Shown: positions 1 to 64,000 of the stretch, piece after piece
Layout of the letters: each line of letters opens with the position of its first letter
Numbering within the stretch: position 1 is the first letter of the stretch
Assembly: GCF_023091865.1 (NCBI RefSeq)
Contig: NZ_JAHXDI010000002.1
Coordinates: 186,001 to 250,000 of the forward strand
Source of the DNA: Chromohalobacter moromii
GTDB lineage: Bacteria; Pseudomonadota; Gammaproteobacteria; Pseudomonadales; Halomonadaceae
Reading direction: 5' to 3'
Length of the DNA stretch: 64,000 nucleotides
Position numbers and translations under genes: made by a program
Notes under the pieces: generated by a model
Database searches by the model: none
What the model was told of the DNA's origin: nothing
What the model saw: the letters and a program-made list of their open reading frames with translations, nothing else

Positions 1-1406
<1,406 letters not shown>

Positions 1407-1436
1407 CGTTCCGCAGGCACCTGAGGTCAGGCGCCG

Positions 1437-1500
1437 GTGTGGGAGCGAATTCATTCGCGATGGAAGTGGCTGACATCATCGGGAACAAGTTCCCTCCCAC
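1437..1500. repeat. REPIN-like pair of inverted REP elements
   Basis: Two REP-like units face each other between aroE and the M48 peptidase gene. The first (1437-1463) begins GTGTGGGAGCGAAT and holds the hairpin GCGAAT-TC-ATTCGC. The second (1477-1500) is inverted, ends CCCTCCCAC and holds GGGAAC-AA-GTTCCC. The GTGGGAG head and the palindrome match the layout of Pseudomonas REP/REPIN elements. It lies between convergent 3' ends and could also act as a transcript-end hairpin. Confidence 0.65.
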
Positions 1501-1517
1501 TGGCTTTCAGGGAACGA

Positions 1518-2333
1518 TCAGCGTTGGCAATTGGGGCGCTTTCCGTTAGCCCGGGCCTGCTCGTAGAGCGGCTTGGCTTCATCGAGACGATCTTGCAAGC
1601 CTTGAATGCGTGACTGGTTGCTGGGGTGGGTGGAAAGCCATTCCGGGGGTGCGCCCTGGCTTTGCGAGGCCATGTTCTGCCATAGGTCGATGCTGGCACT
1701 GGGGTTGAAGCCGGCCTCGGCCATCAAGTCCAGGCCCAGCTTGTCGGCTTCCGATTCGTGCTTGCGCGAGAAGGGCAGGATCACGCCATATTGAGCGCCC
1801 GCACCGAGAAGCCCCATGAGCTGTTCGCCGGTAGCGCCTTCCAGCCCCGCGGCCGATTGCAGGATCGAGAGTCCGGTCTGCGTGGCGGCTTGCGTCGATA
1901 CACGCTCGTTGGCGTGATGCGCGAGGACGTGTGCTACCTCGTGGCCGATGACAGCGGCCAGTTGGTCCTGGCCCTCGGCGATATCCAGCAGGCCGCTATT
2001 GACCCCGATGTATCCCCCCGGCAGGGCGAAGGCGTTGGCCGAGTCGTCCTTGAAGACCTTGACCTCCCAATCGTCGACCTGCGCATCGGCGGGCACCTCG
2101 GCGGTGATGGCGTTGGCCACGCACTGCACGTAATCGTGCGTGGCGCCACCGACCTCGGGCAATTTTTCCTGATACTGGGCGAAGCTTTGCTGCCCCATCT
2201 GCTCGAGCTCATCGTTGGAAAACAGCGCCAATTGGCTTCGGCCCAAGGGCGATGTGCTGCAGGCGGCAAGCGTGAGGCCGGCCATGGCGATGGCGAGCGG
2301 CGTGCGTAGGCGAGACGGCAACGTCCTTTTCAT
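1518..2333 (-). CDS. M48 family metallopeptidase, lipoprotein (LoiP/YcaL-like)
   Basis: Predicted envelope zinc peptidase of 271 residues. The start at 2333 follows an AGGAG site and gives a basic n-region, hydrophobic h-region and LAAC lipobox, so it is probably a lipoprotein; the longer frame upstream would bury the signal. The zinc motif HEVAH (in VIGHEVAHVLAHHANE) and a distal ESEADKLGLDLMAEAGFNP block with the third ligand are typical of M48. A role in outer-membrane protein quality control is inferred from the family. It is transcribed convergently with aroE. Confidence 0.9.
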   Translation of the reverse strand: MKRTLPSRLRTPLAIAMAGLTLAACSTSPLGRSQLALFSNDELEQMGQQSFAQYQEKLPEVGGATHDYVQCVANAITAEVPADAQVDDWEVKVFKDDSANAFALPGGYIGVNSGLLDIAEGQDQLAAVIGHEVAHVLAHHANERVSTQAATQTGLSILQSAAGLEGATGEQLMGLLGAGAQYGVILPFSRKHESEADKLGLDLMAEAGFNPSASIDLWQNMASQSQGAPPEWLSTHPSNQSRIQGLQDRLDEAKPLYEQARANGKRPNCQR

Positions 2334-2456
2334 GAGGATCTCCTGATGGGTTCTGGACCCGGCAACCAAACGGCTCCAAGATACCTTGATGCCCCGCTGG
2401 GTCAACCAGCTATATATAGGCGGGATTCTGGAATGAGCAATGATAGGAGGAGCAGG

Positions 2457-3326
2457 ATGGATGCCGATCTAGCGCAACGTCTGCACAAGGTGCTGGACCG
2501 GGTCGAGGCATGGCTACCGCCGGAGCCCGAGACCGTCGATTGGGCGCGAGATGTGGCGGCAATCTGGCAGCGTAACGCGCTGGGCGGACAATTGATCCCG
2601 GTGGCTGCGCGCGATAGCGTCGGCATGGACGACCTGGTCGGCATCGAGCGCCAGAAGACGGCGCTTTTGCGCAACACGCGCGCTTTCTTGCACGGGCGCC
2701 CGGCGAATCATGCGCTGCTCTGGGGCGCACGCGGCAGCGGCAAGTCGTCGATGGTCAGGGCCTTGCTCAACACGCTGGCACCGGAAGGGCTGCGCTTGAT
2801 TCAGGTCGATCGCCACGATCTGGTGGGTCTACCAGGATTGGTGCAACGGCTGCGAGGCTCGGCGCATCGCTTCATCGTATACTGCGACGATCTCTCCTTC
2901 GAGGGCCACGACGACGCCTATAAAGCGCTCAAGAGCGTGCTCGACGGTACCTTGACCGGTCCGCCCGAGAATGTGCTGCTATATGCCACATCCAACCGGC
3001 GTCACTTACTGCCTGAGTCGCTCGCCGACAACCAGGACACTCGACTGGTCGATGGTGAGCTCCATCATGGTGACGCAGTGGAGGAGCGTATCTCGCTATC
3101 CGACCGCTTCGGGCTGTGGCTGGCCTTCCATCCTTTCAATCAGGATGCGTATCTGACGGCATGCCGGCATTGGGTACACTATCTGGGTGGGGAGGCCGCC
3201 TGGAGCGATGCGGCCCGCGAGGACGCAGTGCGCTTTGCCACCTTGCGCGGGGTGAGAAGCGGGCGCGCCGCCTGGCAGTTTGCCTGCCAGTGGGTGGGTG
3301 CGACGCAAGAGGCGCAAGAGTCGTAA
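2457..3326 (+). CDS. DUF815 family AAA-like ATPase
   Basis: A 289-residue P-loop ATPase of the DUF815 family, function not established. The Walker A segment GARGSGKSS is at about residues 90-98, followed by a Walker B-like FIVYCDDLSF and an arginine-rich C-terminal part. The ATG at 2457 is chosen because AGGAGG lies 6 nt upstream (2445-2450); an ATG at 2433 in the same frame lacks a good ribosome site. It is divergent from the M48 gene and 44 bp upstream of the receiver/GGDEF gene. Confidence 0.87.
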   Translation: MDADLAQRLHKVLDRVEAWLPPEPETVDWARDVAAIWQRNALGGQLIPVAARDSVGMDDLVGIERQKTALLRNTRAFLHGRPANHALLWGARGSGKSSMVRALLNTLAPEGLRLIQVDRHDLVGLPGLVQRLRGSAHRFIVYCDDLSFEGHDDAYKALKSVLDGTLTGPPENVLLYATSNRRHLLPESLADNQDTRLVDGELHHGDAVEERISLSDRFGLWLAFHPFNQDAYLTACRHWVHYLGGEAAWSDAAREDAVRFATLRGVRSGRAAWQFACQWVGATQEAQES

Positions 3327-3370
3327 TATTCAGTGCTGAGAGGCGGACTTACGGTCAGGGAGAGGGCGGT

Positions 3371-4987
3371 ATGCAAGAGAGCGAACGCAGTCGGCGCCTC
3401 GAGGCATTACGCGTGCAATACGTCGAGCGATTGCATGACGACTTGCAGGCGGTAATGGCGCAAGTCGAGGAGATGAGTACCCGCGATCATGCTGCATCGG
3501 CGGTGGAACTGGAGGCAGTCTGCGAGGCTCTTCAGCGTATTGCGGATTCCGCCGGTAGCTTTGGTTATGACGCCTTGAGCGAGACATGCGGCGAGGTGGC
3601 ACATCAGGTGCGCCAGTGGCTCGGTGGGGGCGTGCTGCCTGCTCCCTACACACTGGCGGCGCTGCAACCGCGTCTGCGATACGGGACAGAGCAACTGCCC
3701 AGTCTCGACGACCTGCGTCCCGCACACGCTACGCTGGCCCAGCCAGAGACCGCGTCGGTGCGCATCGCCTTGCTCGGTGACGAGCCACTACGGCGACGTG
3801 CGCTGGGCGAGGCCTTGAGCGCGTTGGGATATGTGTGTCACGAGTATGCCATGCGTGATGTCGACGCCCTGGTGGCGTGGCAGCCCGACGCCGTGCTGAT
3901 CGATGAGAGTAGTGTGACGCGTTCTCGTTGGAGCGCCTGGTGGGGCGGGTGGCCGTCTGCGCCCCACCTTCTGATATTCGGCGATGAGGACGATTTTACG
4001 GCGAGGCTCTCGGCGATTCGCCATGGCGCGGTGGGTTACTTCGTGCCACCGCTTGACGCCTCGCTGATCGATAGATGCCTGGATCGCCTGATGCCGGGCC
4101 CCACGCCGGAACCGCTGCGTGTGCTGATCGTCGATGATGATGTCGAACTGGCCGAACACTACCACCTCGTGCTGGACGGTGCGGGGATCGACTCATGGGT
4201 GGTCAATGTGCCGGCCGAGACCCTGGTCGCACTGCGCGATTATCGCCCCGATCTGGCCTTGGTGGACACGCGCTTGCCTACGTGCACAGGGCGCGAAATG
4301 GCCAACGTGATGCGCCTCGACGACACCTGGCGGGACTTGCCCGTGGTTTATCTGGCGGCCGGCGATGACGTGCGTGATCAAGCCTTGACGCGCAGCGGTG
4401 ACGCTTTTCTTGGCAAGCCGGTCGATGACGATGCCCTGGTGGCCACGGTGTTGTCACACGCCCACCGAGCGCGTAGCTCGCGGCGCTGGGTGGCGCGCGA
4501 TGGCATGACTGGCGTGCTTACCCCCGCCGCCTTGCAGGAGCTGTTGGAAGTCGAATTCGCCCGTGCCCAGCGTAGCGGTACCCCCACTAGCCTGGCGCTG
4601 ATCGATATCGATCATGTCGGGGCGTTGAATGCTCACCATGGGCATGCCAGTGGCGACTACGTGATCCGCCTCCTCGCTGAGCACTTGACGCAGCAACTGC
4701 GTTTCATCGACCACGTGGGACGTTACGCCGGTGGGGCGTTTTGTGTCGTGTTGCCGCACTGTAGCCCCGAGGACGCGCAACATGCGATCGAACGCATACG
4801 CCTGCAGTTCCAATCGCAGACGCAGATGATCAATGACCGTGGCGATCTCGGGGTGACGTTTTCCGCCGGGGTGGCGGGTCTGCATGATGCGCCCAGCGTC
4901 GAGGCGGGCCTCGACGCCATCGATCAAAGGCTCTACCGCGCCAAGCTGGCGGGGCGCAATCGAGTGCTCGGCAATGGCGACGAGTGA
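3371..4987 (+). CDS. Two-receiver response regulator with degenerate GGDEF domain
   Basis: A 538-residue signalling protein. A helical N-terminus (1-120) precedes a degenerate receiver-like domain (about 130-240, Asp178), a canonical receiver (249-365: DDD at 255-257, Asp299, Lys349) and a C-terminal GGDEF fold (375-535). The diguanylate cyclase active site is not intact: the GGDEF position reads AGGAF (453-457). Yet RFID (444-447) sits exactly five residues before it, as in a c-di-GMP inhibitory I-site. A c-di-GMP-binding rather than synthesising role is inferred. The start at 3371 follows GAGGGCGGT. Confidence 0.88.
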   Translation: MQESERSRRLEALRVQYVERLHDDLQAVMAQVEEMSTRDHAASAVELEAVCEALQRIADSAGSFGYDALSETCGEVAHQVRQWLGGGVLPAPYTLAALQPRLRYGTEQLPSLDDLRPAHATLAQPETASVRIALLGDEPLRRRALGEALSALGYVCHEYAMRDVDALVAWQPDAVLIDESSVTRSRWSAWWGGWPSAPHLLIFGDEDDFTARLSAIRHGAVGYFVPPLDASLIDRCLDRLMPGPTPEPLRVLIVDDDVELAEHYHLVLDGAGIDSWVVNVPAETLVALRDYRPDLALVDTRLPTCTGREMANVMRLDDTWRDLPVVYLAAGDDVRDQALTRSGDAFLGKPVDDDALVATVLSHAHRARSSRRWVARDGMTGVLTPAALQELLEVEFARAQRSGTPTSLALIDIDHVGALNAHHGHASGDYVIRLLAEHLTQQLRFIDHVGRYAGGAFCVVLPHCSPEDAQHAIERIRLQFQSQTQMINDRGDLGVTFSAGVAGLHDAPSVEAGLDAIDQRLYRAKLAGRNRVLGNGDE

Positions 4988-4993
4988 CGCATC

Positions 4994-6397
4994 TCAGCGG
5001 CGATTCTTGCGCGCTTCGCGCGTGCGGTTCAGTTCGCGCTTCTTGGCCTTCTCACGGTCGCTGGCGCCGGCATTTTCGTCGTAGGGGTTGTCGCCCGAGC
5101 GGAACTCGAAGCGCATCGGCGTGCCGCGTACCTTGAGCACCTTGCGGAAGGTGTTGATCAGGTACCGCTTGTACGCCTCGGGCAGTGAGCCAGTCTGATT
5201 GCCGTGAACCACGATGATGGGCGGGTTGCTGCCGCCCTGGTGGGCCATCCGCAACTTGATACGGCGACCGTGGACCAACGGTGGCTGATGCTCGCTGACC
5301 GCATCCTGCAAGAGGGTGGTCAAGCGATTGGTCGACCAGTGACTGTTGGCCGAATCGAAGGCTCGCGTGATGGAGGGGTAAAGATCGCCTACTGCGGTAC
5401 CGTGTAGCGCGGAGATGAAATGCATCTCGGCGTAATCGGCGAAGCCGAGACGACGCTTGATGGCGGCGCGCATCTTGTCCTTGGCTTCTTGCTCGAGGCC
5501 GTCCCATTTGTTGACCGCTAGTACCAGCGCGCGCCCACTACTCAGGACATAGTCGAGCAGGTGCATATCCTGTTCGACCAAGCCGCTGCGCGCGTCAAGC
5601 ACCATGATCGCCACATGGCAGTCCTTGATGGCTTCGAGTGTCTTGATGATCGAGAACTTCTCGGCGGTTTCCTTGACGTTCTTGCGTCGCCGCACGCCGG
5701 CGGTGTCGACCAGCACATAGGGCTTGCCGCGGCGTTCGAAGGGGATCTCTATGGCATCACGCGTGGTGCCGGCCTCATCGAAGACGATGACGCGCTCTTC
5801 GCCCAGCAGGCGGTTGACCAGCGTCGACTTGCCGACATTGGGGCGACCGATGACGCCGATGCGAATGCCGTTGCTGAGATCCGGTGGCGCGGCGTTGGCC
5901 TCGCGCGGAGGAAAAGGCGCAAGCACCTCGTCGATCAAGGCGGTTACGTTGCGCCCATGCGCGGCGGCGATCGGGCGTGGATCGCCCAGGCCGAGCTGCC
6001 AGAAGTCCGCCGAAGCCGAGTGCTCTTCGAGCCCATCGGTCTTGTTGACCACCAGCCAGGTCTTCTTCTGGTTGACGCGTAGGTGATTGGCGATGGCTTC
6101 ATCGGCGGCGGTGAGGCCGCTACGCCCGTCGACCATGAACAGCACGATGTCGGCTTCGTCGATGGCCAGCAGCGACTGCTCGGCCATGGCGGCGTCGATG
6201 CCTTCTTCATTGCCGCTGATGCCGCCGGTGTCGATGACCGTGTAGGTTTTGTCGCCGAGCGCGCCGTTGCCGTACTTGCGGTCACGGGTCAGGCCCGCAA
6301 AGTCGGCGACCAGCGCATCACGCGTGCGAGTCAGGCGATTGAAGAGGGTCGATTTGCCGACATTGGGTCGGCCTACCAGGGCGATGACAGGATTCAT
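4994..6397 (-). CDS. der: Ribosome biogenesis GTPase Der (EngA)
   Basis: Double-domain GTPase for 50S subunit assembly, 467 residues. Two G1 motifs GRPNVGKST are present, one at the N-terminus and one at the start of the second G domain, with DTGG and DTAG G3 motifs and NKTD and NKWD G4 motifs. A KH-like C-terminal domain ends in a basic tail. The start at 6397 gives the standard [17 protein letters not shown]; the longer frame adds a nonconserved leader. The gene follows bamB in the same direction, as in Escherichia coli. Confidence 0.97.
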
Positions 6398-6538
6398 GTT
6401 GTCTCGTAAACCGGCGCACAAAAGCGTTGAGTGAGGCTGGACATGCGACGTGGTCGCTTCAAAGAGGACATGACGCACGCGTCACGTTGTCGTGGCGTGA
6501 TTCTAGCATTGCTGATCGGTAAGGGCCCACAAATGACG

Positions 6539-6563
6539 CGGGCACCTCATCGCGAGGTGCCCG
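6539..6563 (-). terminator. Strong hairpin between bamB and der
   Basis: Perfect 10-bp stem CGGGCACCTC / GAGGTGCCCG with a 5-nt loop in the 190-bp bamB-der gap. No long T tract follows on the minus strand (CATTTG), so it may be an attenuator or processing hairpin rather than an efficient intrinsic terminator. The rest of the gap to 6397 shows no gene. Confidence 0.5.
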
Positions 6564-6587
6564 CTCACAAGCTCAAGTGCGGCCCAC

Positions 6588-7751
6588 TCAATCGTCGCTT
6601 GCGTCGATATCGTAGGCGGCCAGTTCGCCGTCGTTGGTGAGGGTGTAGAGCCGTTGATCATCGGCCAGTAACGGCAGGCTGATGCCATCGCCGCCGAGTT
6701 CCGTGCGGCCCACGAGTTCGCCATCGCTGGCGTTGAGCAGATGGACATACCCTTGATAGTCGCCTAACGCCAGCTTGCCGTCGACGAAGGTGGGTGCGGT
6801 CAAGTCACGGCCTTCGAGGGCGTCGGATTCCCACAGTACGCTGCCACTATCGACGTCGAGCGCCAGGACATGGCTGGCTTCGTTGACGGTGAAGAGATAA
6901 TTGCCGACGCGCAGCGGGGTCAGATAGCTGGATTCGTCACGCGACCAGAGGACTTCGCCGCTGGTGGCTTCCAGCGCCATGACGCGGCCGTTGTAGCTGG
7001 TCACGAACAGGCGACCGTCCTGAGATAGCACCGGCTGGCCGTCGAGGTCGACGAGCTGTTCCACTTCGGTACGCCCTTGGGGTACGGCGACACGCATGTC
7101 CCATAGCGGTTGGCCACTACGATTGTCGAGTGTCACCAGTCGGCCATTGGCAAAGCCAACGAACGAGACGGGGTCGATGACACGCGGCGTGCCCGTGCCG
7201 CGCAGGGTCAAGGAAGGCTGACTGCTACTGTAGGTCCATTCTTCCTGTCCGGAGGTACGGTCCAGGGCGGTCACCGTGCCGTCGACACTCTGCACGACGA
7301 CCAGCTGGCTGTTGACCTGGGGAGTGGCCAACACTTCGCTGGAGACCTTGGAGCGCCAGGCTTCGCTGCCGTCGTCACGGTCGATGGCGACGACGGAACC
7401 GTTGCGCGTACCGGCATATAAACGCGTACCATCGCGGGACATGCCGCTGGAAAGCGGTGTGTCGAAGCGCACTTCCCATTGGGTGTCGCCATTATCGGCG
7501 TCGAGCGCGCGCAACAGGCCGCTTGCGTCGGCGGCATAGAGAGTGCCGTCGGCGAGTAGGGGCATCAAGGGGTAACGTGCCCGCCCGAGACCGTCGCCGA
7601 CCGAGGTAGACCAGCGCTCGTCGAGGGTCGCCGAGGCTGAGAAATCCTTGAGTTCCTTGGGCGGATACTGTGGCTCGACGTCGCCAGCGCAGCCCACCAG
7701 CAAGGTAGATAGGGTGAGCGCGGCCGGTAACAGTAGGTGGTTCAATTTCAT
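6588..7751 (-). CDS. bamB: Outer membrane assembly lipoprotein BamB
   Basis: Scaffold lipoprotein of the BAM complex that inserts beta-barrel proteins into the outer membrane. The 387-residue protein starts with a signal peptide and LLVGC lipobox, followed by repeated PQQ-type propeller blades (LYAADASGLLRALDADNG, GTRNGSVVAIDRDDGSEAW and similar). Its ATG overlaps the stop of yfgM (ATGA), indicating coupled translation, and der lies downstream, the same order as in E. coli. Confidence 0.96.
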   Translation of the reverse strand: MKLNHLLLPAALTLSTLLVGCAGDVEPQYPPKELKDFSASATLDERWSTSVGDGLGRARYPLMPLLADGTLYAADASGLLRALDADNGDTQWEVRFDTPLSSGMSRDGTRLYAGTRNGSVVAIDRDDGSEAWRSKVSSEVLATPQVNSQLVVVQSVDGTVTALDRTSGQEEWTYSSSQPSLTLRGTGTPRVIDPVSFVGFANGRLVTLDNRSGQPLWDMRVAVPQGRTEVEQLVDLDGQPVLSQDGRLFVTSYNGRVMALEATSGEVLWSRDESSYLTPLRVGNYLFTVNEASHVLALDVDSGSVLWESDALEGRDLTAPTFVDGKLALGDYQGYVHLLNASDGELVGRTELGGDGISLPLLADDQRLYTLTNDGELAAYDIDASDD

Positions 7752-8410
7752 CAGCTGGCGTCCTCTACACCGAGATTGTCGAGCTTGAGCCGTACGCCGG
7801 AAAGCGGTTGATCCTGCTCTTCGGCGCGGGCGAGCGCGTCCTGATAGGCTTGGCGTGCTTCATCGGGTTGGCCTAGCGCGGCGTGGGCATCGCCGCTGAT
7901 CTCGGCGGCTTGTGCCTCGAGCGCGGTAGGAATATCGCCCTCGAGCGTCGTCAGGGCGCCCTCGGCGTTCTCCAGAGCGATCTGCACGCGTGCCAAATTG
8001 AGGCGCGCGAGGCCGCTGAGATACGCATGTTCGCTGCCATCGATGAAGGACGACAGCGTATCGCGGGCACCCTCCAAGTCATCGGCGTCGACCGCCAGGC
8101 GTGCACGCATCAGCTCGGCAAGCTCGGCATACAAGGTGCCACCGTGCTCGCTTTCCAAGCCATCGATCATGGTCGTGGCCTGTTCGCGTTGCTCGGCGCT
8201 CATCTGCGGTTGCTGCATCAGCATCGTGAGCTGTTGATAGCGTTGCGACGCGGCTGCTGCTTGAGAGGCTTGATAATCCTGCCAAGCGTTCCAGGCGAAA
8301 ACGCCAGCGCCAGCCAGTACGATGCCGGCGATAACCGCCTTGCCGTACTCTTTCCACCAGCGCTTGAGCGTCTCAAGCTGTTCATCTTCGCTAGTAATAA
8401 GCTCCGCCAC
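7751..8410 (-). CDS. yfgM: YfgM family tetratricopeptide protein (ancillary SecYEG translocon subunit)
   Basis: A 219-residue type II membrane protein: a short cytoplasmic N-terminus with the family-typical EDEQLETLKRWWKEYGK, one transmembrane helix (about 25-43), then a periplasmic TPR-like helical domain. E. coli YfgM associates with SecYEG and the PpiD chaperone. It lies between hisS and bamB, as in the enterobacterial cluster. Confidence 0.93.
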   Translation of the reverse strand: MAELITSEDEQLETLKRWWKEYGKAVIAGIVLAGAGVFAWNAWQDYQASQAAAASQRYQQLTMLMQQPQMSAEQREQATTMIDGLESEHGGTLYAELAELMRARLAVDADDLEGARDTLSSFIDGSEHAYLSGLARLNLARVQIALENAEGALTTLEGDIPTALEAQAAEISGDAHAALGQPDEARQAYQDALARAEEQDQPLSGVRLKLDNLGVEDAS

Positions 8411-8470
8411 GGGCGGTCTCCTTCAATGGCTGTTCGTACGAAACGGCGCGTCGTTCTTCAAGTCCGTTCT

Positions 8471-9757
8471 TCAAGCCTCCGCGAGAAGCGTCTTGAGACG
8501 CGCCGCGAGCGCATCGAGGGCAACGCTTTCTTGATCACGCTCTTCACGCAGGAATTTGATCCCTACCTGGCCGCTCGCCAGTTCATCCTCGCCGAGTATC
8601 AGCGCCATGCGGGCCCCGCTCTTGTCGGCTTTCTTGATCTGGCTCTTGAAGCTGCCGCCGCCGCAATGGAGCTGCAGATGCATGTCGGGCAGATCGCTAC
8701 GCAGGCGTTCGCCCAGCAGCATCGCTTCGCGGCTAGCGGCATCGCCCATGGCTGTCAGATAGACGTCGGTGCGCGGTCGCGCAGTATCAGGGATCAGATC
8801 GAGCGTTTCGAGTAGCAGAATCAGCCGCTCGACGCCCATGGCAAACCCTACGCCAGGCGTAGGCTTGCCGCCCAGCTGCTCGACCAGGCCATCGTAGCGA
8901 CCGCCAGCGCATACCGTGCCCTGGCTGCCCAGCGCTTGGGTGGTCCACTCGAACACGGTTCGACTGTAATAGTCCAGTCCCCGCACCAGGCGCGGATTGA
9001 TGACGTAGTCGATGCCGGCCGCCTCGAGCATGGTGGTGAGCTCGGCGAAGTGAACACGCGACTCTTCGTCGAGGTGATCCATCAAGCGCGGCGCGTCGGC
9101 GAGCATCGCCGCCATGTCGGGATTCTTGGAGTCCAGGATACGCAGCGGGTTGGTGTTCAGGCGACGCCGAGAATCCTCGTCAAGGACATCGGAATGCGCC
9201 TCGAAGTAGGCGACCAGCGCATCGCGGTAGGCGGCACGCGCCTCGTTGGAGCCCAGCGAGTTGAGTTCCAGTTGGACGTGGGGCATCAAGCCGAGCGCTT
9301 CCCATAGGCGGGCGCTGAGCAGGATCATCTCGACGTCGATGTCCGGTCCGTACATGCCATAGGCTTCCACACCGACCTGGTGGAACTGGCGATAGCGCCC
9401 CTTTTGCGGACGTTCGTGGCGGAACATCGGGCCCTGATACCACAGACGCTGGGTCTGGTTGTACAGCAGGCCATTTTCCAGTGCGGCGCGGACGCAGCTG
9501 GCGGTACCTTCGGGCCGCAGCGTGAGGCTGTCACCGTTGCGATCATCGAAGGTATACATCTCCTTCTCGACGATATCGGTGACTTCGCCGATCGACCGCT
9601 TGAACAGTGCTGTCTGCTCGATGATGGGCGTGCGGATTTCGCTATACCCATAGCGCTGCATGAGATGCTGGATCTGACGCTCGAAGTATTGCCAAACAGG
9701 CGACTGCTCCGGTAGCAGATCGTTCATGCCACGGATGGCCTGGATCTTGTTGCTCAA
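8471..9757 (-). CDS. hisS: Histidyl-tRNA synthetase
   Basis: Class II aminoacyl-tRNA synthetase, 428 residues, charging tRNA-His. The N-terminus [12 protein letters not shown], motif 2 ([17 protein letters not shown]), the histidine-binding signature [15 protein letters not shown] and motif 3 ([11 protein letters not shown]) are present, followed by a C-terminal anticodon-binding domain. It is separated from ispG by 40 bp and from yfgM by 60 bp, consistent with one long transcript. Confidence 0.98.
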
Positions 9758-9797
9758 TGCTGACTCCTGAACCGGTACGGGGCGCGCGAGTGGCGCT

Positions 9798-10913
9798 TTA
9801 TGCCTCGCGGGCGATGGTATCGCGTTCGCGGGCCTCTTTTTCGCGGACCTTATCGCGGATCAGCGCTTCCAGATCGTCGACCAAGTGGTCGTTGCGAAGC
9901 TTGCTGGCCGGCTTGCCGTCGATATACACGAGGTTGGCCGGGTCGCCGCCGGTGAGGCCGATATCGCTTTCCTTGGCCTCGCCGGGGCCATTGACCACGC
10001 AGCCGATGACCGATACGTCGAGGGGCGTCATGATGTCGTCGAGGCGTTCCTCGAGAGCGTTCATGGTGCCGATGACGTCGAAATTCTGACGCGAGCAACT
10101 CGGGCAGGCGATGAAGTTGATGCCCTTGCTGCGCAGGCGCAGGCTCTTGAGCATGTCATAGCCGACCTTGATTTCTTCGACGGGGTCGGCGGCCAACGAG
10201 ACGCGAATGGTGTCGCCGATGCCTTCCATCAACAGCATGCCAAGCCCAATCGAGGACTTCACGGTCCCTGAACGTAAACCACCGGCCTCGGTGATACCGA
10301 GGTGCAGGGGCTGGTCGATGCGCTGGGCGAGCTGGCGATAGGCGGCCACTGCCATGAACACGTCCGATGCCTTGACGCTGACCTTGAAGTCCTGGAAATC
10401 GAGGCGATCGAGATGCTCGATATGCCGCATGGCGGATTCCACCAGCGCCTCCGGCGTCGGTTCGCCGTATTTCTTCTGCAGGTCCTTTTCCAGCGACCCA
10501 GCGTTGACGCCGATGCGGATGGGAATGCCGTGATGCCGCGCGGCATCGACCACTGCACGCACGCGGTCTTCGCGACCGATGTTGCCGGGGTTGATGCGCA
10601 GACAGTCGACGCCCAGTTCGGCCACGCGCAGGGCGATCTTGTAATCGAAGTGGATGTCGGCCACCAGCGGTACCGAGACCTGGCGCTTGATCTGGCCGAA
10701 GGCCTCGGCGGCGTCCATGGTGGGCACCGAGACACGCACGATGTCCGCGCCCGCCGCTTCGAGCTGACGAATCTGCGCGACGGTGGCATCGACATCCAGC
10801 GTGTCGGTATTGGTCATGCTTTGCACGGCGATGGGGGCGTCCCCACCGACGGGGACGTGCCCGACATGAATCTGGCGCGACTTACGCCGTTGGATCGGAG
10901 ATTGCATATGCAT
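9798..10913 (-). CDS. ispG: 4-hydroxy-3-methylbut-2-enyl diphosphate synthase
   Basis: Penultimate enzyme of the MEP isoprenoid pathway, a [4Fe-4S] protein of 371 residues. The TIM-barrel start [17 protein letters not shown] and the C-terminal cluster-binding segments CPSCSRQ and [14 protein letters not shown] are visible. Translation could start at 10913 or at the second Met (10907); both fit. Its placement between rodZ and hisS is the classical gammaproteobacterial arrangement. Confidence 0.97.
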
Positions 10914-10920
10914 GGGCGTA

Positions 10921-12000
10921 TCACTCTCCCAAGGTGAAGCGGGCGACGTTGTTGCCGCCGGTATGCTGGCTCAGGTCGATATTCTCGTCCTGATAGCGGA
11001 GCTCGACGCCGGTGGCGTTGCCAATGGTCAGGCGAAACGGCGGCGTGCCTTCTAGCTGGGTATTGGTGCCGGGGTCTTGCAGCCCGGCCAGCAGGCGTTG
11101 GTCGTCGGCATCATAGATCTCGGTCCATGACTGTTCGTTGAAAGTCAGTGTCAGGCTGTTAGCGCTGGCCGCGTCGCTGGCGCCATCGCGGTCGTCGTCC
11201 TGCGTGGCGGATGCGGTATCCGACGAGGTGTCGCTGGCGGCGACATTCGTCCCCTGTGCATCGACATCGTCGCGGGTAGCGCCATCGTTCGAGAGGTCGT
11301 CAGCGCTCGCGTCGTCGCTGTCGACCAGGCCCAAACTGTCATCCTCTTCGGGTAGCGGCGGCAGGTTGTCCTGTTCGCTCGCGTCGCCTTGTGCGCCCGT
11401 ACCTTCCTGCGAGGCGACACCGTCGCGTTGTGCCTCGTTGCTTGGGGAGGCACCCTCGTTGAGGGCAGCGTCGTCTGCCATGGCCGCATTTCCCGCACTG
11501 TTCCCGGTGGTGCTACCGCCATCCGCACTTTCCATGGCGGCGGGTTCATCGCCCAAGCCGAAGAACTCGTTACCCTCACGGCTTTGCCACCAGAGCAGCG
11601 TCAAGCCGATCAGGCCCACGATGATGATGAGCGTGACCAGCTTGAAGACCCAAGCGCCGATTCGTGAGGGCGGTTGCGAGCGATACGATGGGGGTGTGAC
11701 TTTGCGGTCGAGGTCGTCACGGCCATGTAGGGCATCGTAGTCCTGCGCCACACGCGTGTCGTCGAGCCCTAGCAACTTGGCGTAGGCACGTAGATAACCC
11801 CGCCGATAGGTGGCGATGGGGACTTGATCGTAGCGGTCTTCTTCCAGGCCGGTGACCACGGCGGGCCGGAGGTTGAGCTGCTCGGCGACTTCTTCTAGCG
11901 ACAGTCCTTGTCGCTCGCGCTCGCGCCTCAGCCGAGTGCCCGGAGGTTCGTGACCCTCGTTGGGAGCGGGAGAGATGTGTTGTTCGTGAGTGTCGCTCAT
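10921..12000 (-). CDS. rodZ: Cytoskeleton protein RodZ
   Basis: Membrane protein linking MreB to the wall-elongation machinery, 359 residues. It has a cytoplasmic Xre-type HTH ([22 protein letters not shown], about 20-85), a transmembrane helix near 120-140, a long acidic Ser/Asp/Ala-rich periplasmic linker of low complexity (about 150-275) and a C-terminal DUF4115 beta domain containing [13 protein letters not shown]. The very acidic linker is in keeping with a halophilic host. Confidence 0.93.
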
Positions 12001-12041
12001 ACCAGAGCATCCTTCTCGAATTCGTGTGGTCGGATCATGCC

Positions 12042-12782
12042 TCAGGAATCGTCATGCTGCCGATGATAAAAGGCTGCGGCTTCCTCGTCGCCCCGTGCGC
12101 GAGCGATATCGCTCGCCAATTCGAGACTTTCCGGAGTCGCCTCGGCCAAGGTGAAGAAACGCTGCACGCGTTCCCAGGCACGTTCATCATGACCCTGCGT
12201 ATGGTCGAGTCTCGCCAGCAAGAGCAGGCTTTGTGTATCGCGTGAGTCGGACGCGATGGCCTGTTCCAGCGGACGTCGCGCGGCATCGAGATCGCCTTGC
12301 TCGAACCGGCATCGGCCCAGATTGGCAAGCAATTGGGCGCGATTATTATACGTGGTGTCTTGTGCGGCTTGCTGTAGTTGCGTACAAGCGGCGTCCAGCT
12401 TGCCCTCATCGTACAGAAAAGCAGCATAGTTGTTGCGCGCGCGAGTATAATCGCCGTCGGCATCCAGCGCACGTTCGAAGTATTCTTCGGCGAGTGCCGG
12501 CTCATCCTGACGTTGATAGAGAAGTGCCATGCTTTCCAGCGCCCGTGGATCATCGGGACCCAGTTCCAAGGCGTGTTCCAATGCATCGCGGGCGCGCGTC
12601 AAGTTATCGCGTTTGAGATAGGCCAACCCCAGCTCGGTATATGCCGACACCGCTTGACCGTTGTCCGGCGACGCGTAGGGGGAGTTACTTTCGACCTGGA
12701 CGGCGCAACCGCTCAATAGCCAGACGAGCGACATCGCGGCACTCAACGAGCGGATCGAAGGTGGACGATGGCGGCGCGTCAT
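12042..12782 (-). CDS. pilW: Type IV pilus assembly lipoprotein PilW/PilF
   Basis: TPR lipoprotein pilotin needed for secretin PilQ assembly, 246 residues. The start at 12782 follows GAGAGGG and gives a signal peptide with LLSGC lipobox; the longer frame places this signal internally. Several TPR units follow (AYTELGLAYLKRDNLTRARDALEHAL; ALESMALLYQRQDEPALAEEYFERAL). It lies between rlmN and rodZ, matching E. coli yfgB-pilW-rodZ order. Confidence 0.93.
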   Translation of the reverse strand: MTRRHRPPSIRSLSAAMSLVWLLSGCAVQVESNSPYASPDNGQAVSAYTELGLAYLKRDNLTRARDALEHALELGPDDPRALESMALLYQRQDEPALAEEYFERALDADGDYTRARNNYAAFLYDEGKLDAACTQLQQAAQDTTYNNRAQLLANLGRCRFEQGDLDAARRPLEQAIASDSRDTQSLLLLARLDHTQGHDERAWERVQRFFTLAEATPESLELASDIARARGDEEAAAFYHRQHDDS

Positions 12783-12886
12783 GGAGCCCTCTCGAAACAA
12801 TGGCGTCAATCGATGCGATGAGACGGTATTCGTCGTCTTAAGGTGTCCCATCAAAGCGCCGCACCTCAATGAAGTCAAGGTGAGGC

Positions 12887-14011
12887 TCAATCGGCGTCGA
12901 TCTGAATGGACTGAATGTAACGCTCATGACGCTTGGTGCGGTCCTTGACGCGTCCCACCAGTTGGCCACAGGCAGCATCGATATCATCGCCGCGTGTCAT
13001 GCGGACGGGGGCGGTATGGCCCAACTCTTCGAGCCAGTGCTGAAAGCGCATGACCTGATTGCGTGAGGGCTTCTCGTAGCCCGAGTGCGGGAACGGGTTG
13101 AAGGGAATCAGGTTGATCTTGCACGGCAGGTCTCCGAGCAGCGTTGCCAGCTCCTGGGCGTGGCGCTGCTGATCGTTGACGTCCTTCATTAGCGTGTACT
13201 CGATGGTCAGCATGCGTGTGTCATCACACTTATCGAGATAGCGCCGGCAGGAGTCGAGCAGCGTGGCGATGTTGTACTTGCGATTCAGCGGGACCAGTTC
13301 GTTGCGCAGCTCGTCGTTGGCGGCATGCAGCGAAATCGCCAGACTCACGTCGAGCTCGTCGCCGAGCTTGTCGATCATCGGTACCACGCCGGAGGTGGAG
13401 AGCGTGACGCGGCGCTTGGAAAGGCCGTAACCGTTGTCGTCGAGCATCAGCTTCATGGCCGGCACGACGGCATTGTAGTTCATCAGCGGCTCGCCCATGC
13501 CCATCATCACCACGTTGGTGACCGGGCGGTTGGTATCACGTCGCGCGCCGAAGCTGTTGCTGGCCACCCACACCTGGCCGATAACCTCGGCGCTGGTGAG
13601 GTTGCGCTGAAAACCTTGCTTGCCGGTGGAGCAGAAACTGCAATCCAACGAGCAACCGACCTGAGACGACACGCAGAGCGTGCGGCGTTTGCCTCCCTCG
13701 GCGGGAATCAGCACGGTTTCCACGTAGCTGCCGTCTTCCACTTCGAGGACCCACTTGCGCGTGCCATCCTCCGAGGTGCCCTCGTAGACCACGCGTGGTC
13801 CACGTACTTCGGCGAGTTCCTCGAGGCGCGTGCGCAGTGCCTTCGAGAGATTGGTCATCGACTCGAAGTCGTCGCAGCCTTCGTGGTGAATCCACTTCAT
13901 CACCTGGGCGGCGCGAAATTTCTTCTCGCCCAATGAGACGAAGAAGGTTTCCATCTCCTCGCGCGTAAGGCCGAGAAGGTTGGTACGGGGCGTGGCGGTA
14001 TCGAGGGTCAT
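12887..14011 (-). CDS. rlmN: Dual-specificity 23S rRNA/tRNA adenine-C2 methyltransferase RlmN
   Basis: Radical SAM enzyme methylating A2503 of 23S rRNA and A37 of several tRNAs, 374 residues. The radical SAM triad [11 protein letters not shown] and the [10 protein letters not shown] segment are present, with C-terminal DIDAACGQL carrying the methyl-carrying cysteine. Its neighbours ndk and pilW are the usual ones. Confidence 0.97.
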
Positions 14012-14071
14012 GGTGGGTCGTACGCTCGGTGGATGGCGGTGCGAGGGCCTTGCGGCCCCCGCGGGAAGCGA

Positions 14072-14497
14072 TCAGCGTGCGCAGATCTCTTCGTTGCCGA
14101 AGAAGTAAGCGATCTCGCGCTCGGCGGATTCCGGCGAGTCGGAGCCGTGCACGGCGTTGGCGTCGATGGACTGCGCGAAGTCGGCGCGGATGGTGCCGGC
14201 CTCGGCTTCCTTGGGATTGGTAGCGCCCATCAGATCACGATTGGCGGCGATGGCATTGTCGCCTTCCAGAACTTGCACGACCACCGGGCCGGACGTCATG
14301 AAGCCGACCAGATCGCCGAAGAAGGAACGTTCCTTGTGCTCAGCGTAGAAGCCTTCGGCCTGGGCCTGGGAAAGCTGAAGCATCTTGGCGGCGACGATCT
14401 TGAGGCCGGCCTTCTCGAAACGGCTTTCGATCTCGCCGATGACGTTCTTGGCGACGGCGTCGGGTTTGATGATGGACAGGGTGCGTTCGTTGGCCAT
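14072..14497 (-). CDS. ndk: Nucleoside diphosphate kinase
   Basis: Exchanges gamma-phosphate between nucleoside di- and triphosphates; 141 residues, standard length. The N-terminal [11 protein letters not shown] and the active-site [12 protein letters not shown] with the phosphohistidine are intact. The following 156 bp up to iscA (14498-14653) show no gene. The usual isc genes hscB, hscA, fdx and iscX that lie between iscA and ndk in E. coli are absent. Confidence 0.98.
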
Positions 14498-14653
14498 GAG
14501 GTCAATGTCTCCGTGACTGAAATCGAGGGTCTTGATCGATACGTCAACGCGCCGCTCGAGGCGACGCGTTGCATGAAACTCGACGGATGTCGAAAAAAGC
14601 GCGCCATTGTAGCGTGTCGCCGGACGTGGCGCACGCCCGGCGGATGGACGCCG

Positions 14654-14980
14654 TTAGACGCTGAAGCTTTCCCCGCAGCCACATTGGTCGGTGGCGTTGG
14701 GGTTATTGAAGCGAAAGTAACGGTTAAGCCCTTCGCTGACGTAGTCCACCTCGGTGCCGTCGAGCATGGTCAAGGCCTCCTTATCGACGAGCACCTTGAC
14801 GCCGTGATCCTCGAAGGGCACGTCGTTGGCGCCCACCTCGTCGGCGATATCCAGCACGTAGCTGTAGCCGGAGCAGCCGCTGGGCTTGACCGCTACGCGC
14901 AGGCCAAGGCCATTGCCGCGCTCGGCGAGCACATGCTGAATCTGTTCGGCAGCAGCGGAACTGATACTTATATTAGCCAT
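14654..14980 (-). CDS. iscA: A-type iron-sulfur carrier, IscA-like
   Basis: A 108-residue A-type Fe-S carrier. The three conserved cysteines are visible: GCSGYSY near residue 35 and the C-terminal CGCGESFSV pair. The start at 14980 follows an AGGAGG site; the longer frame upstream overlaps iscS on the same strand and is unrelated. It follows iscS by 47 bp in what should be the isc operon. SufA or ErpA naming cannot be excluded from sequence alone. Confidence 0.9.
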   Translation of the reverse strand: MANISISSAAAEQIQHVLAERGNGLGLRVAVKPSGCSGYSYVLDIADEVGANDVPFEDHGVKVLVDKEALTMLDGTEVDYVSEGLNRYFRFNNPNATDQCGCGESFSV

Positions 14981-15027
14981 GTTGACCTCCTTGCTGGGGT
15001 CGCGACGCGCAGTGCGGCGACCTCGAA

Positions 15028-16176
15028 TCATTGGCGTAGGGCGCCGAGTGCATGTCTGAGCTCGGCGCTTGCGGTGTCGATGTCCGCCTCGGTAGTGAAG
15101 CGGCCGAAACTGAAGCGAATGGACGCCAAGGCGCGAATGCGATCGGTGCCGATGGCCTTCAAGACATAGGATGGCTCGACACTGGCTGAGTTGCACGCCG
15201 AGCCGGTCGATACCGCCAGCGCACGCAGCGCCATCAGCAGTGACTCGCCGTCGACGTCGTCGAACGCCAGATTGACGATCATGGGCACCGAGACGTCGAG
15301 CGTCGTATTGCAGTGCACGCCTTCGCACGCCGCGAGGCCGTCGAGAAAGCGCTGGCGCATGGCCAGGCCATGGGCGTGATCGGCTTCCTGCGCGTCGGCC
15401 GCCAGGGCGAAGGCTTCGCCCATGCCCGCGATCTGGTGCGTGGGCAGGGTGCCTGAGCGCATGCCGCGCTCGTGGCCGCCGCCGTGGATCAGCGCGTCAA
15501 GGCGAATGTCGGGGCTGCGGCGTACATAGAGCGCGCCCACGCCCTTGGGGCCGTAGGTCTTGTGCGCCGACATCGACATCAGGTCGATGCCCATGGCGTT
15601 GACATCCAGCGCGATCTTGCCGGTGGCCTGAGCGGCATCGACATGGAAGACCGCGCCGGCGGCATGGACGATCTCGGCGAGTGCGGCCAGATCATGAATG
15701 CTGCCCAGTTCGTTATTGACGGCCATCAGCGAGACCAGCACGGTATCCTCGCGCATGGCGTCGTTGAGCTGTGTGGGTGTCACGCGGCCATCCGCGCCGG
15801 GCGTCAACCAGGTGACGTCGAAACCTTCGGCCTCGAGCGCGATAGCGGTATCGACGACAGCCTTATGTTCGATACGCGAGGTGACCAGATGCCGACCGCG
15901 GGCCCGGTTGGCGCGCATGAAGCCGATCAACGCAAGGTTGTCGGCCTCGGTAGCGCCGCTGGTCCAGACGATTTCACGCGGATCGGCGGCGATCAGGTCG
16001 GCGACCTGGCGGCGTGCGCTTTCTACCGCTTGTTCGGCTAGCCAGCCGGGCATGTGGCTGCGCGAGGCGGGATTGGCGTAGACGCCATCGAGTGTCAGGT
16101 GACGCGCCATCACCTCCGCGACGCGTGGGTCGGCGGGGGTGGTGGCAGCATAGTCAAGATACACGGGTGAGGTCAT
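15028..16176 (-). CDS. iscS: Cysteine desulfurase IscS
   Basis: PLP-dependent sulfur donor for Fe-S clusters and tRNA thiolation. The PLP lysine is in SAHKTYGPKG and the catalytic cysteine loop reads STGSACNSASVEPS. The protein is 382 residues, slightly shorter than E. coli IscS (404), with the difference at the C-terminus, where IscU docks in E. coli; this matches the absence of iscU beside it. It lies 46 bp after iscR. Confidence 0.95.
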   Translation of the reverse strand: MTSPVYLDYAATTPADPRVAEVMARHLTLDGVYANPASRSHMPGWLAEQAVESARRQVADLIAADPREIVWTSGATEADNLALIGFMRANRARGRHLVTSRIEHKAVVDTAIALEAEGFDVTWLTPGADGRVTPTQLNDAMREDTVLVSLMAVNNELGSIHDLAALAEIVHAAGAVFHVDAAQATGKIALDVNAMGIDLMSMSAHKTYGPKGVGALYVRRSPDIRLDALIHGGGHERGMRSGTLPTHQIAGMGEAFALAADAQEADHAHGLAMRQRFLDGLAACEGVHCNTTLDVSVPMIVNLAFDDVDGESLLMALRALAVSTGSACNSASVEPSYVLKAIGTDRIRALASIRFSFGRFTTEADIDTASAELRHALGALRQ

Positions 16177-16222
16177 GACGGCTCGTATCGATGATGGCGC
16201 TGACGCCTACTGCTCCGCACGG

Positions 16223-16705
16223 TCATTGCGGCGCAATGCTGATGGTATCGGTGCTGATCGTTTCCTGCGCGACGCGCTGCTGGCGGGCGGCGATATCGCG
16301 GACTTCCTGGCGTTCCACCAGCTCGGCGAGCGTGATGGCGTCGAGGAAGCCATGAATCTTGTCCGACAGATCGCACCACAGATGGTGCGTCAGGCAGGTA
16401 TCGCCCTGCTGGCAGTCCGAGAGCCCCTGGCAGCGCGTCGCGTCTACGGACTCATCCACCGCGCCGATGACCGACGCCACCGAAATGGCGTTGGACGCAT
16501 GCGCGAGCATGTAACCGCCGCCCGGGCCACGTACGCTATTGACCAGTTCGGCACGCTTGAGCCGCGCGAATAACTGTTCCAGATAGGACAGTGAGATCGC
16601 TTGGCGTTTGGAAATGTCGGCGAGACTGATGGGGCCGGCATCATCATGCAGCGCCAAATCCAGCATCGCGGTGACGGCATAGCGTCCCTTGGTCGTCAAG
16701 CGCAT
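16223..16705 (-). CDS. iscR: Fe-S cluster regulator IscR (Rrf2 family)
   Basis: Transcription regulator sensing [2Fe-2S] status, 160 residues. It begins [18 protein letters not shown], the Rrf2 HTH start, and carries the three cluster cysteines in the spaced pattern C-x5-C-x5-C followed by HHLW with the histidine ligand. The start at 16705 is set by homology; the longer frame is unlike the family. It probably represses its own promoter as in E. coli. Confidence 0.95.
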
Positions 16706-16793
16706 AAGTCGAGGTAATCGGGCGTCGGTGATGAAGCGATTGACCAGGCAGGACATGCAATCCATATGGACTGTTTGCCTGAAACGTGTCCGT

Positions 16794-16822
16794 ATTATGG
16801 GAAAACCCAGTAACGCGGTCAA
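16794..16822 (-). promoter_or_regulatory. Sigma-70 promoter of iscR operon
   Basis: On the minus strand TTGACC (-35, 16817-16822) and CATAAT (-10, 16794-16799) are separated by 17 bp. The -35 overlaps the trmJ stop codon, so iscRSA has its own promoter right behind trmJ. About 80 nt of leader precede the iscR start. No IscR site was identified with confidence. Confidence 0.7.
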
Positions 16823-17595
16823 CCATTCCCGTCGTGGCTCTCCTGGCGGGCCAACGCCCGGCTTTGCTTGTTCACGGCCCCGAGAATGCCGCGCAAGATA
16901 TTCATTTCCATGCTGTCGATGTGGCTACGCATGAAGAGTCGGCGCAGGCGTGCCATCAACTGACGCGGGTTCTCGGGGTCGTGAAAGTCGACCTCGGTCA
17001 GCGTTCGCTCGAGGTGGGCGAAGAAGCGCTCCAGATCTTCATGACTGGCCGGCGGATTGTCCCATTCGACGCCGAAGGGTGTATCCGGGGCGTCGTCCGC
17101 GCCCAGTGCCGCCAGTCGACATTCATAGGCCAGCACCTGGACCGCGGCGGCCAGGTTGAGCGAGCTGAAGTCGGGATTGGTGGGGATGTGCACATGGGCA
17201 TGGCAGCGCTGCAGCTCGCCGTTGGTCATGCCGCTGTCCTCGCGCCCAAAAACCAGCGCGGCCCGGGCGGTCTCGGGCGCGCACTCGCCGGGGAGGCGTT
17301 CGCCTAGCGCGCGCGGGGTGAGCATGGGCCAGGGCAGGTGGCGGACACGGGCACTGGCGCCGACCACGAAGGTGCAGTCGCTGACGGCTTCCTCAAGGGT
17401 GGCATGCACGCGGGCGTTGCTGACCAGCGCGTCGGCGCCGGAGGCACGCGCGTGGGATTCGGAGCCGTATACCTCGCAGCGTGGCGCGACGAGGACAAGA
17501 TCGGCAAGGCCCATGTTATGCATGGCGCGGGCGGTGCCGCCGATGTTGCCGGGATGGCTGGTGCCGATGAGAACGATACGCAGTTTGTCGAGCAT
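16819..17595 (-). CDS. trmJ: tRNA (cytidine/uridine-2'-O-)-methyltransferase TrmJ
   Basis: SPOUT methyltransferase modifying the wobble-adjacent position 32 of tRNAs, 258 residues. N-terminal [24 protein letters not shown] and the knot region [15 protein letters not shown] with [17 protein letters not shown] are characteristic. It lies upstream of iscR and is divergent from suhB, as in E. coli. Confidence 0.95.
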
Positions 17596-17728
17596 GATGA
17601 TAGGGCGCGCGGCTGAGAAACGAACGGCGAGTCTATCATGGCTTGAGGCCGCGAAACTTCCCGTCGTGGGCGCCTTCTGCTAGGATGCGCGACGTTCTTT
17701 AACAGTTTCCGAGATTCAGGCCCGTATC

Positions 17729-18523
17729 ATGCATCCCATGGTTCAATTCGCACTGCGCGCCGCGCGTAGTGCCGCCGAGCAGTTCGTGCGTGCTCGCGAC
17801 CGCATCGAAGTCGCGCGTGGCGACCAGCAGCTCGATCAGCTGCTGGCAGATACCGCGCGTAACGCCGAAACGCTCATCGACTCGCAGTTTCGTCGCAGTT
17901 ATCCCCAGCATGGCCTTTCCGGTCGCTATACGGCGCACCGTGACGGCGAAGGTGAAGGCGCCGATTTCCATTGGCGCATCGAGCCGTTCCACGGTTATTC
18001 CAACCTGGCCGTGGCGTCGCCCAACTTTGCCATTTCCGTGATCTGTCTGGTCAAGGGGAAGCCCGAGCATGCGGTGATTGTCTGCCCCTTCAGCGATGAT
18101 GAGTATCTCGTCAGTCGTGGGCGTGGCGCGCAGCTCAATGGGCGCCGCATTCGTGTGCCCAATCACATCTCGGTCGAGGGCGCACGCATTGCCGCCGGTT
18201 TGCCGGAGCCCTGGCTGCGTTCGCGCCATCTCCCGACGTATTTGGCCTTGGTCCAAGCCCTCGGGCCGCAGGTCGAAAACTTCCTCAGCAGCGGTAGTGG
18301 CCTCCTGGATCTCGCGCAACTCGCTGCCGGCCGTGTCGATGCCGCCTTCGTGCTGGGACTCGAAGAGCAGGATCAACTGGTCGGTAGTCTCCTCCTCAAG
18401 GAGGCCGGAGCGCTGCTGGGTGGCCCGGACGGTAGCCCTACGGTCAGTATCGAACAGAATCTCATGGCCGCTACGCCGCGCCTTTACAAGACACTGGTAC
18501 AGCAGCTCAAGCCGCGGATGTAA
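17729..18523 (+). CDS. suhB: SuhB-like inositol-monophosphatase fold protein lacking key catalytic residues
   Basis: The 264-residue protein starts MHPMVQFALRAARSA and aligns with SuhB throughout, in the usual place divergent from trmJ. However the family metal motif (DPLDGTT in E. coli) reads EPFHGYS at 85-91, the TEES glutamate region is replaced by GLSGRYT near 62-68, and the WDFAAG motif reads QDQLVG (only Asp215 kept). It is therefore probably not an active phosphatase. E. coli SuhB also acts with Nus factors in rRNA antitermination, a role that could survive; that is inference. Confidence 0.88.
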   Translation: MHPMVQFALRAARSAAEQFVRARDRIEVARGDQQLDQLLADTARNAETLIDSQFRRSYPQHGLSGRYTAHRDGEGEGADFHWRIEPFHGYSNLAVASPNFAISVICLVKGKPEHAVIVCPFSDDEYLVSRGRGAQLNGRRIRVPNHISVEGARIAAGLPEPWLRSRHLPTYLALVQALGPQVENFLSSGSGLLDLAQLAAGRVDAAFVLGLEEQDQLVGSLLLKEAGALLGGPDGSPTVSIEQNLMAATPRLYKTLVQQLKPRM

Positions 18524-18545
18524 GTCCTTTGGACTGATCCGCACG

Positions 18546-18585
18546 AAATACCCCGCCGACATCGCGTTCGGCGGGGTATTTTTCG
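18546..18585 (+). terminator. Intrinsic terminator after suhB
   Basis: AAATACCCCGCCGA pairs with TCGGCGGGGTATTT (14 bp) around an 8-nt loop and is followed by TTTTTCG on the plus strand. The A-rich 5' side makes it usable for the convergent aldehyde dehydrogenase transcript as well. Confidence 0.88.
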
Positions 18586-18603
18586 TTTTGCGGCTTGTAT
18601 GGG

Positions 18604-20052
18604 TCAGCCCGACGGCCCGATCAGGTGCTTGACTTCCAGATAGGCGGCCAGCCCCCAGGGACCGAGCTCGCGGCCGATGCCGCTGCGTCCGAAGCCGCCC
18701 CAGCTGGCCTCGGGCATGACGATCTGCTCGCTGTTGTACCAGATGTTGCCGGCGCGCAATGCACGGCCGACCCGCTGAGCGCGTTGCGGATCGCCGCTGA
18801 TGACCGTGGCGGCCAGGCCGAACGCGTTGTCGTTGGCCAGGGCGATGGCATCGTCATCGGAGGCGACGCTGCGTGCGCACAGCACCGGACCGAAGACCTC
18901 CTCGCACCACAGGCGGCTGTCGGTGGGCACGTCGCGATACAGCGTCGGGGCGATGAAATAGCCCTGCGACGGCAACTGGCGATGGCGGGCGTCGCGCACC
19001 GCATCCAGACCCTCGCGCTCGGCGACGGCCAGGTAGTCGCGGACGCGATCGCGCTGACGCTGGCTGGTCATCGGTCCCATGTCGGTGTTCTCGCCCAGCG
19101 GATCGCCCAGGCGTATGGCGTCGATGCGCGTGGCCAGTGCCTCGTACAGCGCGTCGGCCAGGGTCTCGTGCACGATCAGCCGCGAGGTCGCCGAGCAAAT
19201 TTGCCCGCTGTTGAAATAGATGCCGGCCATGACCCAGTCGGCGGCCTGTTCGACCTCGGCATCCTCGAGTACCAGGATCGGCGACTTGCCGCCGAGTTCC
19301 AGCGACACGCCGCGGCTCCCCTCGGCGGCGGCCTGCATGACGCGCTCGCCCACGGCGTTGCTGCCGGTGAACGACAACTTGTCGATGCCGCGATGATGCG
19401 TCAGCGGTATGCCGATGCCGTCGCCATCGCCATGCAGCAGGTTGAGTACGCCCGGCGGCAACGCGATCTCCAGGGCGATCTCGGCGAGGGCCTGTTCCGG
19501 CAGCGGCGTGACCTCGGAGGGCTTGAAGACCACCGTGCAGCCCGCCGCCAGGGCCGGCGCGATCTTCCAGGCGCTGGTCACCAGCGGGAAGTTCCACGGC
19601 GTGATCAGGCCGATCACCCCGGCGGGATCTTCGTAGCAGTGGGCGTCGACGCCCTCGATGTCGTGGGTGATGCGGCGTCCCTGCCGTGCTTCCAGGTCGC
19701 CGGCCTGGCGTGCGTAGTAGCGGTAGCAGGCGATGGCATCGTCGAGGTCGATGCCGGCCTCGGCGAGCGCTTTGCCGTTGTTGGTCGCGGACAGCTCCAT
19801 CAGGGCTTCGCGGCGTGCCGTCAGGGCGTCGGCCAGCGCAGTCAGATAGGCGCCGCGACGTTCGCCGCCCAGGGCATGCCATCCGGGCAGCGCACGGCGT
19901 GCCGCCTCGACGGCCGCCTCGACGTCGCGGGCATCGCCGGCCGTGACCTCGGCGATCTGGCGCTCATGATACGGGTCCATCACCGCCAGGCGTCGAGTGC
20001 CGTGACTCGCGATCCAGCGGTTATCGATGAATTGGTGGTCGAGTGCTTGCAT
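18604..20052 (-). CDS. Aldehyde dehydrogenase, betaine/4-guanidinobutyraldehyde dehydrogenase type
   Basis: NAD(P)-dependent aldehyde dehydrogenase of 482 residues. It shows the Rossmann segment VIGLITPWNFPLVTSAWK, the SFTGS turn, LELGGKSP with the general base and the nucleophile in NSGQICSATS. The close match to plant-type BADH/aminoaldehyde dehydrogenases suggests an amino- or guanidino-aldehyde substrate. In context it most likely oxidises 4-guanidinobutyraldehyde. The start at 20052 follows AAGGAG; it is last in the guanidino-compound operon, 10 bp after the metallo-beta-lactamase gene. Confidence 0.85.
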   Translation of the reverse strand: MQALDHQFIDNRWIASHGTRRLAVMDPYHERQIAEVTAGDARDVEAAVEAARRALPGWHALGGERRGAYLTALADALTARREALMELSATNNGKALAEAGIDLDDAIACYRYYARQAGDLEARQGRRITHDIEGVDAHCYEDPAGVIGLITPWNFPLVTSAWKIAPALAAGCTVVFKPSEVTPLPEQALAEIALEIALPPGVLNLLHGDGDGIGIPLTHHRGIDKLSFTGSNAVGERVMQAAAEGSRGVSLELGGKSPILVLEDAEVEQAADWVMAGIYFNSGQICSATSRLIVHETLADALYEALATRIDAIRLGDPLGENTDMGPMTSQRQRDRVRDYLAVAEREGLDAVRDARHRQLPSQGYFIAPTLYRDVPTDSRLWCEEVFGPVLCARSVASDDDAIALANDNAFGLAATVISGDPQRAQRVGRALRAGNIWYNSEQIVMPEASWGGFGRSGIGRELGPWGLAAYLEVKHLIGPSG

Positions 20053-20062
20053 GGTGGCTCCT

Positions 20063-20806
20063 TCAGAGGGCGTGGTCGCGCAGCCAGTCATCGATCATGG
20101 CGTGCAGGCGTGCCCCGGAAAAACTGGGAAAATGACCGCCGTGAACGACGCGCGCGGGCAATTCGCGCAGACGGCGCATGCTGGCGGCGTAATCGCGGGC
20201 GTTACTGTGATAGACATCCTCGATCAGTGGCCCGTCGTAGATGAGATCGCCCGAGATCAGGATGCCGCTGACGGCTTCCCAGAGCGCGATGCCGCCGGGG
20301 GAGTGCCCCGGCGTATGGATGACCTCGAAACGGCGGTCGCCGAGGTCGATGATCTCGCCGTCCTCGAGCGTGGCGATACGCGTCGGCGGGGCGATACGGT
20401 AGCGATGATGCTCGAAGGGGGCCGGCGGCAGGGCATCGAACATGGCGTCGTCGAGAAAGGCGTCGGCCAGGGTACGCGCGTTGTCCGGATCGGCCAGGAT
20501 ATCGGCCTCGGCGGCGTGCACATGGCAGCAGTCGAACTCATGCGCGCTACCGATGTGATCGAAGTGGGTGTGGCTCGCCACCGCGATCAGGTCACGCTCG
20601 CTGAGCAGCGGGACCTGCCGGCGCAGCGGCACGGCACCCAGGCCGAAGTCCACCAGCAAGTCTCTCTCGCGGCCCCGCACGTGCCAGATATTGCAGCGGT
20701 AGAACGGCTTGATGGCGGGCTCGTCGATCCGCGTGATCCCGTCATCGAGCGACGTGGTGCGATACCAGCTCGCGGCATCGCCTCGAGGAAGCGAGAAACG
20801 GCTCAT
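20063..20806 (-). CDS. Metallo-beta-lactamase fold hydrolase
   Basis: A 247-residue MBL-fold protein. The dinuclear metal motif HTHFDH is at about residues 79-84, with downstream TPGHSPGG and a C-terminal HGGHFPSF histidine. Its start overlaps the end of the amidase gene (ATGA). Substrate unknown; a thioester, lactone or cyclic amide is possible from the fold. Its role within the guanidino cluster cannot be read from sequence. Confidence 0.8.
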   Translation of the reverse strand: MSRFSLPRGDAASWYRTTSLDDGITRIDEPAIKPFYRCNIWHVRGRERDLLVDFGLGAVPLRRQVPLLSERDLIAVASHTHFDHIGSAHEFDCCHVHAAEADILADPDNARTLADAFLDDAMFDALPPAPFEHHRYRIAPPTRIATLEDGEIIDLGDRRFEVIHTPGHSPGGIALWEAVSGILISGDLIYDGPLIEDVYHSNARDYAASMRRLRELPARVVHGGHFPSFSGARLHAMIDDWLRDHAL

Positions 20807-21585
20807 GCGATTGTCTCCGTCATCGGCCTGAGGTCCTGGAGGTAGTCCTGATGGGCGCGGCTTGCGTCGATGCGGCTCAGGTCGATGTCGACCACCAGGC
20901 TGCCCGCCGCGTCACCGAGGCGCCCCAGGACCTCGCCATCCGGTCCCGCTATCAGGCTGTTGCCGCAATAATGCAGTTCGGCTTCCTCGCCGGCCCGGTT
21001 GATGCAGGCGACGAAGCACTGGTTGTCGAGGGCCCGGGCCCGGATCTGCAGCGCCTGGCGTTCGGCATTGGGCACCATGTTGGCGGTGGGCGAGAGGATG
21101 ACCTGAGCCCCTTGAGTGGCGAGCGCCCTGGCCACCTCGGGAAACTCGTTGTCATAGCAGATCATCAGCCCGAGGCGGCCGAGGCGCGTATCCACCACGC
21201 AGCAGTCCTCGCCGGCGGCGAAGAAGGCATGTTCGCGATCCCACAGCTGGCGCTTGTGGTAGGTGGCGATACGCTCGCCCCGGTCGTCGATCAGCACGGC
21301 GGAATTGGTCAGGCGCCCGTCGGCTTGCCGCTCGGCTAGGCCGAAGAGCAGGAACAGTTCGTGCTCGGCGGCGAGCTCGGCGGCCCGCTGGGCGATCGGG
21401 CCGCCCACCGGCTCGGCGAGTTCCTCCAGTCGCTCGAAGATGTTGTAGCCGCTCAAGGCGAGCTCGGGGAGGACCAGCAGGTCCGCACCGGCCGCCACCG
21501 CCTGCTGGCACTGGCGCGCAAGAGACGCCAGGTTGGCGGCCACGTCGCCGCACACGGGGTCGGTTTGCGCCAGCATCAGTCTCAT
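20803..21585 (-). CDS. Carbon-nitrogen hydrolase (nitrilase superfamily amidase)
   Basis: About 260 residues with the Glu-Lys-Cys triad: LPELALSG, YHKRQLWD and MICYDNEFPE. ATG 21585 is preferred since a GGAG lies about 10 nt upstream; a GTG at 21594 is possible. The gene overlaps the MBL gene and begins 5 bp after the NCS1 permease. Such proteins hydrolyse amides or N-carbamoyl compounds; an omega-amidase or N-carbamoyl role in arginine-derived catabolism is inferred from context only. Confidence 0.85.
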   Translation of the reverse strand: MRLMLAQTDPVCGDVAANLASLARQCQQAVAAGADLLVLPELALSGYNIFERLEELAEPVGGPIAQRAAELAAEHELFLLFGLAERQADGRLTNSAVLIDDRGERIATYHKRQLWDREHAFFAAGEDCCVVDTRLGRLGLMICYDNEFPEVARALATQGAQVILSPTANMVPNAERQALQIRARALDNQCFVACINRAGEEAELHYCGNSLIAGPDGEVLGRLGDAAGSLVVDIDLSRIDASRAHQDYLQDLRPMTETIA

Positions 21586-21590
21586 CGGTG

Positions 21591-22925
21591 TCACTCTCCT
21601 GCGGTCTGTGAAGCGTTCGCGCGGGACTTGGTCAACAGCATGGCGCCGAGCCAGTAGAGGCCGCCGGTGATGACGAAGACCGGCAGCGAGGCGCCGAAGG
21701 CCAGCGGCGCGACCAGCGACCAGTAGGCGGCCAGCCCGGCGCCGATCACGTAGGCGCCGATGGCCACCGGCGCGGTGGGGCGTCCCAGCTGGTGACGCGC
21801 CTTGAGCAGTTCGGGGCTGTAACCCTCGCGACCGACCAGGTAGTAATCGACGATGATCACCGAGAAGGCCGGGATGAACAGCGCGCCTATCAATAGCAGA
21901 AAGTTCTGGAACTGGTCCAGGATGCCGGGAATCAGGGCGCCGAAGACGGTCACGACCCCGATGATCAGCGCTGGCTTCCAGAAGGCCATGCCGGGCGACA
22001 CGTTCATGCAGGACAGGGTGGCGCTGTAGACGGCCATGACATTGGTGGTCATCACGGAGAAGAAGATAACCAGGGCCGCGGGCAGGCCGAAGCCGAAACC
22101 GGAGAGCAGCCGGGTCGGATCGTAGGTCTGCTGCATACCGTTGAGGACCGACAGCCCGGAAACGGCGGCGCCCAGGCCCATGGCGATCATGGCGGCCATC
22201 ACGTAGCCAAGGTAGGTGCCCCAGACGGCGATGGCGCCGCTCTTGCAGTTGCGATTGTAATCCGCCGAGGACGAGATCCAGGAGAAGGCGGTGGCGATGA
22301 CGATGTCGAAGGCGATGCCCAGGGTGATGCCGTTACGCGCCTCCACCGGCATGTCCAGCAGGGTCGAGACATCGTAGTGGAGGTTCAACTGGTAGAGCAC
22401 CACGGCGGCCAGCGCCACCATGGCCATCGCCGCCCAGCGTTCGACCCGCTCGATGCCCAGGTGACCACGCAGCACGATGAGGACCACCACGGTCTCGCAG
22501 AGGATGGTCATCAAGGGCAGGTTGGAGTAACCGGTGGTCGCCTGGATGGCGTAGTCGAGACTCATGCCGGCGAGCAGGGCCTGGATCCAGCTCCAGGCGA
22601 TCAGTACCCCCATGTTGACCAGCGAGATCAGCCGGCTGCCGAGCGGGCCATACGCGCGCCGGGTCAACGCCATGGAGGGCAGGCCGGTGCGCTGGCCCAT
22701 CAGCCCGACCAGCAGGAGCGGGATGGCGCCGATCAACGAGCCGATCAGCACGCTGCCCATGGCGGTCGTGAAGGGCAGGTCGGGCACCAGGAGCATGCCG
22801 GTGAGGATGGTGGTGACCACGACGTTGGCGCCGAGCCACAGGGCGACAGTGCCGAACGCCCCAAGGCTCTTGTGCTGGTGGTCGTCGAGGGTGTCCTGAC
22901 CGAGCAGACGGTGGAAAAAAGCCAT
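21591..22925 (-). CDS. NCS1-type (cytosine permease-like) transporter
   Basis: A 444-residue protein with about 12 hydrophobic segments and NCS1 features: N-terminal LGAFGTVALWLGANVVVTTILTG and SSADYNRNCK between central helices. Substrates of the family include nucleobases, hydantoins and related ring compounds. In this cluster it may import the substrate of the neighbouring amidase. A 68-bp gap separates it from the decarboxylase gene. Confidence 0.85.
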   Translation of the reverse strand: MAFFHRLLGQDTLDDHQHKSLGAFGTVALWLGANVVVTTILTGMLLVPDLPFTTAMGSVLIGSLIGAIPLLLVGLMGQRTGLPSMALTRRAYGPLGSRLISLVNMGVLIAWSWIQALLAGMSLDYAIQATTGYSNLPLMTILCETVVVLIVLRGHLGIERVERWAAMAMVALAAVVLYQLNLHYDVSTLLDMPVEARNGITLGIAFDIVIATAFSWISSSADYNRNCKSGAIAVWGTYLGYVMAAMIAMGLGAAVSGLSVLNGMQQTYDPTRLLSGFGFGLPAALVIFFSVMTTNVMAVYSATLSCMNVSPGMAFWKPALIIGVVTVFGALIPGILDQFQNFLLLIGALFIPAFSVIIVDYYLVGREGYSPELLKARHQLGRPTAPVAIGAYVIGAGLAAYWSLVAPLAFGASLPVFVITGGLYWLGAMLLTKSRANASQTAGE

Positions 22926-22993
22926 GGTGTTGTCCTTGTAGTGTTATGGAAAACCGTTGTTCCCGAGACGGCTCTCGGGACGCGGTTGGCGCC

Positions 22994-24616
22994 TCAGTCG
23001 AGTGCCGCCTGCCAGCGTTCGGCGTCGATCTCGATCAACGTCGGCGAGGTGCGCGAGACCTTGCTGAGCGCGAGATCCAGCGCGATGGGCGACTCGACCC
23101 GATGCGAGGCGAGACCGAACCCGTCGGCCAGGCACTGGAAGTCGGGCGGCGTGGGGTCGACGCCGACGCCATGCGCATCCATGTAGCGGCGGATTTCCTC
23201 ATAGCCGCTGTTGTTCCAGAGCACCACGACGACCGGTAGGCCTTCATCGACGGCCGTGGCCAGCTCGCTCAGGGTGAACATCGCGCCGCCGTCGCCGACC
23301 AGAGCCACGACCGGCGTGCCGGGAGCGGCGAGCTGGGCGCCCAGCGCCGCCGGCAAGCCGTATCCCAGGGTTCCGTAACCGGTCGAGGCGTTGAAGTAAC
23401 GCCGCGGCGCCGCGCGCTCGACGAGGTGATTGCCGGCATAGACCGGCGCCGTGGAGTCGCCGACGAGAATGGCCTCCGGCAGCGCCTTGTCGAGGGCCGT
23501 GTAAAGCGGCACGAAAGGCGCCATGTCCGGGCGTTGCGGCAGGGCCAGCGCCTCGTGCACGGCGCGCACGCGGGCCGCCCCCTGGCGCGCGAGCGGCGCG
23601 GGGAAATGCGCCGTCAGTGCCTCCAGCGCGGCCTGGGCGTCGCTGACCAGCCCCAGGGCCGTCGCCTGGTTGCGCACCAGTTGCTCGGCCTCCAGGTCGA
23701 TGCGGATGAGGCGACCGGTCAAGGTGAAGTCGTCGTCGAATACCACGTCGTAATCGGTTTCGCCGAGCTCCGTGCCCACGGCGAGGATGACGTCGGCATC
23801 GCGTGCCAGGGCGCGGACCTCGGGCCAGGTGGCGTTGGCGCCCAGGTCGAGGGGATGCCCGCGCCCGAGCACGCCCTTGGCATTGATCGTGGTCACGGCC
23901 GGCGCGTCGAGATGCTCGACCAGGGTGCGTGCCGCTTTTGATGCCTCCGCGCAGCCCCCGCCCAGCAGCACTAGTGGCGCCTGCGCCTGGCGCAGCCATT
24001 CGGCCGCCAGGGCGATGCCTTCGGGATGCGCGCCGGCACGGTACAGTCGTGTCCGCGAGGCGGTGTCGGGGAGGTCGATGGGGGCCTCGAAGAGATCGAT
24101 GGGGATCTCGATGTGCACCGGCCCGGGTCGCGTCGACTGGAACACCGCGAAGGCGCGGGCGAGCACCTCCGGCAAGGCGCTCGGGTCGAGCAGGGTGTGG
24201 CTGAAACGGCTGACGCCCGCCAGCACGTTCTGCTGGCTGGGCAGCTCGTGCAGGCGACCCTGGCCGCGTCCCAGGGTGTCGCGGCGATTGACGCTGGAAA
24301 TCACCAGCATGGGCACCGAGTCGGCGAGCGCCTGACCCATGGCGGTGGCGATATTGGTCATGCCCGGCCCGGTGATGATGAAGCACACCCCGGGCTTGCC
24401 GCTGGCGCGGGCGTAGCCGTCCGCCATGAAGCCCGCGCCCTGCTCGTGGCGCGGCGTGACATGACGCAGGCCGCCCGCCTCCAGGCCACGATAGAGCGGC
24501 ACGGTATGCACGCCGGGGATCCCGAAGACGGTGTCTACGGCGTAGCGGTCACGCAGCAGCCGGACCAGAGCCTCGGCGCAGCTGATCTGGGTAGAGGCGG
24601 ATGTCTCGTGTGTCAT
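22994..24616 (-). CDS. ThDP-dependent decarboxylase, 5-guanidino-2-oxopentanoate decarboxylase-like
   Basis: A 540-residue acetolactate-synthase-like enzyme. It has the N-terminal PYR domain with catalytic Glu58 (RHEQGAGF), a central domain, and the diphosphate-binding GDGGAMF with the downstream WNN. Flanked by a guanidinobutyrase-type ureohydrolase and an aldehyde dehydrogenase, it is best read as an AruI-type 2-ketoarginine decarboxylase producing 4-guanidinobutyraldehyde. Acetolactate synthase is less likely: there is no regulatory subunit gene nearby. Confidence 0.8.
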   Translation of the reverse strand: MTHETSASTQISCAEALVRLLRDRYAVDTVFGIPGVHTVPLYRGLEAGGLRHVTPRHEQGAGFMADGYARASGKPGVCFIITGPGMTNIATAMGQALADSVPMLVISSVNRRDTLGRGQGRLHELPSQQNVLAGVSRFSHTLLDPSALPEVLARAFAVFQSTRPGPVHIEIPIDLFEAPIDLPDTASRTRLYRAGAHPEGIALAAEWLRQAQAPLVLLGGGCAEASKAARTLVEHLDAPAVTTINAKGVLGRGHPLDLGANATWPEVRALARDADVILAVGTELGETDYDVVFDDDFTLTGRLIRIDLEAEQLVRNQATALGLVSDAQAALEALTAHFPAPLARQGAARVRAVHEALALPQRPDMAPFVPLYTALDKALPEAILVGDSTAPVYAGNHLVERAAPRRYFNASTGYGTLGYGLPAALGAQLAAPGTPVVALVGDGGAMFTLSELATAVDEGLPVVVVLWNNSGYEEIRRYMDAHGVGVDPTPPDFQCLADGFGLASHRVESPIALDLALSKVSRTSPTLIEIDAERWQAALD

Positions 24617-24626
24617 GGAGCGCTCC

Positions 24627-26021
24627 TTAAGCGACCAGCCAGTGGCCCATCACGACGATGATCGGCAGGGTGATGGCGGTGCGCAGCAAGAAGATGACCA
24701 CCAGCTCCCAGAGCTTGAGCGGGATCTTGGACTTGAGCAGCAAGGCGCCGATTTCCGACATGTAGATCAACTGCGTCAGCGACAGGCAGGCGATCACGAA
24801 GCGAGTCAGTTCGCTCTCGATGTCGCTGGCCAGCACGGCGGGCAGGAACATGTCGGCGAAGCCCACCAGGGTCGCGGGAGCGGCCGCGGTGGCCTCGGGG
24901 ATTCGCATCCACTCGAGCACCGGCACCATGGGATATGACAGCCAGGTGAACAGCGGTGTGAACTCGGCCAGGATCAGGGCCACGGTCCCGATGGCGATGA
25001 CCAGAGGCAGCAGGCCGAAGAAGATGTCGGCCACGTTCAGTAGGGCATGCCGCAACAACTGACGCGGTCCCGGTGCCTTGTCGGCGCGGTCGACCGCCAT
25101 GCCCAGACTGTAGCGGAACAGGCCCTTGGTGCCGGTGCGTTCCTCGGCGAGTCGGCAACCCACCGGCTCGTAGTAGGTGTCCGGCTTGCGCGAGAGTGGT
25201 GGCAGGCGTGGCACGATCACCGCCGCCACCAACCCCGCCACGACCACGGTCAGGTAAAACGGCACGAAGAGGTGGTTGATGCCGATGAAGTTGGTCACCA
25301 GCAGCGCGAAGGCAATCGAGACGATGGAGAAGTTGGTGGCGATGGCCGAAGCCTCGCGTCGATTGTAGTAGCCCTGTTCGTATTGCTGCGTGGTGATCAG
25401 CACACCCACGGTGCCTGAGCCCATCCACGAAGCGGTGGCGTCGATGGCGCTGCGTCCTGGCAGACCGAAAATCTTGCGGAATGGCGTGCGGACTAGGCTG
25501 CCGATGAACTCCATGAAGCCGAAGTCGACCAGAAAAGGCAGCAGAATGGCGGCGAAGAAGAAGAACGTCAGCAGCACGGGGGCCAGGTCGTTGAGCATTA
25601 CCCCGCCGGTGAACGAAGCGGTGACGAACTCGGGACCGATCTGGAAATAGGTCATGACCGCGAAGGCGGCGCCCAGCAGGCGCATTGCCATCCATAGCGG
25701 TTCGACGTTGAACAGTTCACCCCAGGCATTCTCGCGGGCCCAGCGGGGGTTGGCGCATTTGACGAGTAGGGTCAGCACTGCCGAAGCGCATAGTACGGCG
25801 ACGGCAATGGCGGGCAGGGCGTCGCCGAGCAGTGCCTTGAGGCCATCGGCGAGCAGGCCCATGCCGATATTGATGGTGTCGCCCGTCGAGAAGGGCACCA
25901 GAAACATACCGATGCCGATCAGCGAGGGGATGAGAAACTTGAAAAGCCCGCGCGGCGTCAGACGCGCGTTGTCGGGAGTTCCACCGCTAGGTGCGGTTGA
26001 ATCGAGGGATGATGCAGACAT
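24627..26021 (-). CDS. YjiH-type permease (nucleoside-recognition/gate domain)
   Basis: A 464-residue polytopic membrane protein of the YjiH family. The start at 26021 gives a short polar N-terminus before the first helix (LFKFLIPSLIGIGMFLVPFS). Helical hairpins with gate-domain patterns follow (SAIDATASWMGSGTVGVL; TAAAPATLVGFADMFLPAVL). It sits directly between the ureohydrolase and the decarboxylase, so transport of a guanidino compound or arginine is a reasonable inference; the family substrate is not firmly known. Confidence 0.8.
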   Translation of the reverse strand: MSASSLDSTAPSGGTPDNARLTPRGLFKFLIPSLIGIGMFLVPFSTGDTINIGMGLLADGLKALLGDALPAIAVAVLCASAVLTLLVKCANPRWARENAWGELFNVEPLWMAMRLLGAAFAVMTYFQIGPEFVTASFTGGVMLNDLAPVLLTFFFFAAILLPFLVDFGFMEFIGSLVRTPFRKIFGLPGRSAIDATASWMGSGTVGVLITTQQYEQGYYNRREASAIATNFSIVSIAFALLVTNFIGINHLFVPFYLTVVVAGLVAAVIVPRLPPLSRKPDTYYEPVGCRLAEERTGTKGLFRYSLGMAVDRADKAPGPRQLLRHALLNVADIFFGLLPLVIAIGTVALILAEFTPLFTWLSYPMVPVLEWMRIPEATAAAPATLVGFADMFLPAVLASDIESELTRFVIACLSLTQLIYMSEIGALLLKSKIPLKLWELVVIFLLRTAITLPIIVVMGHWLVA

Positions 26022-26070
26022 AGGTGTCACCACTTGTTGTTGTATGGCCCCCGGTATCGGGGGCATGGGC

Positions 26071-27033
26071 TTAGCGGCGCTTGACGCCGGGCAGCACGCA
26101 GAGCATTTCATAGAGCAACGTGGCGCCCATCAGCGCGGTGTTGCCGCTGGTGTCGTAGGGCGGTGCGACTTCGACCAGGTCGCCGCCGACCATGTTGAGG
26201 CCCTGGATGCCGCGCACGATCTCGAGCCCTTGCGGCATGGTCAGGCCGGCGGCCTCGACGGTGCCGGTGCCGGGCGCCACCGATGGGTCGAGCCCGTCGA
26301 TATCGAAGGACACGTACACCGGGCCATCGCCCATCTGCTCGCGGACTTCGGCCATCAGGGGTTCCAGCGACTTATGCCAGCATTGCTCGGCGGTCACGAC
26401 GCGGAAGCCTTGCTCACGGCACCAGTCGAAGTCGTCGGCGGCGTAGCCGGTGCCCCGCAGGCCGATCTGCACCACGCGCTGGCTGTCCAGTAGGCCTTCT
26501 TCCTGGGCGCGGCGGAACGGGCAGCCGTGGGCGACTTCCTCGCCGAACATGTGCTCGTTGACGTCGGCGTGGGCGTCGATGTGGATCAGGCCGACGGGGC
26601 CGTGCTTGCGAGCCATGGCGCGCAGGATCGGCCAGGTCAGGGTGTGGTCGCCGCCGAGGGTCAGCGGTACGGCGTCGTGCGAGAGCAGTTCGTGGTAGAA
26701 GTTCTCGATGATGCCGATGCTTTTCTTGAGATCGAAGGTGTTGATCGGGACATCGCCGATATCGGCGACCTGCAGGCTGTCGAATGGGGCCGCCCGAGTG
26801 GCCATGTTGTAGGGACGCAGCATGCGCGATTCATCGCGAATCTGGCGCGGTCCGAGGCGGGTGCCGGGACGGTTCGAGGTGCCGATGTCCATGGGGATGC
26901 CCACGAAGGCGGCGTCGAGTCCCTGGGCGCTTTCCTGCGTCGGTAGGCGCATCATGCTGGCGGGACCGCCGAAGCGTGGCATGTCGTTGCCACCTAGCGG
27001 TTGGTTGAAACGCGGGGTGTCGTGCTCGCTCAT
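26071..27033 (-). CDS. gbuA: Ureohydrolase, guanidinobutyrase/agmatinase family
   Basis: A 320-residue Mn2+ ureohydrolase. Metal ligands are visible in GGDHTLTW, HIDAHADVNEH and SFDIDGLDP. The N-terminal FNQPLGGNDMPRFGG and RPYNMATRAAPFDSL closely recall Pseudomonas guanidinobutyrase/guanidinopropionase rather than E. coli agmatinase. Expected reaction: 4-guanidinobutyrate to GABA and urea. It is the first gene after the sigma-54 promoter and divergent from the activator. The symbol is assigned by context. Confidence 0.83.
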   Translation of the reverse strand: MSEHDTPRFNQPLGGNDMPRFGGPASMMRLPTQESAQGLDAAFVGIPMDIGTSNRPGTRLGPRQIRDESRMLRPYNMATRAAPFDSLQVADIGDVPINTFDLKKSIGIIENFYHELLSHDAVPLTLGGDHTLTWPILRAMARKHGPVGLIHIDAHADVNEHMFGEEVAHGCPFRRAQEEGLLDSQRVVQIGLRGTGYAADDFDWCREQGFRVVTAEQCWHKSLEPLMAEVREQMGDGPVYVSFDIDGLDPSVAPGTGTVEAAGLTMPQGLEIVRGIQGLNMVGGDLVEVAPPYDTSGNTALMGATLLYEMLCVLPGVKRR

Positions 27034-27094
27034 GCATCTCTCCTGGCAGTCAGCGCGGTTTTTTGTGGCACTTGCCTGTACTCCAGTATGAAGT

Positions 27095-27111
27095 AGCACG
27101 AAACATGCCAA
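27095..27111 (-). promoter_or_regulatory. Sigma-54 (-24/-12) promoter of the guanidino operon
   Basis: On the minus strand TTGGCATG-TTTC-GTGCT matches the sigma-54 consensus, with the GG and GC elements in exact register. It lies about 60 nt upstream of the ureohydrolase start and the divergent gene encodes a sigma-54 activator. Confidence 0.82.
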
Positions 27112-27161
27112 GTCTCGCTAACGAAAAATCAATGGGTTAGCACGAAAGGTGATGCAAAAAT

Positions 27162-27211
27162 GTATTGTTATCGTGCCTTGAGTGATTCACTATCGAATTA
27201 CGATGCAATAC
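27162..27211. promoter_or_regulatory. Candidate activator-binding inverted repeat
   Basis: GTATTGTTATCG (27162-27173) is mirrored by CGATGCAATAC (27201-27211) with one indel, about 55-115 bp upstream of the -24/-12 promoter and just before the activator gene. Nearby GCACGA (27140-27145) and its complement TCGTGC (27171-27176) form a second imperfect dyad. Placement fits an upstream activating sequence; no experimental motif is known to me. Confidence 0.4.
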
Positions 27212-27227
27212 TGAATCGAGAGGTGAC

Positions 27228-28643
27228 ATGCCCGACCACGATATCGAGGCCCAGACTCTAAAGGCGCTGGTGCACACCGGGCACGATCATGTCTTCATCG
27301 TCGATGTCGATGGCCAGGTGCTGGATGTCAGCCCGGGAAGTGCCGCCGTCTACGGCATGAGCCGTGAGGCGCTGTGTGCGACCACGGTGTACGAGCTGGA
27401 GGCGCGTGGCGTGCTATCGCCCTCGGTCTCGCTCGAGGTGATCCGCACCGGTCAGCCGGCGCAGGTCATGCAGCGCACCGGCACGGGACGCCAGGTCATC
27501 GCCGAGGCATACCCGGTGTATTCATCCGGGCGCTTAGTGCGCGTCATCAGTCGCTCCATGGACATGACCGACCTGCGGTTGCTGCAGGACGAATATGCAT
27601 TGCTCCAGCGGCGCTTCAACGAACACCTCAAGCGTGGTGGCGCTCCGGCATCGGGAGACGCGTTAGAGCTGGAGTCGCTGGAGGTCCGCAGCCAGGTCAT
27701 GCATGAGGTAGCGCAGCTCATCAAACGGGTGGCGCCGACCGATGCCACGGTACTGATGCTCGGCGAGTCGGGGGTTGGCAAGACAGCCTTCGCGCGCCAG
27801 CTCCATCGTTGGAGCCAGCGGTGCGATGGCGCCTTCGTGGACGTCAATTGCGCGGCGATCCCCGAGTCGCTGTTCGAATCCGAGATGTTTGGCTATCAAC
27901 CCGGCGCGTTCAGCGGTGCTGCGCGCATGGGCAAGGCCGGGCTCCTGGAGCAGGCCCACAAGGGCACGCTATTTCTCGACGAGATCGGCGAGTTGCCCCT
28001 GGCCATGCAAAGCAAACTGCTGAAGGTGATCCAGGACGGTTACCTGACACGGCTGGGGGATACGCGCTCGCGGCGAGTGGATTTTCGCCTGGTGGTCGCC
28101 ACCAACCAGGACTTGGCGCAACGCGTGGAGGAGGGGCGTTTTCGCCTCGACCTCTACTATCGGCTCAATGTGATCCCCGTCACGCTGCCGCCCTTGCGCG
28201 AGCGTCGCGAAGATATTCCCGGCCTGGCGGAACGCCAGCTCGCTCGGCTCAACGAGCGCTATGGCATGGATAAGGTGCTGCATCCTCGCGTGTGGCCGGA
28301 GTTGATGGGGGGCGACTGGCTGGGAAACGTTCGCGAGCTGGAAAACTGGCTCGAACGCGCCTGGTTATCGGCCGAGGGCGGTGTCATCGGCGCGCCAATG
28401 GAAGAACGTGACGTGGCGCCAGCACGCGTGAGCACATCGACACGCGTCGCTAGTCCGCTGGCGACGCTAGAAGAAGGGCGCTCCCTACGCGAGACACTGG
28501 AGACCGTCGAGGCCGAGATCCTTGGCGAGTTGGCGATGCGGGTGTCGAGTACCTACGCCATGGCCGAGCGCCTGGGTATCAGCCAGCCTAGCGTGGTGCG
28601 CAAGCTGCGCCGTCATGGGCTGAAGATCGTCCCGCGCGACTAG
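27228..28643 (+). CDS. PAS/AAA+ sigma-54-dependent transcriptional activator
   Basis: A 471-residue enhancer-binding protein: PAS domain (about 10-115), AAA+ domain with Walker A GESGVGKT (179-186), sigma-54 contact loop GAFSGA (226-231; Ser replaces the usual Thr) and Walker B TLFLDEIGE, then a TyrR/FlrC-like C-terminal HTH (about 447-468). It is divergent from the guanidino operon and almost certainly controls it. The PAS domain is the likely signal input. Confidence 0.93.
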   Translation: MPDHDIEAQTLKALVHTGHDHVFIVDVDGQVLDVSPGSAAVYGMSREALCATTVYELEARGVLSPSVSLEVIRTGQPAQVMQRTGTGRQVIAEAYPVYSSGRLVRVISRSMDMTDLRLLQDEYALLQRRFNEHLKRGGAPASGDALELESLEVRSQVMHEVAQLIKRVAPTDATVLMLGESGVGKTAFARQLHRWSQRCDGAFVDVNCAAIPESLFESEMFGYQPGAFSGAARMGKAGLLEQAHKGTLFLDEIGELPLAMQSKLLKVIQDGYLTRLGDTRSRRVDFRLVVATNQDLAQRVEEGRFRLDLYYRLNVIPVTLPPLRERREDIPGLAERQLARLNERYGMDKVLHPRVWPELMGGDWLGNVRELENWLERAWLSAEGGVIGAPMEERDVAPARVSTSTRVASPLATLEEGRSLRETLETVEAEILGELAMRVSSTYAMAERLGISQPSVVRKLRRHGLKIVPRD

Positions 28644-28673
28644 CCTCTAGCGCAAAAAAGTCCACCCAACGCA

Positions 28674-28699
28674 ATACGCCTCCCCGGAGGGAGGCGTAT
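28674..28699. terminator. Hairpin between activator gene and secF
   Basis: Perfect 11-bp stem ATACGCCTCCC / GGGAGGCGTAT around a 4-nt loop between two convergent genes. No T tract on the plus strand; an A6 run at 28654-28659 gives a T tract for minus transcripts, but 15 nt away. Probably a shared transcript-end structure. Confidence 0.55.
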
Positions 28700-28728
28700 C
28701 GGATACTGAACGGCTAGGCCGACGAGTT

Positions 28729-29637
28729 CTAAGGCAGTTCTTCTTCCTCGTCGTTTTCCTTCTTCGATGGAATCAGGTCCTGGCGCTGCAGTTTGATGGC
28801 CAGCAGCAACGCGGCGGCCACGTATACCGACGAGAAGGTCCCCGCCACGACGCCGAGTATCAAGGCGATCGAGAAGTTGTGGATCATGTCCCCACCGAGG
28901 AAGAACAGGGCCAGAAGTACCAGCAATGTCGTTCCCGATGTCGCCATGGTGCGCGCCAGGGTCTGGTTGATCGACTCGTTGAATATCTGCGCCATGTCGT
29001 CGATTTGCGACTTGCGTATATTCTCGCGTATTCGGTCGTAGACGATGATGGTGTCGTTGAGCGAGTAACCGATCACCGCCAATATGGCGGCCAGCACCGT
29101 CAAATCGAAATCCAGCCCGAACAGCGCGAAGATGCCGAGTATGATCACCACGTCATGGCCGAGAGAGATCAAGGCGCCGAGCGCGAACTTGTACTGGAAG
29201 CGGAACGCCACGTACACCATGACCACCGCCAGGGCCAGCAGCATGCCCATGCCGCTCTGATCGCGTAGCTGATCACCGACCTGCGCGCCAACGAACTCGG
29301 CGCGAACCAGGTCGACCGGATTCGCCTCGCTGTCCAGAATACCCACGACGCGTTGCCCGACATCATTGTCGAATGTCTGCTGCAGGCGCACGAGGATGTC
29401 ATTGGAGGTGCCGAAGGTTTGCACCTGGGCATCCTCGAAGCCTTGGTCGCCCAACTGGCTGCGTAGGTCGTCGAGGGCTGGGGCCTGCTCATAGCGGACT
29501 TCCACCAACGTGCCGCCAGTGAAGTCCAAGCCCAGGTTGAGGCCTTTGAGCGCCAGGGCACCGATCGCAACGACCGCGAGCAGCACGGAAACGGCGAAGG
29601 CTATGCGGCGTTTGCCCATGAAGTCTAACTGTCGCAT
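28729..29637 (-). CDS. secF: Protein translocase subunit SecF
   Basis: Six-helix RND-type partner of SecD that uses proton-motive force to assist Sec export; 302 residues. N-terminal first helix, GLDFTGGTLVEVRY at the periplasmic domain start, and the conserved AVIGYSLNDTIIVYDRIRENI helix pair are present. The C-terminal tail is acidic. It follows secD by 12 bp. Confidence 0.97.
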   Translation of the reverse strand: MRQLDFMGKRRIAFAVSVLLAVVAIGALALKGLNLGLDFTGGTLVEVRYEQAPALDDLRSQLGDQGFEDAQVQTFGTSNDILVRLQQTFDNDVGQRVVGILDSEANPVDLVRAEFVGAQVGDQLRDQSGMGMLLALAVVMVYVAFRFQYKFALGALISLGHDVVIILGIFALFGLDFDLTVLAAILAVIGYSLNDTIIVYDRIRENIRKSQIDDMAQIFNESINQTLARTMATSGTTLLVLLALFFLGGDMIHNFSIALILGVVAGTFSSVYVAAALLLAIKLQRQDLIPSKKENDEEEELP

Positions 29638-29649
29638 CGCTCGCTCTCC

Positions 29650-31500
29650 TCAGATCCAGATTTTCTTCAGCGGGCGTCCGCCGATGGTGAGGTTGATCAG
29701 GGCACGTGAGACCAGGATGGCGGTAAACATCGAGGTCAGAATGCCCAGCGACAGCGTGACGGCGAAGCCTTTGACCGGCCCGGTGCCGATCGAGAACAGG
29801 ATGACCGCCACCAGCAGGGTGGTGATGTTGGCGTCGACGATCGAGGTGAAGGCGCGCTCGAAGCCAGCGTGTATGGCCTGCTGCGCCGGCATTTTGGCCC
29901 TGATCTCTTCACGTATTCGTTCGAATATCAAGACGTTGGCGTCCACCGCCATGCCCAGGGTCAGCACGATCCCGGCGATCCCGGGGAGCGTCAGCGTGGC
30001 ACCGAGCATCGACATCGCGGCAACCAGCAGCACCAGGTTGAGCCCCAGCGCGATGTTGGCGACGACGCCGAAGGCCTTGTAGCGCGCCAGCATGAACAGC
30101 ACCACGAGCAACAGCCCGAGTTCTACCGAGAGAATGCCCTGGTTGATGTTCTGGGCACCCAGGCTGGGCCCAATGGTGCGCTCTTGGGCGAAGTAGATGG
30201 GGGCTGCCAGCGAGCCGGAGCGCAGCAGCAAGGCGAGGTCTGCCGCCTCGCTCGAGGAATCGAGGCCGGTGATGCGGAAACGATTGCTCAAGGCGCTTTG
30301 TATGGTCGCCAGGCTGATGATGCCGCGCTCGGTATAGGCCTCGCGCTTTTCGACCTCTTCGCCGTCTTCCATCACCGTGTGCGTACGGGTCTTGTGCTCG
30401 ATGAAGACGACCGCCATGTTGCGCCCGATATTGGAGCGCGTGGCGCGACTCATCATCGAGCCACCGGTGCCATCGAGGTTGATGTTGACCTGCGGACGGT
30501 TGTTTTGGTCGAAGCTGCGGCTAGCGCTGGAGACATGATCGCCGGTGACGATGACGTCACGCATCAACTCTGCGCTGCGGTTTTCGTCATTGCGAAAGTT
30601 GAGCGTTTCGACCTCGCGATCGGGTGTATCCGGGCGGGCTTCCAGGCGGAACTCCAGGTTCGCCGTGGCCCCTACGATACGCTTGGCGGCGGCGGTGTCC
30701 TGCACGCCGGGCAGCTCGACGACGATGCGGCTGGGGCCCTGGCGTTGCACCAGTGGTTCCGAGACGCCCAGCTCGTTGACGCGGTTGCGGATCGTCGTCA
30801 GGTTCTGATTGACGGCATAGTCCTGCAGCGCCTGAACGGCCTGTTCGGTGAAGGTCATTGTCAGAGCCGCACCACTACTGCCGTCTTCGTTCTCGTAGTC
30901 GAAGTCAGGGAACTGGTCGGCGATCAAATCGCGCGCAGCGTTGCGATCCTCCTCGCTAGCGAACTGGAAGGTAATCGTGCGGTCGCCGATCTCGGTATCA
31001 CGGTAACGGATACGCTCGTCACGCAGGATGTCGCGGACGGCGCTGGCATTCGCTTCCAGGCGTTGCTGGACGGCGGCGTCCATGTCGACCTGCAGCAGAA
31101 AGTGCACTCCGCCCTGGAGGTCGAGGCCGAGCTTCATGGGGGTGGCGGAAAGACCGGCCAACCAGTCGGGCGTCGCATCGGCGAGGTTGAGCGCCACGGT
31201 ATAGGCGTCGCCCAATTGGTCGTCGAGAATGTCACGGGCAGCGATTTGCTGATCGGCCTCGTCGAGTCGAATCAGCGCGCTGTTGCCATCCAGTTCGCTT
31301 TGCTTGACGTCGATGCCTTCGTCTTCGAGCGCTTGGGTCAAGCGGTCGAGACGTTCTTGATCGAGTGCGGTGCCGCTGGCGGTACTGCTGATCTGAACGG
31401 CGGGGTCGGCGGGGTAAAGATTGGGTAACGCGTAGATGACGCCGACGAGAAGTACGATGAGTATCAGCAGATACTTCCACAGGGGATAACGGTTGAGCAT
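29650..31500 (-). CDS. secD: Protein translocase subunit SecD
   Basis: Large SecDF subunit of 616 residues. MLNRYPLWKYLLILIVLLVG is the first transmembrane helix; GLDLQGGVHFLLQVDMD, the periplasmic P1 domain and the TLTLPGIAGIVLTLGMAVDANVLIFERIREE region with the conserved Asp are visible. The start at 31500 is preferred to the ORF start at 31539 because it places the basic N-terminus directly before the helix. Confidence 0.97.
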   Translation of the reverse strand: MLNRYPLWKYLLILIVLLVGVIYALPNLYPADPAVQISSTASGTALDQERLDRLTQALEDEGIDVKQSELDGNSALIRLDEADQQIAARDILDDQLGDAYTVALNLADATPDWLAGLSATPMKLGLDLQGGVHFLLQVDMDAAVQQRLEANASAVRDILRDERIRYRDTEIGDRTITFQFASEEDRNAARDLIADQFPDFDYENEDGSSGAALTMTFTEQAVQALQDYAVNQNLTTIRNRVNELGVSEPLVQRQGPSRIVVELPGVQDTAAAKRIVGATANLEFRLEARPDTPDREVETLNFRNDENRSAELMRDVIVTGDHVSSASRSFDQNNRPQVNINLDGTGGSMMSRATRSNIGRNMAVVFIEHKTRTHTVMEDGEEVEKREAYTERGIISLATIQSALSNRFRITGLDSSSEAADLALLLRSGSLAAPIYFAQERTIGPSLGAQNINQGILSVELGLLLVVLFMLARYKAFGVVANIALGLNLVLLVAAMSMLGATLTLPGIAGIVLTLGMAVDANVLIFERIREEIRAKMPAQQAIHAGFERAFTSIVDANITTLLVAVILFSIGTGPVKGFAVTLSLGILTSMFTAILVSRALINLTIGGRPLKKIWI

Positions 31501-31600
31501 GGAAGCCCTGTCCTTGTTGCTGACGCAGAAGACAACCACCGACCATAAAGCATGGCCGGTGGCGTTGAGGAGGGGCGGTTTCGCGCCTCCTGATAGGAGA

Positions 31601-31930
31601 TCAGATGGACTTCAGGGTGCCCTTGGGCAATACCGCGGCGACGGAGTTCTTCTGAACGTTCACCTCGGTGCCTTCGGCGATTTCCAAGCTGATGAAATCG
31701 TCGCCGACATTAGTGACACGTCCCATCAGGCCGCCGCCGATGACGATCTCATCGCCCTTGGCCAGATTGCTGATCAGTTGTTTGTGCTGCTTCGCACGCT
31801 TGGACTGCGGGCGCCATAGCAGAAAGTAGAAGATCAGCACGAAGCCGACTAGCATGACGATCTGGGCAATGCCGCCGCCCGCGGGGGAAGCATCCTGCGC
31901 GTGAGCTGCGGGAATGAAAAACTCCAGCAT
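31601..31930 (-). CDS. yajC: Preprotein translocase accessory protein YajC
   Basis: Single-span inner membrane protein of 109 residues associated with SecDF. One transmembrane helix (about 20-42) is followed by RPQSKRAKQHKQL and the cytoplasmic beta domain (GDEIVIGGGLMGRVTNV). Located tgt-yajC-secD-secF, the standard order. Confidence 0.96.
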   Translation of the reverse strand: MLEFFIPAAHAQDASPAGGGIAQIVMLVGFVLIFYFLLWRPQSKRAKQHKQLISNLAKGDEIVIGGGLMGRVTNVGDDFISLEIAEGTEVNVQKNSVAAVLPKGTLKSI

Positions 31931-31999
31931 GGATTGTTATCTCCGGATGGTAGTTGGGGGTGAACCTGGACCCGAGAGCGTATCCCGGATGGCCTTGGA

Positions 32000-33184
<1,185 letters not shown>

Positions 33185-33200
<16 letters not shown>

Positions 33201-34255
33201 TCGGGGAAAGGGTGCGACGTCTCGGTCCGGCTGAGGAACATGGCATCGCCATAACTGAAGAAGGCGTAGCGCTCGGCGACGGCTTCGCGGTAGGCATGCA
33301 TCACCTGGCGATAGCCAGCGAATGCCGAGACCAGCATCAACAGGGTCGATTCGGGCAAGTGGAAGTTGGTGATCAACGCATCGACGCAGCGCCAGGCGTA
33401 ACCGGGGTAGATGAAGATATCGGTATCGCCACGGTAAGGCGCGATGCGGCCGTCGTCGCGGCCCTGGCTGGCGGTTTCCAGGCAGCGCACGCTGGTCGTG
33501 CCCACGGCGATGACGCGTTTGCCGCGTGCCCGGGTGGCCTCGACCTGGCGACAGAGTGTCTCGTCGACTTCCAGCCATTCGCTGTGCATATGGTGCTCGC
33601 GAATATCGTCCACGCGTACCGGTTGGAAGGTACCCGCGCCCACATGCAGGGTGACATAGCCCATCTCCACACCACGCTCGCGCAGCGCCGCCATCAGCGC
33701 CTCGTCGAAATGCAGGCCGGCGGTGGGCGCCGCCACCGCGCCCTCACGTCGGGCGTAGACGGTTTGGTAGCGCTCACGATCGTCGAGCTCATCCTCGCGG
33801 TCGATATAAGGCGGCAGGGGCATATGTCCGTGACGTTCGAGCAATTCGATCATCGGCGTCTCGCCCAGGAAGCGCAGCTCGAACAAGCCCTCATGGCGCT
33901 CTTCGACCACCGCGTGGATGTCGCCCTCGAAAATCAGCTCGGTGCCGGGCTTGGGAGCTTTGCTGGCGCGCAGATGCGCCAGGCCCCGATGCGCATCCAG
34001 CGGGCGTTCGAGGAGCATCTCCACGCGCCCGCCGCTGGATTTTTGCCCGAATAGTCGCGCGGGAATCACACGGGTGTCGTTGAACACCAGTAGATCGCCG
34101 GGCTCGAGGTGCGTCAGCAGGTCGGTGAAACGGCGGTGCTGGACCTCGCCGCTCTCATCGTCCAGGCACAGCAGACGGCAATCGCTGCGCGTCTCGGATG
34201 GGTAACGAGCGATCAGCTCATCGGGGAGATCGAAATGGAAATCGGCGCGCTGCAT
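33185..34255 (-). CDS. queA: S-adenosylmethionine:tRNA ribosyltransferase-isomerase
   Basis: Transfers ribosyl from SAM to preQ1-tRNA, forming epoxyqueuosine; 356 residues. The [14 protein letters not shown] start, [28 protein letters not shown] and [10 protein letters not shown] motifs are present. The last codons and the stop come from the tandem repeat array. The gene is coupled with tgt and divergent from tRNA-Leu. Confidence 0.97.
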
Positions 34256-34375
34256 GGCGTTGGAGAGAACGACCTAGAATCGAAAAACTGAAACGGAGAT
34301 GAGGCACGCACGGCGTGCGCTCGACGAAGGCGGCCTATGATAATCGAGACAGGCGACGAAGTCAGGCCCGAATGA

Positions 34376-34403
34376 TTGACGTCGCCAATCTGCTCCGTAT
34401 AAT
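34376..34403 (+). promoter_or_regulatory. Sigma-70 promoter of tRNA-Leu
   Basis: TTGACG (34376-34381) and perfect TATAAT (34398-34403) are separated by 16 bp, with the mature tRNA starting 12 nt after the -10 box. Confidence 0.85.
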
Positions 34404-34414
34404 ACGTCTCCGCT

Positions 34415-34501
34415 GCCCGGGTGGCGAAATTGGTAGACGCAGGGGATTCAAAATCCCCCGGTGGCAACACCGTGTCGGTTCGAGTCCGACCCCGGGCACC
34501 A
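34415..34501 (+). tRNA. tRNA-Leu (anticodon CAA)
   Basis: Full class II tRNA of 87 nt with encoded CCA. The acceptor stem GCCCGGG/CCCGGGC, D-arm GTGGCGAAATTGGTAGAC, anticodon loop TTCAAAA (CAA, reads UUG), long variable arm and T-arm TCGGTTCGAGTCCGA are all present. The phage integrase gene begins to the right, so its 3' end is the likely attachment core. Confidence 0.96.
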
Positions 34502-34506
34502 CAATC

Positions 34507-34534
34507 AAAACAGTCGCTTACGTGCGGCTGTTTT
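34507..34534 (+). terminator. Terminator behind tRNA-Leu
   Basis: AAAACAGTCGC pairs with GCGGCTGTTTT (one G-T wobble) around a 6-nt loop, ending in TTTT. It ends the tRNA transcript and its A-rich side could also serve the integrase transcript. Confidence 0.75.
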
Positions 34535-34553
34535 GCGTTTCACCCCCTCCCTT

Positions 34554-35570
34554 TTAGTGCTTGGTCGCAGTTTGGTCGCAGAATGCCGCATTCAAGCTCG
34601 GCAGTCGCGCACCAACGTCATCTAGCCCATGGTCGAACATGTGGGCATAACGGCTGGTGACGATCAGACTCGAATGCCCCAGCAGGTCCCGCACCGTTGT
34701 CATGCTCTCGCCCGCCTGAGCCAACAGGCTGGCATAGCTGTGACGCAGATCGTGGAATCGAAGGTCATTACGTCCCACTGCCGCGCGAGCCGTTTCCCAA
34801 ACCCGGCGGAGTCTCGCGTAGGTCGTTGGAAACGGCAGCTCCTCAAGCCATGGTCTGGCGTCTTCTGGTACCGGCACGACTCGCGCCTTGCCGGATTTCG
34901 TCTGGTCCGGTCGCAGCAATATGCGACCACCGTGGACGTTGCTACGTTCGAGGCTGAGCAGCTCGCCCTGACGCAGCCCTGTCAATGCGGCCAGTGCGAT
35001 CACCTTCTTCTCGACGGTGTGCTGGTCAGGGATCTGCGCTAGCAGCTTGCTGAGATCTTCGGTCGACAGGTAGACGTGCCGTTCGTTCTTCGGCGTGCGC
35101 TTCGCTATCTTGTCGCCCAGCGGGCGATCGAGCCATCCCCATTCCCGGTACGCCAGGTTGAGCACTCGCTTGACCACCTGCAGGTTGTTGTTGATCGTGC
35201 TCTGGGCGCGACCATCCTTGCGGAGGTCGCGCGCCATGAGTCGAGCCTTATCAACACACTCCTGGCCGAGCAGCACGCTGTCCCCCATGTATGACGCGAC
35301 CGGCCGGATCGCGTTCACTTGGGTGGACACATCGTACTCATCGATCCACCTCGCCAAACCTTCCGCAAATGTCCGCCGAGGCTGGCGGCCCATCACCTCG
35401 CCATGAAACTGAGCGTCGTTCAGTTCAGTCTGGCGGGCCGCGAGGTACTCGCGCGCTTGCTTTTCCCCTTCCCGAGATCCGTCAAACGTTCGTTGATATC
35501 GCTGACCGTTGTGCGTTTCCGTGACAACCCAGCGGTTCCTCGCTTCTCTGTATCGCAGAGTGATTCCCAT
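34554..35570 (-). CDS. int: Phage tyrosine recombinase (integrase)
   Basis: 338-residue integrase. The catalytic residues are visible: Arg in TGLRQGELLSL, His-x-x-Arg in FHDLRHSYASLL, His/Trp-position GHSS and Tyr in TSRYAHM. The N-terminal part has an arm-binding-like domain (LRYREARNRWVV) and a SAM-like core-binding domain. It ends next to tRNA-Leu, the usual orientation for tRNA-integrating phages, and its 5' 151 bp overlap the excisionase-like gene. Confidence 0.95.
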   Translation of the reverse strand: MGITLRYREARNRWVVTETHNGQRYQRTFDGSREGEKQAREYLAARQTELNDAQFHGEVMGRQPRRTFAEGLARWIDEYDVSTQVNAIRPVASYMGDSVLLGQECVDKARLMARDLRKDGRAQSTINNNLQVVKRVLNLAYREWGWLDRPLGDKIAKRTPKNERHVYLSTEDLSKLLAQIPDQHTVEKKVIALAALTGLRQGELLSLERSNVHGGRILLRPDQTKSGKARVVPVPEDARPWLEELPFPTTYARLRRVWETARAAVGRNDLRFHDLRHSYASLLAQAGESMTTVRDLLGHSSLIVTSRYAHMFDHGLDDVGARLPSLNAAFCDQTATKH

Positions 35571-35752
35571 GTCTTGCGTTCCCCGTTGCTGGGGCCGCGC
35601 TTGCAGCGACCAGCATATTCCTCGACGTCGGTGCGCTCAAATCGCACGGCCGTCCCGAATTGGAGATAGCCGATGCGATGCTTGTTCTCGTAGACCCAGC
35701 TCAGGCTCATGCCGAGCTCGTCGGCGACCTCTTGCGGTGCCATACGTGCCAT
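35420..35752 (-). CDS. Excisionase-like winged-helix DNA-binding protein
   Basis: 110 residues starting after GGGAGG (start 35752). The N-terminal 50 residues (EVADELGMSLSWVYENKHRIGYLQFG ... VRFERTDVEEY) are a MerR/excisionase-type HTH. The basic C-terminal half runs 151 bp into int in another frame. Adjacent position supports an Xis or integrase-control role. Confidence 0.75.
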   Translation of the reverse strand: MARMAPQEVADELGMSLSWVYENKHRIGYLQFGTAVRFERTDVEEYAGRCKRGPSNGERKTWESLCDTEKRGTAGLSRKRTTVSDINERLTDLGKGKSKRASTSRPARLN

Positions 35753-35795
35753 CGCTGCCTCCCGTTCTTATCTCGCGCGGACCCCATACAGTCGC

Positions 35796-36305
35796 TCAAT
35801 CTCCCGTATATCGCTGGCCGCCGGGGCCGTGCCCTGGGCTGTTGCGCCACTCGCTTTCCTGCCGTGCGATCGTGTCGGTCTGGCCGCGCTCGCGCGCTGC
35901 CTGTATTGCCTCTCTCACCTCGGGCATAGCCATGGCCTGGCGTCGCTGTACCAGCTCTTGCTGCTGGCGGCGAATGAGCCCGAGGGCGATGTCGGCAACT
36001 TCCCAGCGGTCGGCGGGCGTCTCGCCGTCGCTTCGGACTTTGCCGAGTCCGAAGCACCCGCCGCACGGGTTGCTGCGATTCCCCTTTATCTGGTCGGTGC
36101 CAGTGCCCAGACAGATGGAGCAGTCGTCGGCGTCGATCGCGCGCCAGTGCTGTTGCCAATCGTCGAGCGTGGTGACGCTCTGCACGTCCCGGTCGAGGTC
36201 GTGATAGACGACCAGCGCCTGACCTTCGAGTGGCCCGGCGCCCGTACTCTCGCTGACCAGGGCATACCGGCCACCGTGCTGGCGGTGTGTGTGGCTCGCT
36301 TTCAA
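35796..36305 (-). CDS. Phage protein with DUF1653-like N-terminus and CxxC zinc motifs
   Basis: 169 residues, probably starting at a TTG (36305) that overlaps the upstream stop as TTGA, with GGGAG 6 nt before it. HRQHGGRYALVSES ... GQALVVYHDL resembles the DUF1653 fold; CSICLGTG and CGGCFGLGK form a DnaJ-like zinc pair. The C-terminal part is helical and charged. Function unknown. Confidence 0.7.
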   Translation of the reverse strand: MKASHTHRQHGGRYALVSESTGAGPLEGQALVVYHDLDRDVQSVTTLDDWQQHWRAIDADDCSICLGTGTDQIKGNRSNPCGGCFGLGKVRSDGETPADRWEVADIALGLIRRQQQELVQRRQAMAMPEVREAIQAARERGQTDTIARQESEWRNSPGHGPGGQRYTGD

Positions 36306-36943
36306 TGCTCGCTCCCATCGGTCGTGCGCTGGCGGATTTCGTGCATCTGTTCCTCGACGTCTTCGGCCTGACGCTGAAGGCGCTCAATTTCAGCGAGTGT
36401 GAGAGCACCGGCCTTTTCGAGGTTGCGGCGGGCCGTGCCTGGCTTCCACCAGGAGTCATGCCAGGGCCAGAATGCCGGCGGGGGTGCGCACTCCATCCCC
36501 TTTAAGCCGTGCATTGCGTAAAAAGCCCCTGCCGTTGCCAAGATGCCTGGTGCATGGGAATTGTCATGCTCGGGCGTCCATCCTTCTGACTCGACCTGCC
36601 GCCGGCGCTCCGTGGCGATTGCGGCGAGGGGGGTGGCCGTCTCCTCTTGCGCCAGCAAAAGCTCTGCGAGGGCGGTGGTGGGCTTGACCGCAACCATGAC
36701 GATCTCGCAGTCCTCAGTGTCGAAGCGGGCAAGCTCCGTGAAGCCTTCCGGCACCTCGAACGTGAGCGCCGCCATGTAGGCTTCGGGACTGGCCTCGAAA
36801 CGCTCAGTATTCTCCGGCTCTTCATCGCGATCCGGTGTCTCTTGGCACTCGACGTGAACCTCGAACCCAAGCGGCTCAAGGATTCGCTTAACGCATTGCT
36901 CTTCGAAAAGTGGGTGTTCGAGCAGTTGGTCGATGAGTCGCAT
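36302..36943 (-). CDS. Conserved phage protein of unknown function
   Basis: 213 residues, start 36943 after AAGGAGG. The C-terminal half (AAIATERRRQVESEGWTPEHD ... FWPWHDSWWKPGTARRNLEKAGALTLAEIERL) is a domain I recognise as frequent in phage early regions with no assigned function. The N-terminal half is acidic. Overlaps the next gene by 4 bp. Confidence 0.75.
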   Translation of the reverse strand: MRLIDQLLEHPLFEEQCVKRILEPLGFEVHVECQETPDRDEEPENTERFEASPEAYMAALTFEVPEGFTELARFDTEDCEIVMVAVKPTTALAELLLAQEETATPLAAIATERRRQVESEGWTPEHDNSHAPGILATAGAFYAMHGLKGMECAPPPAFWPWHDSWWKPGTARRNLEKAGALTLAEIERLQRQAEDVEEQMHEIRQRTTDGSEH

Positions 36944-36970
36944 GATTCCTCCTTGTGGTCAGCAATGCCC

Positions 36971-38692
36971 TCAGTGGGCGACGGGCTGATCGGGTCGGCT
37001 TAGGGATAGGCCGGCGGCAGCCTGGCGCACCCATATCGGTGTGGAGCCCAGGGCGAATGTCTCGCCGGTCCATGCCAGCAGCAGGGTGGTGCCCATCACG
37101 CCAGCGATGGCCTCCGATGCCGGGGGCGGGACAGCGTTGCCGATGCGTTCGCGCCAGTCGCTATCGCTCAGGCCTGCCAGCTCAAGGTGCTCGGTGGGCT
37201 CGATGAGACCCTGTAGCGCGGCCAGTTCCAGCGTGGTGAAAGGGCGATGCCATGTGCCGTCCAGTGCGCGGATCACTGCGACAAGCTTTTGTGCTGCCGC
37301 TGGCAGGTATTCGCCTTCAAGCGTGCTTCTCGCGAGCCTCGGGTCAGCTACCGACCAGAAGCCGTTGTCCTGGCGGGCTGATGCCGAAACCGCCCCGCAA
37401 CTCGAGGACCAGGGAACGACGCCGTAGTGGCCACCAGTCAGGTAGTTGTCACCACGCGACCGGCGCATGCCCGGGCGAGGATCGGCGACGGCATAGGCCC
37501 CCTGGCCAGTGGTGCTGCCGGAAATGACGGTGCCAGCGTGCTCGTCCCAGCGGGTGACCATGTACTTGCCGAAGGAGGGCCCGGCCTGACGAGGATCCGC
37601 GACAGCGAAAGCTCCTTGTCCTGGCGACTTCTGGCTGGTGATTGCGCCTGTGGGCCCATCCCAGCGCCGGACGCCGTAGGCTTGGCCATCTTTCCATTTG
37701 GCCGACTGGTCGAAGCGAGGATCCGCGACCGAGAACTTCCCATTTCCGGGGCGGCTGGCACCGGCTACGGTGCCGGCTGCCTCCTGCCAGTCATGAACGC
37801 CCAGATAGCCGTTATTCCTGCCCTCGGGGACGATGAGGTAGTCGCGCAGGTTTCCGTCTTCCACGGCCAGTTTGTTGAGCGATCGCCAGTCACTGCCGGC
37901 CTCGACGAACGCCAAGCGCACCCAGGTCTTCCACTGCAGGCGGGGGACACGGTGCATCGCCCCGGCCAGCTCATCGCCGGGCAGCGGCATATCGCCCAGT
38001 ACGTCGCCCACGGCGCGTAGTGGGCGCTTCACCGGTTCGTACAGGAAGGGCGGCACCTTCTCGGCATGGCGGGCGACCAGCAGGAAACGCTTGCGGGATT
38101 GCGCCAGGCCTCCCAGCTCGCCGCAGTCGTGCGTGGTCTCCGCGACGTGATAGCCGTAGTGCTCGAGCATGGCCACGATTTGGTCGAGCAGCGGCCGGCC
38201 CCGGTTGGCGATGCGCGGCACGTTTTCGAAGATGATCAGCTCCGGCGGGTCGTCGGCGAATGCTTCCAGGGCCAGCCACATGCCGCGCAATGTCAGGCGA
38301 TTAAGGGCCTGGTACTTGGGCGTGGTGCTCCGGCTCTGGCTCAGCAGGCCGGAGAAGCCCTTGCAGGGGGCCGACAGAAACACGATGTGCGGGTTCTCGT
38401 TGCCAGCCGCTGCTTGAATGTCGGCGGGCGTGGACTCGCGCCAGTCCGCCGGCGGCTCCTTTCCGTGAAAGGCGATGTACTGATCCCGGTCGAACATGTC
38501 GAGCACGGTGCCGGGAGTGCCTGCCAGGCGGCCGAAATCGGCGATTGCAGCAGGGTCCACGTCCACGCCGCCGATGCAGCGAAACCGTGCTTCCAGGTTG
38601 CCCACCCGGGCGTGGCCGCGATTGAAGCCCTTGGCCCCGGCACCCAGGCCGCAGAATAGATGAAAGTGCCGAATCTCTCGGTGCTCGAGCAT
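36971..38692 (-). CDS. Phage C5-cytosine DNA methyltransferase with internal VADPR repeats
   Basis: 573 residues. Motif I HLFCGLGAG (11-19), catalytic Cys110 (APCKGF), ENV (156-158), QSRKRFLLVAR (motif VIII) and C-terminal RIGNAVPPP (motif X) are intact. Between VIII and X, about residues 296-452 hold four degenerate repeats, each ending VADPR (322, 364, 402, 448), where the target-recognition domain should be. The start at 38692 has AGGGAG; an in-frame start at 38776 would lie beyond the terminator at 38710-38735. Likely protects phage DNA from host restriction. Confidence 0.88.
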   Translation of the reverse strand: MLEHREIRHFHLFCGLGAGAKGFNRGHARVGNLEARFRCIGGVDVDPAAIADFGRLAGTPGTVLDMFDRDQYIAFHGKEPPADWRESTPADIQAAAGNENPHIVFLSAPCKGFSGLLSQSRSTTPKYQALNRLTLRGMWLALEAFADDPPELIIFENVPRIANRGRPLLDQIVAMLEHYGYHVAETTHDCGELGGLAQSRKRFLLVARHAEKVPPFLYEPVKRPLRAVGDVLGDMPLPGDELAGAMHRVPRLQWKTWVRLAFVEAGSDWRSLNKLAVEDGNLRDYLIVPEGRNNGYLGVHDWQEAAGTVAGASRPGNGKFSVADPRFDQSAKWKDGQAYGVRRWDGPTGAITSQKSPGQGAFAVADPRQAGPSFGKYMVTRWDEHAGTVISGSTTGQGAYAVADPRPGMRRSRGDNYLTGGHYGVVPWSSSCGAVSASARQDNGFWSVADPRLARSTLEGEYLPAAAQKLVAVIRALDGTWHRPFTTLELAALQGLIEPTEHLELAGLSDSDWRERIGNAVPPPASEAIAGVMGTTLLLAWTGETFALGSTPIWVRQAAAGLSLSRPDQPVAH

Positions 38693-38709
38693 GCTTTTCT
38701 CCCTGGCAT

Positions 38710-38735
38710 AAAAACGCCGGCTCATGGCCGGCGTG
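38710..38735 (-). terminator. Intrinsic terminator between ArsR-like gene and methyltransferase
   Basis: On the minus strand ACGCCGGC-CATGA-GCCGGCGT is followed by TTTT. It would end the ArsR-like transcript before the methyltransferase unless transcription is antiterminated. Confidence 0.8.
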
Positions 38736-38751
38736 GTGGTGATCGGTTTGT

Positions 38752-39027
38752 CTAGCGGCGGTGTCGTCGCCGCCACTCGATGAGTTCTCGCACCGCTGGG
38801 TCATCCGCGACGCGGTAGTAGATCGTTTGCGAAGCGCGTCGCGTTTCCACGACCTCGGCATCACGCATGATCTTGAGGTGCTGCGACAGAGCGGACTGCG
38901 TCACTTGGCCAAGCACGTCATTGATGGCGTTGACGCTCATCTCGCCGCGCGACTCGAGCATGTCGAGTACGTAGGCGCGGCGCGGGCTGGCAAAGACGCG
39001 AAGCAGTTGATCGGAGGTGCTGGGCAT
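38752..39027 (-). CDS. ArsR-type winged-helix regulator
   Basis: 91 residues, start 39027 (the frame is open further to 39057). DQLLRVFASPRRAYVLDML, VNAINDVLGQVTQSALSQHLKIMRDAEVV and TIYYRVAD are the canonical ArsR wHTH blocks. No metal-binding CxC motif is present, so it is not an obvious metal sensor. Unusual cargo for a leftward early operon; may control phage or host genes. Confidence 0.85.
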   Translation of the reverse strand: MPSTSDQLLRVFASPRRAYVLDMLESRGEMSVNAINDVLGQVTQSALSQHLKIMRDAEVVETRRASQTIYYRVADDPAVRELIEWRRRHRR

Positions 39028-39081
39028 GGCCACGCCTCTTTTTAAGGTTTGCTGCATATTATACGCGGGGGCGGGGTAGAG

Positions 39082-39708
39082 CTATGCCGCCTTTGCCTCC
39101 TTCGCTTTGTCGTACACGCCTATACCCCAGACGATGGCCCAGCAGCACCAGAGGTAGTGGAAGGTGTACTTAGTGCAGCGGACCTCGAAGAAGTCTGTGA
39201 ACTCGAAGTCGTTGTGCTGGAATTCCATCGCGTTGCGCATGGCCACGGCTTCGAGGTCTGTTTCCTCAAGCACCTCGTCCTCGATTTCCGACCAGAGCTC
39301 GGCGGCGGCGGCTTCGTCGAGCTCCTCGTCTTCGACGTAATCATCGAAGCGCTTGCGGATCTCGGCGCGGAAGTCTTCCTCATCCCACTCTGTGCAAATT
39401 TCGCGCGCTCCCTCGCTGCCTGCGCCGGCCTGAACCTTCTCCATCCAGTAGCCAGGGTTTATCCCGAGTTGGCCGTCTTCGCAGCGGAAGAACCCGAACA
39501 TGTCTCGCGTACGCGAGAACACGAAATCGCCCATATCGCCGGTGATCGCCAGGTATCCCGGCCAAGTGGTGATGTTGAAGTGGTAGGCGCTGGAGCCGCC
39601 CCGCGAAAAGCGCAGGTGGCGGTACAGTCCGTCATCGTGCAGGACTTCCATTTCGTGGCTGGCGACGTCTTTCTGGAACCGTTCGAGGATCTCGAGGATC
39701 GGGTGCAT
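39082..39708 (-). CDS. Conserved phage protein
   Basis: 208 residues, start 39708 after GGAGGGAG. HFNITTWPGYLAITGDMGDFVFSRTRDMFGFFR is a conserved phage-protein block of unknown role; the middle is strongly acidic (FDDYVEDEELDEAAAAELW) and the end contains a cysteine- and aromatic-rich stretch (HYLWCCWAIVWGIGVYD) that is weakly hydrophobic. Located just after rdgC-ftsK-gamma. Confidence 0.75.
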   Translation of the reverse strand: MHPILEILERFQKDVASHEMEVLHDDGLYRHLRFSRGGSSAYHFNITTWPGYLAITGDMGDFVFSRTRDMFGFFRCEDGQLGINPGYWMEKVQAGAGSEGAREICTEWDEEDFRAEIRKRFDDYVEDEELDEAAAAELWSEIEDEVLEETDLEAVAMRNAMEFQHNDFEFTDFFEVRCTKYTFHYLWCCWAIVWGIGVYDKAKEAKAA

Positions 39709-39725
39709 AGCTCCCTCCGTTTTCG

Positions 39726-40943
39726 TTATGGGGTGGTGATCACCCGCCGGCGGCCTTGGTTGTCCATCGGCGTAACGATGCCGGCCGCCTCCATCGCCTC
39801 GACCAGGTGGCAGGCGCGGTTGTAGCCGATCTTGAAGTGGCGCTGTATGCCTGACACCGAGGTTTTGCTCAACTCTCCGGCATGGCGCACCGCTTCGGGG
39901 TAGAGCGGGTCGTTCTGATAGCCAAACGGTTGTGGCTCTGCGCTAATGCCGCTGCCGCCGATGCCTTCCACTCGTCCATCGTGATTGATACGCACCGTCC
40001 ACTGATCGCTCAACCCTTCGGTAGCCGGATCGGCCTCGCCGCCAAGCCCGTCGATGAGTTGCTCGATGCACTCGCGCAACGCCCCGGTCATCAGGGCGAA
40101 GTCGGTCTCGAGACGCATGATCGGGTCGTCGTCGTCCTCGACCTGTGAGGCCTCGTCGAGCAGGGCGTCGGCGAAGCGGATCGACTTGAGCGTCAGGTCG
40201 TCGTGCAGCATCGCCGTTACCCGCTCGTCGATCTCGATCTGCAGGCGCGTGACCTGGCGGCCTGGCGCGAGGACGCTTTGCGTGTCGTCGGCGTCGATAT
40301 CGATGCCCGATGCGGACCACTTCCCATCGTCACCATGGCTATCTTCGAGTACGGCTTTTTCACCGATGCGCAGCCAGGCCGGGCGGATTTTGGGTTGATG
40401 CACCCAGTTAGTCATGGTGCGCGATGGCAGCTGGCGGACAGCCAGAGGCGTCACCTGCAGCGAGCCGAGGGACTGCCGCAGCAGGTCGAGCACTTCCTCG
40501 GCGCGCGTGCGGCTGGCGGCGTTGATGGCGATGAGGGCGCGATCGGTGTCCCACCACATATCGATGCGCTGCGTGCGCGTGAAGGCCCGGGGCAGCAGTT
40601 CCTCGATGACCTGTTCTTTGATTGCCTGCCGGTCGCGGCGCGGCACGGGCCGGCCCTCGGTGGCCTCGCGTTCGGCGACGCGTTCCTCGACCTCCTCGCG
40701 GATCACCGAGGCGGGCAGGATGCGCTCCTGGCGCAGCACAGTGAGCAGGCGGTGGCCCTGGATCTCATGAACAAGCTGCGTGCCCTGGCGACCCGCTGGC
40801 GGATACCACCCCAGGCGGCGGGCCTCGGCGGATGACACGGGCCGGTGGGTGTGCTCTGCGAGGGCGCTGGTCAGAGTGTCGAGGGCTATGCCGGCGGCGG
40901 CCGCGCCGTGTAGGCGGTAGGCGTGTACGGTCTTGAACCACAT
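39726..40943 (-). CDS. rdgC: RdgC recombination-associated protein fused to an FtsK-gamma DNA-binding domain
   Basis: 405 residues. Residues 1-300 are RdgC: MWFKTVHAYRL, GWYPPAGRQ, ERILPASVI, ELLPRAFTRTQ, LLRQSLGSL and the closing LIDGLGGEAD are in order. After a ~43-residue linker, residues 344-405 (DPLYPEAVRH ... QRHFKIGYNRACHLVEAMEAAGIV) match the FtsK gamma winged helix that binds KOPS. RdgC is a ring-forming dsDNA protein that limits RecA access. The start at 40943 has AAGGAG 8 nt upstream. No ATPase motor domain is present. Confidence 0.93.
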   Translation of the reverse strand: MWFKTVHAYRLHGAAAAGIALDTLTSALAEHTHRPVSSAEARRLGWYPPAGRQGTQLVHEIQGHRLLTVLRQERILPASVIREEVEERVAEREATEGRPVPRRDRQAIKEQVIEELLPRAFTRTQRIDMWWDTDRALIAINAASRTRAEEVLDLLRQSLGSLQVTPLAVRQLPSRTMTNWVHQPKIRPAWLRIGEKAVLEDSHGDDGKWSASGIDIDADDTQSVLAPGRQVTRLQIEIDERVTAMLHDDLTLKSIRFADALLDEASQVEDDDDPIMRLETDFALMTGALRECIEQLIDGLGGEADPATEGLSDQWTVRINHDGRVEGIGGSGISAEPQPFGYQNDPLYPEAVRHAGELSKTSVSGIQRHFKIGYNRACHLVEAMEAAGIVTPMDNQGRRRVITTP

Positions 40944-40945
40944 GG

Positions 40946-41275
40946 TTATTGCTCCTTTCTCCTGATCCACTCGCCGTCGACGAGCATGTCGCTGATGCCG
41001 ATGGCGTTGAGCTCATCGTGTGTAAGGCTCTCGCCGCTGTATCCGCCTTCGGGCTCGATGACCATGCGCACCGTCAGGTGTTTGATCCGTCCGATAACGA
41101 CTTCGCCTGCGACAGGGTGGTCCTCGCCGTTGATAGTTCTTGTTGGGTCATGACCGCCCGCCTCCGCCTTGGCGGTTGCCTGGAGGATTGGGGCGGCCAG
41201 TGACGTGAATGCTTGCTGTACGGCCGGCTTATCGAGCCAAACCGATAGTGATTGGATATCTGGTGAGGTGCTCAC
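40946..41275 (-). CDS. Unknown phage protein
   Basis: About 109 residues from a GTG at 41275 that overlaps the upstream stop (GTGA) and has AGGAG at good spacing; an ATG at 41302 is less likely. Small acidic protein (SLSVWLDKPAVQQAFTSL ... LNAIGISDMLVDGEWIRRKEQ). Ends 2 bp before the rdgC fusion gene. No family recognised. Confidence 0.65.
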   Translation of the reverse strand: MSTSPDIQSLSVWLDKPAVQQAFTSLAAPILQATAKAEAGGHDPTRTINGEDHPVAGEVVIGRIKHLTVRMVIEPEGGYSGESLTHDELNAIGISDMLVDGEWIRRKEQ

Positions 41276-41598
41276 GCGGCGTTCTCCTGTCGTTTCTCGC
41301 ATGCGATCAAGCCCTGCCGTTCCAGTTGGTGCAGGGCGCCCATGTCATTCGGTGTCGCTCGCTCGATTAGCTGGCCGTCGCGGCACCACCAGGTGTTGAT
41401 GCCGACAGCCACGTATTCACCGCTTTCGTAGCGCTGGATGACGTACTGCAGATGCTGGCGGTGGCGTTCATCGGCGGAGAGCATTGCGCGCGTTTCGGCG
41501 AGCTCGTCGTGTAGCCGGTCCAGGTTGCGCGCGCCCTGGGCAAGAAGCTTTTCCAGTTCGTCGATGTCGGCCTGGATGGTTTCGGGATCTCGGTGCAT
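41272..41598 (-). CDS. Small phage protein with N-terminal coiled coil
   Basis: 108 residues. The first 50 residues form a heptad-like helix (IQADIDELEKLLAQGARNLDRLHDELAETRAML); the C-terminal part (INTWWCRDGQLIERATPNDMGALHQLERQGLI) looks like a winged-helix-type ending. The ribosome site AGGAGG overlaps the stop of the frameshifted gene upstream. Confidence 0.7.
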   Translation of the reverse strand: MHRDPETIQADIDELEKLLAQGARNLDRLHDELAETRAMLSADERHRQHLQYVIQRYESGEYVAVGINTWWCRDGQLIERATPNDMGALHQLERQGLIACEKRQENAA

Positions 41599-41606
41599 GC
41601 GGCCTC

Positions 41607-41815
41607 CTAGTCAGGCAGGCGATAGCTAGTCACTCGGCTTTCGAGCAGATCCATGCCGGCGGGCTCTATCTCGCCACGAGTCGCCAGAGACTGGATGGTT
41701 CGTGGATGAACGGGGGTGCCGTCTAGTAACCGCCACCCCCCCCAATGATGTAATTGACCTTCTGGCCTCGCTGCATTGAGCGCACAAGGCGCTCTTGTGG
41801 CTTGGTTAATGACAT
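41607..41815 (-). pseudogene. Small phage gene split by a -1 frame change at a G8 run
   Basis: Start 41815 after a perfect AGGAGG. In frame 0 it gives a 30-residue peptide MSLTKPQERLVRSMQRGQKV... ending IIGGGGGY. A single -1 shift in the eight G residues (41736-41743, C8 on the plus strand) continues as WRLLDGTPVHPRTIQSLATRGEIEPAGMDLLESRV... to a stop at 41607, 69 residues in all. The downstream gene's AGGAGG abuts this second stop. Either a decayed gene, a homopolymer sequencing error, or genuine slippage. Confidence 0.7.
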
Positions 41816-41898
41816 GAGGACCTCCTGGGTTTTCAGTGGGTCAGCGCACTGGTCAGGCATCAGTCGTCGAGGATTGCTTGACCACTGCACTGGTGTGG

Positions 41899-41923
41899 AA
41901 AAAGCCCCGGCGGGCGCCGGGGC
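41899..41923 (-). terminator. Intrinsic terminator in leftward operon (T2)
   Basis: Minus strand GCCCCGGCG/CGCCGGGGC stem followed by TTTTT (A5 at 41899-41903 on plus). It lies in the 284-bp gene-free gap 41816-42099, between two genes of the same operon. Confidence 0.82.
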
Positions 41924-42031
41924 AAGAGCATGGCTTTCCAAGAGACGCCGAGACGGGACCCCTCCACGCCTCGGCAACGATGCCAACAGGCATCGGGAAA
42001 CACGCCTGGGGCGCGCTTGCCGATGGCTGCT

Positions 42032-42058
42032 GAAAAAGCCCCGCCCAGGCGGGCGGGG
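42032..42058 (-). terminator. Intrinsic terminator in leftward operon (T1)
   Basis: Minus strand CCCCGCCC/GGGCGGGG with a 4-nt loop followed by TTTTTC (A5 at 42033-42037). About 40 bp after the stop of the 42100-42345 gene. Confidence 0.85.
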
Positions 42059-42099
42059 AAGCAGGGGACTATCGTGATACGCCCGGGGCGCGGTGTGGG

Positions 42100-42345
42100 T
42101 TACATCGGCCCCATGACGGTTACCGGAAAAGCACCGCGACCGGGCTGACACTCGGTCATCCACGACAGCCAGCCATCGGGTGGCGGAGTTTTGCGCATGT
42201 AGGTGTGTCGTGGCTGGTCCATGTCGTCCGGGTCATCGCCGGTCATAGCGGCGTAGTCGCGGCGGAATTCGTCAAGGTCGTGATGACCCTTGGCCACCGC
42301 CATCGGGCTGCCGTTGCAGTCGATTTCCTCAATCTCGATAGCCAT
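42100..42345 (-). CDS. Unknown acidic phage protein
   Basis: 81 residues, start 42345 after AAGGAG. Sequence is acidic and Met/Pro-rich (IEEIDCNGSPMAVAKGHHDLDEFRRDYAAMTGDDPDDMDQPRHTYMRKTPP). Followed by two tandem terminators. No family recognised. Confidence 0.7.
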   Translation of the reverse strand: MAIEIEEIDCNGSPMAVAKGHHDLDEFRRDYAAMTGDDPDDMDQPRHTYMRKTPPPDGWLSWMTECQPGRGAFPVTVMGPM

Positions 42346-42359
42346 CGTGCTCTCCTTCT

Positions 42360-42575
42360 CTACGCCCGGGGCGCGGCGTGGACTTGAGCGGCGTACTCGG
42401 CAGGCGTAGCGCCTGCACGCCAAGCGTCTCGCGCTCCATCAATCGAATAGCCGTCGATCCATTCAGTGCCATCAAGGTCGTGACCCAGAATGCGCTCGGC
42501 ATTGGCTGCCCAGCCCTCGAAGTGACTGGGCGCTGCCTGAGCGCTCTCCATTACTCCCATCTCGATATGATTCAT
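42360..42575 (-). CDS. Unknown small phage protein
   Basis: 71 residues, start 42575 after AGGAG. FEGWAANAERILGHDLDGTEWIDGYSIDGARDAWRAGATPAEYAAQ is a compact helical protein pattern seen in phage early regions. First gene after the structured 42576-42799 leader. Confidence 0.65.
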   Translation of the reverse strand: MNHIEMGVMESAQAAPSHFEGWAANAERILGHDLDGTEWIDGYSIDGARDAWRAGATPAEYAAQVHAAPRA

Positions 42576-42670
42576 GTCGTGCTCTCCTGTCTGTCGTGCA
42601 TCGGAAAGCGCCCGATCCGCTTGGCGAGAGGGACTAACCCTTGTCTCCAAGGCGTGGACGCTTTCTGATG

Positions 42671-42700
42671 CCCAGCAGTGTTGCCGTGACCGCTGCTGGG
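42671..42700 (-). promoter_or_regulatory. Leader hairpin downstream of boxA-like site
   Basis: CCCAGCAG pairs with CTGCTGGG across a 14-nt loop, 18 nt downstream (leftward) of the boxA-like element. A second potential pairing, GAAAGCG with CGCTTTC, lies further downstream (42599-42667). The 224-bp leader contains no gene. Confidence 0.5.
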
Positions 42701-42717
42701 ACCGGTCGGGGTCCGCA

Positions 42718-42730
42718 TTGTTAAAGAGCG
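42718..42730 (-). promoter_or_regulatory. boxA-like antitermination element
   Basis: Minus strand reads CGCTCTTTAACAA, essentially the rRNA boxA (TGCTCTTTAACA) and close to lambda boxA (CGCTCTTA). It lies in a gene-free leader within the leftward early operon and precedes three intrinsic terminators (42058-42032, 41923-41899, 38735-38710). Confidence 0.6.
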
Positions 42731-42799
42731 ACTGCATCCGGTAGCGCCACACGTGACGCTGGCGGTTACAGGCCGGCGTGCGCCGCCGGCGGCGTGGTG

Positions 42800-43054
42800 T
42801 TACTGGCTGGCGAGCTGGGCGCCGTTGTAGTCGGGCACGCAGACCTCGCTCGCAATGCCGTCGTAGTCCGGGTGCCCGTACCGGCGGTCGGGAGCGATGC
42901 CGCGGGCCGCTTCGGCGCGCCATTGCGCGACGTTGTCGCAGTACTGGGCCTCTTGCCGCTGCTGCACCTCGTATTCGCTGGGCCCCACGCCCGCCAGCAG
43001 CGTTAGCCCGCCGGCGGCGACCAGGGCCAGGGCGATGATGGGTGTGCGTTTCAT
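42800..43054 (-). CDS. Small membrane-anchored or secreted phage protein
   Basis: 84 residues, start 43054 overlapping the upstream stop (ATGA). An N-terminal hydrophobic helix (RTPIIALALVAAGGLTLLAGV) acts as signal or anchor; the rest has two cysteines and YGHPDYDGIASEVC, a pattern I recognise from phage early operons. Function unknown. Confidence 0.72.
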   Translation of the reverse strand: MKRTPIIALALVAAGGLTLLAGVGPSEYEVQQRQEAQYCDNVAQWRAEAARGIAPDRRYGHPDYDGIASEVCVPDYNGAQLASQ

Positions 43055-43362
43055 GCCGAGGCCTCCCGATATTTGGAATAGAGCGTCACGCTGCCGTTGT
43101 TGTGGAGCTGCTCGAGCATCCAGCTCAGCCAGGCGCACGCCTCGATCTCAGTGCGGTGCGGCTCGCAGGCAACGATCACGACCAGCTCGCCGGTGCTCGG
43201 TACGTAAAACGCGGGGCGGTAACCGGCGCGCGGCGATCCCTCGACGGCCTGGCGGGCGAGCAGCTCGGTCTCCGGGTCGGTGATGCCTGAGCGCTGAGCG
43301 TGTTCGCGCCAGGCGCCCGCCAGTTCGCGTACCTGGTAGGTGAATACGGTCGCGTCGTTCAT
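43051..43362 (-). CDS. Unknown phage protein
   Basis: 103 residues. AWREHAQRSGITDPETELLARQAVEG and VIVACEPHRTEIEACAWLSWMLEQLHNNGS suggest a small alpha/beta protein. Overlaps by 4 bp both the preceding and following genes, forming a tightly coupled block with 42800-44062. Confidence 0.68.
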   Translation of the reverse strand: MNDATVFTYQVRELAGAWREHAQRSGITDPETELLARQAVEGSPRAGYRPAFYVPSTGELVVIVACEPHRTEIEACAWLSWMLEQLHNNGSVTLYSKYREASA

Positions 43363-43661
43363 GACTGACTCTCCGGCAGCAGAGATTTCAGGTGGTCGTA
43401 CAGCGCCGCCAGCTCGTTATTGACGCGCTCGCGATGCGCGACCTCGTCTTCGTCGGCGTAGCGCGCCAGGAATGCGACCAAGGATTGGGATTCGTTCGTG
43501 GAAAACCATTCGTCGGCGAGGCAGGTGCTGACGAACACCGTATGTACATCACCTCGGTAATCGGCGACGGCCTTGTGCGTGCCGTGCAGCGACACGTCGA
43601 TGGCGGTGTCCACGATCAGGCTGATGAGCGAGCGCTGGGCGGTGGTCAGTGGGGTCTTCAT
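43359..43661 (-). CDS. Unknown phage protein
   Basis: 100 residues, mainly helical (TTAQRSLISLIVDTAIDVSLHGTHKAVADYRG; LVAFLARYADEDEVAHRERVNNELAALYDHL). Overlaps its neighbours by 4 bp on both sides. No family recognised. Confidence 0.68.
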   Translation of the reverse strand: MKTPLTTAQRSLISLIVDTAIDVSLHGTHKAVADYRGDVHTVFVSTCLADEWFSTNESQSLVAFLARYADEDEVAHRERVNNELAALYDHLKSLLPESQS

Positions 43662-44062
43662 GCGGCGATACCTCCCCCGATAATTGCCGACTCTTCGCGG
43701 CGGGACTGCTTGGTGATCTGGACGCGAGTTCGCGGCTGGCGGACGCGCTGCATGTGCATGTCAGGTGTGAGTGCGCTGACCGCGATGGCGAGCATCAGTG
43801 GTGCGATCCAGCCGCGCTTGAGTGCTTCCGCCACCGCCGCGCTTGCCCTGGCGGCGTGCAGCCAGAAGTAGAGGGATTCAGCGGTGCTTTTGACCGTGGT
43901 GGGGGATACGCCACGTAACCGGGCGATCTCCTTTTGAGTCATTCCGGCGGCCAGGCCTGCGATGACCTGAGCCTGCTTTTCTGTGGGTAGGCCTTGGGCC
44001 TGACGCCCGATGCGGCAGCGATAGCCTGCGAACTCGATGGTTTCCTGCGCTTGTATATCCAT
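43658..44062 (-). CDS. LuxR-type HTH phage regulator
   Basis: 134 residues. LPTEKQAQVIAGLAAGMTQKEIARLRGVSPTTVKSTAESLYFWL is a LuxR/GerE HTH, followed by a moderately hydrophobic helix (GWIAPLMLAIAVSALTP). First gene after pL with its two operators, so it is the earliest leftward product, the place of lambda N. Confidence 0.8.
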   Translation of the reverse strand: MDIQAQETIEFAGYRCRIGRQAQGLPTEKQAQVIAGLAAGMTQKEIARLRGVSPTTVKSTAESLYFWLHAARASAAVAEALKRGWIAPLMLAIAVSALTPDMHMQRVRQPRTRVQITKQSRREESAIIGGGIAA

Positions 44063-44096
44063 GGGTTCATCCCATCTGTCGTTGTGCGATGGGGTA

Positions 44097-44140
44097 ACTA
44101 TGAACCGATAGTGCCTAATCGGTCAAGAACCGATAGTGCG
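44097..44140 (-). promoter_or_regulatory. Leftward promoter pL with two operator sites
   Basis: Minus-strand TTGACC (44121-44126) and CATAGT (44097-44102) are 18 bp apart. Two copies of GAACCGATAGTGC (plus strand, 44102-44115 and 44127-44140, period 25 bp) cover the spacer and the zone just upstream of the -35. The same motif, reversed, occurs twice in the cI-cro gap. Confidence 0.75.
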
Positions 44141-44158
44141 TAATTTTTAAATGGGCAC

Positions 44159-44184
44159 AAAAAACCCGCCACGGTGGGCGGGTT
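44159..44184 (-). terminator. Terminator of the cI operon
   Basis: Minus strand AACCCGCC/GGCGGGTT stem with 6-nt loop followed by TTTT, downstream of the DUF1828-like gene. Prevents cI-operon transcripts from entering the leftward operon, as in lambda immunity regions. Confidence 0.85.
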
Positions 44185-44207
44185 GGGGTTTTGTTGAGGC
44201 AGCCATA

Positions 44208-44960
44208 TCAGTGTATGGGTAGGGTGCTGGCGGCTCGGTGCTGAAGATCGGACAGCAAAGTGGCCTGGGTCAATCGACCCAATACGTCGCGCTCAGCCTC
44301 GGCCTTGAGCCGCGATGGGCGATCATCAATCACGAACAGCATTTTCGGAGTGTCCTCGTCGCTTTGCAGCATCAGAACTTTGCGGAGCCGGCTATTAATG
44401 CTTTGAGCATTGGGTCGCAGCGCATCCACGTAAGTACTTCCCCAGCGTAGGTCGAAACTGACTTCACCTGTTGGGGTGCTGATTTTCGGCGACCGGACAA
44501 CCTCTAGGCCCGGCTCAAGGAAGTGGAGGAGCCGCTCCACTTCCTCGGTCAGACTGAAGTCTTGGTCCCCTTCAGCATAATGCTCACGCTCCCAGGCAAT
44601 CAGTGCCGAGTATAGCTGCAAAAGGCTGTCGATGTGGCTGCCTAAACGTTCACGAGGAAACTCTGTCGTCAGTTCACCGGACTCGGTGAGTTCGAAGCCG
44701 TATTCGCTGGCCATGCTGATTAGCCCCTTCCATCGGCGCTTGTCTTCCAGGGCATAGCCGATGCGATGAAAGTGGCTCAGGGTGTCTCCATCATCCGATA
44801 GGCGCAACCGATCACCGGGCTCTTCGAAGACGTATATGTCACAGGGATGCCCCGTCGCGAATGTCACCGGGAGGGAAACGTATAGGCACGAAACACCTTT
44901 GCTCGCCTCGATGGGCGTGCAGCGCCAGCCAGATGCCTTGAAGAATTCGGTGCATTCCAT
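44208..44960 (-). CDS. DUF1828-like protein in rexAB position
   Basis: 250 residues. The N-terminal half (PCDIYVFEEPGDRLRLSDDGDTLSHF ... SMASEYGFELTESGELTTEF) resembles the DUF1828 fold; the C-terminal half (FDLRWGSTYVDALRPNAQSINSRLRKVLMLQSDED) resembles the DUF1829 type. Starts 3 bp after the partner gene and is last in the cI operon. Function unknown; expression in the lysogen is expected from position, so an exclusion or defence role is a hypothesis. Confidence 0.7.
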   Translation of the reverse strand: MECTEFFKASGWRCTPIEASKGVSCLYVSLPVTFATGHPCDIYVFEEPGDRLRLSDDGDTLSHFHRIGYALEDKRRWKGLISMASEYGFELTESGELTTEFPRERLGSHIDSLLQLYSALIAWEREHYAEGDQDFSLTEEVERLLHFLEPGLEVVRSPKISTPTGEVSFDLRWGSTYVDALRPNAQSINSRLRKVLMLQSDEDTPKMLFVIDDRPSRLKAEAERDVLGRLTQATLLSDLQHRAASTLPIH

Positions 44961-44963
44961 GAC

Positions 44964-45476
44964 TCAGCCGAACAGGTCGTCTCCGAATGGTGGAAAGAGA
45001 ATAGTAGAAGTATGGCTTACCCAGGCCAGCTTGCCAAAACGGCGAGCCCATTCGCGCCAGTGGTCACGCTCCGGTGGGACTCGCCATTCTCGCACACAAT
45101 AGCTGCCAGCACGCTTGTCGCCGAGCTGAACATGAGTGCCGTAGATGTCCGTTCCGTCCGGCTCAGCGTGCGTACGCTTCCAGTCCTCGTCTATTTCGAT
45201 ACACAACACTCGCCGATGTTGCCCCTTTGGCATCGGGTCACGCCACATCAACTGGAAGTCGTAGGTCTCGCGGCCTGTGCGAAGGCCCAAGCGATACTCG
45301 GCTTTGAAATAGAGATGCGGCATTGTCTCGCGCCTGTCATTCAGCACCTGGGCGCGGAGCCATAGAGTGTTAGGCTGCTTCTCGCGCCACTCACGATGCT
45401 CCGACTGGATCGCTATATACTTGACCTGTCGGCACCAGTTACGACAGTCATCGATCCACGTTGGGGCGTTCGCCAT
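44964..45476 (-). CDS. Unknown protein in rexAB position, partner of the DUF1828-like gene
   Basis: 170 residues, start 45476 after GGGAG, 38 bp behind cI. Aromatic- and Arg-rich with a repeated beta pattern (FKAEYRLGLRTGRETYDFQLMWRDPMP; RVLCIEIDEDWKRTHAEPDGTDIYGTHVQLGD) and C-terminal SHTSTILFPPFGDDLF. I recall similar DUF6978-type proteins next to DUF1828 proteins but cannot confirm. Co-directional with cI, so probably expressed during lysogeny. Confidence 0.65.
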   Translation of the reverse strand: MANAPTWIDDCRNWCRQVKYIAIQSEHREWREKQPNTLWLRAQVLNDRRETMPHLYFKAEYRLGLRTGRETYDFQLMWRDPMPKGQHRRVLCIEIDEDWKRTHAEPDGTDIYGTHVQLGDKRAGSYCVREWRVPPERDHWREWARRFGKLAWVSHTSTILFPPFGDDLFG

Positions 45477-45514
45477 GCTTTACTCCCATGCGTGCTGCTT
45501 CCTCTTGGCGTTCT

Positions 45515-46264
45515 TTACAGCCGTGTCTTGGCTTCCACGGCCACACCGACGATTCGGCAATTGCCATTGATGGCAATGACGGGATAGGCCGGGTTGAGCG
45601 CTTTCAAGAACCGCTGTCCGCCATCTTCGACGAGCTTCTTGAATGTCGCCTCATTGCTGTCATCGACCTGTGCAACCACCAGCTTTCCTGGCGCTGCTTC
45701 AACACCGGGATCAATAAGCACCAAGGTGCCTTCTGGGATCGTCGGCGTGGCGCCAGGCGGCGCTGTCATCGAGTCACCCTTGATCTCAAGCCAGAACGCG
45801 TGCCCCTTGGCCTGATAATCGGTCGCCTCGAGGTGAGGCTCGACGCCTGGGGCGTACGGGATGACGCACTCAGTCCATCCGCCAGCCTGACCGTAGCCAA
45901 TCACGGGGTAGCGATAGTAACTGGCGGGCTGATCCGCTGGTCGGGTATTGGGGGCTATTTGTCCATCGCCGGCCGGTTTTGCCTCATATGCTGCCGAGGT
46001 GTCACTGACTTTCGCTAATTCCATCGGGCCACGACCGTAGGCTAGCCACTCCTCTCTAACCTGCAGGCGTTCGGACAGCGTCATGATCTTCTCATGACCA
46101 GGTATGGAGTCACCGTTCAGCCACTTGATGGCAGCTCGCGGCGAAACCTCGCACATTTTGGCGAGTTTTTGGCCGGATCCCCAGTCACGAATGCCTGCAT
46201 TCCTCAGGGCTTCACGCAGCCTCTCGGCGAAGGCCTGCTTTGCTTGCTCAGAAGTTTGAACCAT
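45515..46264 (-). CDS. cI: CI-like repressor (HTH + S24 peptidase)
   Basis: 249 residues. An N-terminal HTH (GSGQKLAKMCEVSPRAAIKWLNGDS) is joined by a linker with an Ala-Gly site (KPAGDG) to a LexA-type C-terminal domain with catalytic Ser in KGDSMTAPPG and Lys in EATFKKLVED. RecA-stimulated self-cleavage and SOS induction are expected. Divergent from cro across the two-operator gap; no strong ribosome site precedes the ATG. Confidence 0.93.
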   Translation of the reverse strand: MVQTSEQAKQAFAERLREALRNAGIRDWGSGQKLAKMCEVSPRAAIKWLNGDSIPGHEKIMTLSERLQVREEWLAYGRGPMELAKVSDTSAAYEAKPAGDGQIAPNTRPADQPASYYRYPVIGYGQAGGWTECVIPYAPGVEPHLEATDYQAKGHAFWLEIKGDSMTAPPGATPTIPEGTLVLIDPGVEAAPGKLVVAQVDDSNEATFKKLVEDGGQRFLKALNPAYPVIAINGNCRIVGVAVEAKTRL

Positions 46265-46288
46265 AAGTACATCATCCCACTACTTGAA

Positions 46289-46337
46289 GGCACTATCAGT
46301 TCCGTATACAGTTCAGCGTAATTGGCACTATTGGTTC
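46289..46337. promoter_or_regulatory. Right operator region (two repressor sites) between cI and cro
   Basis: GGCACTATCAGTTC (46289-46302) and GGCACTATTGGTTC (46324-46337) match, in opposite strand orientation, the operators at 44102-44140 with one to two changes each. They lie in the 90-bp cI-cro gap, 35 bp apart. TTGAAG (46284) and TATACA (46305) could form pR, though the 15-bp spacer is short. Confidence 0.72.
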
Positions 46338-46354
46338 TTAATTCGGAGTGAGCC

Positions 46355-46621
46355 ATGACCGTATTGCGCAAAGCTATCGACCAGGTGGGCGGTGTATCCG
46401 CCTGCGCTGACATCTGCGGGATCTCCCCTCGAGGGGTCTACAAGTGGCTGCATCGTGGCTCTCTTCCGCGTACCGAATACACCGGAGAAACCCGGCATGC
46501 CCAGCGCTTGGCCAAAGCCAGCGACGGGGCGTTCAGCGCCGAGTGGTTGCTGGCGAATGCCAAGCCCTCCGTATCTGGTTCACAGCTTATGCCAGTCGAG
46601 GACCACGCCGCGTCCTCTTGA
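46355..46621 (+). CDS. cro: Cro-like repressor
   Basis: 88 residues: LRKAIDQVGGVSACADICGISPRGVYKWLHRGSLPRTEYTGETRHAQRLAKAS is a YdaS/Cro-type HTH. First rightward gene, divergent from cI and preceded by the two right operators. Confidence 0.9.
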   Translation: MTVLRKAIDQVGGVSACADICGISPRGVYKWLHRGSLPRTEYTGETRHAQRLAKASDGAFSAEWLLANAKPSVSGSQLMPVEDHAASS

Positions 46622-46658
46622 CGGGGGTGGTTGTACATACAGGGGAATGGGGGAAGTC

Positions 46659-46967
46659 ATGGATATACCTGATTACAACACATGGTCACGCGACGACCTG
46701 ATCGATCAGACCCACCGGCTCGCATGTCGCATGTCGCAGCTGGCGGGCGATCCGGATAGCACACGTGAGCGTCGCCACGGCGTCGCGGCCCGTTACCACG
46801 CGGCGTATGCGGCATTGCTGGGCATGACCGAGCCATTCGATATCGCCGCGCGTGAGCGCCTGGCGAAAGCGCAGCAGTGGAACCTCGACGAGAGCGAGCG
46901 CCATGAGCGGCTGGCACTCGGCATGGAAGCGCCGGCAGGGCGCCGGGCGGGTGTGTCATGCAGCTAA
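46659..46967 (+). CDS. Unknown early phage protein
   Basis: 102 residues, ATG 46659 with GGGGGAAG upstream. Helical (RDDLIDQTHRLACRMSQLAGD; ARERLAKAQQWNLDESERHERLALGME). Lies in the lambda cII position but lacks a clear HTH. Overlaps the next gene by 10 bp. Confidence 0.68.
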   Translation: MDIPDYNTWSRDDLIDQTHRLACRMSQLAGDPDSTRERRHGVAARYHAAYAALLGMTEPFDIAARERLAKAQQWNLDESERHERLALGMEAPAGRRAGVSCS

Positions 46968-47149
46968 GAAGAGGATACGGGCGTGTCTGGTGCCCAGCGG
47001 GCGCGCATTGGGTCGGTGAGGGCCAGGTAAGTGATTACGATCCGATGACGCATGAACGCCGCCAGCTCAAGACATGCCGGCAGTGTCAGCTCAGCTCCGG
47101 GAAGCTCAATCGCAAGGCGCGTGCCGTGTCAGCGGCGGGGAGGGCGTGA
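46958..47149 (+). CDS. Small zinc-finger-like phage protein
   Basis: 63 residues with WCPAGAH and CRQCQLSSGK spaced to bind one zinc; basic C-terminus. Overlaps the preceding gene. Probably a small nucleic-acid-binding protein; role unknown. Confidence 0.65.
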   Translation: MQLRRGYGRVWCPAGAHWVGEGQVSDYDPMTHERRQLKTCRQCQLSSGKLNRKARAVSAAGRA

Positions 47150-47175
47150 TGCGCCCCACCCTTAAAAGAACGTAC

Positions 47176-47361
47176 TTACGGCTTCCGGTCGAGCTTCTCC
47201 TGAAGAATGTGGAGCATGTAGCCGCAATGTCCGTCGCCCCAATGCGCGATCAGCTTGAGATCGTCGGCGTTCTCATCGATGAAGTCATTGAAAAGCTTCA
47301 CCGCTCGACGTTCGCGCTCGATCTCATCCTGCTTCGCCGCTTCGTGGTGCGCGTTATCCAT
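47176..47361 (-). CDS. Small antisense-oriented phage protein
   Basis: 61 residues on the opposite strand to the rightward operon, start 47361 after GAGGAG. Acidic helical protein (KQDEIERERRAVKLFNDFIDENADDLKLIAHWGDGHCGYMLHILQEKL). The good ribosome site and protein-like sequence support it; it must have its own promoter, since pR reads the other way. Confidence 0.65.
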   Translation of the reverse strand: MDNAHHEAAKQDEIERERRAVKLFNDFIDENADDLKLIAHWGDGHCGYMLHILQEKLDRKP

Positions 47362-47453
47362 GTGCCGCTCCTCAGTTTCTCGCGTGGTGTGGTCGCCGTA
47401 GCTTACACCCGATCACAAATGAGCCGTCAATTCGCGATGCGGGGATGTCACTG

Positions 47454-48374
47454 ATGCAGTACCTCGTCGCCATCAACCAAGCCAAGGCCGTCGAGTGGGG
47501 GCTCAATGCTCAGCAGGCGATGCTGTTCGCGTTCCTGCATCAGGTGCCGACCTGGGCGGATGCGCGTCAGATCGATGGCCACACGTATTTCAACATCGGC
47601 AAGGGGAAGATCTGCGAGGAGCTTCCGCTACTGACCGATAAGCACGACACCGCCTACCGGCTCATGAAGCAACTGGCCAAGCTCGACCTGATCGTGATGA
47701 CCAGCTGTGACAACCGGACGTACATGCGCCTGACCGAGAAGGGCATCACTTGGAATCGCTCGGCAGGGTCGGAAAAATCTCCGACCTCTGGCAAGAAGTC
47801 CCAAGGGTCGGAAAAAAATCCGACCTCGGAAAATTATCCGAGCGGGGTCGGAAAAATATCCGATCTAGGGTCGGAAAAATCTCCGACGAATCAAGATACC
47901 AATGATCATAACTCCAACACTCACTCTGGCGCTGGCGAATCGATATTCGAGCAAGCGGCGCGATGCACGGACGACGGCGACCCGGTGCCGACCGGAGGTG
48001 CCCGCCAATTCCCGATGACACTCGACTGGCAGCCCGATCCCGAGCAGCTGGCGGCCGCATGTCAGCGAGCTGGTTTGTCTGCCGACACCCAGCCCGCCGC
48101 GCATCAGCTCGCCAAGTTCACCGCACACCACGCCGACCAGGGTCGCCGCTACGGCGCCATGGCGTGGACTGCCAAGCTCGTCGATTGGCTCCGCAACGAT
48201 GCGCGCCAGCAGGCCCAGCAACAGACCCAGCCCACCGGAGGATCCCATGCAAACCGCCAGCAGCGTACTTCGCGCCGCCGTCTCACCGCAGCAGAAGCGC
48301 GTGAACGTGACCGAGCCCTCGTCCGAGGCGAGCACCCCGGCGACGTCCTCGACGGAGAGTGCACCCCGGGTTAG
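47454..48374 (+). CDS. Phage replication initiator (lambda O-like, DnaT-type C-terminus)
   Basis: 306 residues. An N-terminal winged-helix (NQAKAVEWGLNAQQAMLFAFLHQ ... DTAYRLMKQLAKLDLI), a repetitive linker encoding GSEKSPT-type units where the iterons sit (about 104-145), and a C-terminal DnaT-like DNA-binding domain (LDWQPDPEQLAAACQRAGL ... MAWTAKLVDWLRND). ATG 47454 is preferred over 47445, whose G-rich site is too close. Its 3' end overlaps the P-like gene by 128 bp. Confidence 0.85.
   Translation: MQYLVAINQAKAVEWGLNAQQAMLFAFLHQVPTWADARQIDGHTYFNIGKGKICEELPLLTDKHDTAYRLMKQLAKLDLIVMTSCDNRTYMRLTEKGITWNRSAGSEKSPTSGKKSQGSEKNPTSENYPSGVGKISDLGSEKSPTNQDTNDHNSNTHSGAGESIFEQAARCTDDGDPVPTGGARQFPMTLDWQPDPEQLAAACQRAGLSADTQPAAHQLAKFTAHHADQGRRYGAMAWTAKLVDWLRNDARQQAQQQTQPTGGSHANRQQRTSRRRLTAAEARERDRALVRGEHPGDVLDGECTPG
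47767..47888. repeat. Five palindromic iterons inside the O-like gene, probable phage origin
   Basis: GGTCGGAAAAATCTCCGACC (47767-47786) recurs at 47806-47825, 47846-47865 and 47869-47888 with small changes, and a shorter copy TCGGAAAATTATCCGA lies at 47826-47841. Each is an inverted repeat TCGGA/TCCGA around an A-rich centre. Starts of the cores are 39, 18, 22 and 23 bp apart. Lambda has its iteron origin at the same place within gene O. Confidence 0.82.
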
Positions 48375-49014
48375 CGAGCAGGACATGGACCAGGTGTTCG
48401 ACGCGATGGCCCGCATGTACGGCGCGAAATTCACGTCGCAGTGGGGCGAGTACGACGACGGCGCATGGCTTGCGGAGCTTGCTCATCTGCCACGCCATTG
48501 CCTCGAGCTGGGTTTTCGGCGCCTCCGCCAGGAGGTGAGCGCCGCGGCACGGGCCGGTGATACGGCGTGGCCACCTCAGCCGGTGGCATTCGCGGCGATG
48601 TGCGAACCCCGGCCCGAGGACATGGGGATGCCGACCGTGGACGCAGCATGGCGCGAAGCCTGTGACCACAGCCACGACCCGAGCGGCTGGCGGTGGAGCC
48701 ATGAGGCCGTTCGACTGGCTGGGCAGGCGGTGGGCTGGCGGGAGATACACGGCGCCACGGCGCAGAGCGTCCGCGCTCGGCTCGAGTCGCGCTTCGCTCG
48801 CCAGTACAGCGCTCTGGTTAATCGCGTCATGGCCGGCGAGGAACTGACGCCCCGGCATTTGCTCGAGCAAGACGGGCAGCGCACTGCTGCAGAGCTGGCG
48901 GAGCGAGCCGGTCGGGAGGCCGCTGCCCAGCGTGCGGAGGCCGAGGGTTTGCCGGATCGCATGATTGCCAGCCAGGGGCTGGCGATGCTCAAAGCCGCCA
49001 CGGGGAGAGCGTGA
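48247..49014 (+). CDS. Replication protein P-like helicase loader
   Basis: 255 residues, start 48247 with GGAGG. MDQVFDAMARMYGAKFTSQWGEYDDGAWLAELAHLP is the lambda P family signature; the rest is helical with a basic, Ala/Glu-rich end. Expected to deliver host DnaB helicase to the O-bound origin. Confidence 0.87.
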   Translation: MQTASSVLRAAVSPQQKRVNVTEPSSEASTPATSSTESAPRVSEQDMDQVFDAMARMYGAKFTSQWGEYDDGAWLAELAHLPRHCLELGFRRLRQEVSAAARAGDTAWPPQPVAFAAMCEPRPEDMGMPTVDAAWREACDHSHDPSGWRWSHEAVRLAGQAVGWREIHGATAQSVRARLESRFARQYSALVNRVMAGEELTPRHLLEQDGQRTAAELAERAGREAAAQRAEAEGLPDRMIASQGLAMLKAATGRA

Positions 49015-49799
49015 GGATGACGGAGATCGTGATTGCCGGTGAGTCCGGCGAGCTGTTGACCACCACTGCTGCGATTGCCGAGGGCATCGAGCGTGATCAT
49101 GCCTCGGTCATTCGCCTGGTTCGCGAGCATCAGGACGACCTCGAGGACTTCGGAAGGGTCGGATTTGAAATCGTGCCCTTGACCACCGCCGGCGGCACCC
49201 AGCGGCGTGAGGTGGCCAGGCTCAACGAGCCCCAGGCGACATTGCTGCTCACGTTCATGCGCAACAACGAGATCGTGCGGGCATTTAAGAAACGCCTGGT
49301 GCGCACGTTCTTCGAGATGCGTGACCAGTTGCACAACGCGCCGCCAGAACCGGAAGCCGTCGATACCACGGCGATCTCGCGGGCCTCGGCGTTTGCCGGT
49401 GCCCTGGACGCGGCAGCGCGCGCCCTGGGCCTGGACGACAACATGCGGCTGTTGAGCGTCAACCAGGCCGTGCAGAAGCGTACAGGCGTCGACTTGTTGA
49501 GCGAGCTGGGCGCTACCCACCTGCTGAGCCCGATCAACGAGCGCTACATGACGCCGACCGAACTCGGTGCACCGGTAGACATGAGCGCCGTGGCAGTCAA
49601 TCGCGTGCTGCGCGACCTGGGCTACCAGCGCGAGGGCCGTGATGGAAAGGGCAAGCTGGTGTGGTCATTGACCGATCGAGGACGAGAGGCTGGTGGCCGG
49701 ATGATGGACACCGGCAAGAAGCATGGTGACGGCACGGCCGTGCAGCAACTCAAGTGGCCCGAATCAGTGGCGGACGTGCTGGCGGAGGAAGCGGCGTGA
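49011..49799 (+). CDS. Rha family phage regulatory protein
   Basis: 262 residues. The N-terminal Rha domain (TTTAAIAEGIERDHASVIRLVREHQDDLEDFG ... LNEPQATLLLTFMRNNEIVRAFKKRLVRTFFEMRDQL) is followed by a C-terminal wHTH-like part (MTPTELGAPVDMSAVAVNRVLRDLGYQ). GTG 49011 overlaps the P stop and has GGGGAG; ATG 49017 is the alternative. Rha proteins interfere with lytic growth in some hosts. Confidence 0.87.
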   Translation: MRMTEIVIAGESGELLTTTAAIAEGIERDHASVIRLVREHQDDLEDFGRVGFEIVPLTTAGGTQRREVARLNEPQATLLLTFMRNNEIVRAFKKRLVRTFFEMRDQLHNAPPEPEAVDTTAISRASAFAGALDAAARALGLDDNMRLLSVNQAVQKRTGVDLLSELGATHLLSPINERYMTPTELGAPVDMSAVAVNRVLRDLGYQREGRDGKGKLVWSLTDRGREAGGRMMDTGKKHGDGTAVQQLKWPESVADVLAEEAA

Positions 49800-50542
49800 G
49801 CGACCTGTTCCCGATGAATCACGCCGATCTATGCGCCATTGCGGTGAAGTGGCTCCAGCGTGAACCCAGTAAGAAGGGGCATGGCTGCGATGTGGCGGTC
49901 AGCGAGGTGAAGACTGGATACACCGGCGAGATACCCGATGCAGTCGGTTTCCGGCGCAAGGATGATCACAGGGATGGTTCTGTGGTCGTCGAGGTTAAGG
50001 TCAGTCGCGCCGATTTCCTGGCTGATGGAAAGAAAGCGCACCGTGTAGACGGTGGTGTGGGCAACTGGCGTTATTTCATGTGCCCCGAAGGACTGATCGC
50101 CGCTGATGAGCTGCCGCCTGGCTGGGGGCTGCTGTGGGTGAACAAGCGTGGTCACGTGAAGCCGCAAGCTGGCCCGGTCTTGCAGCGCCACTATGGCCCG
50201 TATGTCGAGGCCCTGTGCGAGTGGCGCCACGACACCGACCACGGTCGCGAGCAATTCATTCTCGTGAAGTTGCTGTCCCGCGTCGGTGACGTCGAAGAGA
50301 TGAACAGCCGTCTTAAGCAGGCCTACAGCGAGCAAAGCCGCTTGGCCAAGCGCTGTAACGACCTTACTCGAGAACTACACAGTTCAAGCCCTGCGGTGCC
50401 CGATAGCCTTATCAAAGGTCTTCAGTCCATTGCGCCCTGTGATGGTTGCGGTTCATCGCATGGTGAGCACCACGCGCCTGAATGCCCATCGGTTGATGCG
50501 TTCGCTGCGGGCCGAATTGCTGAGTCGGAGGCCCGATCATGA
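49796..50542 (+). CDS. PD-(D/E)XK-like nuclease-fold protein with C-terminal zinc knuckle
   Basis: 248 residues from GTG 49796 (overlaps the Rha stop). The first half (HGCDVAVSEVKTGYTGEIPDAVGFRR ... GSVVVEVKVSRADFL) fits a PD-(D/E)XK core resembling MmcB-type proteins: D in IPDAVG, then E-x-K. A coiled coil (about 175-210) and CDGCGSSHGEHHAPEC follow. A phage DNA-processing role is inferred. Confidence 0.7.
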   Translation: MSDLFPMNHADLCAIAVKWLQREPSKKGHGCDVAVSEVKTGYTGEIPDAVGFRRKDDHRDGSVVVEVKVSRADFLADGKKAHRVDGGVGNWRYFMCPEGLIAADELPPGWGLLWVNKRGHVKPQAGPVLQRHYGPYVEALCEWRHDTDHGREQFILVKLLSRVGDVEEMNSRLKQAYSEQSRLAKRCNDLTRELHSSSPAVPDSLIKGLQSIAPCDGCGSSHGEHHAPECPSVDAFAAGRIAESEARS

Positions 50543-50739
50543 TCGTGATCTCATCCGAAGCCGGGAAGCGATTGGCGCAGGCTAAGGCCGCATGCGACCG
50601 CTGGTATGCGTGCGGCGCAAGGGGCGAAACCACCGGTGCCGCCCTTCGCTTGGAATATGCCGAGGCGGCGGGGCAGGTGGCCGACGAGCTGATAGCCCAA
50701 GGGTTTCATCAGGACGGGGAGTGGGAGGTGCAGTCGTGA
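50539..50739 (+). CDS. Unknown small phage protein
   Basis: 66 residues, overlapping the previous gene by 4 bp (ATGA). Helical, Ala-rich (EAGKRLAQAKAACDRWYACGARGETTGAALRLEYAEAAGQVADELIAQGF). No family recognised. Confidence 0.68.
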   Translation: MIVISSEAGKRLAQAKAACDRWYACGARGETTGAALRLEYAEAAGQVADELIAQGFHQDGEWEVQS

Positions 50740-50933
50740 GCACGATTTACACAGACCGCTTCGCCTATGAAAAAGCGGATATTGAGATAGCGCCGCCGAC
50801 GCTCGGGCATGGCGAGTATGAGCTGTGCATCAGCACCGAAAAGCACGAGGTGAGGCTTGAGCTGACCGAAGAGCAGCTTCTCGAGATTGTCGATCAAGTG
50901 AAACGGCAAGGAATAGAGGTGCCGGCGTCATGA
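50736..50933 (+). CDS. Unknown small phage protein
   Basis: 65 residues from GTG 50736 with GGGAGG 9 nt before; the upstream stop overlaps (GTGA). Beta-rich with a C-terminal helix (YELCISTEKHEVRLELTEEQLLEIVDQVKRQG). No family recognised. Confidence 0.65.
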   Translation: MSTIYTDRFAYEKADIEIAPPTLGHGEYELCISTEKHEVRLELTEEQLLEIVDQVKRQGIEVPAS

Positions 50934-51232
50934 CCACGGAGCGCCAACGAATGGGCGGCAGGCAGGCCCGGCGCGCCGCGATGCTCTGCAACGATGCGCG
51001 GTTTCGGCTCTACCTCGATGCGCGCCGCCGAAAACGCAATCGCATGACGCGTGAGCAACTACCAGACGGCACGCACAGCGCGGAAGATGCGGCAGATTTC
51101 ATCCGCGGTGCATGTGGCATCGGCAGCCGCGCCGCGCTCGATCACAACGCACAGGCCTGGCAGATGTTCGTGAGGATCGTCGAGGACTACAACCGGTGGC
51201 AACGCCGCCAGCACCAGAACCGGGGGCAATGA
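50930..51232 (+). CDS. Unknown basic phage protein
   Basis: 100 residues, strongly basic N-terminus (GGRQARRAAMLCNDARFRLYLDARRRKRNRM) then SAEDAADFIRGACGIGSRAALDHNAQAWQMFVRIVEDY. Coupled by 4-bp overlaps on both sides. Likely nucleic-acid-associated from composition only. Confidence 0.68.
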   Translation: MTTERQRMGGRQARRAAMLCNDARFRLYLDARRRKRNRMTREQLPDGTHSAEDAADFIRGACGIGSRAALDHNAQAWQMFVRIVEDYNRWQRRQHQNRGQ

Positions 51233-51729
51233 TGGGCCTGAATACGAAGCCGCGCCGGCCGCGTGCTCGCAATGCCAATGGCACGCCACGTAAGAAGCCG
51301 GTCGATTGGGAAGGGCAAGAACAAACCAGGTTGATGCTGTGGCTCAAGGGCGAGGTGAATCGCGGCACGGCAGTTGGTCTGGCTCACGCAAACACCTACG
51401 CGGTACCCAACGGCGGGAGCCGGCACGGCCTCGAGGCGGCCAAGATGAAACAGCAGGGCGTTCGCTCTGGCGTGAGCGACCTTGTGATCGCGGTGCCGCG
51501 CGGTGGCTATCACGGCCTCTACCTCGAGCTGAAGGCGACACCGCCTCGCGATGCTGAGCTGGCGGAATCGCAGCGTGAGTGGCTGGCCAAGATGGAAGAG
51601 GCCGGCTACTGCGCCAAGCTGGCCCGGGGGATTGAAGAGGCTAAGGCGGTGATACGTGAGTACATGGTCATGTCGCCCACCGAGGTGGCTGGGGGGCGGC
51701 TGCCGGTGCTGTCCGGCAGCGAGTGGTAA
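51229..51729 (+). CDS. VRR-NUC domain nuclease
   Basis: 166 residues from ATG 51229 (overlaps upstream stop). EQTRLMLWLKGE ... ANTYAVPNGGSRHGLEAAKMKQQGVRSGVSDLVIA ... GLYLELKA is the VRR-NUC Holliday-junction-resolvase-like fold with the catalytic D and E-x-K. Probably acts in phage recombination or replication, the place of lambda Rap/NinG. Confidence 0.87.
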   Translation: MMGLNTKPRRPRARNANGTPRKKPVDWEGQEQTRLMLWLKGEVNRGTAVGLAHANTYAVPNGGSRHGLEAAKMKQQGVRSGVSDLVIAVPRGGYHGLYLELKATPPRDAELAESQREWLAKMEEAGYCAKLARGIEEAKAVIREYMVMSPTEVAGGRLPVLSGSEW

Positions 51730-51756
51730 ACCAGGGGATAAAGGGGAGTGTGACGA

Positions 51757-52353
51757 ATGCGGCCATTGGATCGTATGAGCATCGGTCAGCTGCTGGCGGT
51801 CATCCGCCAGCAGCCGGAGGGAAGTGACCTACGCGAACGCGCGCTGCGCCAGTGCTTGGATGAGTTGATCGAAGTCGAGATCGAGTGGCGGATCGATCAT
51901 CGCCACCTCAATCAGGGTTATCACAAGGCGAGCACCATCGCGGGCATCGGCAAGGGGCGTGGCGAGATGACGGGGTGCGTCGATCATGTTGGAGAAGCGG
52001 CCGAGCGCTATCGCCATGCTTGTCGCTGGCGGGCGATGGCTCAGGCGCTATTGGGTCACCTCAACGAGCGGCAGCGTATGGCGTTGCTGTTGTGCGGGTA
52101 TGCGATCCCCGAGCAGCGCTGCGCGGTGCTGGGCGGCAATGAAGCACGCATGCAGTTGATCAAGCAAGGTAGCCGGGCGCTGACGCTGGCAGAGGTGTGC
52201 GAAGGCCAGAGCGTGATACTTAAGCGGATGGGTTGGCCTGCCGTTGGCGCCGTGGCAATCTTTGAAGGGAGCGAGAGCTTGAAAAGCAGTGCAAAGCGCG
52301 CACGATCCAAACTACTTACCGTAGTAGGAGAGCAGGCGAGCATGGTCGCTTAG
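51757..52353 (+). CDS. Candidate late antiterminator (Q position)
   Basis: 198 residues. The middle (RYRHACRWRAMAQALLGHLNERQRMALLLCGYAIPEQRCAVLGGNEARMQLIKQGSRAL) is helical and HTH-like, reminiscent of Q/sigma-like proteins; no zinc motif is visible. Last gene of the early rightward operon, just before the moron, tRNA and lysis genes. Q function is inferred mainly from position. Confidence 0.55.
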   Translation: MRPLDRMSIGQLLAVIRQQPEGSDLRERALRQCLDELIEVEIEWRIDHRHLNQGYHKASTIAGIGKGRGEMTGCVDHVGEAAERYRHACRWRAMAQALLGHLNERQRMALLLCGYAIPEQRCAVLGGNEARMQLIKQGSRALTLAEVCEGQSVILKRMGWPAVGAVAIFEGSESLKSSAKRARSKLLTVVGEQASMVA

Positions 52354-52415
52354 AAAAATTAAAGTGGTGCGGTTACGCAGCCGATAGTCGTAATGGAGCA
52401 AAGGGAGAACTAAGA

Positions 52416-52982
52416 ATGAAAACTGGCGTACTTTTAATTGCCGCAATGGTTTGCAGTTTTGCAAGCTCAGTCTATGCGGCCACCTATAATATTTCCGAAC
52501 AAAGAATCAATGGAGATTGGTTTTCAGCCAAGCTGTCGCTAGGAAATGTAGTGTATTATCGTGCAGGAAATGTCCTAAAAGATGGTTCGTCCTTGTTTTT
52601 GGATTACTATCCCGGGGATTGTGGCAATCCTCATCTTCAAATAATGACCTCAGGTCCAGAGTCTATGTCGGAAGATGTCGATCTGTATTTAGATTCTTTT
52701 GTGCGCGTCGACCATAAAGATGTGATCAAAAGCTCTTCTCACGTGACAGCTTCCCGTGGTGACACTAATGTATTTACTTCCTTCGACAGTGATAACCCAC
52801 GAAAAATCCTTGAGGCACTAAAAGAAGGAAAGAATGTAAGGTTCAAAGTGGTGACTGATGAGCCTTTTTTCTTCACCTTTGGTCTCAATGGGTCTGCAGC
52901 TTCTATGACGTTAGCTTCATCGCGCTGTAAGCGTCAGTCGGATGACCCTGAATCCTATTTCCCTGATACCTCGACCAACTAG
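52416..52982 (+). CDS. AT-rich moron encoding a secreted protein
   Basis: 188 residues. Clear Sec signal peptide (MKTGVLLIAAMVCSFASSVYA, cleavage after VYA), then a Ser/Asp-rich beta-type protein with two later cysteines. The coding sequence is clearly AT-richer than both neighbours, uses codons such as ATA, TTA and AAA, and lies between the Q-position gene and the lysis cassette, where Stx phages carry cargo. GGGAG ribosome site. Function unknown. Confidence 0.8.
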   Translation: MKTGVLLIAAMVCSFASSVYAATYNISEQRINGDWFSAKLSLGNVVYYRAGNVLKDGSSLFLDYYPGDCGNPHLQIMTSGPESMSEDVDLYLDSFVRVDHKDVIKSSSHVTASRGDTNVFTSFDSDNPRKILEALKEGKNVRFKVVTDEPFFFTFGLNGSAASMTLASSRCKRQSDDPESYFPDTSTN

Positions 52983-53122
52983 TTCGTCAGGCTAAAAGTG
53001 AGCGCTCTCAATGCAGCGCCGATACCACATATGGGTATTTATTACATTTAGGAGGAGGTTGAGCACAAGATGTTGCAAAAGCGACACTCATGAGGTACGG
53101 TTCAGCTAATCTTGTAATTTCT

Positions 53123-53160
53123 GCGCCCTGGCGGGCTTACCCGCTGGGGCGCTTTCGTTT
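53123..53160 (+). terminator. Strong intrinsic terminator before the phage tRNA
   Basis: A 13-bp stem (GCGCCCTGGCGGG with CCCGCTGGGGCGC, two G-T pairs) around CTTA, followed by TTTCGTTT. It ends the moron transcript or acts as the terminator read through by a Q-like protein. The preceding 140 bp (52983-53122) contain no gene beyond a 7-codon reading frame after AGGAGGAGG. Confidence 0.82.
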
Positions 53161-53162
53161 GC

Positions 53163-53238
53163 AGCAGCTGTGGATCACTGGAAGATCGCCGGTCTCATAA
53201 GCCGGAGGAAGCGGGTTCGACTCCCGCCGCTGCTACCA
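53163..53238 (+). tRNA. Phage tRNA-like gene, anticodon CAU, with a bulged acceptor stem
   Basis: D-stem GATC/GATC (53173-53176/53184-53187), anticodon stem CCGGT/GCCGG with loop CTCATAA (CAU), T-arm GCGGG-TTCGACT-CCCGC and 3' ACCA are regular. The acceptor AGCAGC(T)G pairs with CGCTGCT only if T53169 is bulged. Could be tRNA-Met or a lysidine-modified tRNA-Ile2 reading AUA; degenerate or not cannot be settled here. Confidence 0.72.
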
Positions 53239-53319
53239 CGTTCGCCGCTCTGGCAATCCCCCGACGTTCCCCGGCGTTTCCCGGCCTGGGCGGCAACTCT
53301 TCCCCCGTGAGACCTCGTC

Positions 53320-53856
53320 ATGTCTGCTCATTTGCCACGCAACTGGCTCGACGAGGTCGAGCTGGCTCCGTTTGATACGCCTGTTGATCCGTCTGCTGAT
53401 GACGCCGCTAACGTGGCTGCATTCCTGGACATGCTGGCCGATGCCGAGGGTACGCGCCGCTTTGGCGATGAGGATGGTTATAACGTCCTGGTTGGCGGCG
53501 GGGTGTTCGACAGCTACGCCGATCATCCGCGTCAGTCGGTCTACCTACCTGCCTACGAGATCCACAGCACCGCAGCCGGTCGCTACCAGTTCCTGGCTGG
53601 CACCTGGGACGACCTGGTGAAGCGCTTCGGCTATCGCGATTTCGGACCGGTCAGTCAAGACGAGGCGGCGGTTCAGCTGATTCGACAATGCAAGGCGCTT
53701 GGCATGGTGCGGGATGGCCGTATCCGCGACGCGATCCATGCGTGTCGCTCGATATGGGCCAGCCTGCCTGGCGCAGGATATGGGCAGCGTGAGGTGGCAA
53801 CTGATGACCTGGTCGACGCCTACCGTCTCGCCGGTGGCAACGTTGCACAACGATAA
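53320..53856 (+). CDS. Lambda R-like endolysin (lytic transglycosylase)
   Basis: 178 residues. FLDMLADAEGTRRFG, YNVLVGGGVFDSYADHPR, STAAGRYQFLAGTWDDL, and IWASLPGAGYGQ match lambda endolysin R segment by segment, including the catalytic Glu in AEGT. No signal peptide, so it depends on the holin. First gene of the lysis cassette. Confidence 0.94.
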   Translation: MSAHLPRNWLDEVELAPFDTPVDPSADDAANVAAFLDMLADAEGTRRFGDEDGYNVLVGGGVFDSYADHPRQSVYLPAYEIHSTAAGRYQFLAGTWDDLVKRFGYRDFGPVSQDEAAVQLIRQCKALGMVRDGRIRDAIHACRSIWASLPGAGYGQREVATDDLVDAYRLAGGNVAQR

Positions 53857-53893
53857 CCGTTTGGTACGCGGGCAGCTCATGAGGTGCCCAGTT

Positions 53894-54244
53894 ATGAACC
53901 GAAGAGATGAGAAACGCGCCATGCAGGAACGTGATCCTGAGTTCTGGCAGCGGATGCTCGAGTATTTGCCGAACATGCTGGCGGCGTTGCTGACGTTCGC
54001 TATCGCGCTATTCCGTGGGTTGCAGGATGGCGGCCCTTGGAAGAAAGCCCTGCTAGGCGCACTGGTGTGCACATTCCTCAGTGTCGGCCTGTTCCCGTTG
54101 TTCCAGGCGCTGGCCGATCGCTACGACCTGGCGCCGTCGGTGGCCATCGCGCCCTGCGTGTTCCTCGGATTCCTCGGCACCGAGTGGCTGCGCAACAAGG
54201 CTGACGATATCTACGACATCGTTGTTGGCAGGTGGCGCAAGTGA
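53894..54244 (+). CDS. Lambda S-type holin
   Basis: About 116 residues with three hydrophobic segments (MLAALLTFAIALFRGLQDGG; ALLGALVCTFLSVGLFPLF; SVAIAPCVFLGFLGTEWL) and the lambda holin pattern of G-rich loop and C-terminal basic tail. The start is uncertain among 53879, 53894 and 53921; two close in-frame starts recall the holin/antiholin dual start of lambda S. Overlaps the spanin gene. Confidence 0.82.
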   Translation: MNRRDEKRAMQERDPEFWQRMLEYLPNMLAALLTFAIALFRGLQDGGPWKKALLGALVCTFLSVGLFPLFQALADRYDLAPSVAIAPCVFLGFLGTEWLRNKADDIYDIVVGRWRK

Positions 54245-54699
54245 TCGCTCGGCTCCTGCGTTTATTCCCCGCGTGGGCGTGGATGCTGGGCGCTGCTGGT
54301 GTTGCCGGTCTGCTGGGCTGGTGGCGCATCGAGGCAGTGACCGCCGAGCGCGACGCAGCGCAATTGAAGTCAGAGCAGATGCAGCAAAACGTTGAGCAAA
54401 TGCAGCTGGTGGTCAATTGGGCGCGGGCTCAGTCAGCTGTATTGAGCGTCGCGCTCGAAGATCGTGCTGCCGAGCTTGAGCGAATCAGGCGGGACGTGAT
54501 GGAGCACCGGCAGGCCCTTGATCAGCTGGAGGCGAATGATGCGGATACTCGCGAGTGGTCTGGCAAGTCTGTGCCTAGCGCTGTTGCTGACTGGGTGCGC
54601 CAACTCAGTGCCTCGGGTCGAGACGGTGATGATGACGCCGACAATTCCCGCACACCTGACGCGCCAGTTGTCGGCACCGAGTATCGAAGCCTCGAGTAA
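54241..54699 (+). CDS. Inner-membrane spanin (Rz-like)
   Basis: 152 residues from GTG 54241 that overlaps the holin stop; AGGTGG lies upstream. One N-terminal transmembrane helix (FPAWAWMLGAAGVAGLLGWW) and a periplasmic coiled coil (VTAERDAAQLKSEQMQQNVEQMQLV ... ALEDRAAELERIRRDVMEHRQALDQLE), ending in an acidic tail. Pairs with the nested outer spanin. Confidence 0.87.
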   Translation: MIARLLRLFPAWAWMLGAAGVAGLLGWWRIEAVTAERDAAQLKSEQMQQNVEQMQLVVNWARAQSAVLSVALEDRAAELERIRRDVMEHRQALDQLEANDADTREWSGKSVPSAVADWVRQLSASGRDGDDDADNSRTPDAPVVGTEYRSLE

Positions 54700-54811
54700 C
54701 CGTGACCTGCTGGACCTGCTGGCGAAGTATGAGTCGCTGCGCCGACGTGCGAACGCTGACCGTGCGGCTGTGGTTGAGATCATGGCCAACGACGTCGGCG
54801 GCGATGAGTGA
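54539..54811 (+). CDS. Outer-membrane spanin lipoprotein (Rz1-like)
   Basis: 90 residues in another frame, largely within the Rz-like gene and extending 112 bp past it. ATG 54539 has GGAGG at 6 nt; signal peptide with LLTGC lipobox. The mature part is proline-poor for an Rz1 (PTIPAHLT) and ends in a helix. Partly overlapping, partly independent spanin pair. Confidence 0.85.
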   Translation: MRILASGLASLCLALLLTGCANSVPRVETVMMTPTIPAHLTRQLSAPSIEASSNRDLLDLLAKYESLRRRANADRAAVVEIMANDVGGDE

Positions 54812-55034
54812 CCGCCAGCCCCGCAACCACAGGCCTCGCGCGACGCACCAGCTTGGTGCAAAAACGTGGGTCCTTCCCGGGCCCCTCAGCGCCGTCTACG
54901 GGGGGGCGCACTCGTGGGATTTGAGAATTTTTGCGAAACATGTTTCGGAGATGTACCGCGCAGATATTGTTCAGCTTCTATCTCTCCTTACGTGCATCGC
55001 ATGCCATACCGCTGCCGTAATCGGCAGCGGATAA
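54804..55034 (+). other. Post-lysis region: weak 76-codon frame, possible cos/packaging zone
   Basis: From 54812 to 55063 there is no convincing gene. A 76-codon frame starts at 54804, overlapping the Rz1 stop, without a good ribosome site. The segment contains GGGTCCTTCCCGGGCC (54870-54885), the GGGGGGGCG run near 54901 and a position just before the HNH and terminase genes, which would suit a cos site. No cohesive-end sequence can be proven. Confidence 0.3.
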
Positions 55035-55063
55035 TGAAGTGAAGTTTTCGGTGATAGCTTTAC

Positions 55064-55381
55064 TCAGATAACTTTGACCTCACTTAGGCCAAGAGAATCC
55101 TTAAGTGTGACTGGATATTGCATTCCTCTTTGAATGTACTTTTTATTAGTCAAGTCGATGACGAGTAGCTTGTCCTTGCTTTCAAGAAGCTTGGAGTCGA
55201 AATATAAGACATGAGAAGCGCCCTGTAAGTCGTAAGAAGATTTGAAGGACAAGAATGAAGTTGTTTCTTCCCAAGGTAATTCGTTAGCGATTTTTTGTGC
55301 GGCATCCATTAATGATTTTCGAACTTCTGCGTAGTTATCTCTATCGGAAGATATTTCAAAAGATACAATGTAGTTAGTCAT
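55064..55381 (-). CDS. AT-rich moron on opposite strand
   Basis: 105 residues, opposite to the late operon and clearly AT-rich. MTNYIVSFEISSDRDNYAEVRKSLMDAAQKI ... HVLYFDSKLLESKDKLLVIDLTNKKY resembles small ferredoxin-fold proteins (SinR/Cas2-like start) but without enough signature to assign. It breaks the lysis-to-terminase run and probably has its own promoter at 55382-55437. Confidence 0.7.
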   Translation of the reverse strand: MTNYIVSFEISSDRDNYAEVRKSLMDAAQKIANELPWEETTSFLSFKSSYDLQGASHVLYFDSKLLESKDKLLVIDLTNKKYIQRGMQYPVTLKDSLGLSEVKVI

Positions 55382-55437
55382 GATTTTCTAGTTCTCTGCG
55401 TAGGTTGGTTCGAATAGAAAATATAGGGCCTCTAAAG

Positions 55438-55794
55438 ATGCCATGCAAACCCCCGCGCCCATGCCGCGCCGCCATGTGCCCGCGCAAGACGATATCGGCG
55501 AATGGATACTGCGAGGATCACCAGCACCTGGTTGTTGCCTGGCAGAAGTCACGGCAGAAGAGCAGCGGTCGAGGTGGTCGCCCTTGGCGTCGCATCCGAG
55601 ATCGCATCCTCCAGCGTGACCGATACCTGTGCCAGCTATGCGAACGCAAAGGTGTTATCACTCCCGCGAATGAGGTCGATCACATCGTCAACCGAGAGTC
55701 GGGCGGCTCCGACGCCGAATGGAACCTCGAGGCGATCTGCACGCCATGCCACAAGGCCAAGACGGCCCGGGAGTCGCAGGCCGGGCGGTTGTGA
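55438..55794 (+). CDS. HNH endonuclease
   Basis: 118 residues. Zinc cysteines in CQLCERKG and CTPCHKAK enclose the HNH core (VDHIVNRESGGSDAEWNLEAICTPCH). The N-terminal CRAAMCPRKTI ... YCEDHQ adds another zinc pair. HNH proteins beside terminase assist cos cleavage in HK97-type phages. The upstream start is uncertain (no strong ribosome site). Confidence 0.9.
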   Translation: MPCKPPRPCRAAMCPRKTISANGYCEDHQHLVVAWQKSRQKSSGRGGRPWRRIRDRILQRDRYLCQLCERKGVITPANEVDHIVNRESGGSDAEWNLEAICTPCHKAKTARESQAGRL

Positions 55795-55958
55795 GTTGGA
55801 ATGCACCTCGGTGGTGCATCGAGGATCGAGGGGGAGGGGGAGGTCAAATCCCTGGAGCCTTTCCCCCCCCGGACACCGCCGCCATCATCAGATTTTTATA
55901 CCCGCGAAATTGAAAAATCAGGTCGGCGGGATTGGTTCTCAGTTGGGAGTGATTGCAA

Positions 55959-56429
55959 ATGACAAAAGGTCGCAAGCCCAAGCCGACCCATTTGAAGGCC
56001 GTCCAGGGTAACGCCGGTAAGCGAGCAATTAACCATGACGAGCCTCAGGCCGATGCGCTGAGCGACGTTCCTTTGCCGCCGGAGTGGCTCGACCCGGTCG
56101 GTATCGAGATGTGGGAGAAGGTCGCGCCCTGGTTGGTGAGCAGCAAGATTCTCACGGAGTCGGACGTCCCCAACCTCGAGGCCTACTGCGCTGCGTACGC
56201 GCGGTGGCGACAGGCCGAGAAGGACATCGCCAAGAATGGCATCACGGTGATGGGCATGAACTCAGAAATAAAGAACCCGGCATGCACCGTGGCCAATGAA
56301 TCCCTCAAGCAGATGACGACCTTCGGCAGCGCCTTGGGCCTGGATCCCGCCAGTCGGGCTCGCCTGGCAGTGCCGGGCGCGAAGGAAGCAAACAACCCGT
56401 TCAAGGACTTGGTGGGTAAGAAGCGATGA
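55959..56429 (+). CDS. Terminase small subunit (P27 family)
   Basis: 156 residues starting MTKGRKPKPTHLKAVQGNAGKR, a P27-type hallmark, then WLDPVGIEMWEKVAPWLVSSKILTESDVPNLEAYCAAYARWRQAE and a C-terminal NPFKDL. Start 55959 with GGGAG. Recognises packaging sites for TerL. Confidence 0.92.
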   Translation: MTKGRKPKPTHLKAVQGNAGKRAINHDEPQADALSDVPLPPEWLDPVGIEMWEKVAPWLVSSKILTESDVPNLEAYCAAYARWRQAEKDIAKNGITVMGMNSEIKNPACTVANESLKQMTTFGSALGLDPASRARLAVPGAKEANNPFKDLVGKKR

Positions 56430-56435
56430 GATCGA

Positions 56436-58151
56436 ATGGCCAGCTACCCCAACGTCAACGCCGCGAACAAGTACGCCAGGGACGTCGTGGCTGGCCGGAT
56501 ACCGGCGTGCAAAGAGGTCCGGCAGGCTTGCCAGCGCCATCTGGACGATCTCAAGGCAGCGAAGTCCCGGTCGTTTCCGTACCGGTTCGACCGCGACGCC
56601 GCTGAACACGCCAGCGTCTTCATCCAACTGCTGCCTCACACCAAGGGGCGCTGGGCGCGCGAGAAGCAGCTGGTCTCCCTAGAGCCTTGGCAGCTATTCA
56701 TCGTCTGCGCCATCTTCGGCTGGCTGAAGAAGAAGACCGGGCTGCGGCGGTTCAGCGAGGCCTACATCGAGGTCGAGCGCAAGAATGGCAAGTCGGTGCT
56801 GGCCGCGGCCATCGCCAACTACATGCTGTGTGCCGATGGCGAATACGGCGCCGAGGTCTACTGCGGGGCGACCACCGAGAAGCAGGCCTGGGAGGTGTTC
56901 CGCCCGGCCCGGCTGATGCTTAAAAAGTCGCCAGCCCTGGTCAGTGCGGCTGGCATCGAGGTGATGGCCAAGAACATCTCGATCCCGGAGGACGGCAGCC
57001 GCCTCGAGCCGCTAATCGGCGATCCTGGCGACGGCTCATCGCCCAGCTGCTCGCTGGTCGATGAGTTCCACGAGCACCAGAGCCCGAACCTCTACGACAC
57101 CATGCTCACCGGCATGGGGGCTCGCGACCAGGGGCTGATGTTCATCATCACCACCGCCGGCTTCAACCTGGCAGGACCGTGCTACGACAAGCGACGCCAA
57201 GTGCAGCAGATGCTCTCAGGCGCACTGCCTAACGATGAACTGTTCGGGATTATCTACACGATCGACCAGGGTGACGACTGGCAAGATCCGGCGGTGCTGC
57301 GCAAGGCGAATCCCAACTTCGGCGTCTCCGTCTCCGAGGAGTTTCTGCTCAAGGCGCAGCGTGACGCCATCCGCTACCCGAGTCGCCAGAATTCTTTCCT
57401 GACGAAGCACCTCAACGTCTGGGTCAGCGCCCGGACGGCTTGGCTGAACATGGCGGACTGGCACTCGTCTGGCGACGACGGTCTGACACTCGACGATTTC
57501 GAAGGGCAGGAGTGTTGGCTAGGTGTCGACCTCGCCAGCAAGACAGACATCGCCGCCATTGCGCTGCTGTTTCGCGATGAGATTGAGGATAAGAACGGTC
57601 GAGCCAAGACGCGCTGGACCGTCTTCGTGCGCAGCTACTTGCCGGAAGGCGCGGTTGAGCGCGCGAGTAACAACCGTGCCGCTTATGAAAGTTGGGTGAA
57701 CAGTGGCGATCTGATCACTACCGACGGCGAAGAGCTCGACTTCGACATCATTCGCGAGGACATCAAGGACCTCGCTGGGCGCTTCGACATCCAGGAGATT
57801 GCCTACGACCCATGGCGCGCCACGCAGCTTGCCCATCAGCTGATGAAGGACGGCGCCGAGGTCATCGAATACCGCAACACGGTGCAGAACATGAGCCCCG
57901 CGATGCGCGAGATGGAGGCTGCCATTACCGGCAGTCGCTGGCGTCACAGCGCCGACCCGGTTCTCACCTGGATGGCTTCTAACGTGGTCGCCAAGTCCGA
58001 TGCGAAGGACAACATCTACCCGCGCAAAGAGAAGGAAGAGAACAAGATCGACGGCATCATCGCGATCCTCATGGCGCTGGGCCGTGCGGTGCTCACCGAG
58101 AATGACGAGGCCGAGCAATCCATTTACGACACGACGGACGTTACATGCTGA
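56436..58151 (+). CDS. Terminase large subunit (HK97 type)
   Basis: 571 residues. ATPase: variant Walker A VERKNGKSVLAA (113-124) and Walker B CSLVDEFHEH; nuclease: GVDLASKTDIAAIALLF with the first acidic residue and later EIAYDPWRATQLA. Packages DNA into proheads and cleaves at cos. Starts 6 bp after TerS. Confidence 0.96.
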   Translation: MASYPNVNAANKYARDVVAGRIPACKEVRQACQRHLDDLKAAKSRSFPYRFDRDAAEHASVFIQLLPHTKGRWAREKQLVSLEPWQLFIVCAIFGWLKKKTGLRRFSEAYIEVERKNGKSVLAAAIANYMLCADGEYGAEVYCGATTEKQAWEVFRPARLMLKKSPALVSAAGIEVMAKNISIPEDGSRLEPLIGDPGDGSSPSCSLVDEFHEHQSPNLYDTMLTGMGARDQGLMFIITTAGFNLAGPCYDKRRQVQQMLSGALPNDELFGIIYTIDQGDDWQDPAVLRKANPNFGVSVSEEFLLKAQRDAIRYPSRQNSFLTKHLNVWVSARTAWLNMADWHSSGDDGLTLDDFEGQECWLGVDLASKTDIAAIALLFRDEIEDKNGRAKTRWTVFVRSYLPEGAVERASNNRAAYESWVNSGDLITTDGEELDFDIIREDIKDLAGRFDIQEIAYDPWRATQLAHQLMKDGAEVIEYRNTVQNMSPAMREMEAAITGSRWRHSADPVLTWMASNVVAKSDAKDNIYPRKEKEENKIDGIIAILMALGRAVLTENDEAEQSIYDTTDVTC

Positions 58152-58324
58152 CTTCCCTAATCATCTTCCTGATCGGGCTGATCGGCGCCGCACTGGTGTC
58201 GTTCGGCACCTGGCTGATGGTGCCTGCTGCCGGTTACATCGTCGCTGGGGTGCTGTGCCTGTCATGGTCATGGCTCGCCTCACGCGCTGCTGGACGTCAG
58301 GCGCCGCCGCAGGAGGGTGACTGA
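58145..58324 (+). CDS. Small two-helix membrane protein between TerL and portal
   Basis: 59 residues (MLTSLIIFLIGLIGAALVSF ... SRAAGRQAPPQEGD). Two hydrophobic segments and a short polar tail. It overlaps the TerL stop by 7 bp and shares TGATG with the portal start, so translation is coupled. Small TM proteins occur in this position in other HK97-type phages; function unknown. Confidence 0.75.
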   Translation: MLTSLIIFLIGLIGAALVSFGTWLMVPAAGYIVAGVLCLSWSWLASRAAGRQAPPQEGD

Positions 58325-59598
58325 TGTTCTGGCCCGGCCTATTTACAACCGCTGCAGGCGGACACCAACGCAAAAACACTGACTGGACCGGCTGGGTGAG
58401 CTCAGTCACCGGCCGTCAGAGTAGCGCGGGCACCATGGTGAACACCGAATCAGCGCTCGCTGTTGGCGCGTTACGCGCGTGCGTGACGCTGCTGGCGGAA
58501 TCCGTGGCCCAACTTCCCTGCGAACTTTACCGGCGGGACGGTGACGGCGGGCGTGATCGTGCTGTTGATCACCCGATCTATGATCTCGTTCACAGCCAGC
58601 CGAATCGCAAGGACACCTCGTTCGAGTATTACGAGCAGGCTCAGGGATGCCTCGGGCTGGAAGGCAATCATTTCTCACTGATCGAACGTGACGAGCGTGG
58701 GTACCCGACTGAGCTGATCCCCATTCACCCGAAGAAAGTACGAGTGCTCAAAGGCCCGGATGGCATGCCGTATTACCACCTGGTCGAGGTCGACGAGGTG
58801 GTGCCGATGCGCATGATGCATCACATCAAAGCGTTCTCGGTGGATGGTTACGTCGGTCTATCACCGATCGCCACCAACTCTGATGTGATCGGACTTGGCC
58901 TCGCCACTGAGCAACATGCCGCCGCCGTCTTTCAGCGCGGCGCCACGATGTCTGGTGTGATCGAGCGCCCCAGAGAATCGGAAGGCATCAAGGACCAGGC
59001 AGCAGTAGACCGGCTATTGAATAAGTTCACCGAGCGCCATGGGGGCGGACTGAGGAATGCGTTCTCGGTAGCGCTTCTCCAAGAGGGCATGACCTACAAG
59101 CAGCTCTCGATGGACAACGAAAAGGCGCAGCTGCTCGAGTCGCGCAACTTCTCTATCAATGAGGTTTGCCGTCTGTACAAAGTGCCGCCGCACATGGTCC
59201 AGCAGCTCGACAAGGCCACCTTTAACAACATCGAACACCAAGGGCTGCAGTATGTCATCTACACCCTACTGCCCTGGGTGAAGCGCATTGAAGCGGCAAT
59301 GATGCGCGACCTGCTGCTGCCGGAAGAGCGCAAGCAGCTTTACATCGAGTTCAATGTCGGCGGCCTACTGCGCGGTGATCAGAAGTCGCGCTATGAGTCC
59401 TATGCCCTCGGGCGCCAATGGGGATGGTTGTCGGTCAACGATATCCGGCGCTTGGAGAATATGCCGCCGATCTCAGGTGGTGACCGCTACCTCACGCCCA
59501 TGAACATGAACGACTCCGGCAACATTCAGCAGTCGATCAATGCCACGCCCGAGCAAATGAAGGAAATCGAGGGGATCATCCAATGTCGCACGCCCTGA
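58324..59598 (+). CDS. Portal protein (HK97 family)
   Basis: 424 residues. ALAVGALRACVTLLAESVAQLPCELYRR, VDHPIYDLVHSQPN, VGLSPIATNSDVIGLGLATEQHAAAVFQRGATMSGV, and RNFSINEVCRLYKVPPHMV are HK97 portal blocks. Forms the dodecameric DNA entry ring. Overlaps the protease gene by 16 bp. Confidence 0.96.
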   Translation: MFWPGLFTTAAGGHQRKNTDWTGWVSSVTGRQSSAGTMVNTESALAVGALRACVTLLAESVAQLPCELYRRDGDGGRDRAVDHPIYDLVHSQPNRKDTSFEYYEQAQGCLGLEGNHFSLIERDERGYPTELIPIHPKKVRVLKGPDGMPYYHLVEVDEVVPMRMMHHIKAFSVDGYVGLSPIATNSDVIGLGLATEQHAAAVFQRGATMSGVIERPRESEGIKDQAAVDRLLNKFTERHGGGLRNAFSVALLQEGMTYKQLSMDNEKAQLLESRNFSINEVCRLYKVPPHMVQQLDKATFNNIEHQGLQYVIYTLLPWVKRIEAAMMRDLLLPEERKQLYIEFNVGGLLRGDQKSRYESYALGRQWGWLSVNDIRRLENMPPISGGDRYLTPMNMNDSGNIQQSINATPEQMKEIEGIIQCRTP

Positions 59599-60521
59599 TC
59601 AACTATCCACACATTGCGTCGATGGTGTTCGATACACCGCTCTACGCGACGCCCACGCTGGTCCAGTCCGTGCGCTCGGTCCTTGAGCCGCGCCTGCTCG
59701 GCAAAGCCACAGATCTCCCCGATGGCATCAACCTCGGGAGTGATACGCCTGAAGAGCGCGAGATGCAGCATCTTCAGGTAGTCGGCCGCATGGCGATCAT
59801 TCCCGTGCACGGCGTGCTGGTCGCCCGCCGCGGCACCATCAACGCGGCATGCGAAGAGCTGGTGTCCTATGAACGCCTGCGCACGCAAATTACCGCTGCG
59901 CTCAATCATGAGTTCGTCGAGGAAATCGTGCTCGATTTCCATACCGGCGGTGGCCACGCCATGGGGTGCAAGGAACTGGCGGATTTCATTCGTGCCAGTA
60001 CCGCGACCAAGCCGATCACGGCGCTTGTCAATTTCGCGGCTTACTCAGCGGGTTACTTCCTCGCGGCGGCTTGTTCACGCATCGTCTGCAGCCCGACGGC
60101 TGGCGTTGGCTCCATCGGCGTCATTATCGAAACGTTCGAAGTGAGTCGCATGGAAGAAGAGGCCGGGATCGTCTTCAACACCTTCTTCCGTGGTGACCAC
60201 AAGAACGACGGCTCCCCGCACGAGCCGATCACCGACCAAGCCGTCGCCGAGATCAACCACAAGCTCGACGTCCATTACACGGTGTTCACCGACGCGATTG
60301 CCGCCTATCGCGGCATGAGCACGGATGAAGTGGTCTCCACGCAAGCGCGGCTCTATACCGCCGAGGATGCGCTGGCGGCCAAACTGATTGATGAGATCGC
60401 ACCCGCCCAAGATGCGGTGGACGCCATCGCGCAACGCTACTCCAGCCAATCCAGCAATACCGGTCCAGTTCGAAGCATCCGAGCACAAGCTCGGGCGCTC
60501 GACGCCCAGTGTCAGCTCTAG
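59583..60521 (+). CDS. Head maturation protease, S49/SppA-like
   Basis: 312 residues. MAIIPVHGVLVARRG, VLDFHTGGGHAMGCKEL, and the serine motif NFAAYSAGYFLAAAC with TAGVGSIGVI follow the S49 peptidase order; catalytic Ser in AYSAG. Sits between portal and capsid, so it is the prohead protease that processes the capsid delta domain. Confidence 0.92.
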   Translation: MSHALINYPHIASMVFDTPLYATPTLVQSVRSVLEPRLLGKATDLPDGINLGSDTPEEREMQHLQVVGRMAIIPVHGVLVARRGTINAACEELVSYERLRTQITAALNHEFVEEIVLDFHTGGGHAMGCKELADFIRASTATKPITALVNFAAYSAGYFLAAACSRIVCSPTAGVGSIGVIIETFEVSRMEEEAGIVFNTFFRGDHKNDGSPHEPITDQAVAEINHKLDVHYTVFTDAIAAYRGMSTDEVVSTQARLYTAEDALAAKLIDEIAPAQDAVDAIAQRYSSQSSNTGPVRSIRAQARALDAQCQL

Positions 60522-60599
60522 CCGAGCGGCGGAGCGACAACCACAGGCGGCCATTGGGTCGCTTTTTTTATGCCCGTGAATCCTCAAGGAGACGCCACG

Positions 60600-61901
60600 A
60601 TGCCTTCGATTGAAGAACTCCGCCGCGAGCGCGCCGAGGTCAATGATCAGATCCAAGCGCTGGCCAAGCAGGAAGAAGAGAGCGGCGAGCTCAGTGCCGA
60701 GCAGCTCGAGCAGTTCGAGAAGCTGTCCAAGCAATTCGACGACACCAGCGCCAAGCTTGGGCGTGCCGAACGTACCGAACGCATGAATGCCACTGCCTCA
60801 ACGCCTGTCGAGAGCTACGGCGGTCGCGGCCCGGCAGTGCACACCAAGCCCGAGCTCAAGCAGTATGTCGGCGCTACCGCCGCGCGCATGGCCATGTCCA
60901 TGGCCGCCGGTCGGGGCGATATGCAGCTCGCCGCTCAGTTCGCGCGTAACGAGATCGGTGATGACGATGTCGCCATGGCAGTAGAGACCGCCGCTGGCTC
61001 AGGTGGGTCATTGGTACCGCAGAACATGCACGATGAGATTATCGAGCTGCTGCGGCCCAAGACCATCGTGCGTTCGCTGGGTGCCCAGACCATGCCGCTA
61101 CCCAACGGTAACCTCAGCCTGCCGCGCATGGCCTCTGGTGCCACGTCGAGCTATGTGGGCGAGGGCAGTGACGTGCTGGCCAGCGAGGGCGGTACCGACG
61201 ACGTCGCGCTGAACGCCAAGACCATGATCACCATGGTGCCGTTCTCGAATCAGCTGATCGGTCGTGCCGGCTTCAACGTCGAACAGATGTTCCTCAACGA
61301 CATGCTGTCCAGCATGGCGGTGCGTGAAGACAAGGCGTTCTTGCGCGATGACGGGTCCAGCGATACCCCCACCGGCTTCTCCAAGATTTGTCGCGACGAA
61401 GGGCGCGTCGTTCCATGGGACAGCGCCGACGCCAAAGACATGGCTGCCATCGACGCCTATCTCGACCGACTGATCCTGACGCTGATGGAGAGCGATAGCC
61501 TGCTGATGCGTCCGGGCTGGGGTATGTCACCGCGCACCTACATGAAGCTTTTCGGCTTGCGAGATGGCAACGGGAACAAGGTTTATCCGGAAATGGCCAA
61601 CGGTGAGCTGAAGGGCTGGCCGATCCGTCACACCACTACCATTCCCAACAACCTCGATACCTCAGAAGCCGGCAACAGTAACGAAAGCGAGATCTACTTC
61701 GCGGACTGGAACGATGTGGTGATCGGTGAAAGCGACACCATGACCATCGACTTCAGTCGCGAGGCTACCTACAAGGATGCCAACGACAACCTGGTTAGCG
61801 CCTTCTCGCGCAACCAATCGCTGCTGCGTGTCGTGAAAGAGCACGACGTGGCGTTCCGTCATCCCGAAGGGCTGGTACTCGGCAGCGAAGTGCCTTGGTA
61901 A
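60600..61901 (+). CDS. Major capsid protein (HK97 fold)
   Basis: 433 residues from ATG 60600 with AAGGAG. Residues 1-75 form a charged coiled coil (IEELRRERAEVNDQIQALAKQEE), the delta domain cleaved in HK97-type heads; then GGSLVPQNMHDEIIELLRPKTIVRSLGA and VPFSNQLIGRA capsid blocks. A hairpin (60532-60563, AGCGAC/GTCGCT then T7) precedes it and may modulate expression. Confidence 0.94.
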   Translation: MPSIEELRRERAEVNDQIQALAKQEEESGELSAEQLEQFEKLSKQFDDTSAKLGRAERTERMNATASTPVESYGGRGPAVHTKPELKQYVGATAARMAMSMAAGRGDMQLAAQFARNEIGDDDVAMAVETAAGSGGSLVPQNMHDEIIELLRPKTIVRSLGAQTMPLPNGNLSLPRMASGATSSYVGEGSDVLASEGGTDDVALNAKTMITMVPFSNQLIGRAGFNVEQMFLNDMLSSMAVREDKAFLRDDGSSDTPTGFSKICRDEGRVVPWDSADAKDMAAIDAYLDRLILTLMESDSLLMRPGWGMSPRTYMKLFGLRDGNGNKVYPEMANGELKGWPIRHTTTIPNNLDTSEAGNSNESEIYFADWNDVVIGESDTMTIDFSREATYKDANDNLVSAFSRNQSLLRVVKEHDVAFRHPEGLVLGSEVPW

Positions 61902-61976
61902 GCCATCCTCGTGACAATCGCCCGGTGATGAGCCGGGCGTAGTCTGCTTCTCACCTGACCATCAAGGAATTATCCC

Positions 61977-62210
61977 ATGGCCACTACCCAGAAAGACTCT
62001 CGCAAGCTGACCTCCATGACGTTCAAACGCCCCTGGCATCGTTATACGAAAGGCGACCGCGCCGGGTTCGAGCCTGAGCGTGCCAAGCAACTGGAAGAGC
62101 GGAAGATCGCCGTACCGACTGCCAGCCTCAAGAAAGACGCTGGCGGCGAGACCAAAGCCAGCAACAGCAACAGCAACAGCAAAAGCGAAAGCGCCGCCGA
62201 TAAGGCCTGA
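61977..62210 (+). CDS. Small head-associated protein
   Basis: 77 residues. MTFKRPWHRYTKGDRAGFEPERAKQLEERKIAV is a conserved small-protein pattern found after phage capsid genes; the C-terminus is low complexity (SNSNSNSKSES). Function unproven; connector or decoration accessory possible. Confidence 0.75.
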   Translation: MATTQKDSRKLTSMTFKRPWHRYTKGDRAGFEPERAKQLEERKIAVPTASLKKDAGGETKASNSNSNSKSESAADKA

Positions 62211-62272
62211 CGCCCTTAACACGGCCGCCGTATAGCGGTGGTCGTGATTCCGAATTCTGAGCGAGTGCCCGC

Positions 62273-62833
62273 ATGATCGAACTTGCCGATGCCAAGCTCC
62301 ACCTGCGATTGATCGACAGTCGTGACGACGCGGATAGCTACACCGCCGAGGACACGCTGATTCAGGCGTTGATCGATGCGGCCGTTCGCTACGCCGAGAA
62401 CCACACGCAAGCACGGATCGCATCGCCCACTGTTTCAAAGGTGCTCGACGGGTTCCCCGCCCAGGATGGGGCTATTGAGCTTCCCTGGTCGCCGGTGATC
62501 GCCATCGAGAGCCTCGAATATGTCGACCCCGAGGGCGTGGAACAGACGCTCGACGCCTCGACGTTGCGTCTCGACACCCGGCCGATCATGCCAACGCTGT
62601 CACCTCAGTATGGCAGCGACTGGCCACGAACGATCGACGAGCCCGAGTCGGTGACAATCAGCGCCACCGTGGGATACGAAACCATCCCGCCCGATATTCG
62701 TGTCGCGCTGCTGTTGCTGGTGGGGCACTGGTACGAAAACCGCGAGCAGGTCATCACCGGGACCATCACCAGCGAGGTGCCGATGGGGGTCGCCGCGCTG
62801 CTGGCGCCGTACCGCATTCACGCCGTGGGGTGA
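62273..62833 (+). CDS. Head-tail connector protein (gp6-like)
   Basis: 186 residues. IELADAKLHLRLIDSRDDADSYTAEDTLIQALIDAAVRYAENHTQ and a C-terminal PPDIRVALLLLVGHWYENRE are HK97 gp6/SPP1 gp15-like adaptor signatures. Confidence 0.88.
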   Translation: MIELADAKLHLRLIDSRDDADSYTAEDTLIQALIDAAVRYAENHTQARIASPTVSKVLDGFPAQDGAIELPWSPVIAIESLEYVDPEGVEQTLDASTLRLDTRPIMPTLSPQYGSDWPRTIDEPESVTISATVGYETIPPDIRVALLLLVGHWYENREQVITGTITSEVPMGVAALLAPYRIHAVG

Positions 62834-62835
62834 CC

Positions 62836-63171
62836 ATGAGAGCTGGACGACTACGCCATCGGGTGACGCTTCAGCGACCCGTCGATGGCGCTAAGGACCA
62901 ATACAACCAACCGACGGAAAGCTTTGAACAAGTCGCCACGGTTTGGGCGTCGGTCGAGCCCCTTCGGGGCCGTGAGTTCTTCGAAGCGCAGCAGGTCAAC
63001 TCCGAGATCACTACCCGCATTCGTTGCCGTTACCGTCGGGACCTGGCCGGCGTAGAGGTGAACGAGTGGCGTATTGAATATCGCGGCCGCACCTATGAAA
63101 TAGACGGCCCGCCTATCAATTCCCGCATGGAAGATCGCCAACTGGAGTTCATGTGCCATGAACGGCTTTGA
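62836..63171 (+). CDS. Head closure protein (SPP1 gp16-like)
   Basis: 111 residues. MRAGRLRHRVTLQRPVDGAKDQYNQPTESFEQVATVWASVEPLRGREFF is the canonical phage head-tail stopper start. ATG 62836 preferred; GTG 62830 overlaps the preceding stop. Overlaps the next gene by 14 bp. Confidence 0.9.
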   Translation: MRAGRLRHRVTLQRPVDGAKDQYNQPTESFEQVATVWASVEPLRGREFFEAQQVNSEITTRIRCRYRRDLAGVEVNEWRIEYRGRTYEIDGPPINSRMEDRQLEFMCHERL

Positions 63172-63700
63172 GATCTCAATCAGTGAAGAGGGCGCCGAAG
63201 CAATCCGTAAGCGGCTCGCAGGGCTCGAGGCAGAGCTTCAAAGCCGAGCCGTTCGTGCAGGCCTCAACCGTGCCGGCAAGCCGATACTCCAGACCATGCA
63301 GCAGCTGGTGCCGGTCAGTCAGGGCGAGGATGGCGGGGAGCTTAAGCAATCCCTGGCCCGTCGGTCACTATCCAAGAACGCGCGCGGCCGGCTCGGTCTT
63401 GCCGAAGGCACGGTCGCTGTGCGCATCGGGCCGATCAAGAAGGTCAACAGCTATAGCCAGGCTTACGTCGGCCGCCTCGTCGAGCACGGCGTAGAACCCA
63501 GCACGCGCAAGGTATTTCGGCGCATCGGAGGCACCCACAACCTCAAGCGCCGCTACGCCCATATCCGCGCCTACACCTATAAGCACCCGGGGCAAAAGGC
63601 CCAGCCGTTCATGGCGCCCGCATTGAAGCGCAACGCTTCACAATTCCAGAGCCGCTTCTACGACGGCATGGCGGCCTACCTCAAGCGTAAGGGGGTTTGA
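63158..63700 (+). CDS. HK97 gp10-type tail-component protein
   Basis: 180 residues, basic. Pattern GLEAELQSRAVRAGLNRAGKPILQTMQQLVPVSQGEDGGELKQSL ... GRLVEHGVEPS ... HPGQKAQPFMAPALKRN is that of gp10-family neck/tail proteins. Confidence 0.88.
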   Translation: MNGFEISISEEGAEAIRKRLAGLEAELQSRAVRAGLNRAGKPILQTMQQLVPVSQGEDGGELKQSLARRSLSKNARGRLGLAEGTVAVRIGPIKKVNSYSQAYVGRLVEHGVEPSTRKVFRRIGGTHNLKRRYAHIRAYTYKHPGQKAQPFMAPALKRNASQFQSRFYDGMAAYLKRKGV

Positions 63701-63702
63701 TC

Positions 63703-64000
63703 ATGCTGCAGGCCATCATCGACCGGCTAACTGCCGAGGGCATCGACGCCAACTTGTCGAGCAAAGCGGACCCCAGCCTCGCCGACACCGCCGTCACCAT
63801 GGTCGAGCTGCTCAATCCGCTGGTGTCATCCCGCGCCTACCCGCTGACGCTTCCGGAGAAAGAGCCGTTGCCGAATGCGGTGTACCAGCCCATGGCGCGA
63901 AACTTCCTCGATGCTGATGGCTACCTGGTAGGGCGCGTCGATATCTACATGGTCACGCTGCGCGGCGAGCGTTTCGCCGATCTGCAGGACCTCAGCGCCG
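63703..64000 (+). CDS. Tail completion/terminator-type protein, 5' part
   Basis: Open from ATG 63703 to the window end (99 codons). AIIDRLTAEGIDANLSSKADPSL ... LPEKEPLPNAVYQPMARNFLDADGYLVGRVDIYMVTLRGERFADL fits the DUF3168/gpU-type minor tail protein expected after gp10. Truncated by the window edge. Confidence 0.75.
   Translation, partial: MLQAIIDRLTAEGIDANLSSKADPSLADTAVTMVELLNPLVSSRAYPLTLPEKEPLPNAVYQPMARNFLDADGYLVGRVDIYMVTLRGERFADLQDLSA

Follow-up and report, generated by a model that had tools for sequence, protein, structure and literature searches.

A prophage RdgC protein carrying an FtsK gamma tail that phages have repeatedly gained and lost

Why would a prophage couple a whole RdgC protein to a domain of bacterial FtsK? 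This question is raised by one gene in the window, as we call the whole stretch of 64,000 nucleotides that was analysed. Escherichia coli RdgC is described as a dimer that encircles DNA and lowers both strand exchange by RecA and cleavage of LexA (PMC11077077). What RdgC does for phages is little understood: hrdC of phage P1 was reported to be non-essential by CRISPRi (PMC10695390), and insertion into ORF46 of PY54, probably an exonuclease/recombination-associated gene, was reported to be tolerated (PMC10612081). Several questions follow. Is the fusion genuine and phage-borne? How widespread is it, and does its tail persist? Does the tail meet KOPS DNA, as the first-pass annotation proposed, or the host protein XerD?

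The fused gene and its prophage

The gene is read from the minus strand; the plus strand of 39726-40943 holds four in-frame stops. The upstream frame (41302-40946) ends immediately before the gene. Its parts are as follows.

39726..40943, minus strand: RdgC-gamma coding sequence, 405 aa, ATG at 40943, stop codon 39728-39726
40035..40943, minus strand: RdgC domain, residues 1-303 (Pfam PF04381, 6.3e-85; 2owl, 1e-53)
39918..40034, minus strand: linker, residues 304-342, weakly conserved from fusion to fusion
39735..39917, minus strand: FtsK gamma winged-helix domain, residues 343-403 (Pfam PF09397, 1.4e-20)
39816..39845, minus strand: QRHFKIGYNR, residues 367-376, equivalent to E. coli FtsK 1288-1297 (XerD/KOPS contact face)
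40952..40957, minus strand: ribosome-binding-like AAGGAG, eight bases upstream of the ATG

The first-pass annotation had described a complete RdgC and a C-terminal FtsK gamma domain in one uninterrupted frame behind a good ribosome site, and all of this is borne out; the linker, put at about 43 residues, measures 39. The RdgC match reaches 285.5 bits (cut-off 25) over the whole model (1-298 of 298), and the FtsK_gamma profile, a check that the annotation had proposed, matches at 73.1 bits (curated cut-off 30.6); a search of the genome itself gave 77 bits for this domain. Pfam assigned these two domains and no FtsK/SpoIIIE ATPase motor domain to the protein, and NCBIfam assigned RdgC models and a C-terminal FtsK stretch. 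Among solved structures, 2owl and 2owy match the first part by sequence and 2ve8, 2ve9 and 2j5o (4e-17) the last part; we take these to be E. coli and Pseudomonas aeruginosa RdgC and P. aeruginosa FtsK gamma. An assembly error is unlikely because the same two-domain frame recurs in independent phage records, in 80 of the 80 IMG/VR loci kept and in three further genomes of the family.

The surroundings are those of a prophage of about 49.4 kb in tRNA-Leu, as the 3′ part of this tRNA recurs downstream.

34443..34501, plus strand: attL, the 3′ part of tRNA-Leu (tRNA 34415-34501), repeated with a mismatch gap at extended coordinates 83858-83915
34557..35570, minus strand: phage tyrosine integrase (Pfam PF00589, 1.3e-21)
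39085..39708, minus strand: downstream neighbour of RdgC-gamma, phrog_4657 (unknown), which also adjoins the gamma-less rdgC of a sister prophage
45518..46264, minus strand: S24 (LexA/CI-type) repressor (Pfam PF00717, 3.4e-24)
55953..62830, plus strand: terminase small and large subunits, portal, S49 protease, capsid and head-tail connector (Pfam)

The RdgC-gamma gene lies between the integrase and the S24 repressor in a leftward early operon, with the head genes running rightward. The integrase, the att repeat and the head genes confirm the prophage location claimed earlier and rule out a chromosomal, non-phage gene. The host has its own RdgC (G000:C4:211856), 67% identical over residues 1-308 and devoid of gamma, and its own FtsK. 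Recent capture of the window gamma from host FtsK was rejected, the identity to it being 49% as against 58% to a Lysobacter-type FtsK and to another fusion. A role as a defence system was dropped, as PADLOC gave no match for the fusion.

Two other genes of this region may be recorded. A large C5-cytosine methyltransferase (36974-38776) belongs to the same operon, and methyltransferases also stand beside RdgC-gamma in other phages. In a 213-aa protein (36302-36943), the C-terminal half matches the terminal parts of numerous longer phage families that have no known function, including phrog_6628, 9434 and 11504.

Spread, gain and loss of the tail

The first-pass annotation had asked whether other fusions exist and whether phages carry them. 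The fusion does recur in phages, and the window copy is not unique. By tblastn, 334 of 50,697 phage records gave a match, and in 57 of these the match spans 80% or more of the query; the closest RdgC relatives come from phages of Halomonas and Cobetia. High coverage does not by itself establish a fusion, as Itty13 reaches 80% yet has no gamma by Pfam. Both domains were found by Pfam in four phage proteins (F_ET605sp, Skulduggery, D60, vB_VpaP_1601) and by HMM in five more phages (BR228a, 264E42.1, CF418P1, K279, F1Pa). In IMG/VR, a first scan with the single RdgC-gamma protein as query gave no match. A scan with a gamma pattern gave 491 relatives, and the 80 kept, a set biased towards gamma by this search, all have both domains. 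When RdgC patterns alone were used, gamma was present in 10 of 79 new RdgC frames, plus one locus (L072) already known to carry it; phage-borne RdgC without gamma is common.

The fusion also occurs in bacterial genomes. Among the matches listed, four places span both parts in 101 genomes of the family (G000, which is the host, G014, G035 and G087) and two in 369 genomes of the class (G000 and G435), where all other RdgC matches listed stop by model position 328 of 384. A gamma search of 56 class genomes gave 54 matches above cut-off, of which 52 lie in FtsK-like frames of at least 692 aa, the remaining two being a 183-aa frame and the window fusion. One scan named Serratia quinivorans and Marinomonas spartinae as bacterial hosts of the fusion. 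These copies also have phage surroundings, with integrases and SSB genes near those of G014 and G035 and phage methyltransferases near those of Serratia and Marinomonas. Neighbours of gamma-plus loci by PHROGs and Pfam (65 of 75 proteins listed) include methyltransferases, SSB (3), RecT (2) and lambda-P-like proteins (4), a tally that covers gamma-plus loci alone, with 91 gamma-minus neighbour proteins left out, and so has no control. One fusion contig (L029, G087:C13) is 40,777 bases long, as is an IMG/VR virus, and carries a ParA-like gene beside RdgC-gamma; it is possibly a phage-plasmid.

How stable is the tail? The firmer evidence comes from twin pairs rather than from a tree. A sister prophage (G001) has an RdgC 88% identical to that of the window and the same neighbour genes, without gamma; the junction is clean, falling where RdgC ends, and the same bases (CCATAACGAAAA) surround the stop. 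Three further pairs of near-identical RdgC differ in the presence of gamma (L074/L310, L087/L300 and L044/L049). In Hollowayvirus, the gene order is ssb-rdgC-yejK-lexA-like in phages without gamma (F116, phiC725A) and ssb-rdgC-gamma-lexA-like in phages with it (BR228a, F1Pa). Among these, phiC725A and F116 (L049/L050) have an NA37/YejK nucleoid-associated-protein gene at the place taken by the gamma tail alone in their gamma-plus relatives, which suggests that tail and gene are alternative cassettes. The gammas of BR228a and F_ET605sp are nearly the same (dS 0.17) on RdgC parts that are only 68% identical (dS 0.59), so the tail is also transferred from one RdgC allele to another.

The RdgC tree points the same way. 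Its 128 rows (45 with gamma, 83 without) were left from 199 after omission of window duplicates (L002, L216), broken frames (L005, L019), RdgC matches shorter than 230 aa, identical rows, and rows more than 90% identical that share a label. The gamma label requires 27 changes against a shuffled mean of 37, a rough count because the tree came from a quick, short search with long-branch warnings; at least 17 of the changes are forced by well-supported (starred) branches. The gamma nearest to a fusion gamma belongs to another fusion in 37 of 49 cases and to FtsK in 12, and that nearest to an FtsK gamma belongs to FtsK in 36 of 36, in a comparison resting on 60 residues and thus weak in resolution. 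The linker runs from 11 to 140 residues with a median of 22 (110 frames, duplicates included). Gamma is under purifying selection, with dN/dS of 0.02-0.46 across 22 close pairs, some of which share near-identical members and so are not independent. Gamma is a plug-in tail on phage RdgC that has been gained and lost repeatedly.

What the tail may contact

Published work on E. coli FtsK supplies a map for this question. Residues 1289-1297 (RQFRIGYNR) are reported as the XerD-activating stretch, sufficient to stimulate XerCD, with R1289 pairing with XerD E184; the XerD contacts given in Table 1 of that paper (Q1288, R1289, R1292, I1293, G1294, N1296) form part of the contacts made with KOPS DNA, and one KOPS is bound by three gammas (PMC5052618). 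N1296, R1300 and E1303 have been named as KOPS residues (PMC2533119). R1300A and E1303A are reported as KOPS-defective while fully supporting XerCD-dif recombination, and R1300A/E1303A/E1306A is the "blind" FtsK allele (PMC2680272).

On this map, the window gamma has Q, R, K (for R), I, G and N at the six XerD contacts, and so retains that face. It keeps N1296, E1303 and E1306 and has H at 1300, so its set of KOPS residues is incomplete. Judged from these residues, R1300H lowers the probability that the window gamma reads KOPS, not its membership of the FtsK gamma fold family.

The same division appears in 49 fusion gammas (representatives less than 85% identical). Q1288, R1289 and N1296 are kept in all 49, R1300 in 34 (elsewhere H, W, S, E or K), E1303 in 44 and E1306 in 43; at least one of the last three is changed in 19, and all three are kept in 30. 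Most fusions had been found by a pattern over residues 1291-1298, so the fair comparison is that of Q1288 and R1289 together with the 20 fusions found without the gamma pattern. In the latter, Q1288, R1289 and N1296 are each kept in 20 of 20, R1300 in 15, E1303 in 19 and E1306 in 20, so that the KOPS group R1300/E1303/E1306 is changed in six and the group Q1288/R1289/N1296 in none. FtsK gammas, with four gamma frames of less than 560 aa (L142, L158, L053, L027) set aside, keep R1300, E1303 and E1306 in 30 of 30 found by HMM and 36 of 36 found by pattern. The difference at R1300 is clear both for all fusions (34/49 vs 30/30, Fisher p 3e-4) and for the pattern-free ones (15/20, p 0.007); E1303 and E1306 taken singly differ weakly (p 0.04-0.15). 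XerD-contact residues are thus retained while KOPS-only residues drift, with the proviso that conservation of R1289 and N1296 cannot separate XerD from KOPS, as both use the same surface.

Do KOPS sequences accompany the tail? They were counted as forward/reverse occurrences of GGGNAGGG, as the first-pass annotation had proposed for host and phage. The host genome is polarised, with GGGCAGGG occurring 141 times forward and 34 times in reverse and the reversed pattern 41 and 21 times. In the phages, strand bias is independent of gamma. The 64-kb window has eight KOPS against 8.5 expected, which is no excess; within the prophage, five are forward and two reverse. Among high-GC phages, the first three counts seemed telling, with 1/13 and 13/0 in gamma-plus phages (BR228a and CF418P1) and 6/9 in gamma-minus QHHSV-1. 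In Hollowayvirus, F_ET605sp (0/9) and F1Pa (2/10), like BR228a, have RdgC-gamma, F116 (8/1) and phiC725A (9/2) have RdgC without gamma, and KOPS lie mostly on the strand opposite rdgC in each case. AchV4, an Achromobacter phage like CF418P1, has 4/0 without gamma. The five Vibrio/Skulduggery records with gamma contain between none and four KOPS apiece (Skulduggery 3/1, 264E42.1 1/2, K279 2/1, D60 1/0, vB_VpaP_1601 0/0), other RdgC records without gamma have few (Carin1 2/2, Itty13 0/0, PDP46 0/1), and records with gamma and no RdgC have 0/6 (AUS531phi) and 0/0 (Vibrio 1.179.O). Polarity thus tracks phage lineage, not gamma, and was rejected as a sign of KOPS use, the gamma-minus F116, phiC725A and AchV4 being equally polarised.

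Xer sites were sought as well. No dif with up to three mismatches was found in nine gamma-plus phage records, and a looser Xer-site pattern gave one weak three-mismatch match, not a convincing one, in eight; dif or psi-like sites in these phages were therefore dropped, and the phages tested do not have the form of an element with its own Xer site. The host genome has one dif, with one mismatch to the pattern used, and its XerD keeps the E183-E184 pair; at the five contact-table positions mapped, E119 and E184 are kept and Q123E, I127P and Y187A are changed. A second Xer-like site outside the window (G000:C1:998585-998609, one mismatch to the loose pattern) has a tyrosine recombinase match (C1:996613-997284) some 1.3 kb away, and the two possibly belong to an Xer-integrated element.

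The reading that we tentatively prefer, at somewhat less than an even chance, is that gamma is an arm linking an anti-RecA RdgC ring to the host Xer machinery. The RdgC part would be a dimeric ring that acts on DNA and limits RecA, and gamma on its flexible linker would be a docking module borrowed from bacterial FtsK. Its partner would more probably be host XerD, in the XerCD-dif complex, than KOPS DNA, on three grounds: the residue that forms the XerD salt bridge is constant where KOPS-only residues drift, a KOPS takes three gammas whereas an RdgC dimer would supply two, and the tail comes with no enrichment of KOPS. Such an arm would bring the ring to the dif/Xer circuit or present gamma to XerD without FtsK, and as an outcome RecA crossovers would be limited and Xer recombination engaged outside normal division control. 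RecA inhibition by the window RdgC, XerD binding and all consequences for phage and host are what we infer here from sequence. Against the arm count the surface shared by XerD and KOPS, the fusions that keep all three KOPS residues, the partial conservation of XerD contacts in the host and the lack of a visible Xer substrate in the phages. That RdgC-gamma goes as far as to activate or redirect host XerCD without FtsK while blocking RecA crossovers, and so prevents and resolves multimers or commandeers the dif region, seems rather unlikely.

The first-pass annotation had suggested a tether, in which gamma would read KOPS on the host chromosome or the phage, seat an oriented RdgC ring there and steer RecA or FtsK. 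The gamma match above the Pfam cut-off, the polarised host genome, the overlap of XerD and KOPS contacts, the 30 fusions with an intact R1300/E1303/E1306 set and the constant N1296, itself a KOPS residue, all speak for this proposal; it is weakened by the phage polarity, the few KOPS of Vibrio gamma-plus phages, the absence of excess in the window, R1300H, the 19 fusions with changed KOPS-only residues and the mismatch of two gammas per RdgC dimer with three per KOPS, and we hold it to be possible but doubtful. Another doubtful reading, which may nevertheless apply, is that gamma is a spare winged helix which helps the ring to load on DNA or to bind it more tightly, with a relaxed or phage-specific sequence preference. 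The diverse replacements of R1300, the variable linkers and the alternation of the Hollowayvirus tail with yejK fit such an auxiliary grip, which by itself leaves the retention of Q1288 and R1289 in 49 of 49 unexplained. It is improbable that gamma is a decoy that occupies XerD or KOPS and halts host FtsK-XerCD during infection, or blocks rival dif-integrating elements: the contact face is intact and the host has a dif-like site beside a recombinase gene, but a lone gamma would suffice, and some phages have gamma without RdgC.

Comparison with known systems

The first-pass annotation knew of no described protein with this architecture. In the open literature, as distinct from subscription papers and preprints, no description of an RdgC-FtsK gamma fusion was found; the sequences themselves are already in GenBank, where their annotations read RdgC, exonuclease, recombinase or DNA translocase and nothing more. 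With a tail gained and lost many times and a published separation-of-function map, a vague RdgC family becomes testable: natural pairs with and without gamma, and R1300/E1303 set against R1289, can show whether gamma reads KOPS or docks to XerD. In the latter case a recombination protein would give phages access to chromosome dimer resolution, a connection that we did not find in print.

RdgC proteins of bacteria and phages (E. coli RdgC 2owl, P1 HrdC, F116 p14) resemble RdgC-gamma in matching the whole RdgC model and differ in lacking the extra linker and gamma domain. FtsK/SpoIIIE shares with it the Pfam family and the XerD-contact residues of gamma, whereas RdgC-gamma has no motor, and the gamma of the window copy has lost R1300 and is 49% identical to host FtsK gamma. 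The phage small terminase Sam46/Sam112 is, as described, another phage DNA-handling protein that has borrowed gamma, in that case N-terminal to a Terminase_2 partner, and the same source notes phages with lone gamma genes whose role its authors call unknown (PMC8190038). Vibrio phage 1.179.O has such a lone gamma protein (182 aa, 4641-5189), and Vibrio phages of about 32 kb have similar gamma matches, annotated as "FtsK gamma domain protein" or hypothetical. Pseudomonas phage AUS531phi encodes a 323-aa protein with a central FtsK gamma (2509-3480) between RecT-like and SMC-annotated genes and adjoining a Cas4/PD-(D/E)XK nuclease, that is, gamma in another phage recombination module; it differs in having no RdgC match. 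RdgC-like proteins encoded beside histones share the RdgC fold with extra N- and C-terminal domains and differ in their 18% identity to RdgC and in that these domains, where the paper describes them, are not called FtsK gamma (PMC11390915). XafT of a Vibrio cholerae element is reported as a XerD-activating factor (PMC9765430). It would be a functional parallel if RdgC-gamma also served a mobile element by activating XerD without FtsK. To our knowledge, XafT has no RdgC part. The residues of RdgC-gamma are compatible with Xer activation of the XafT kind.
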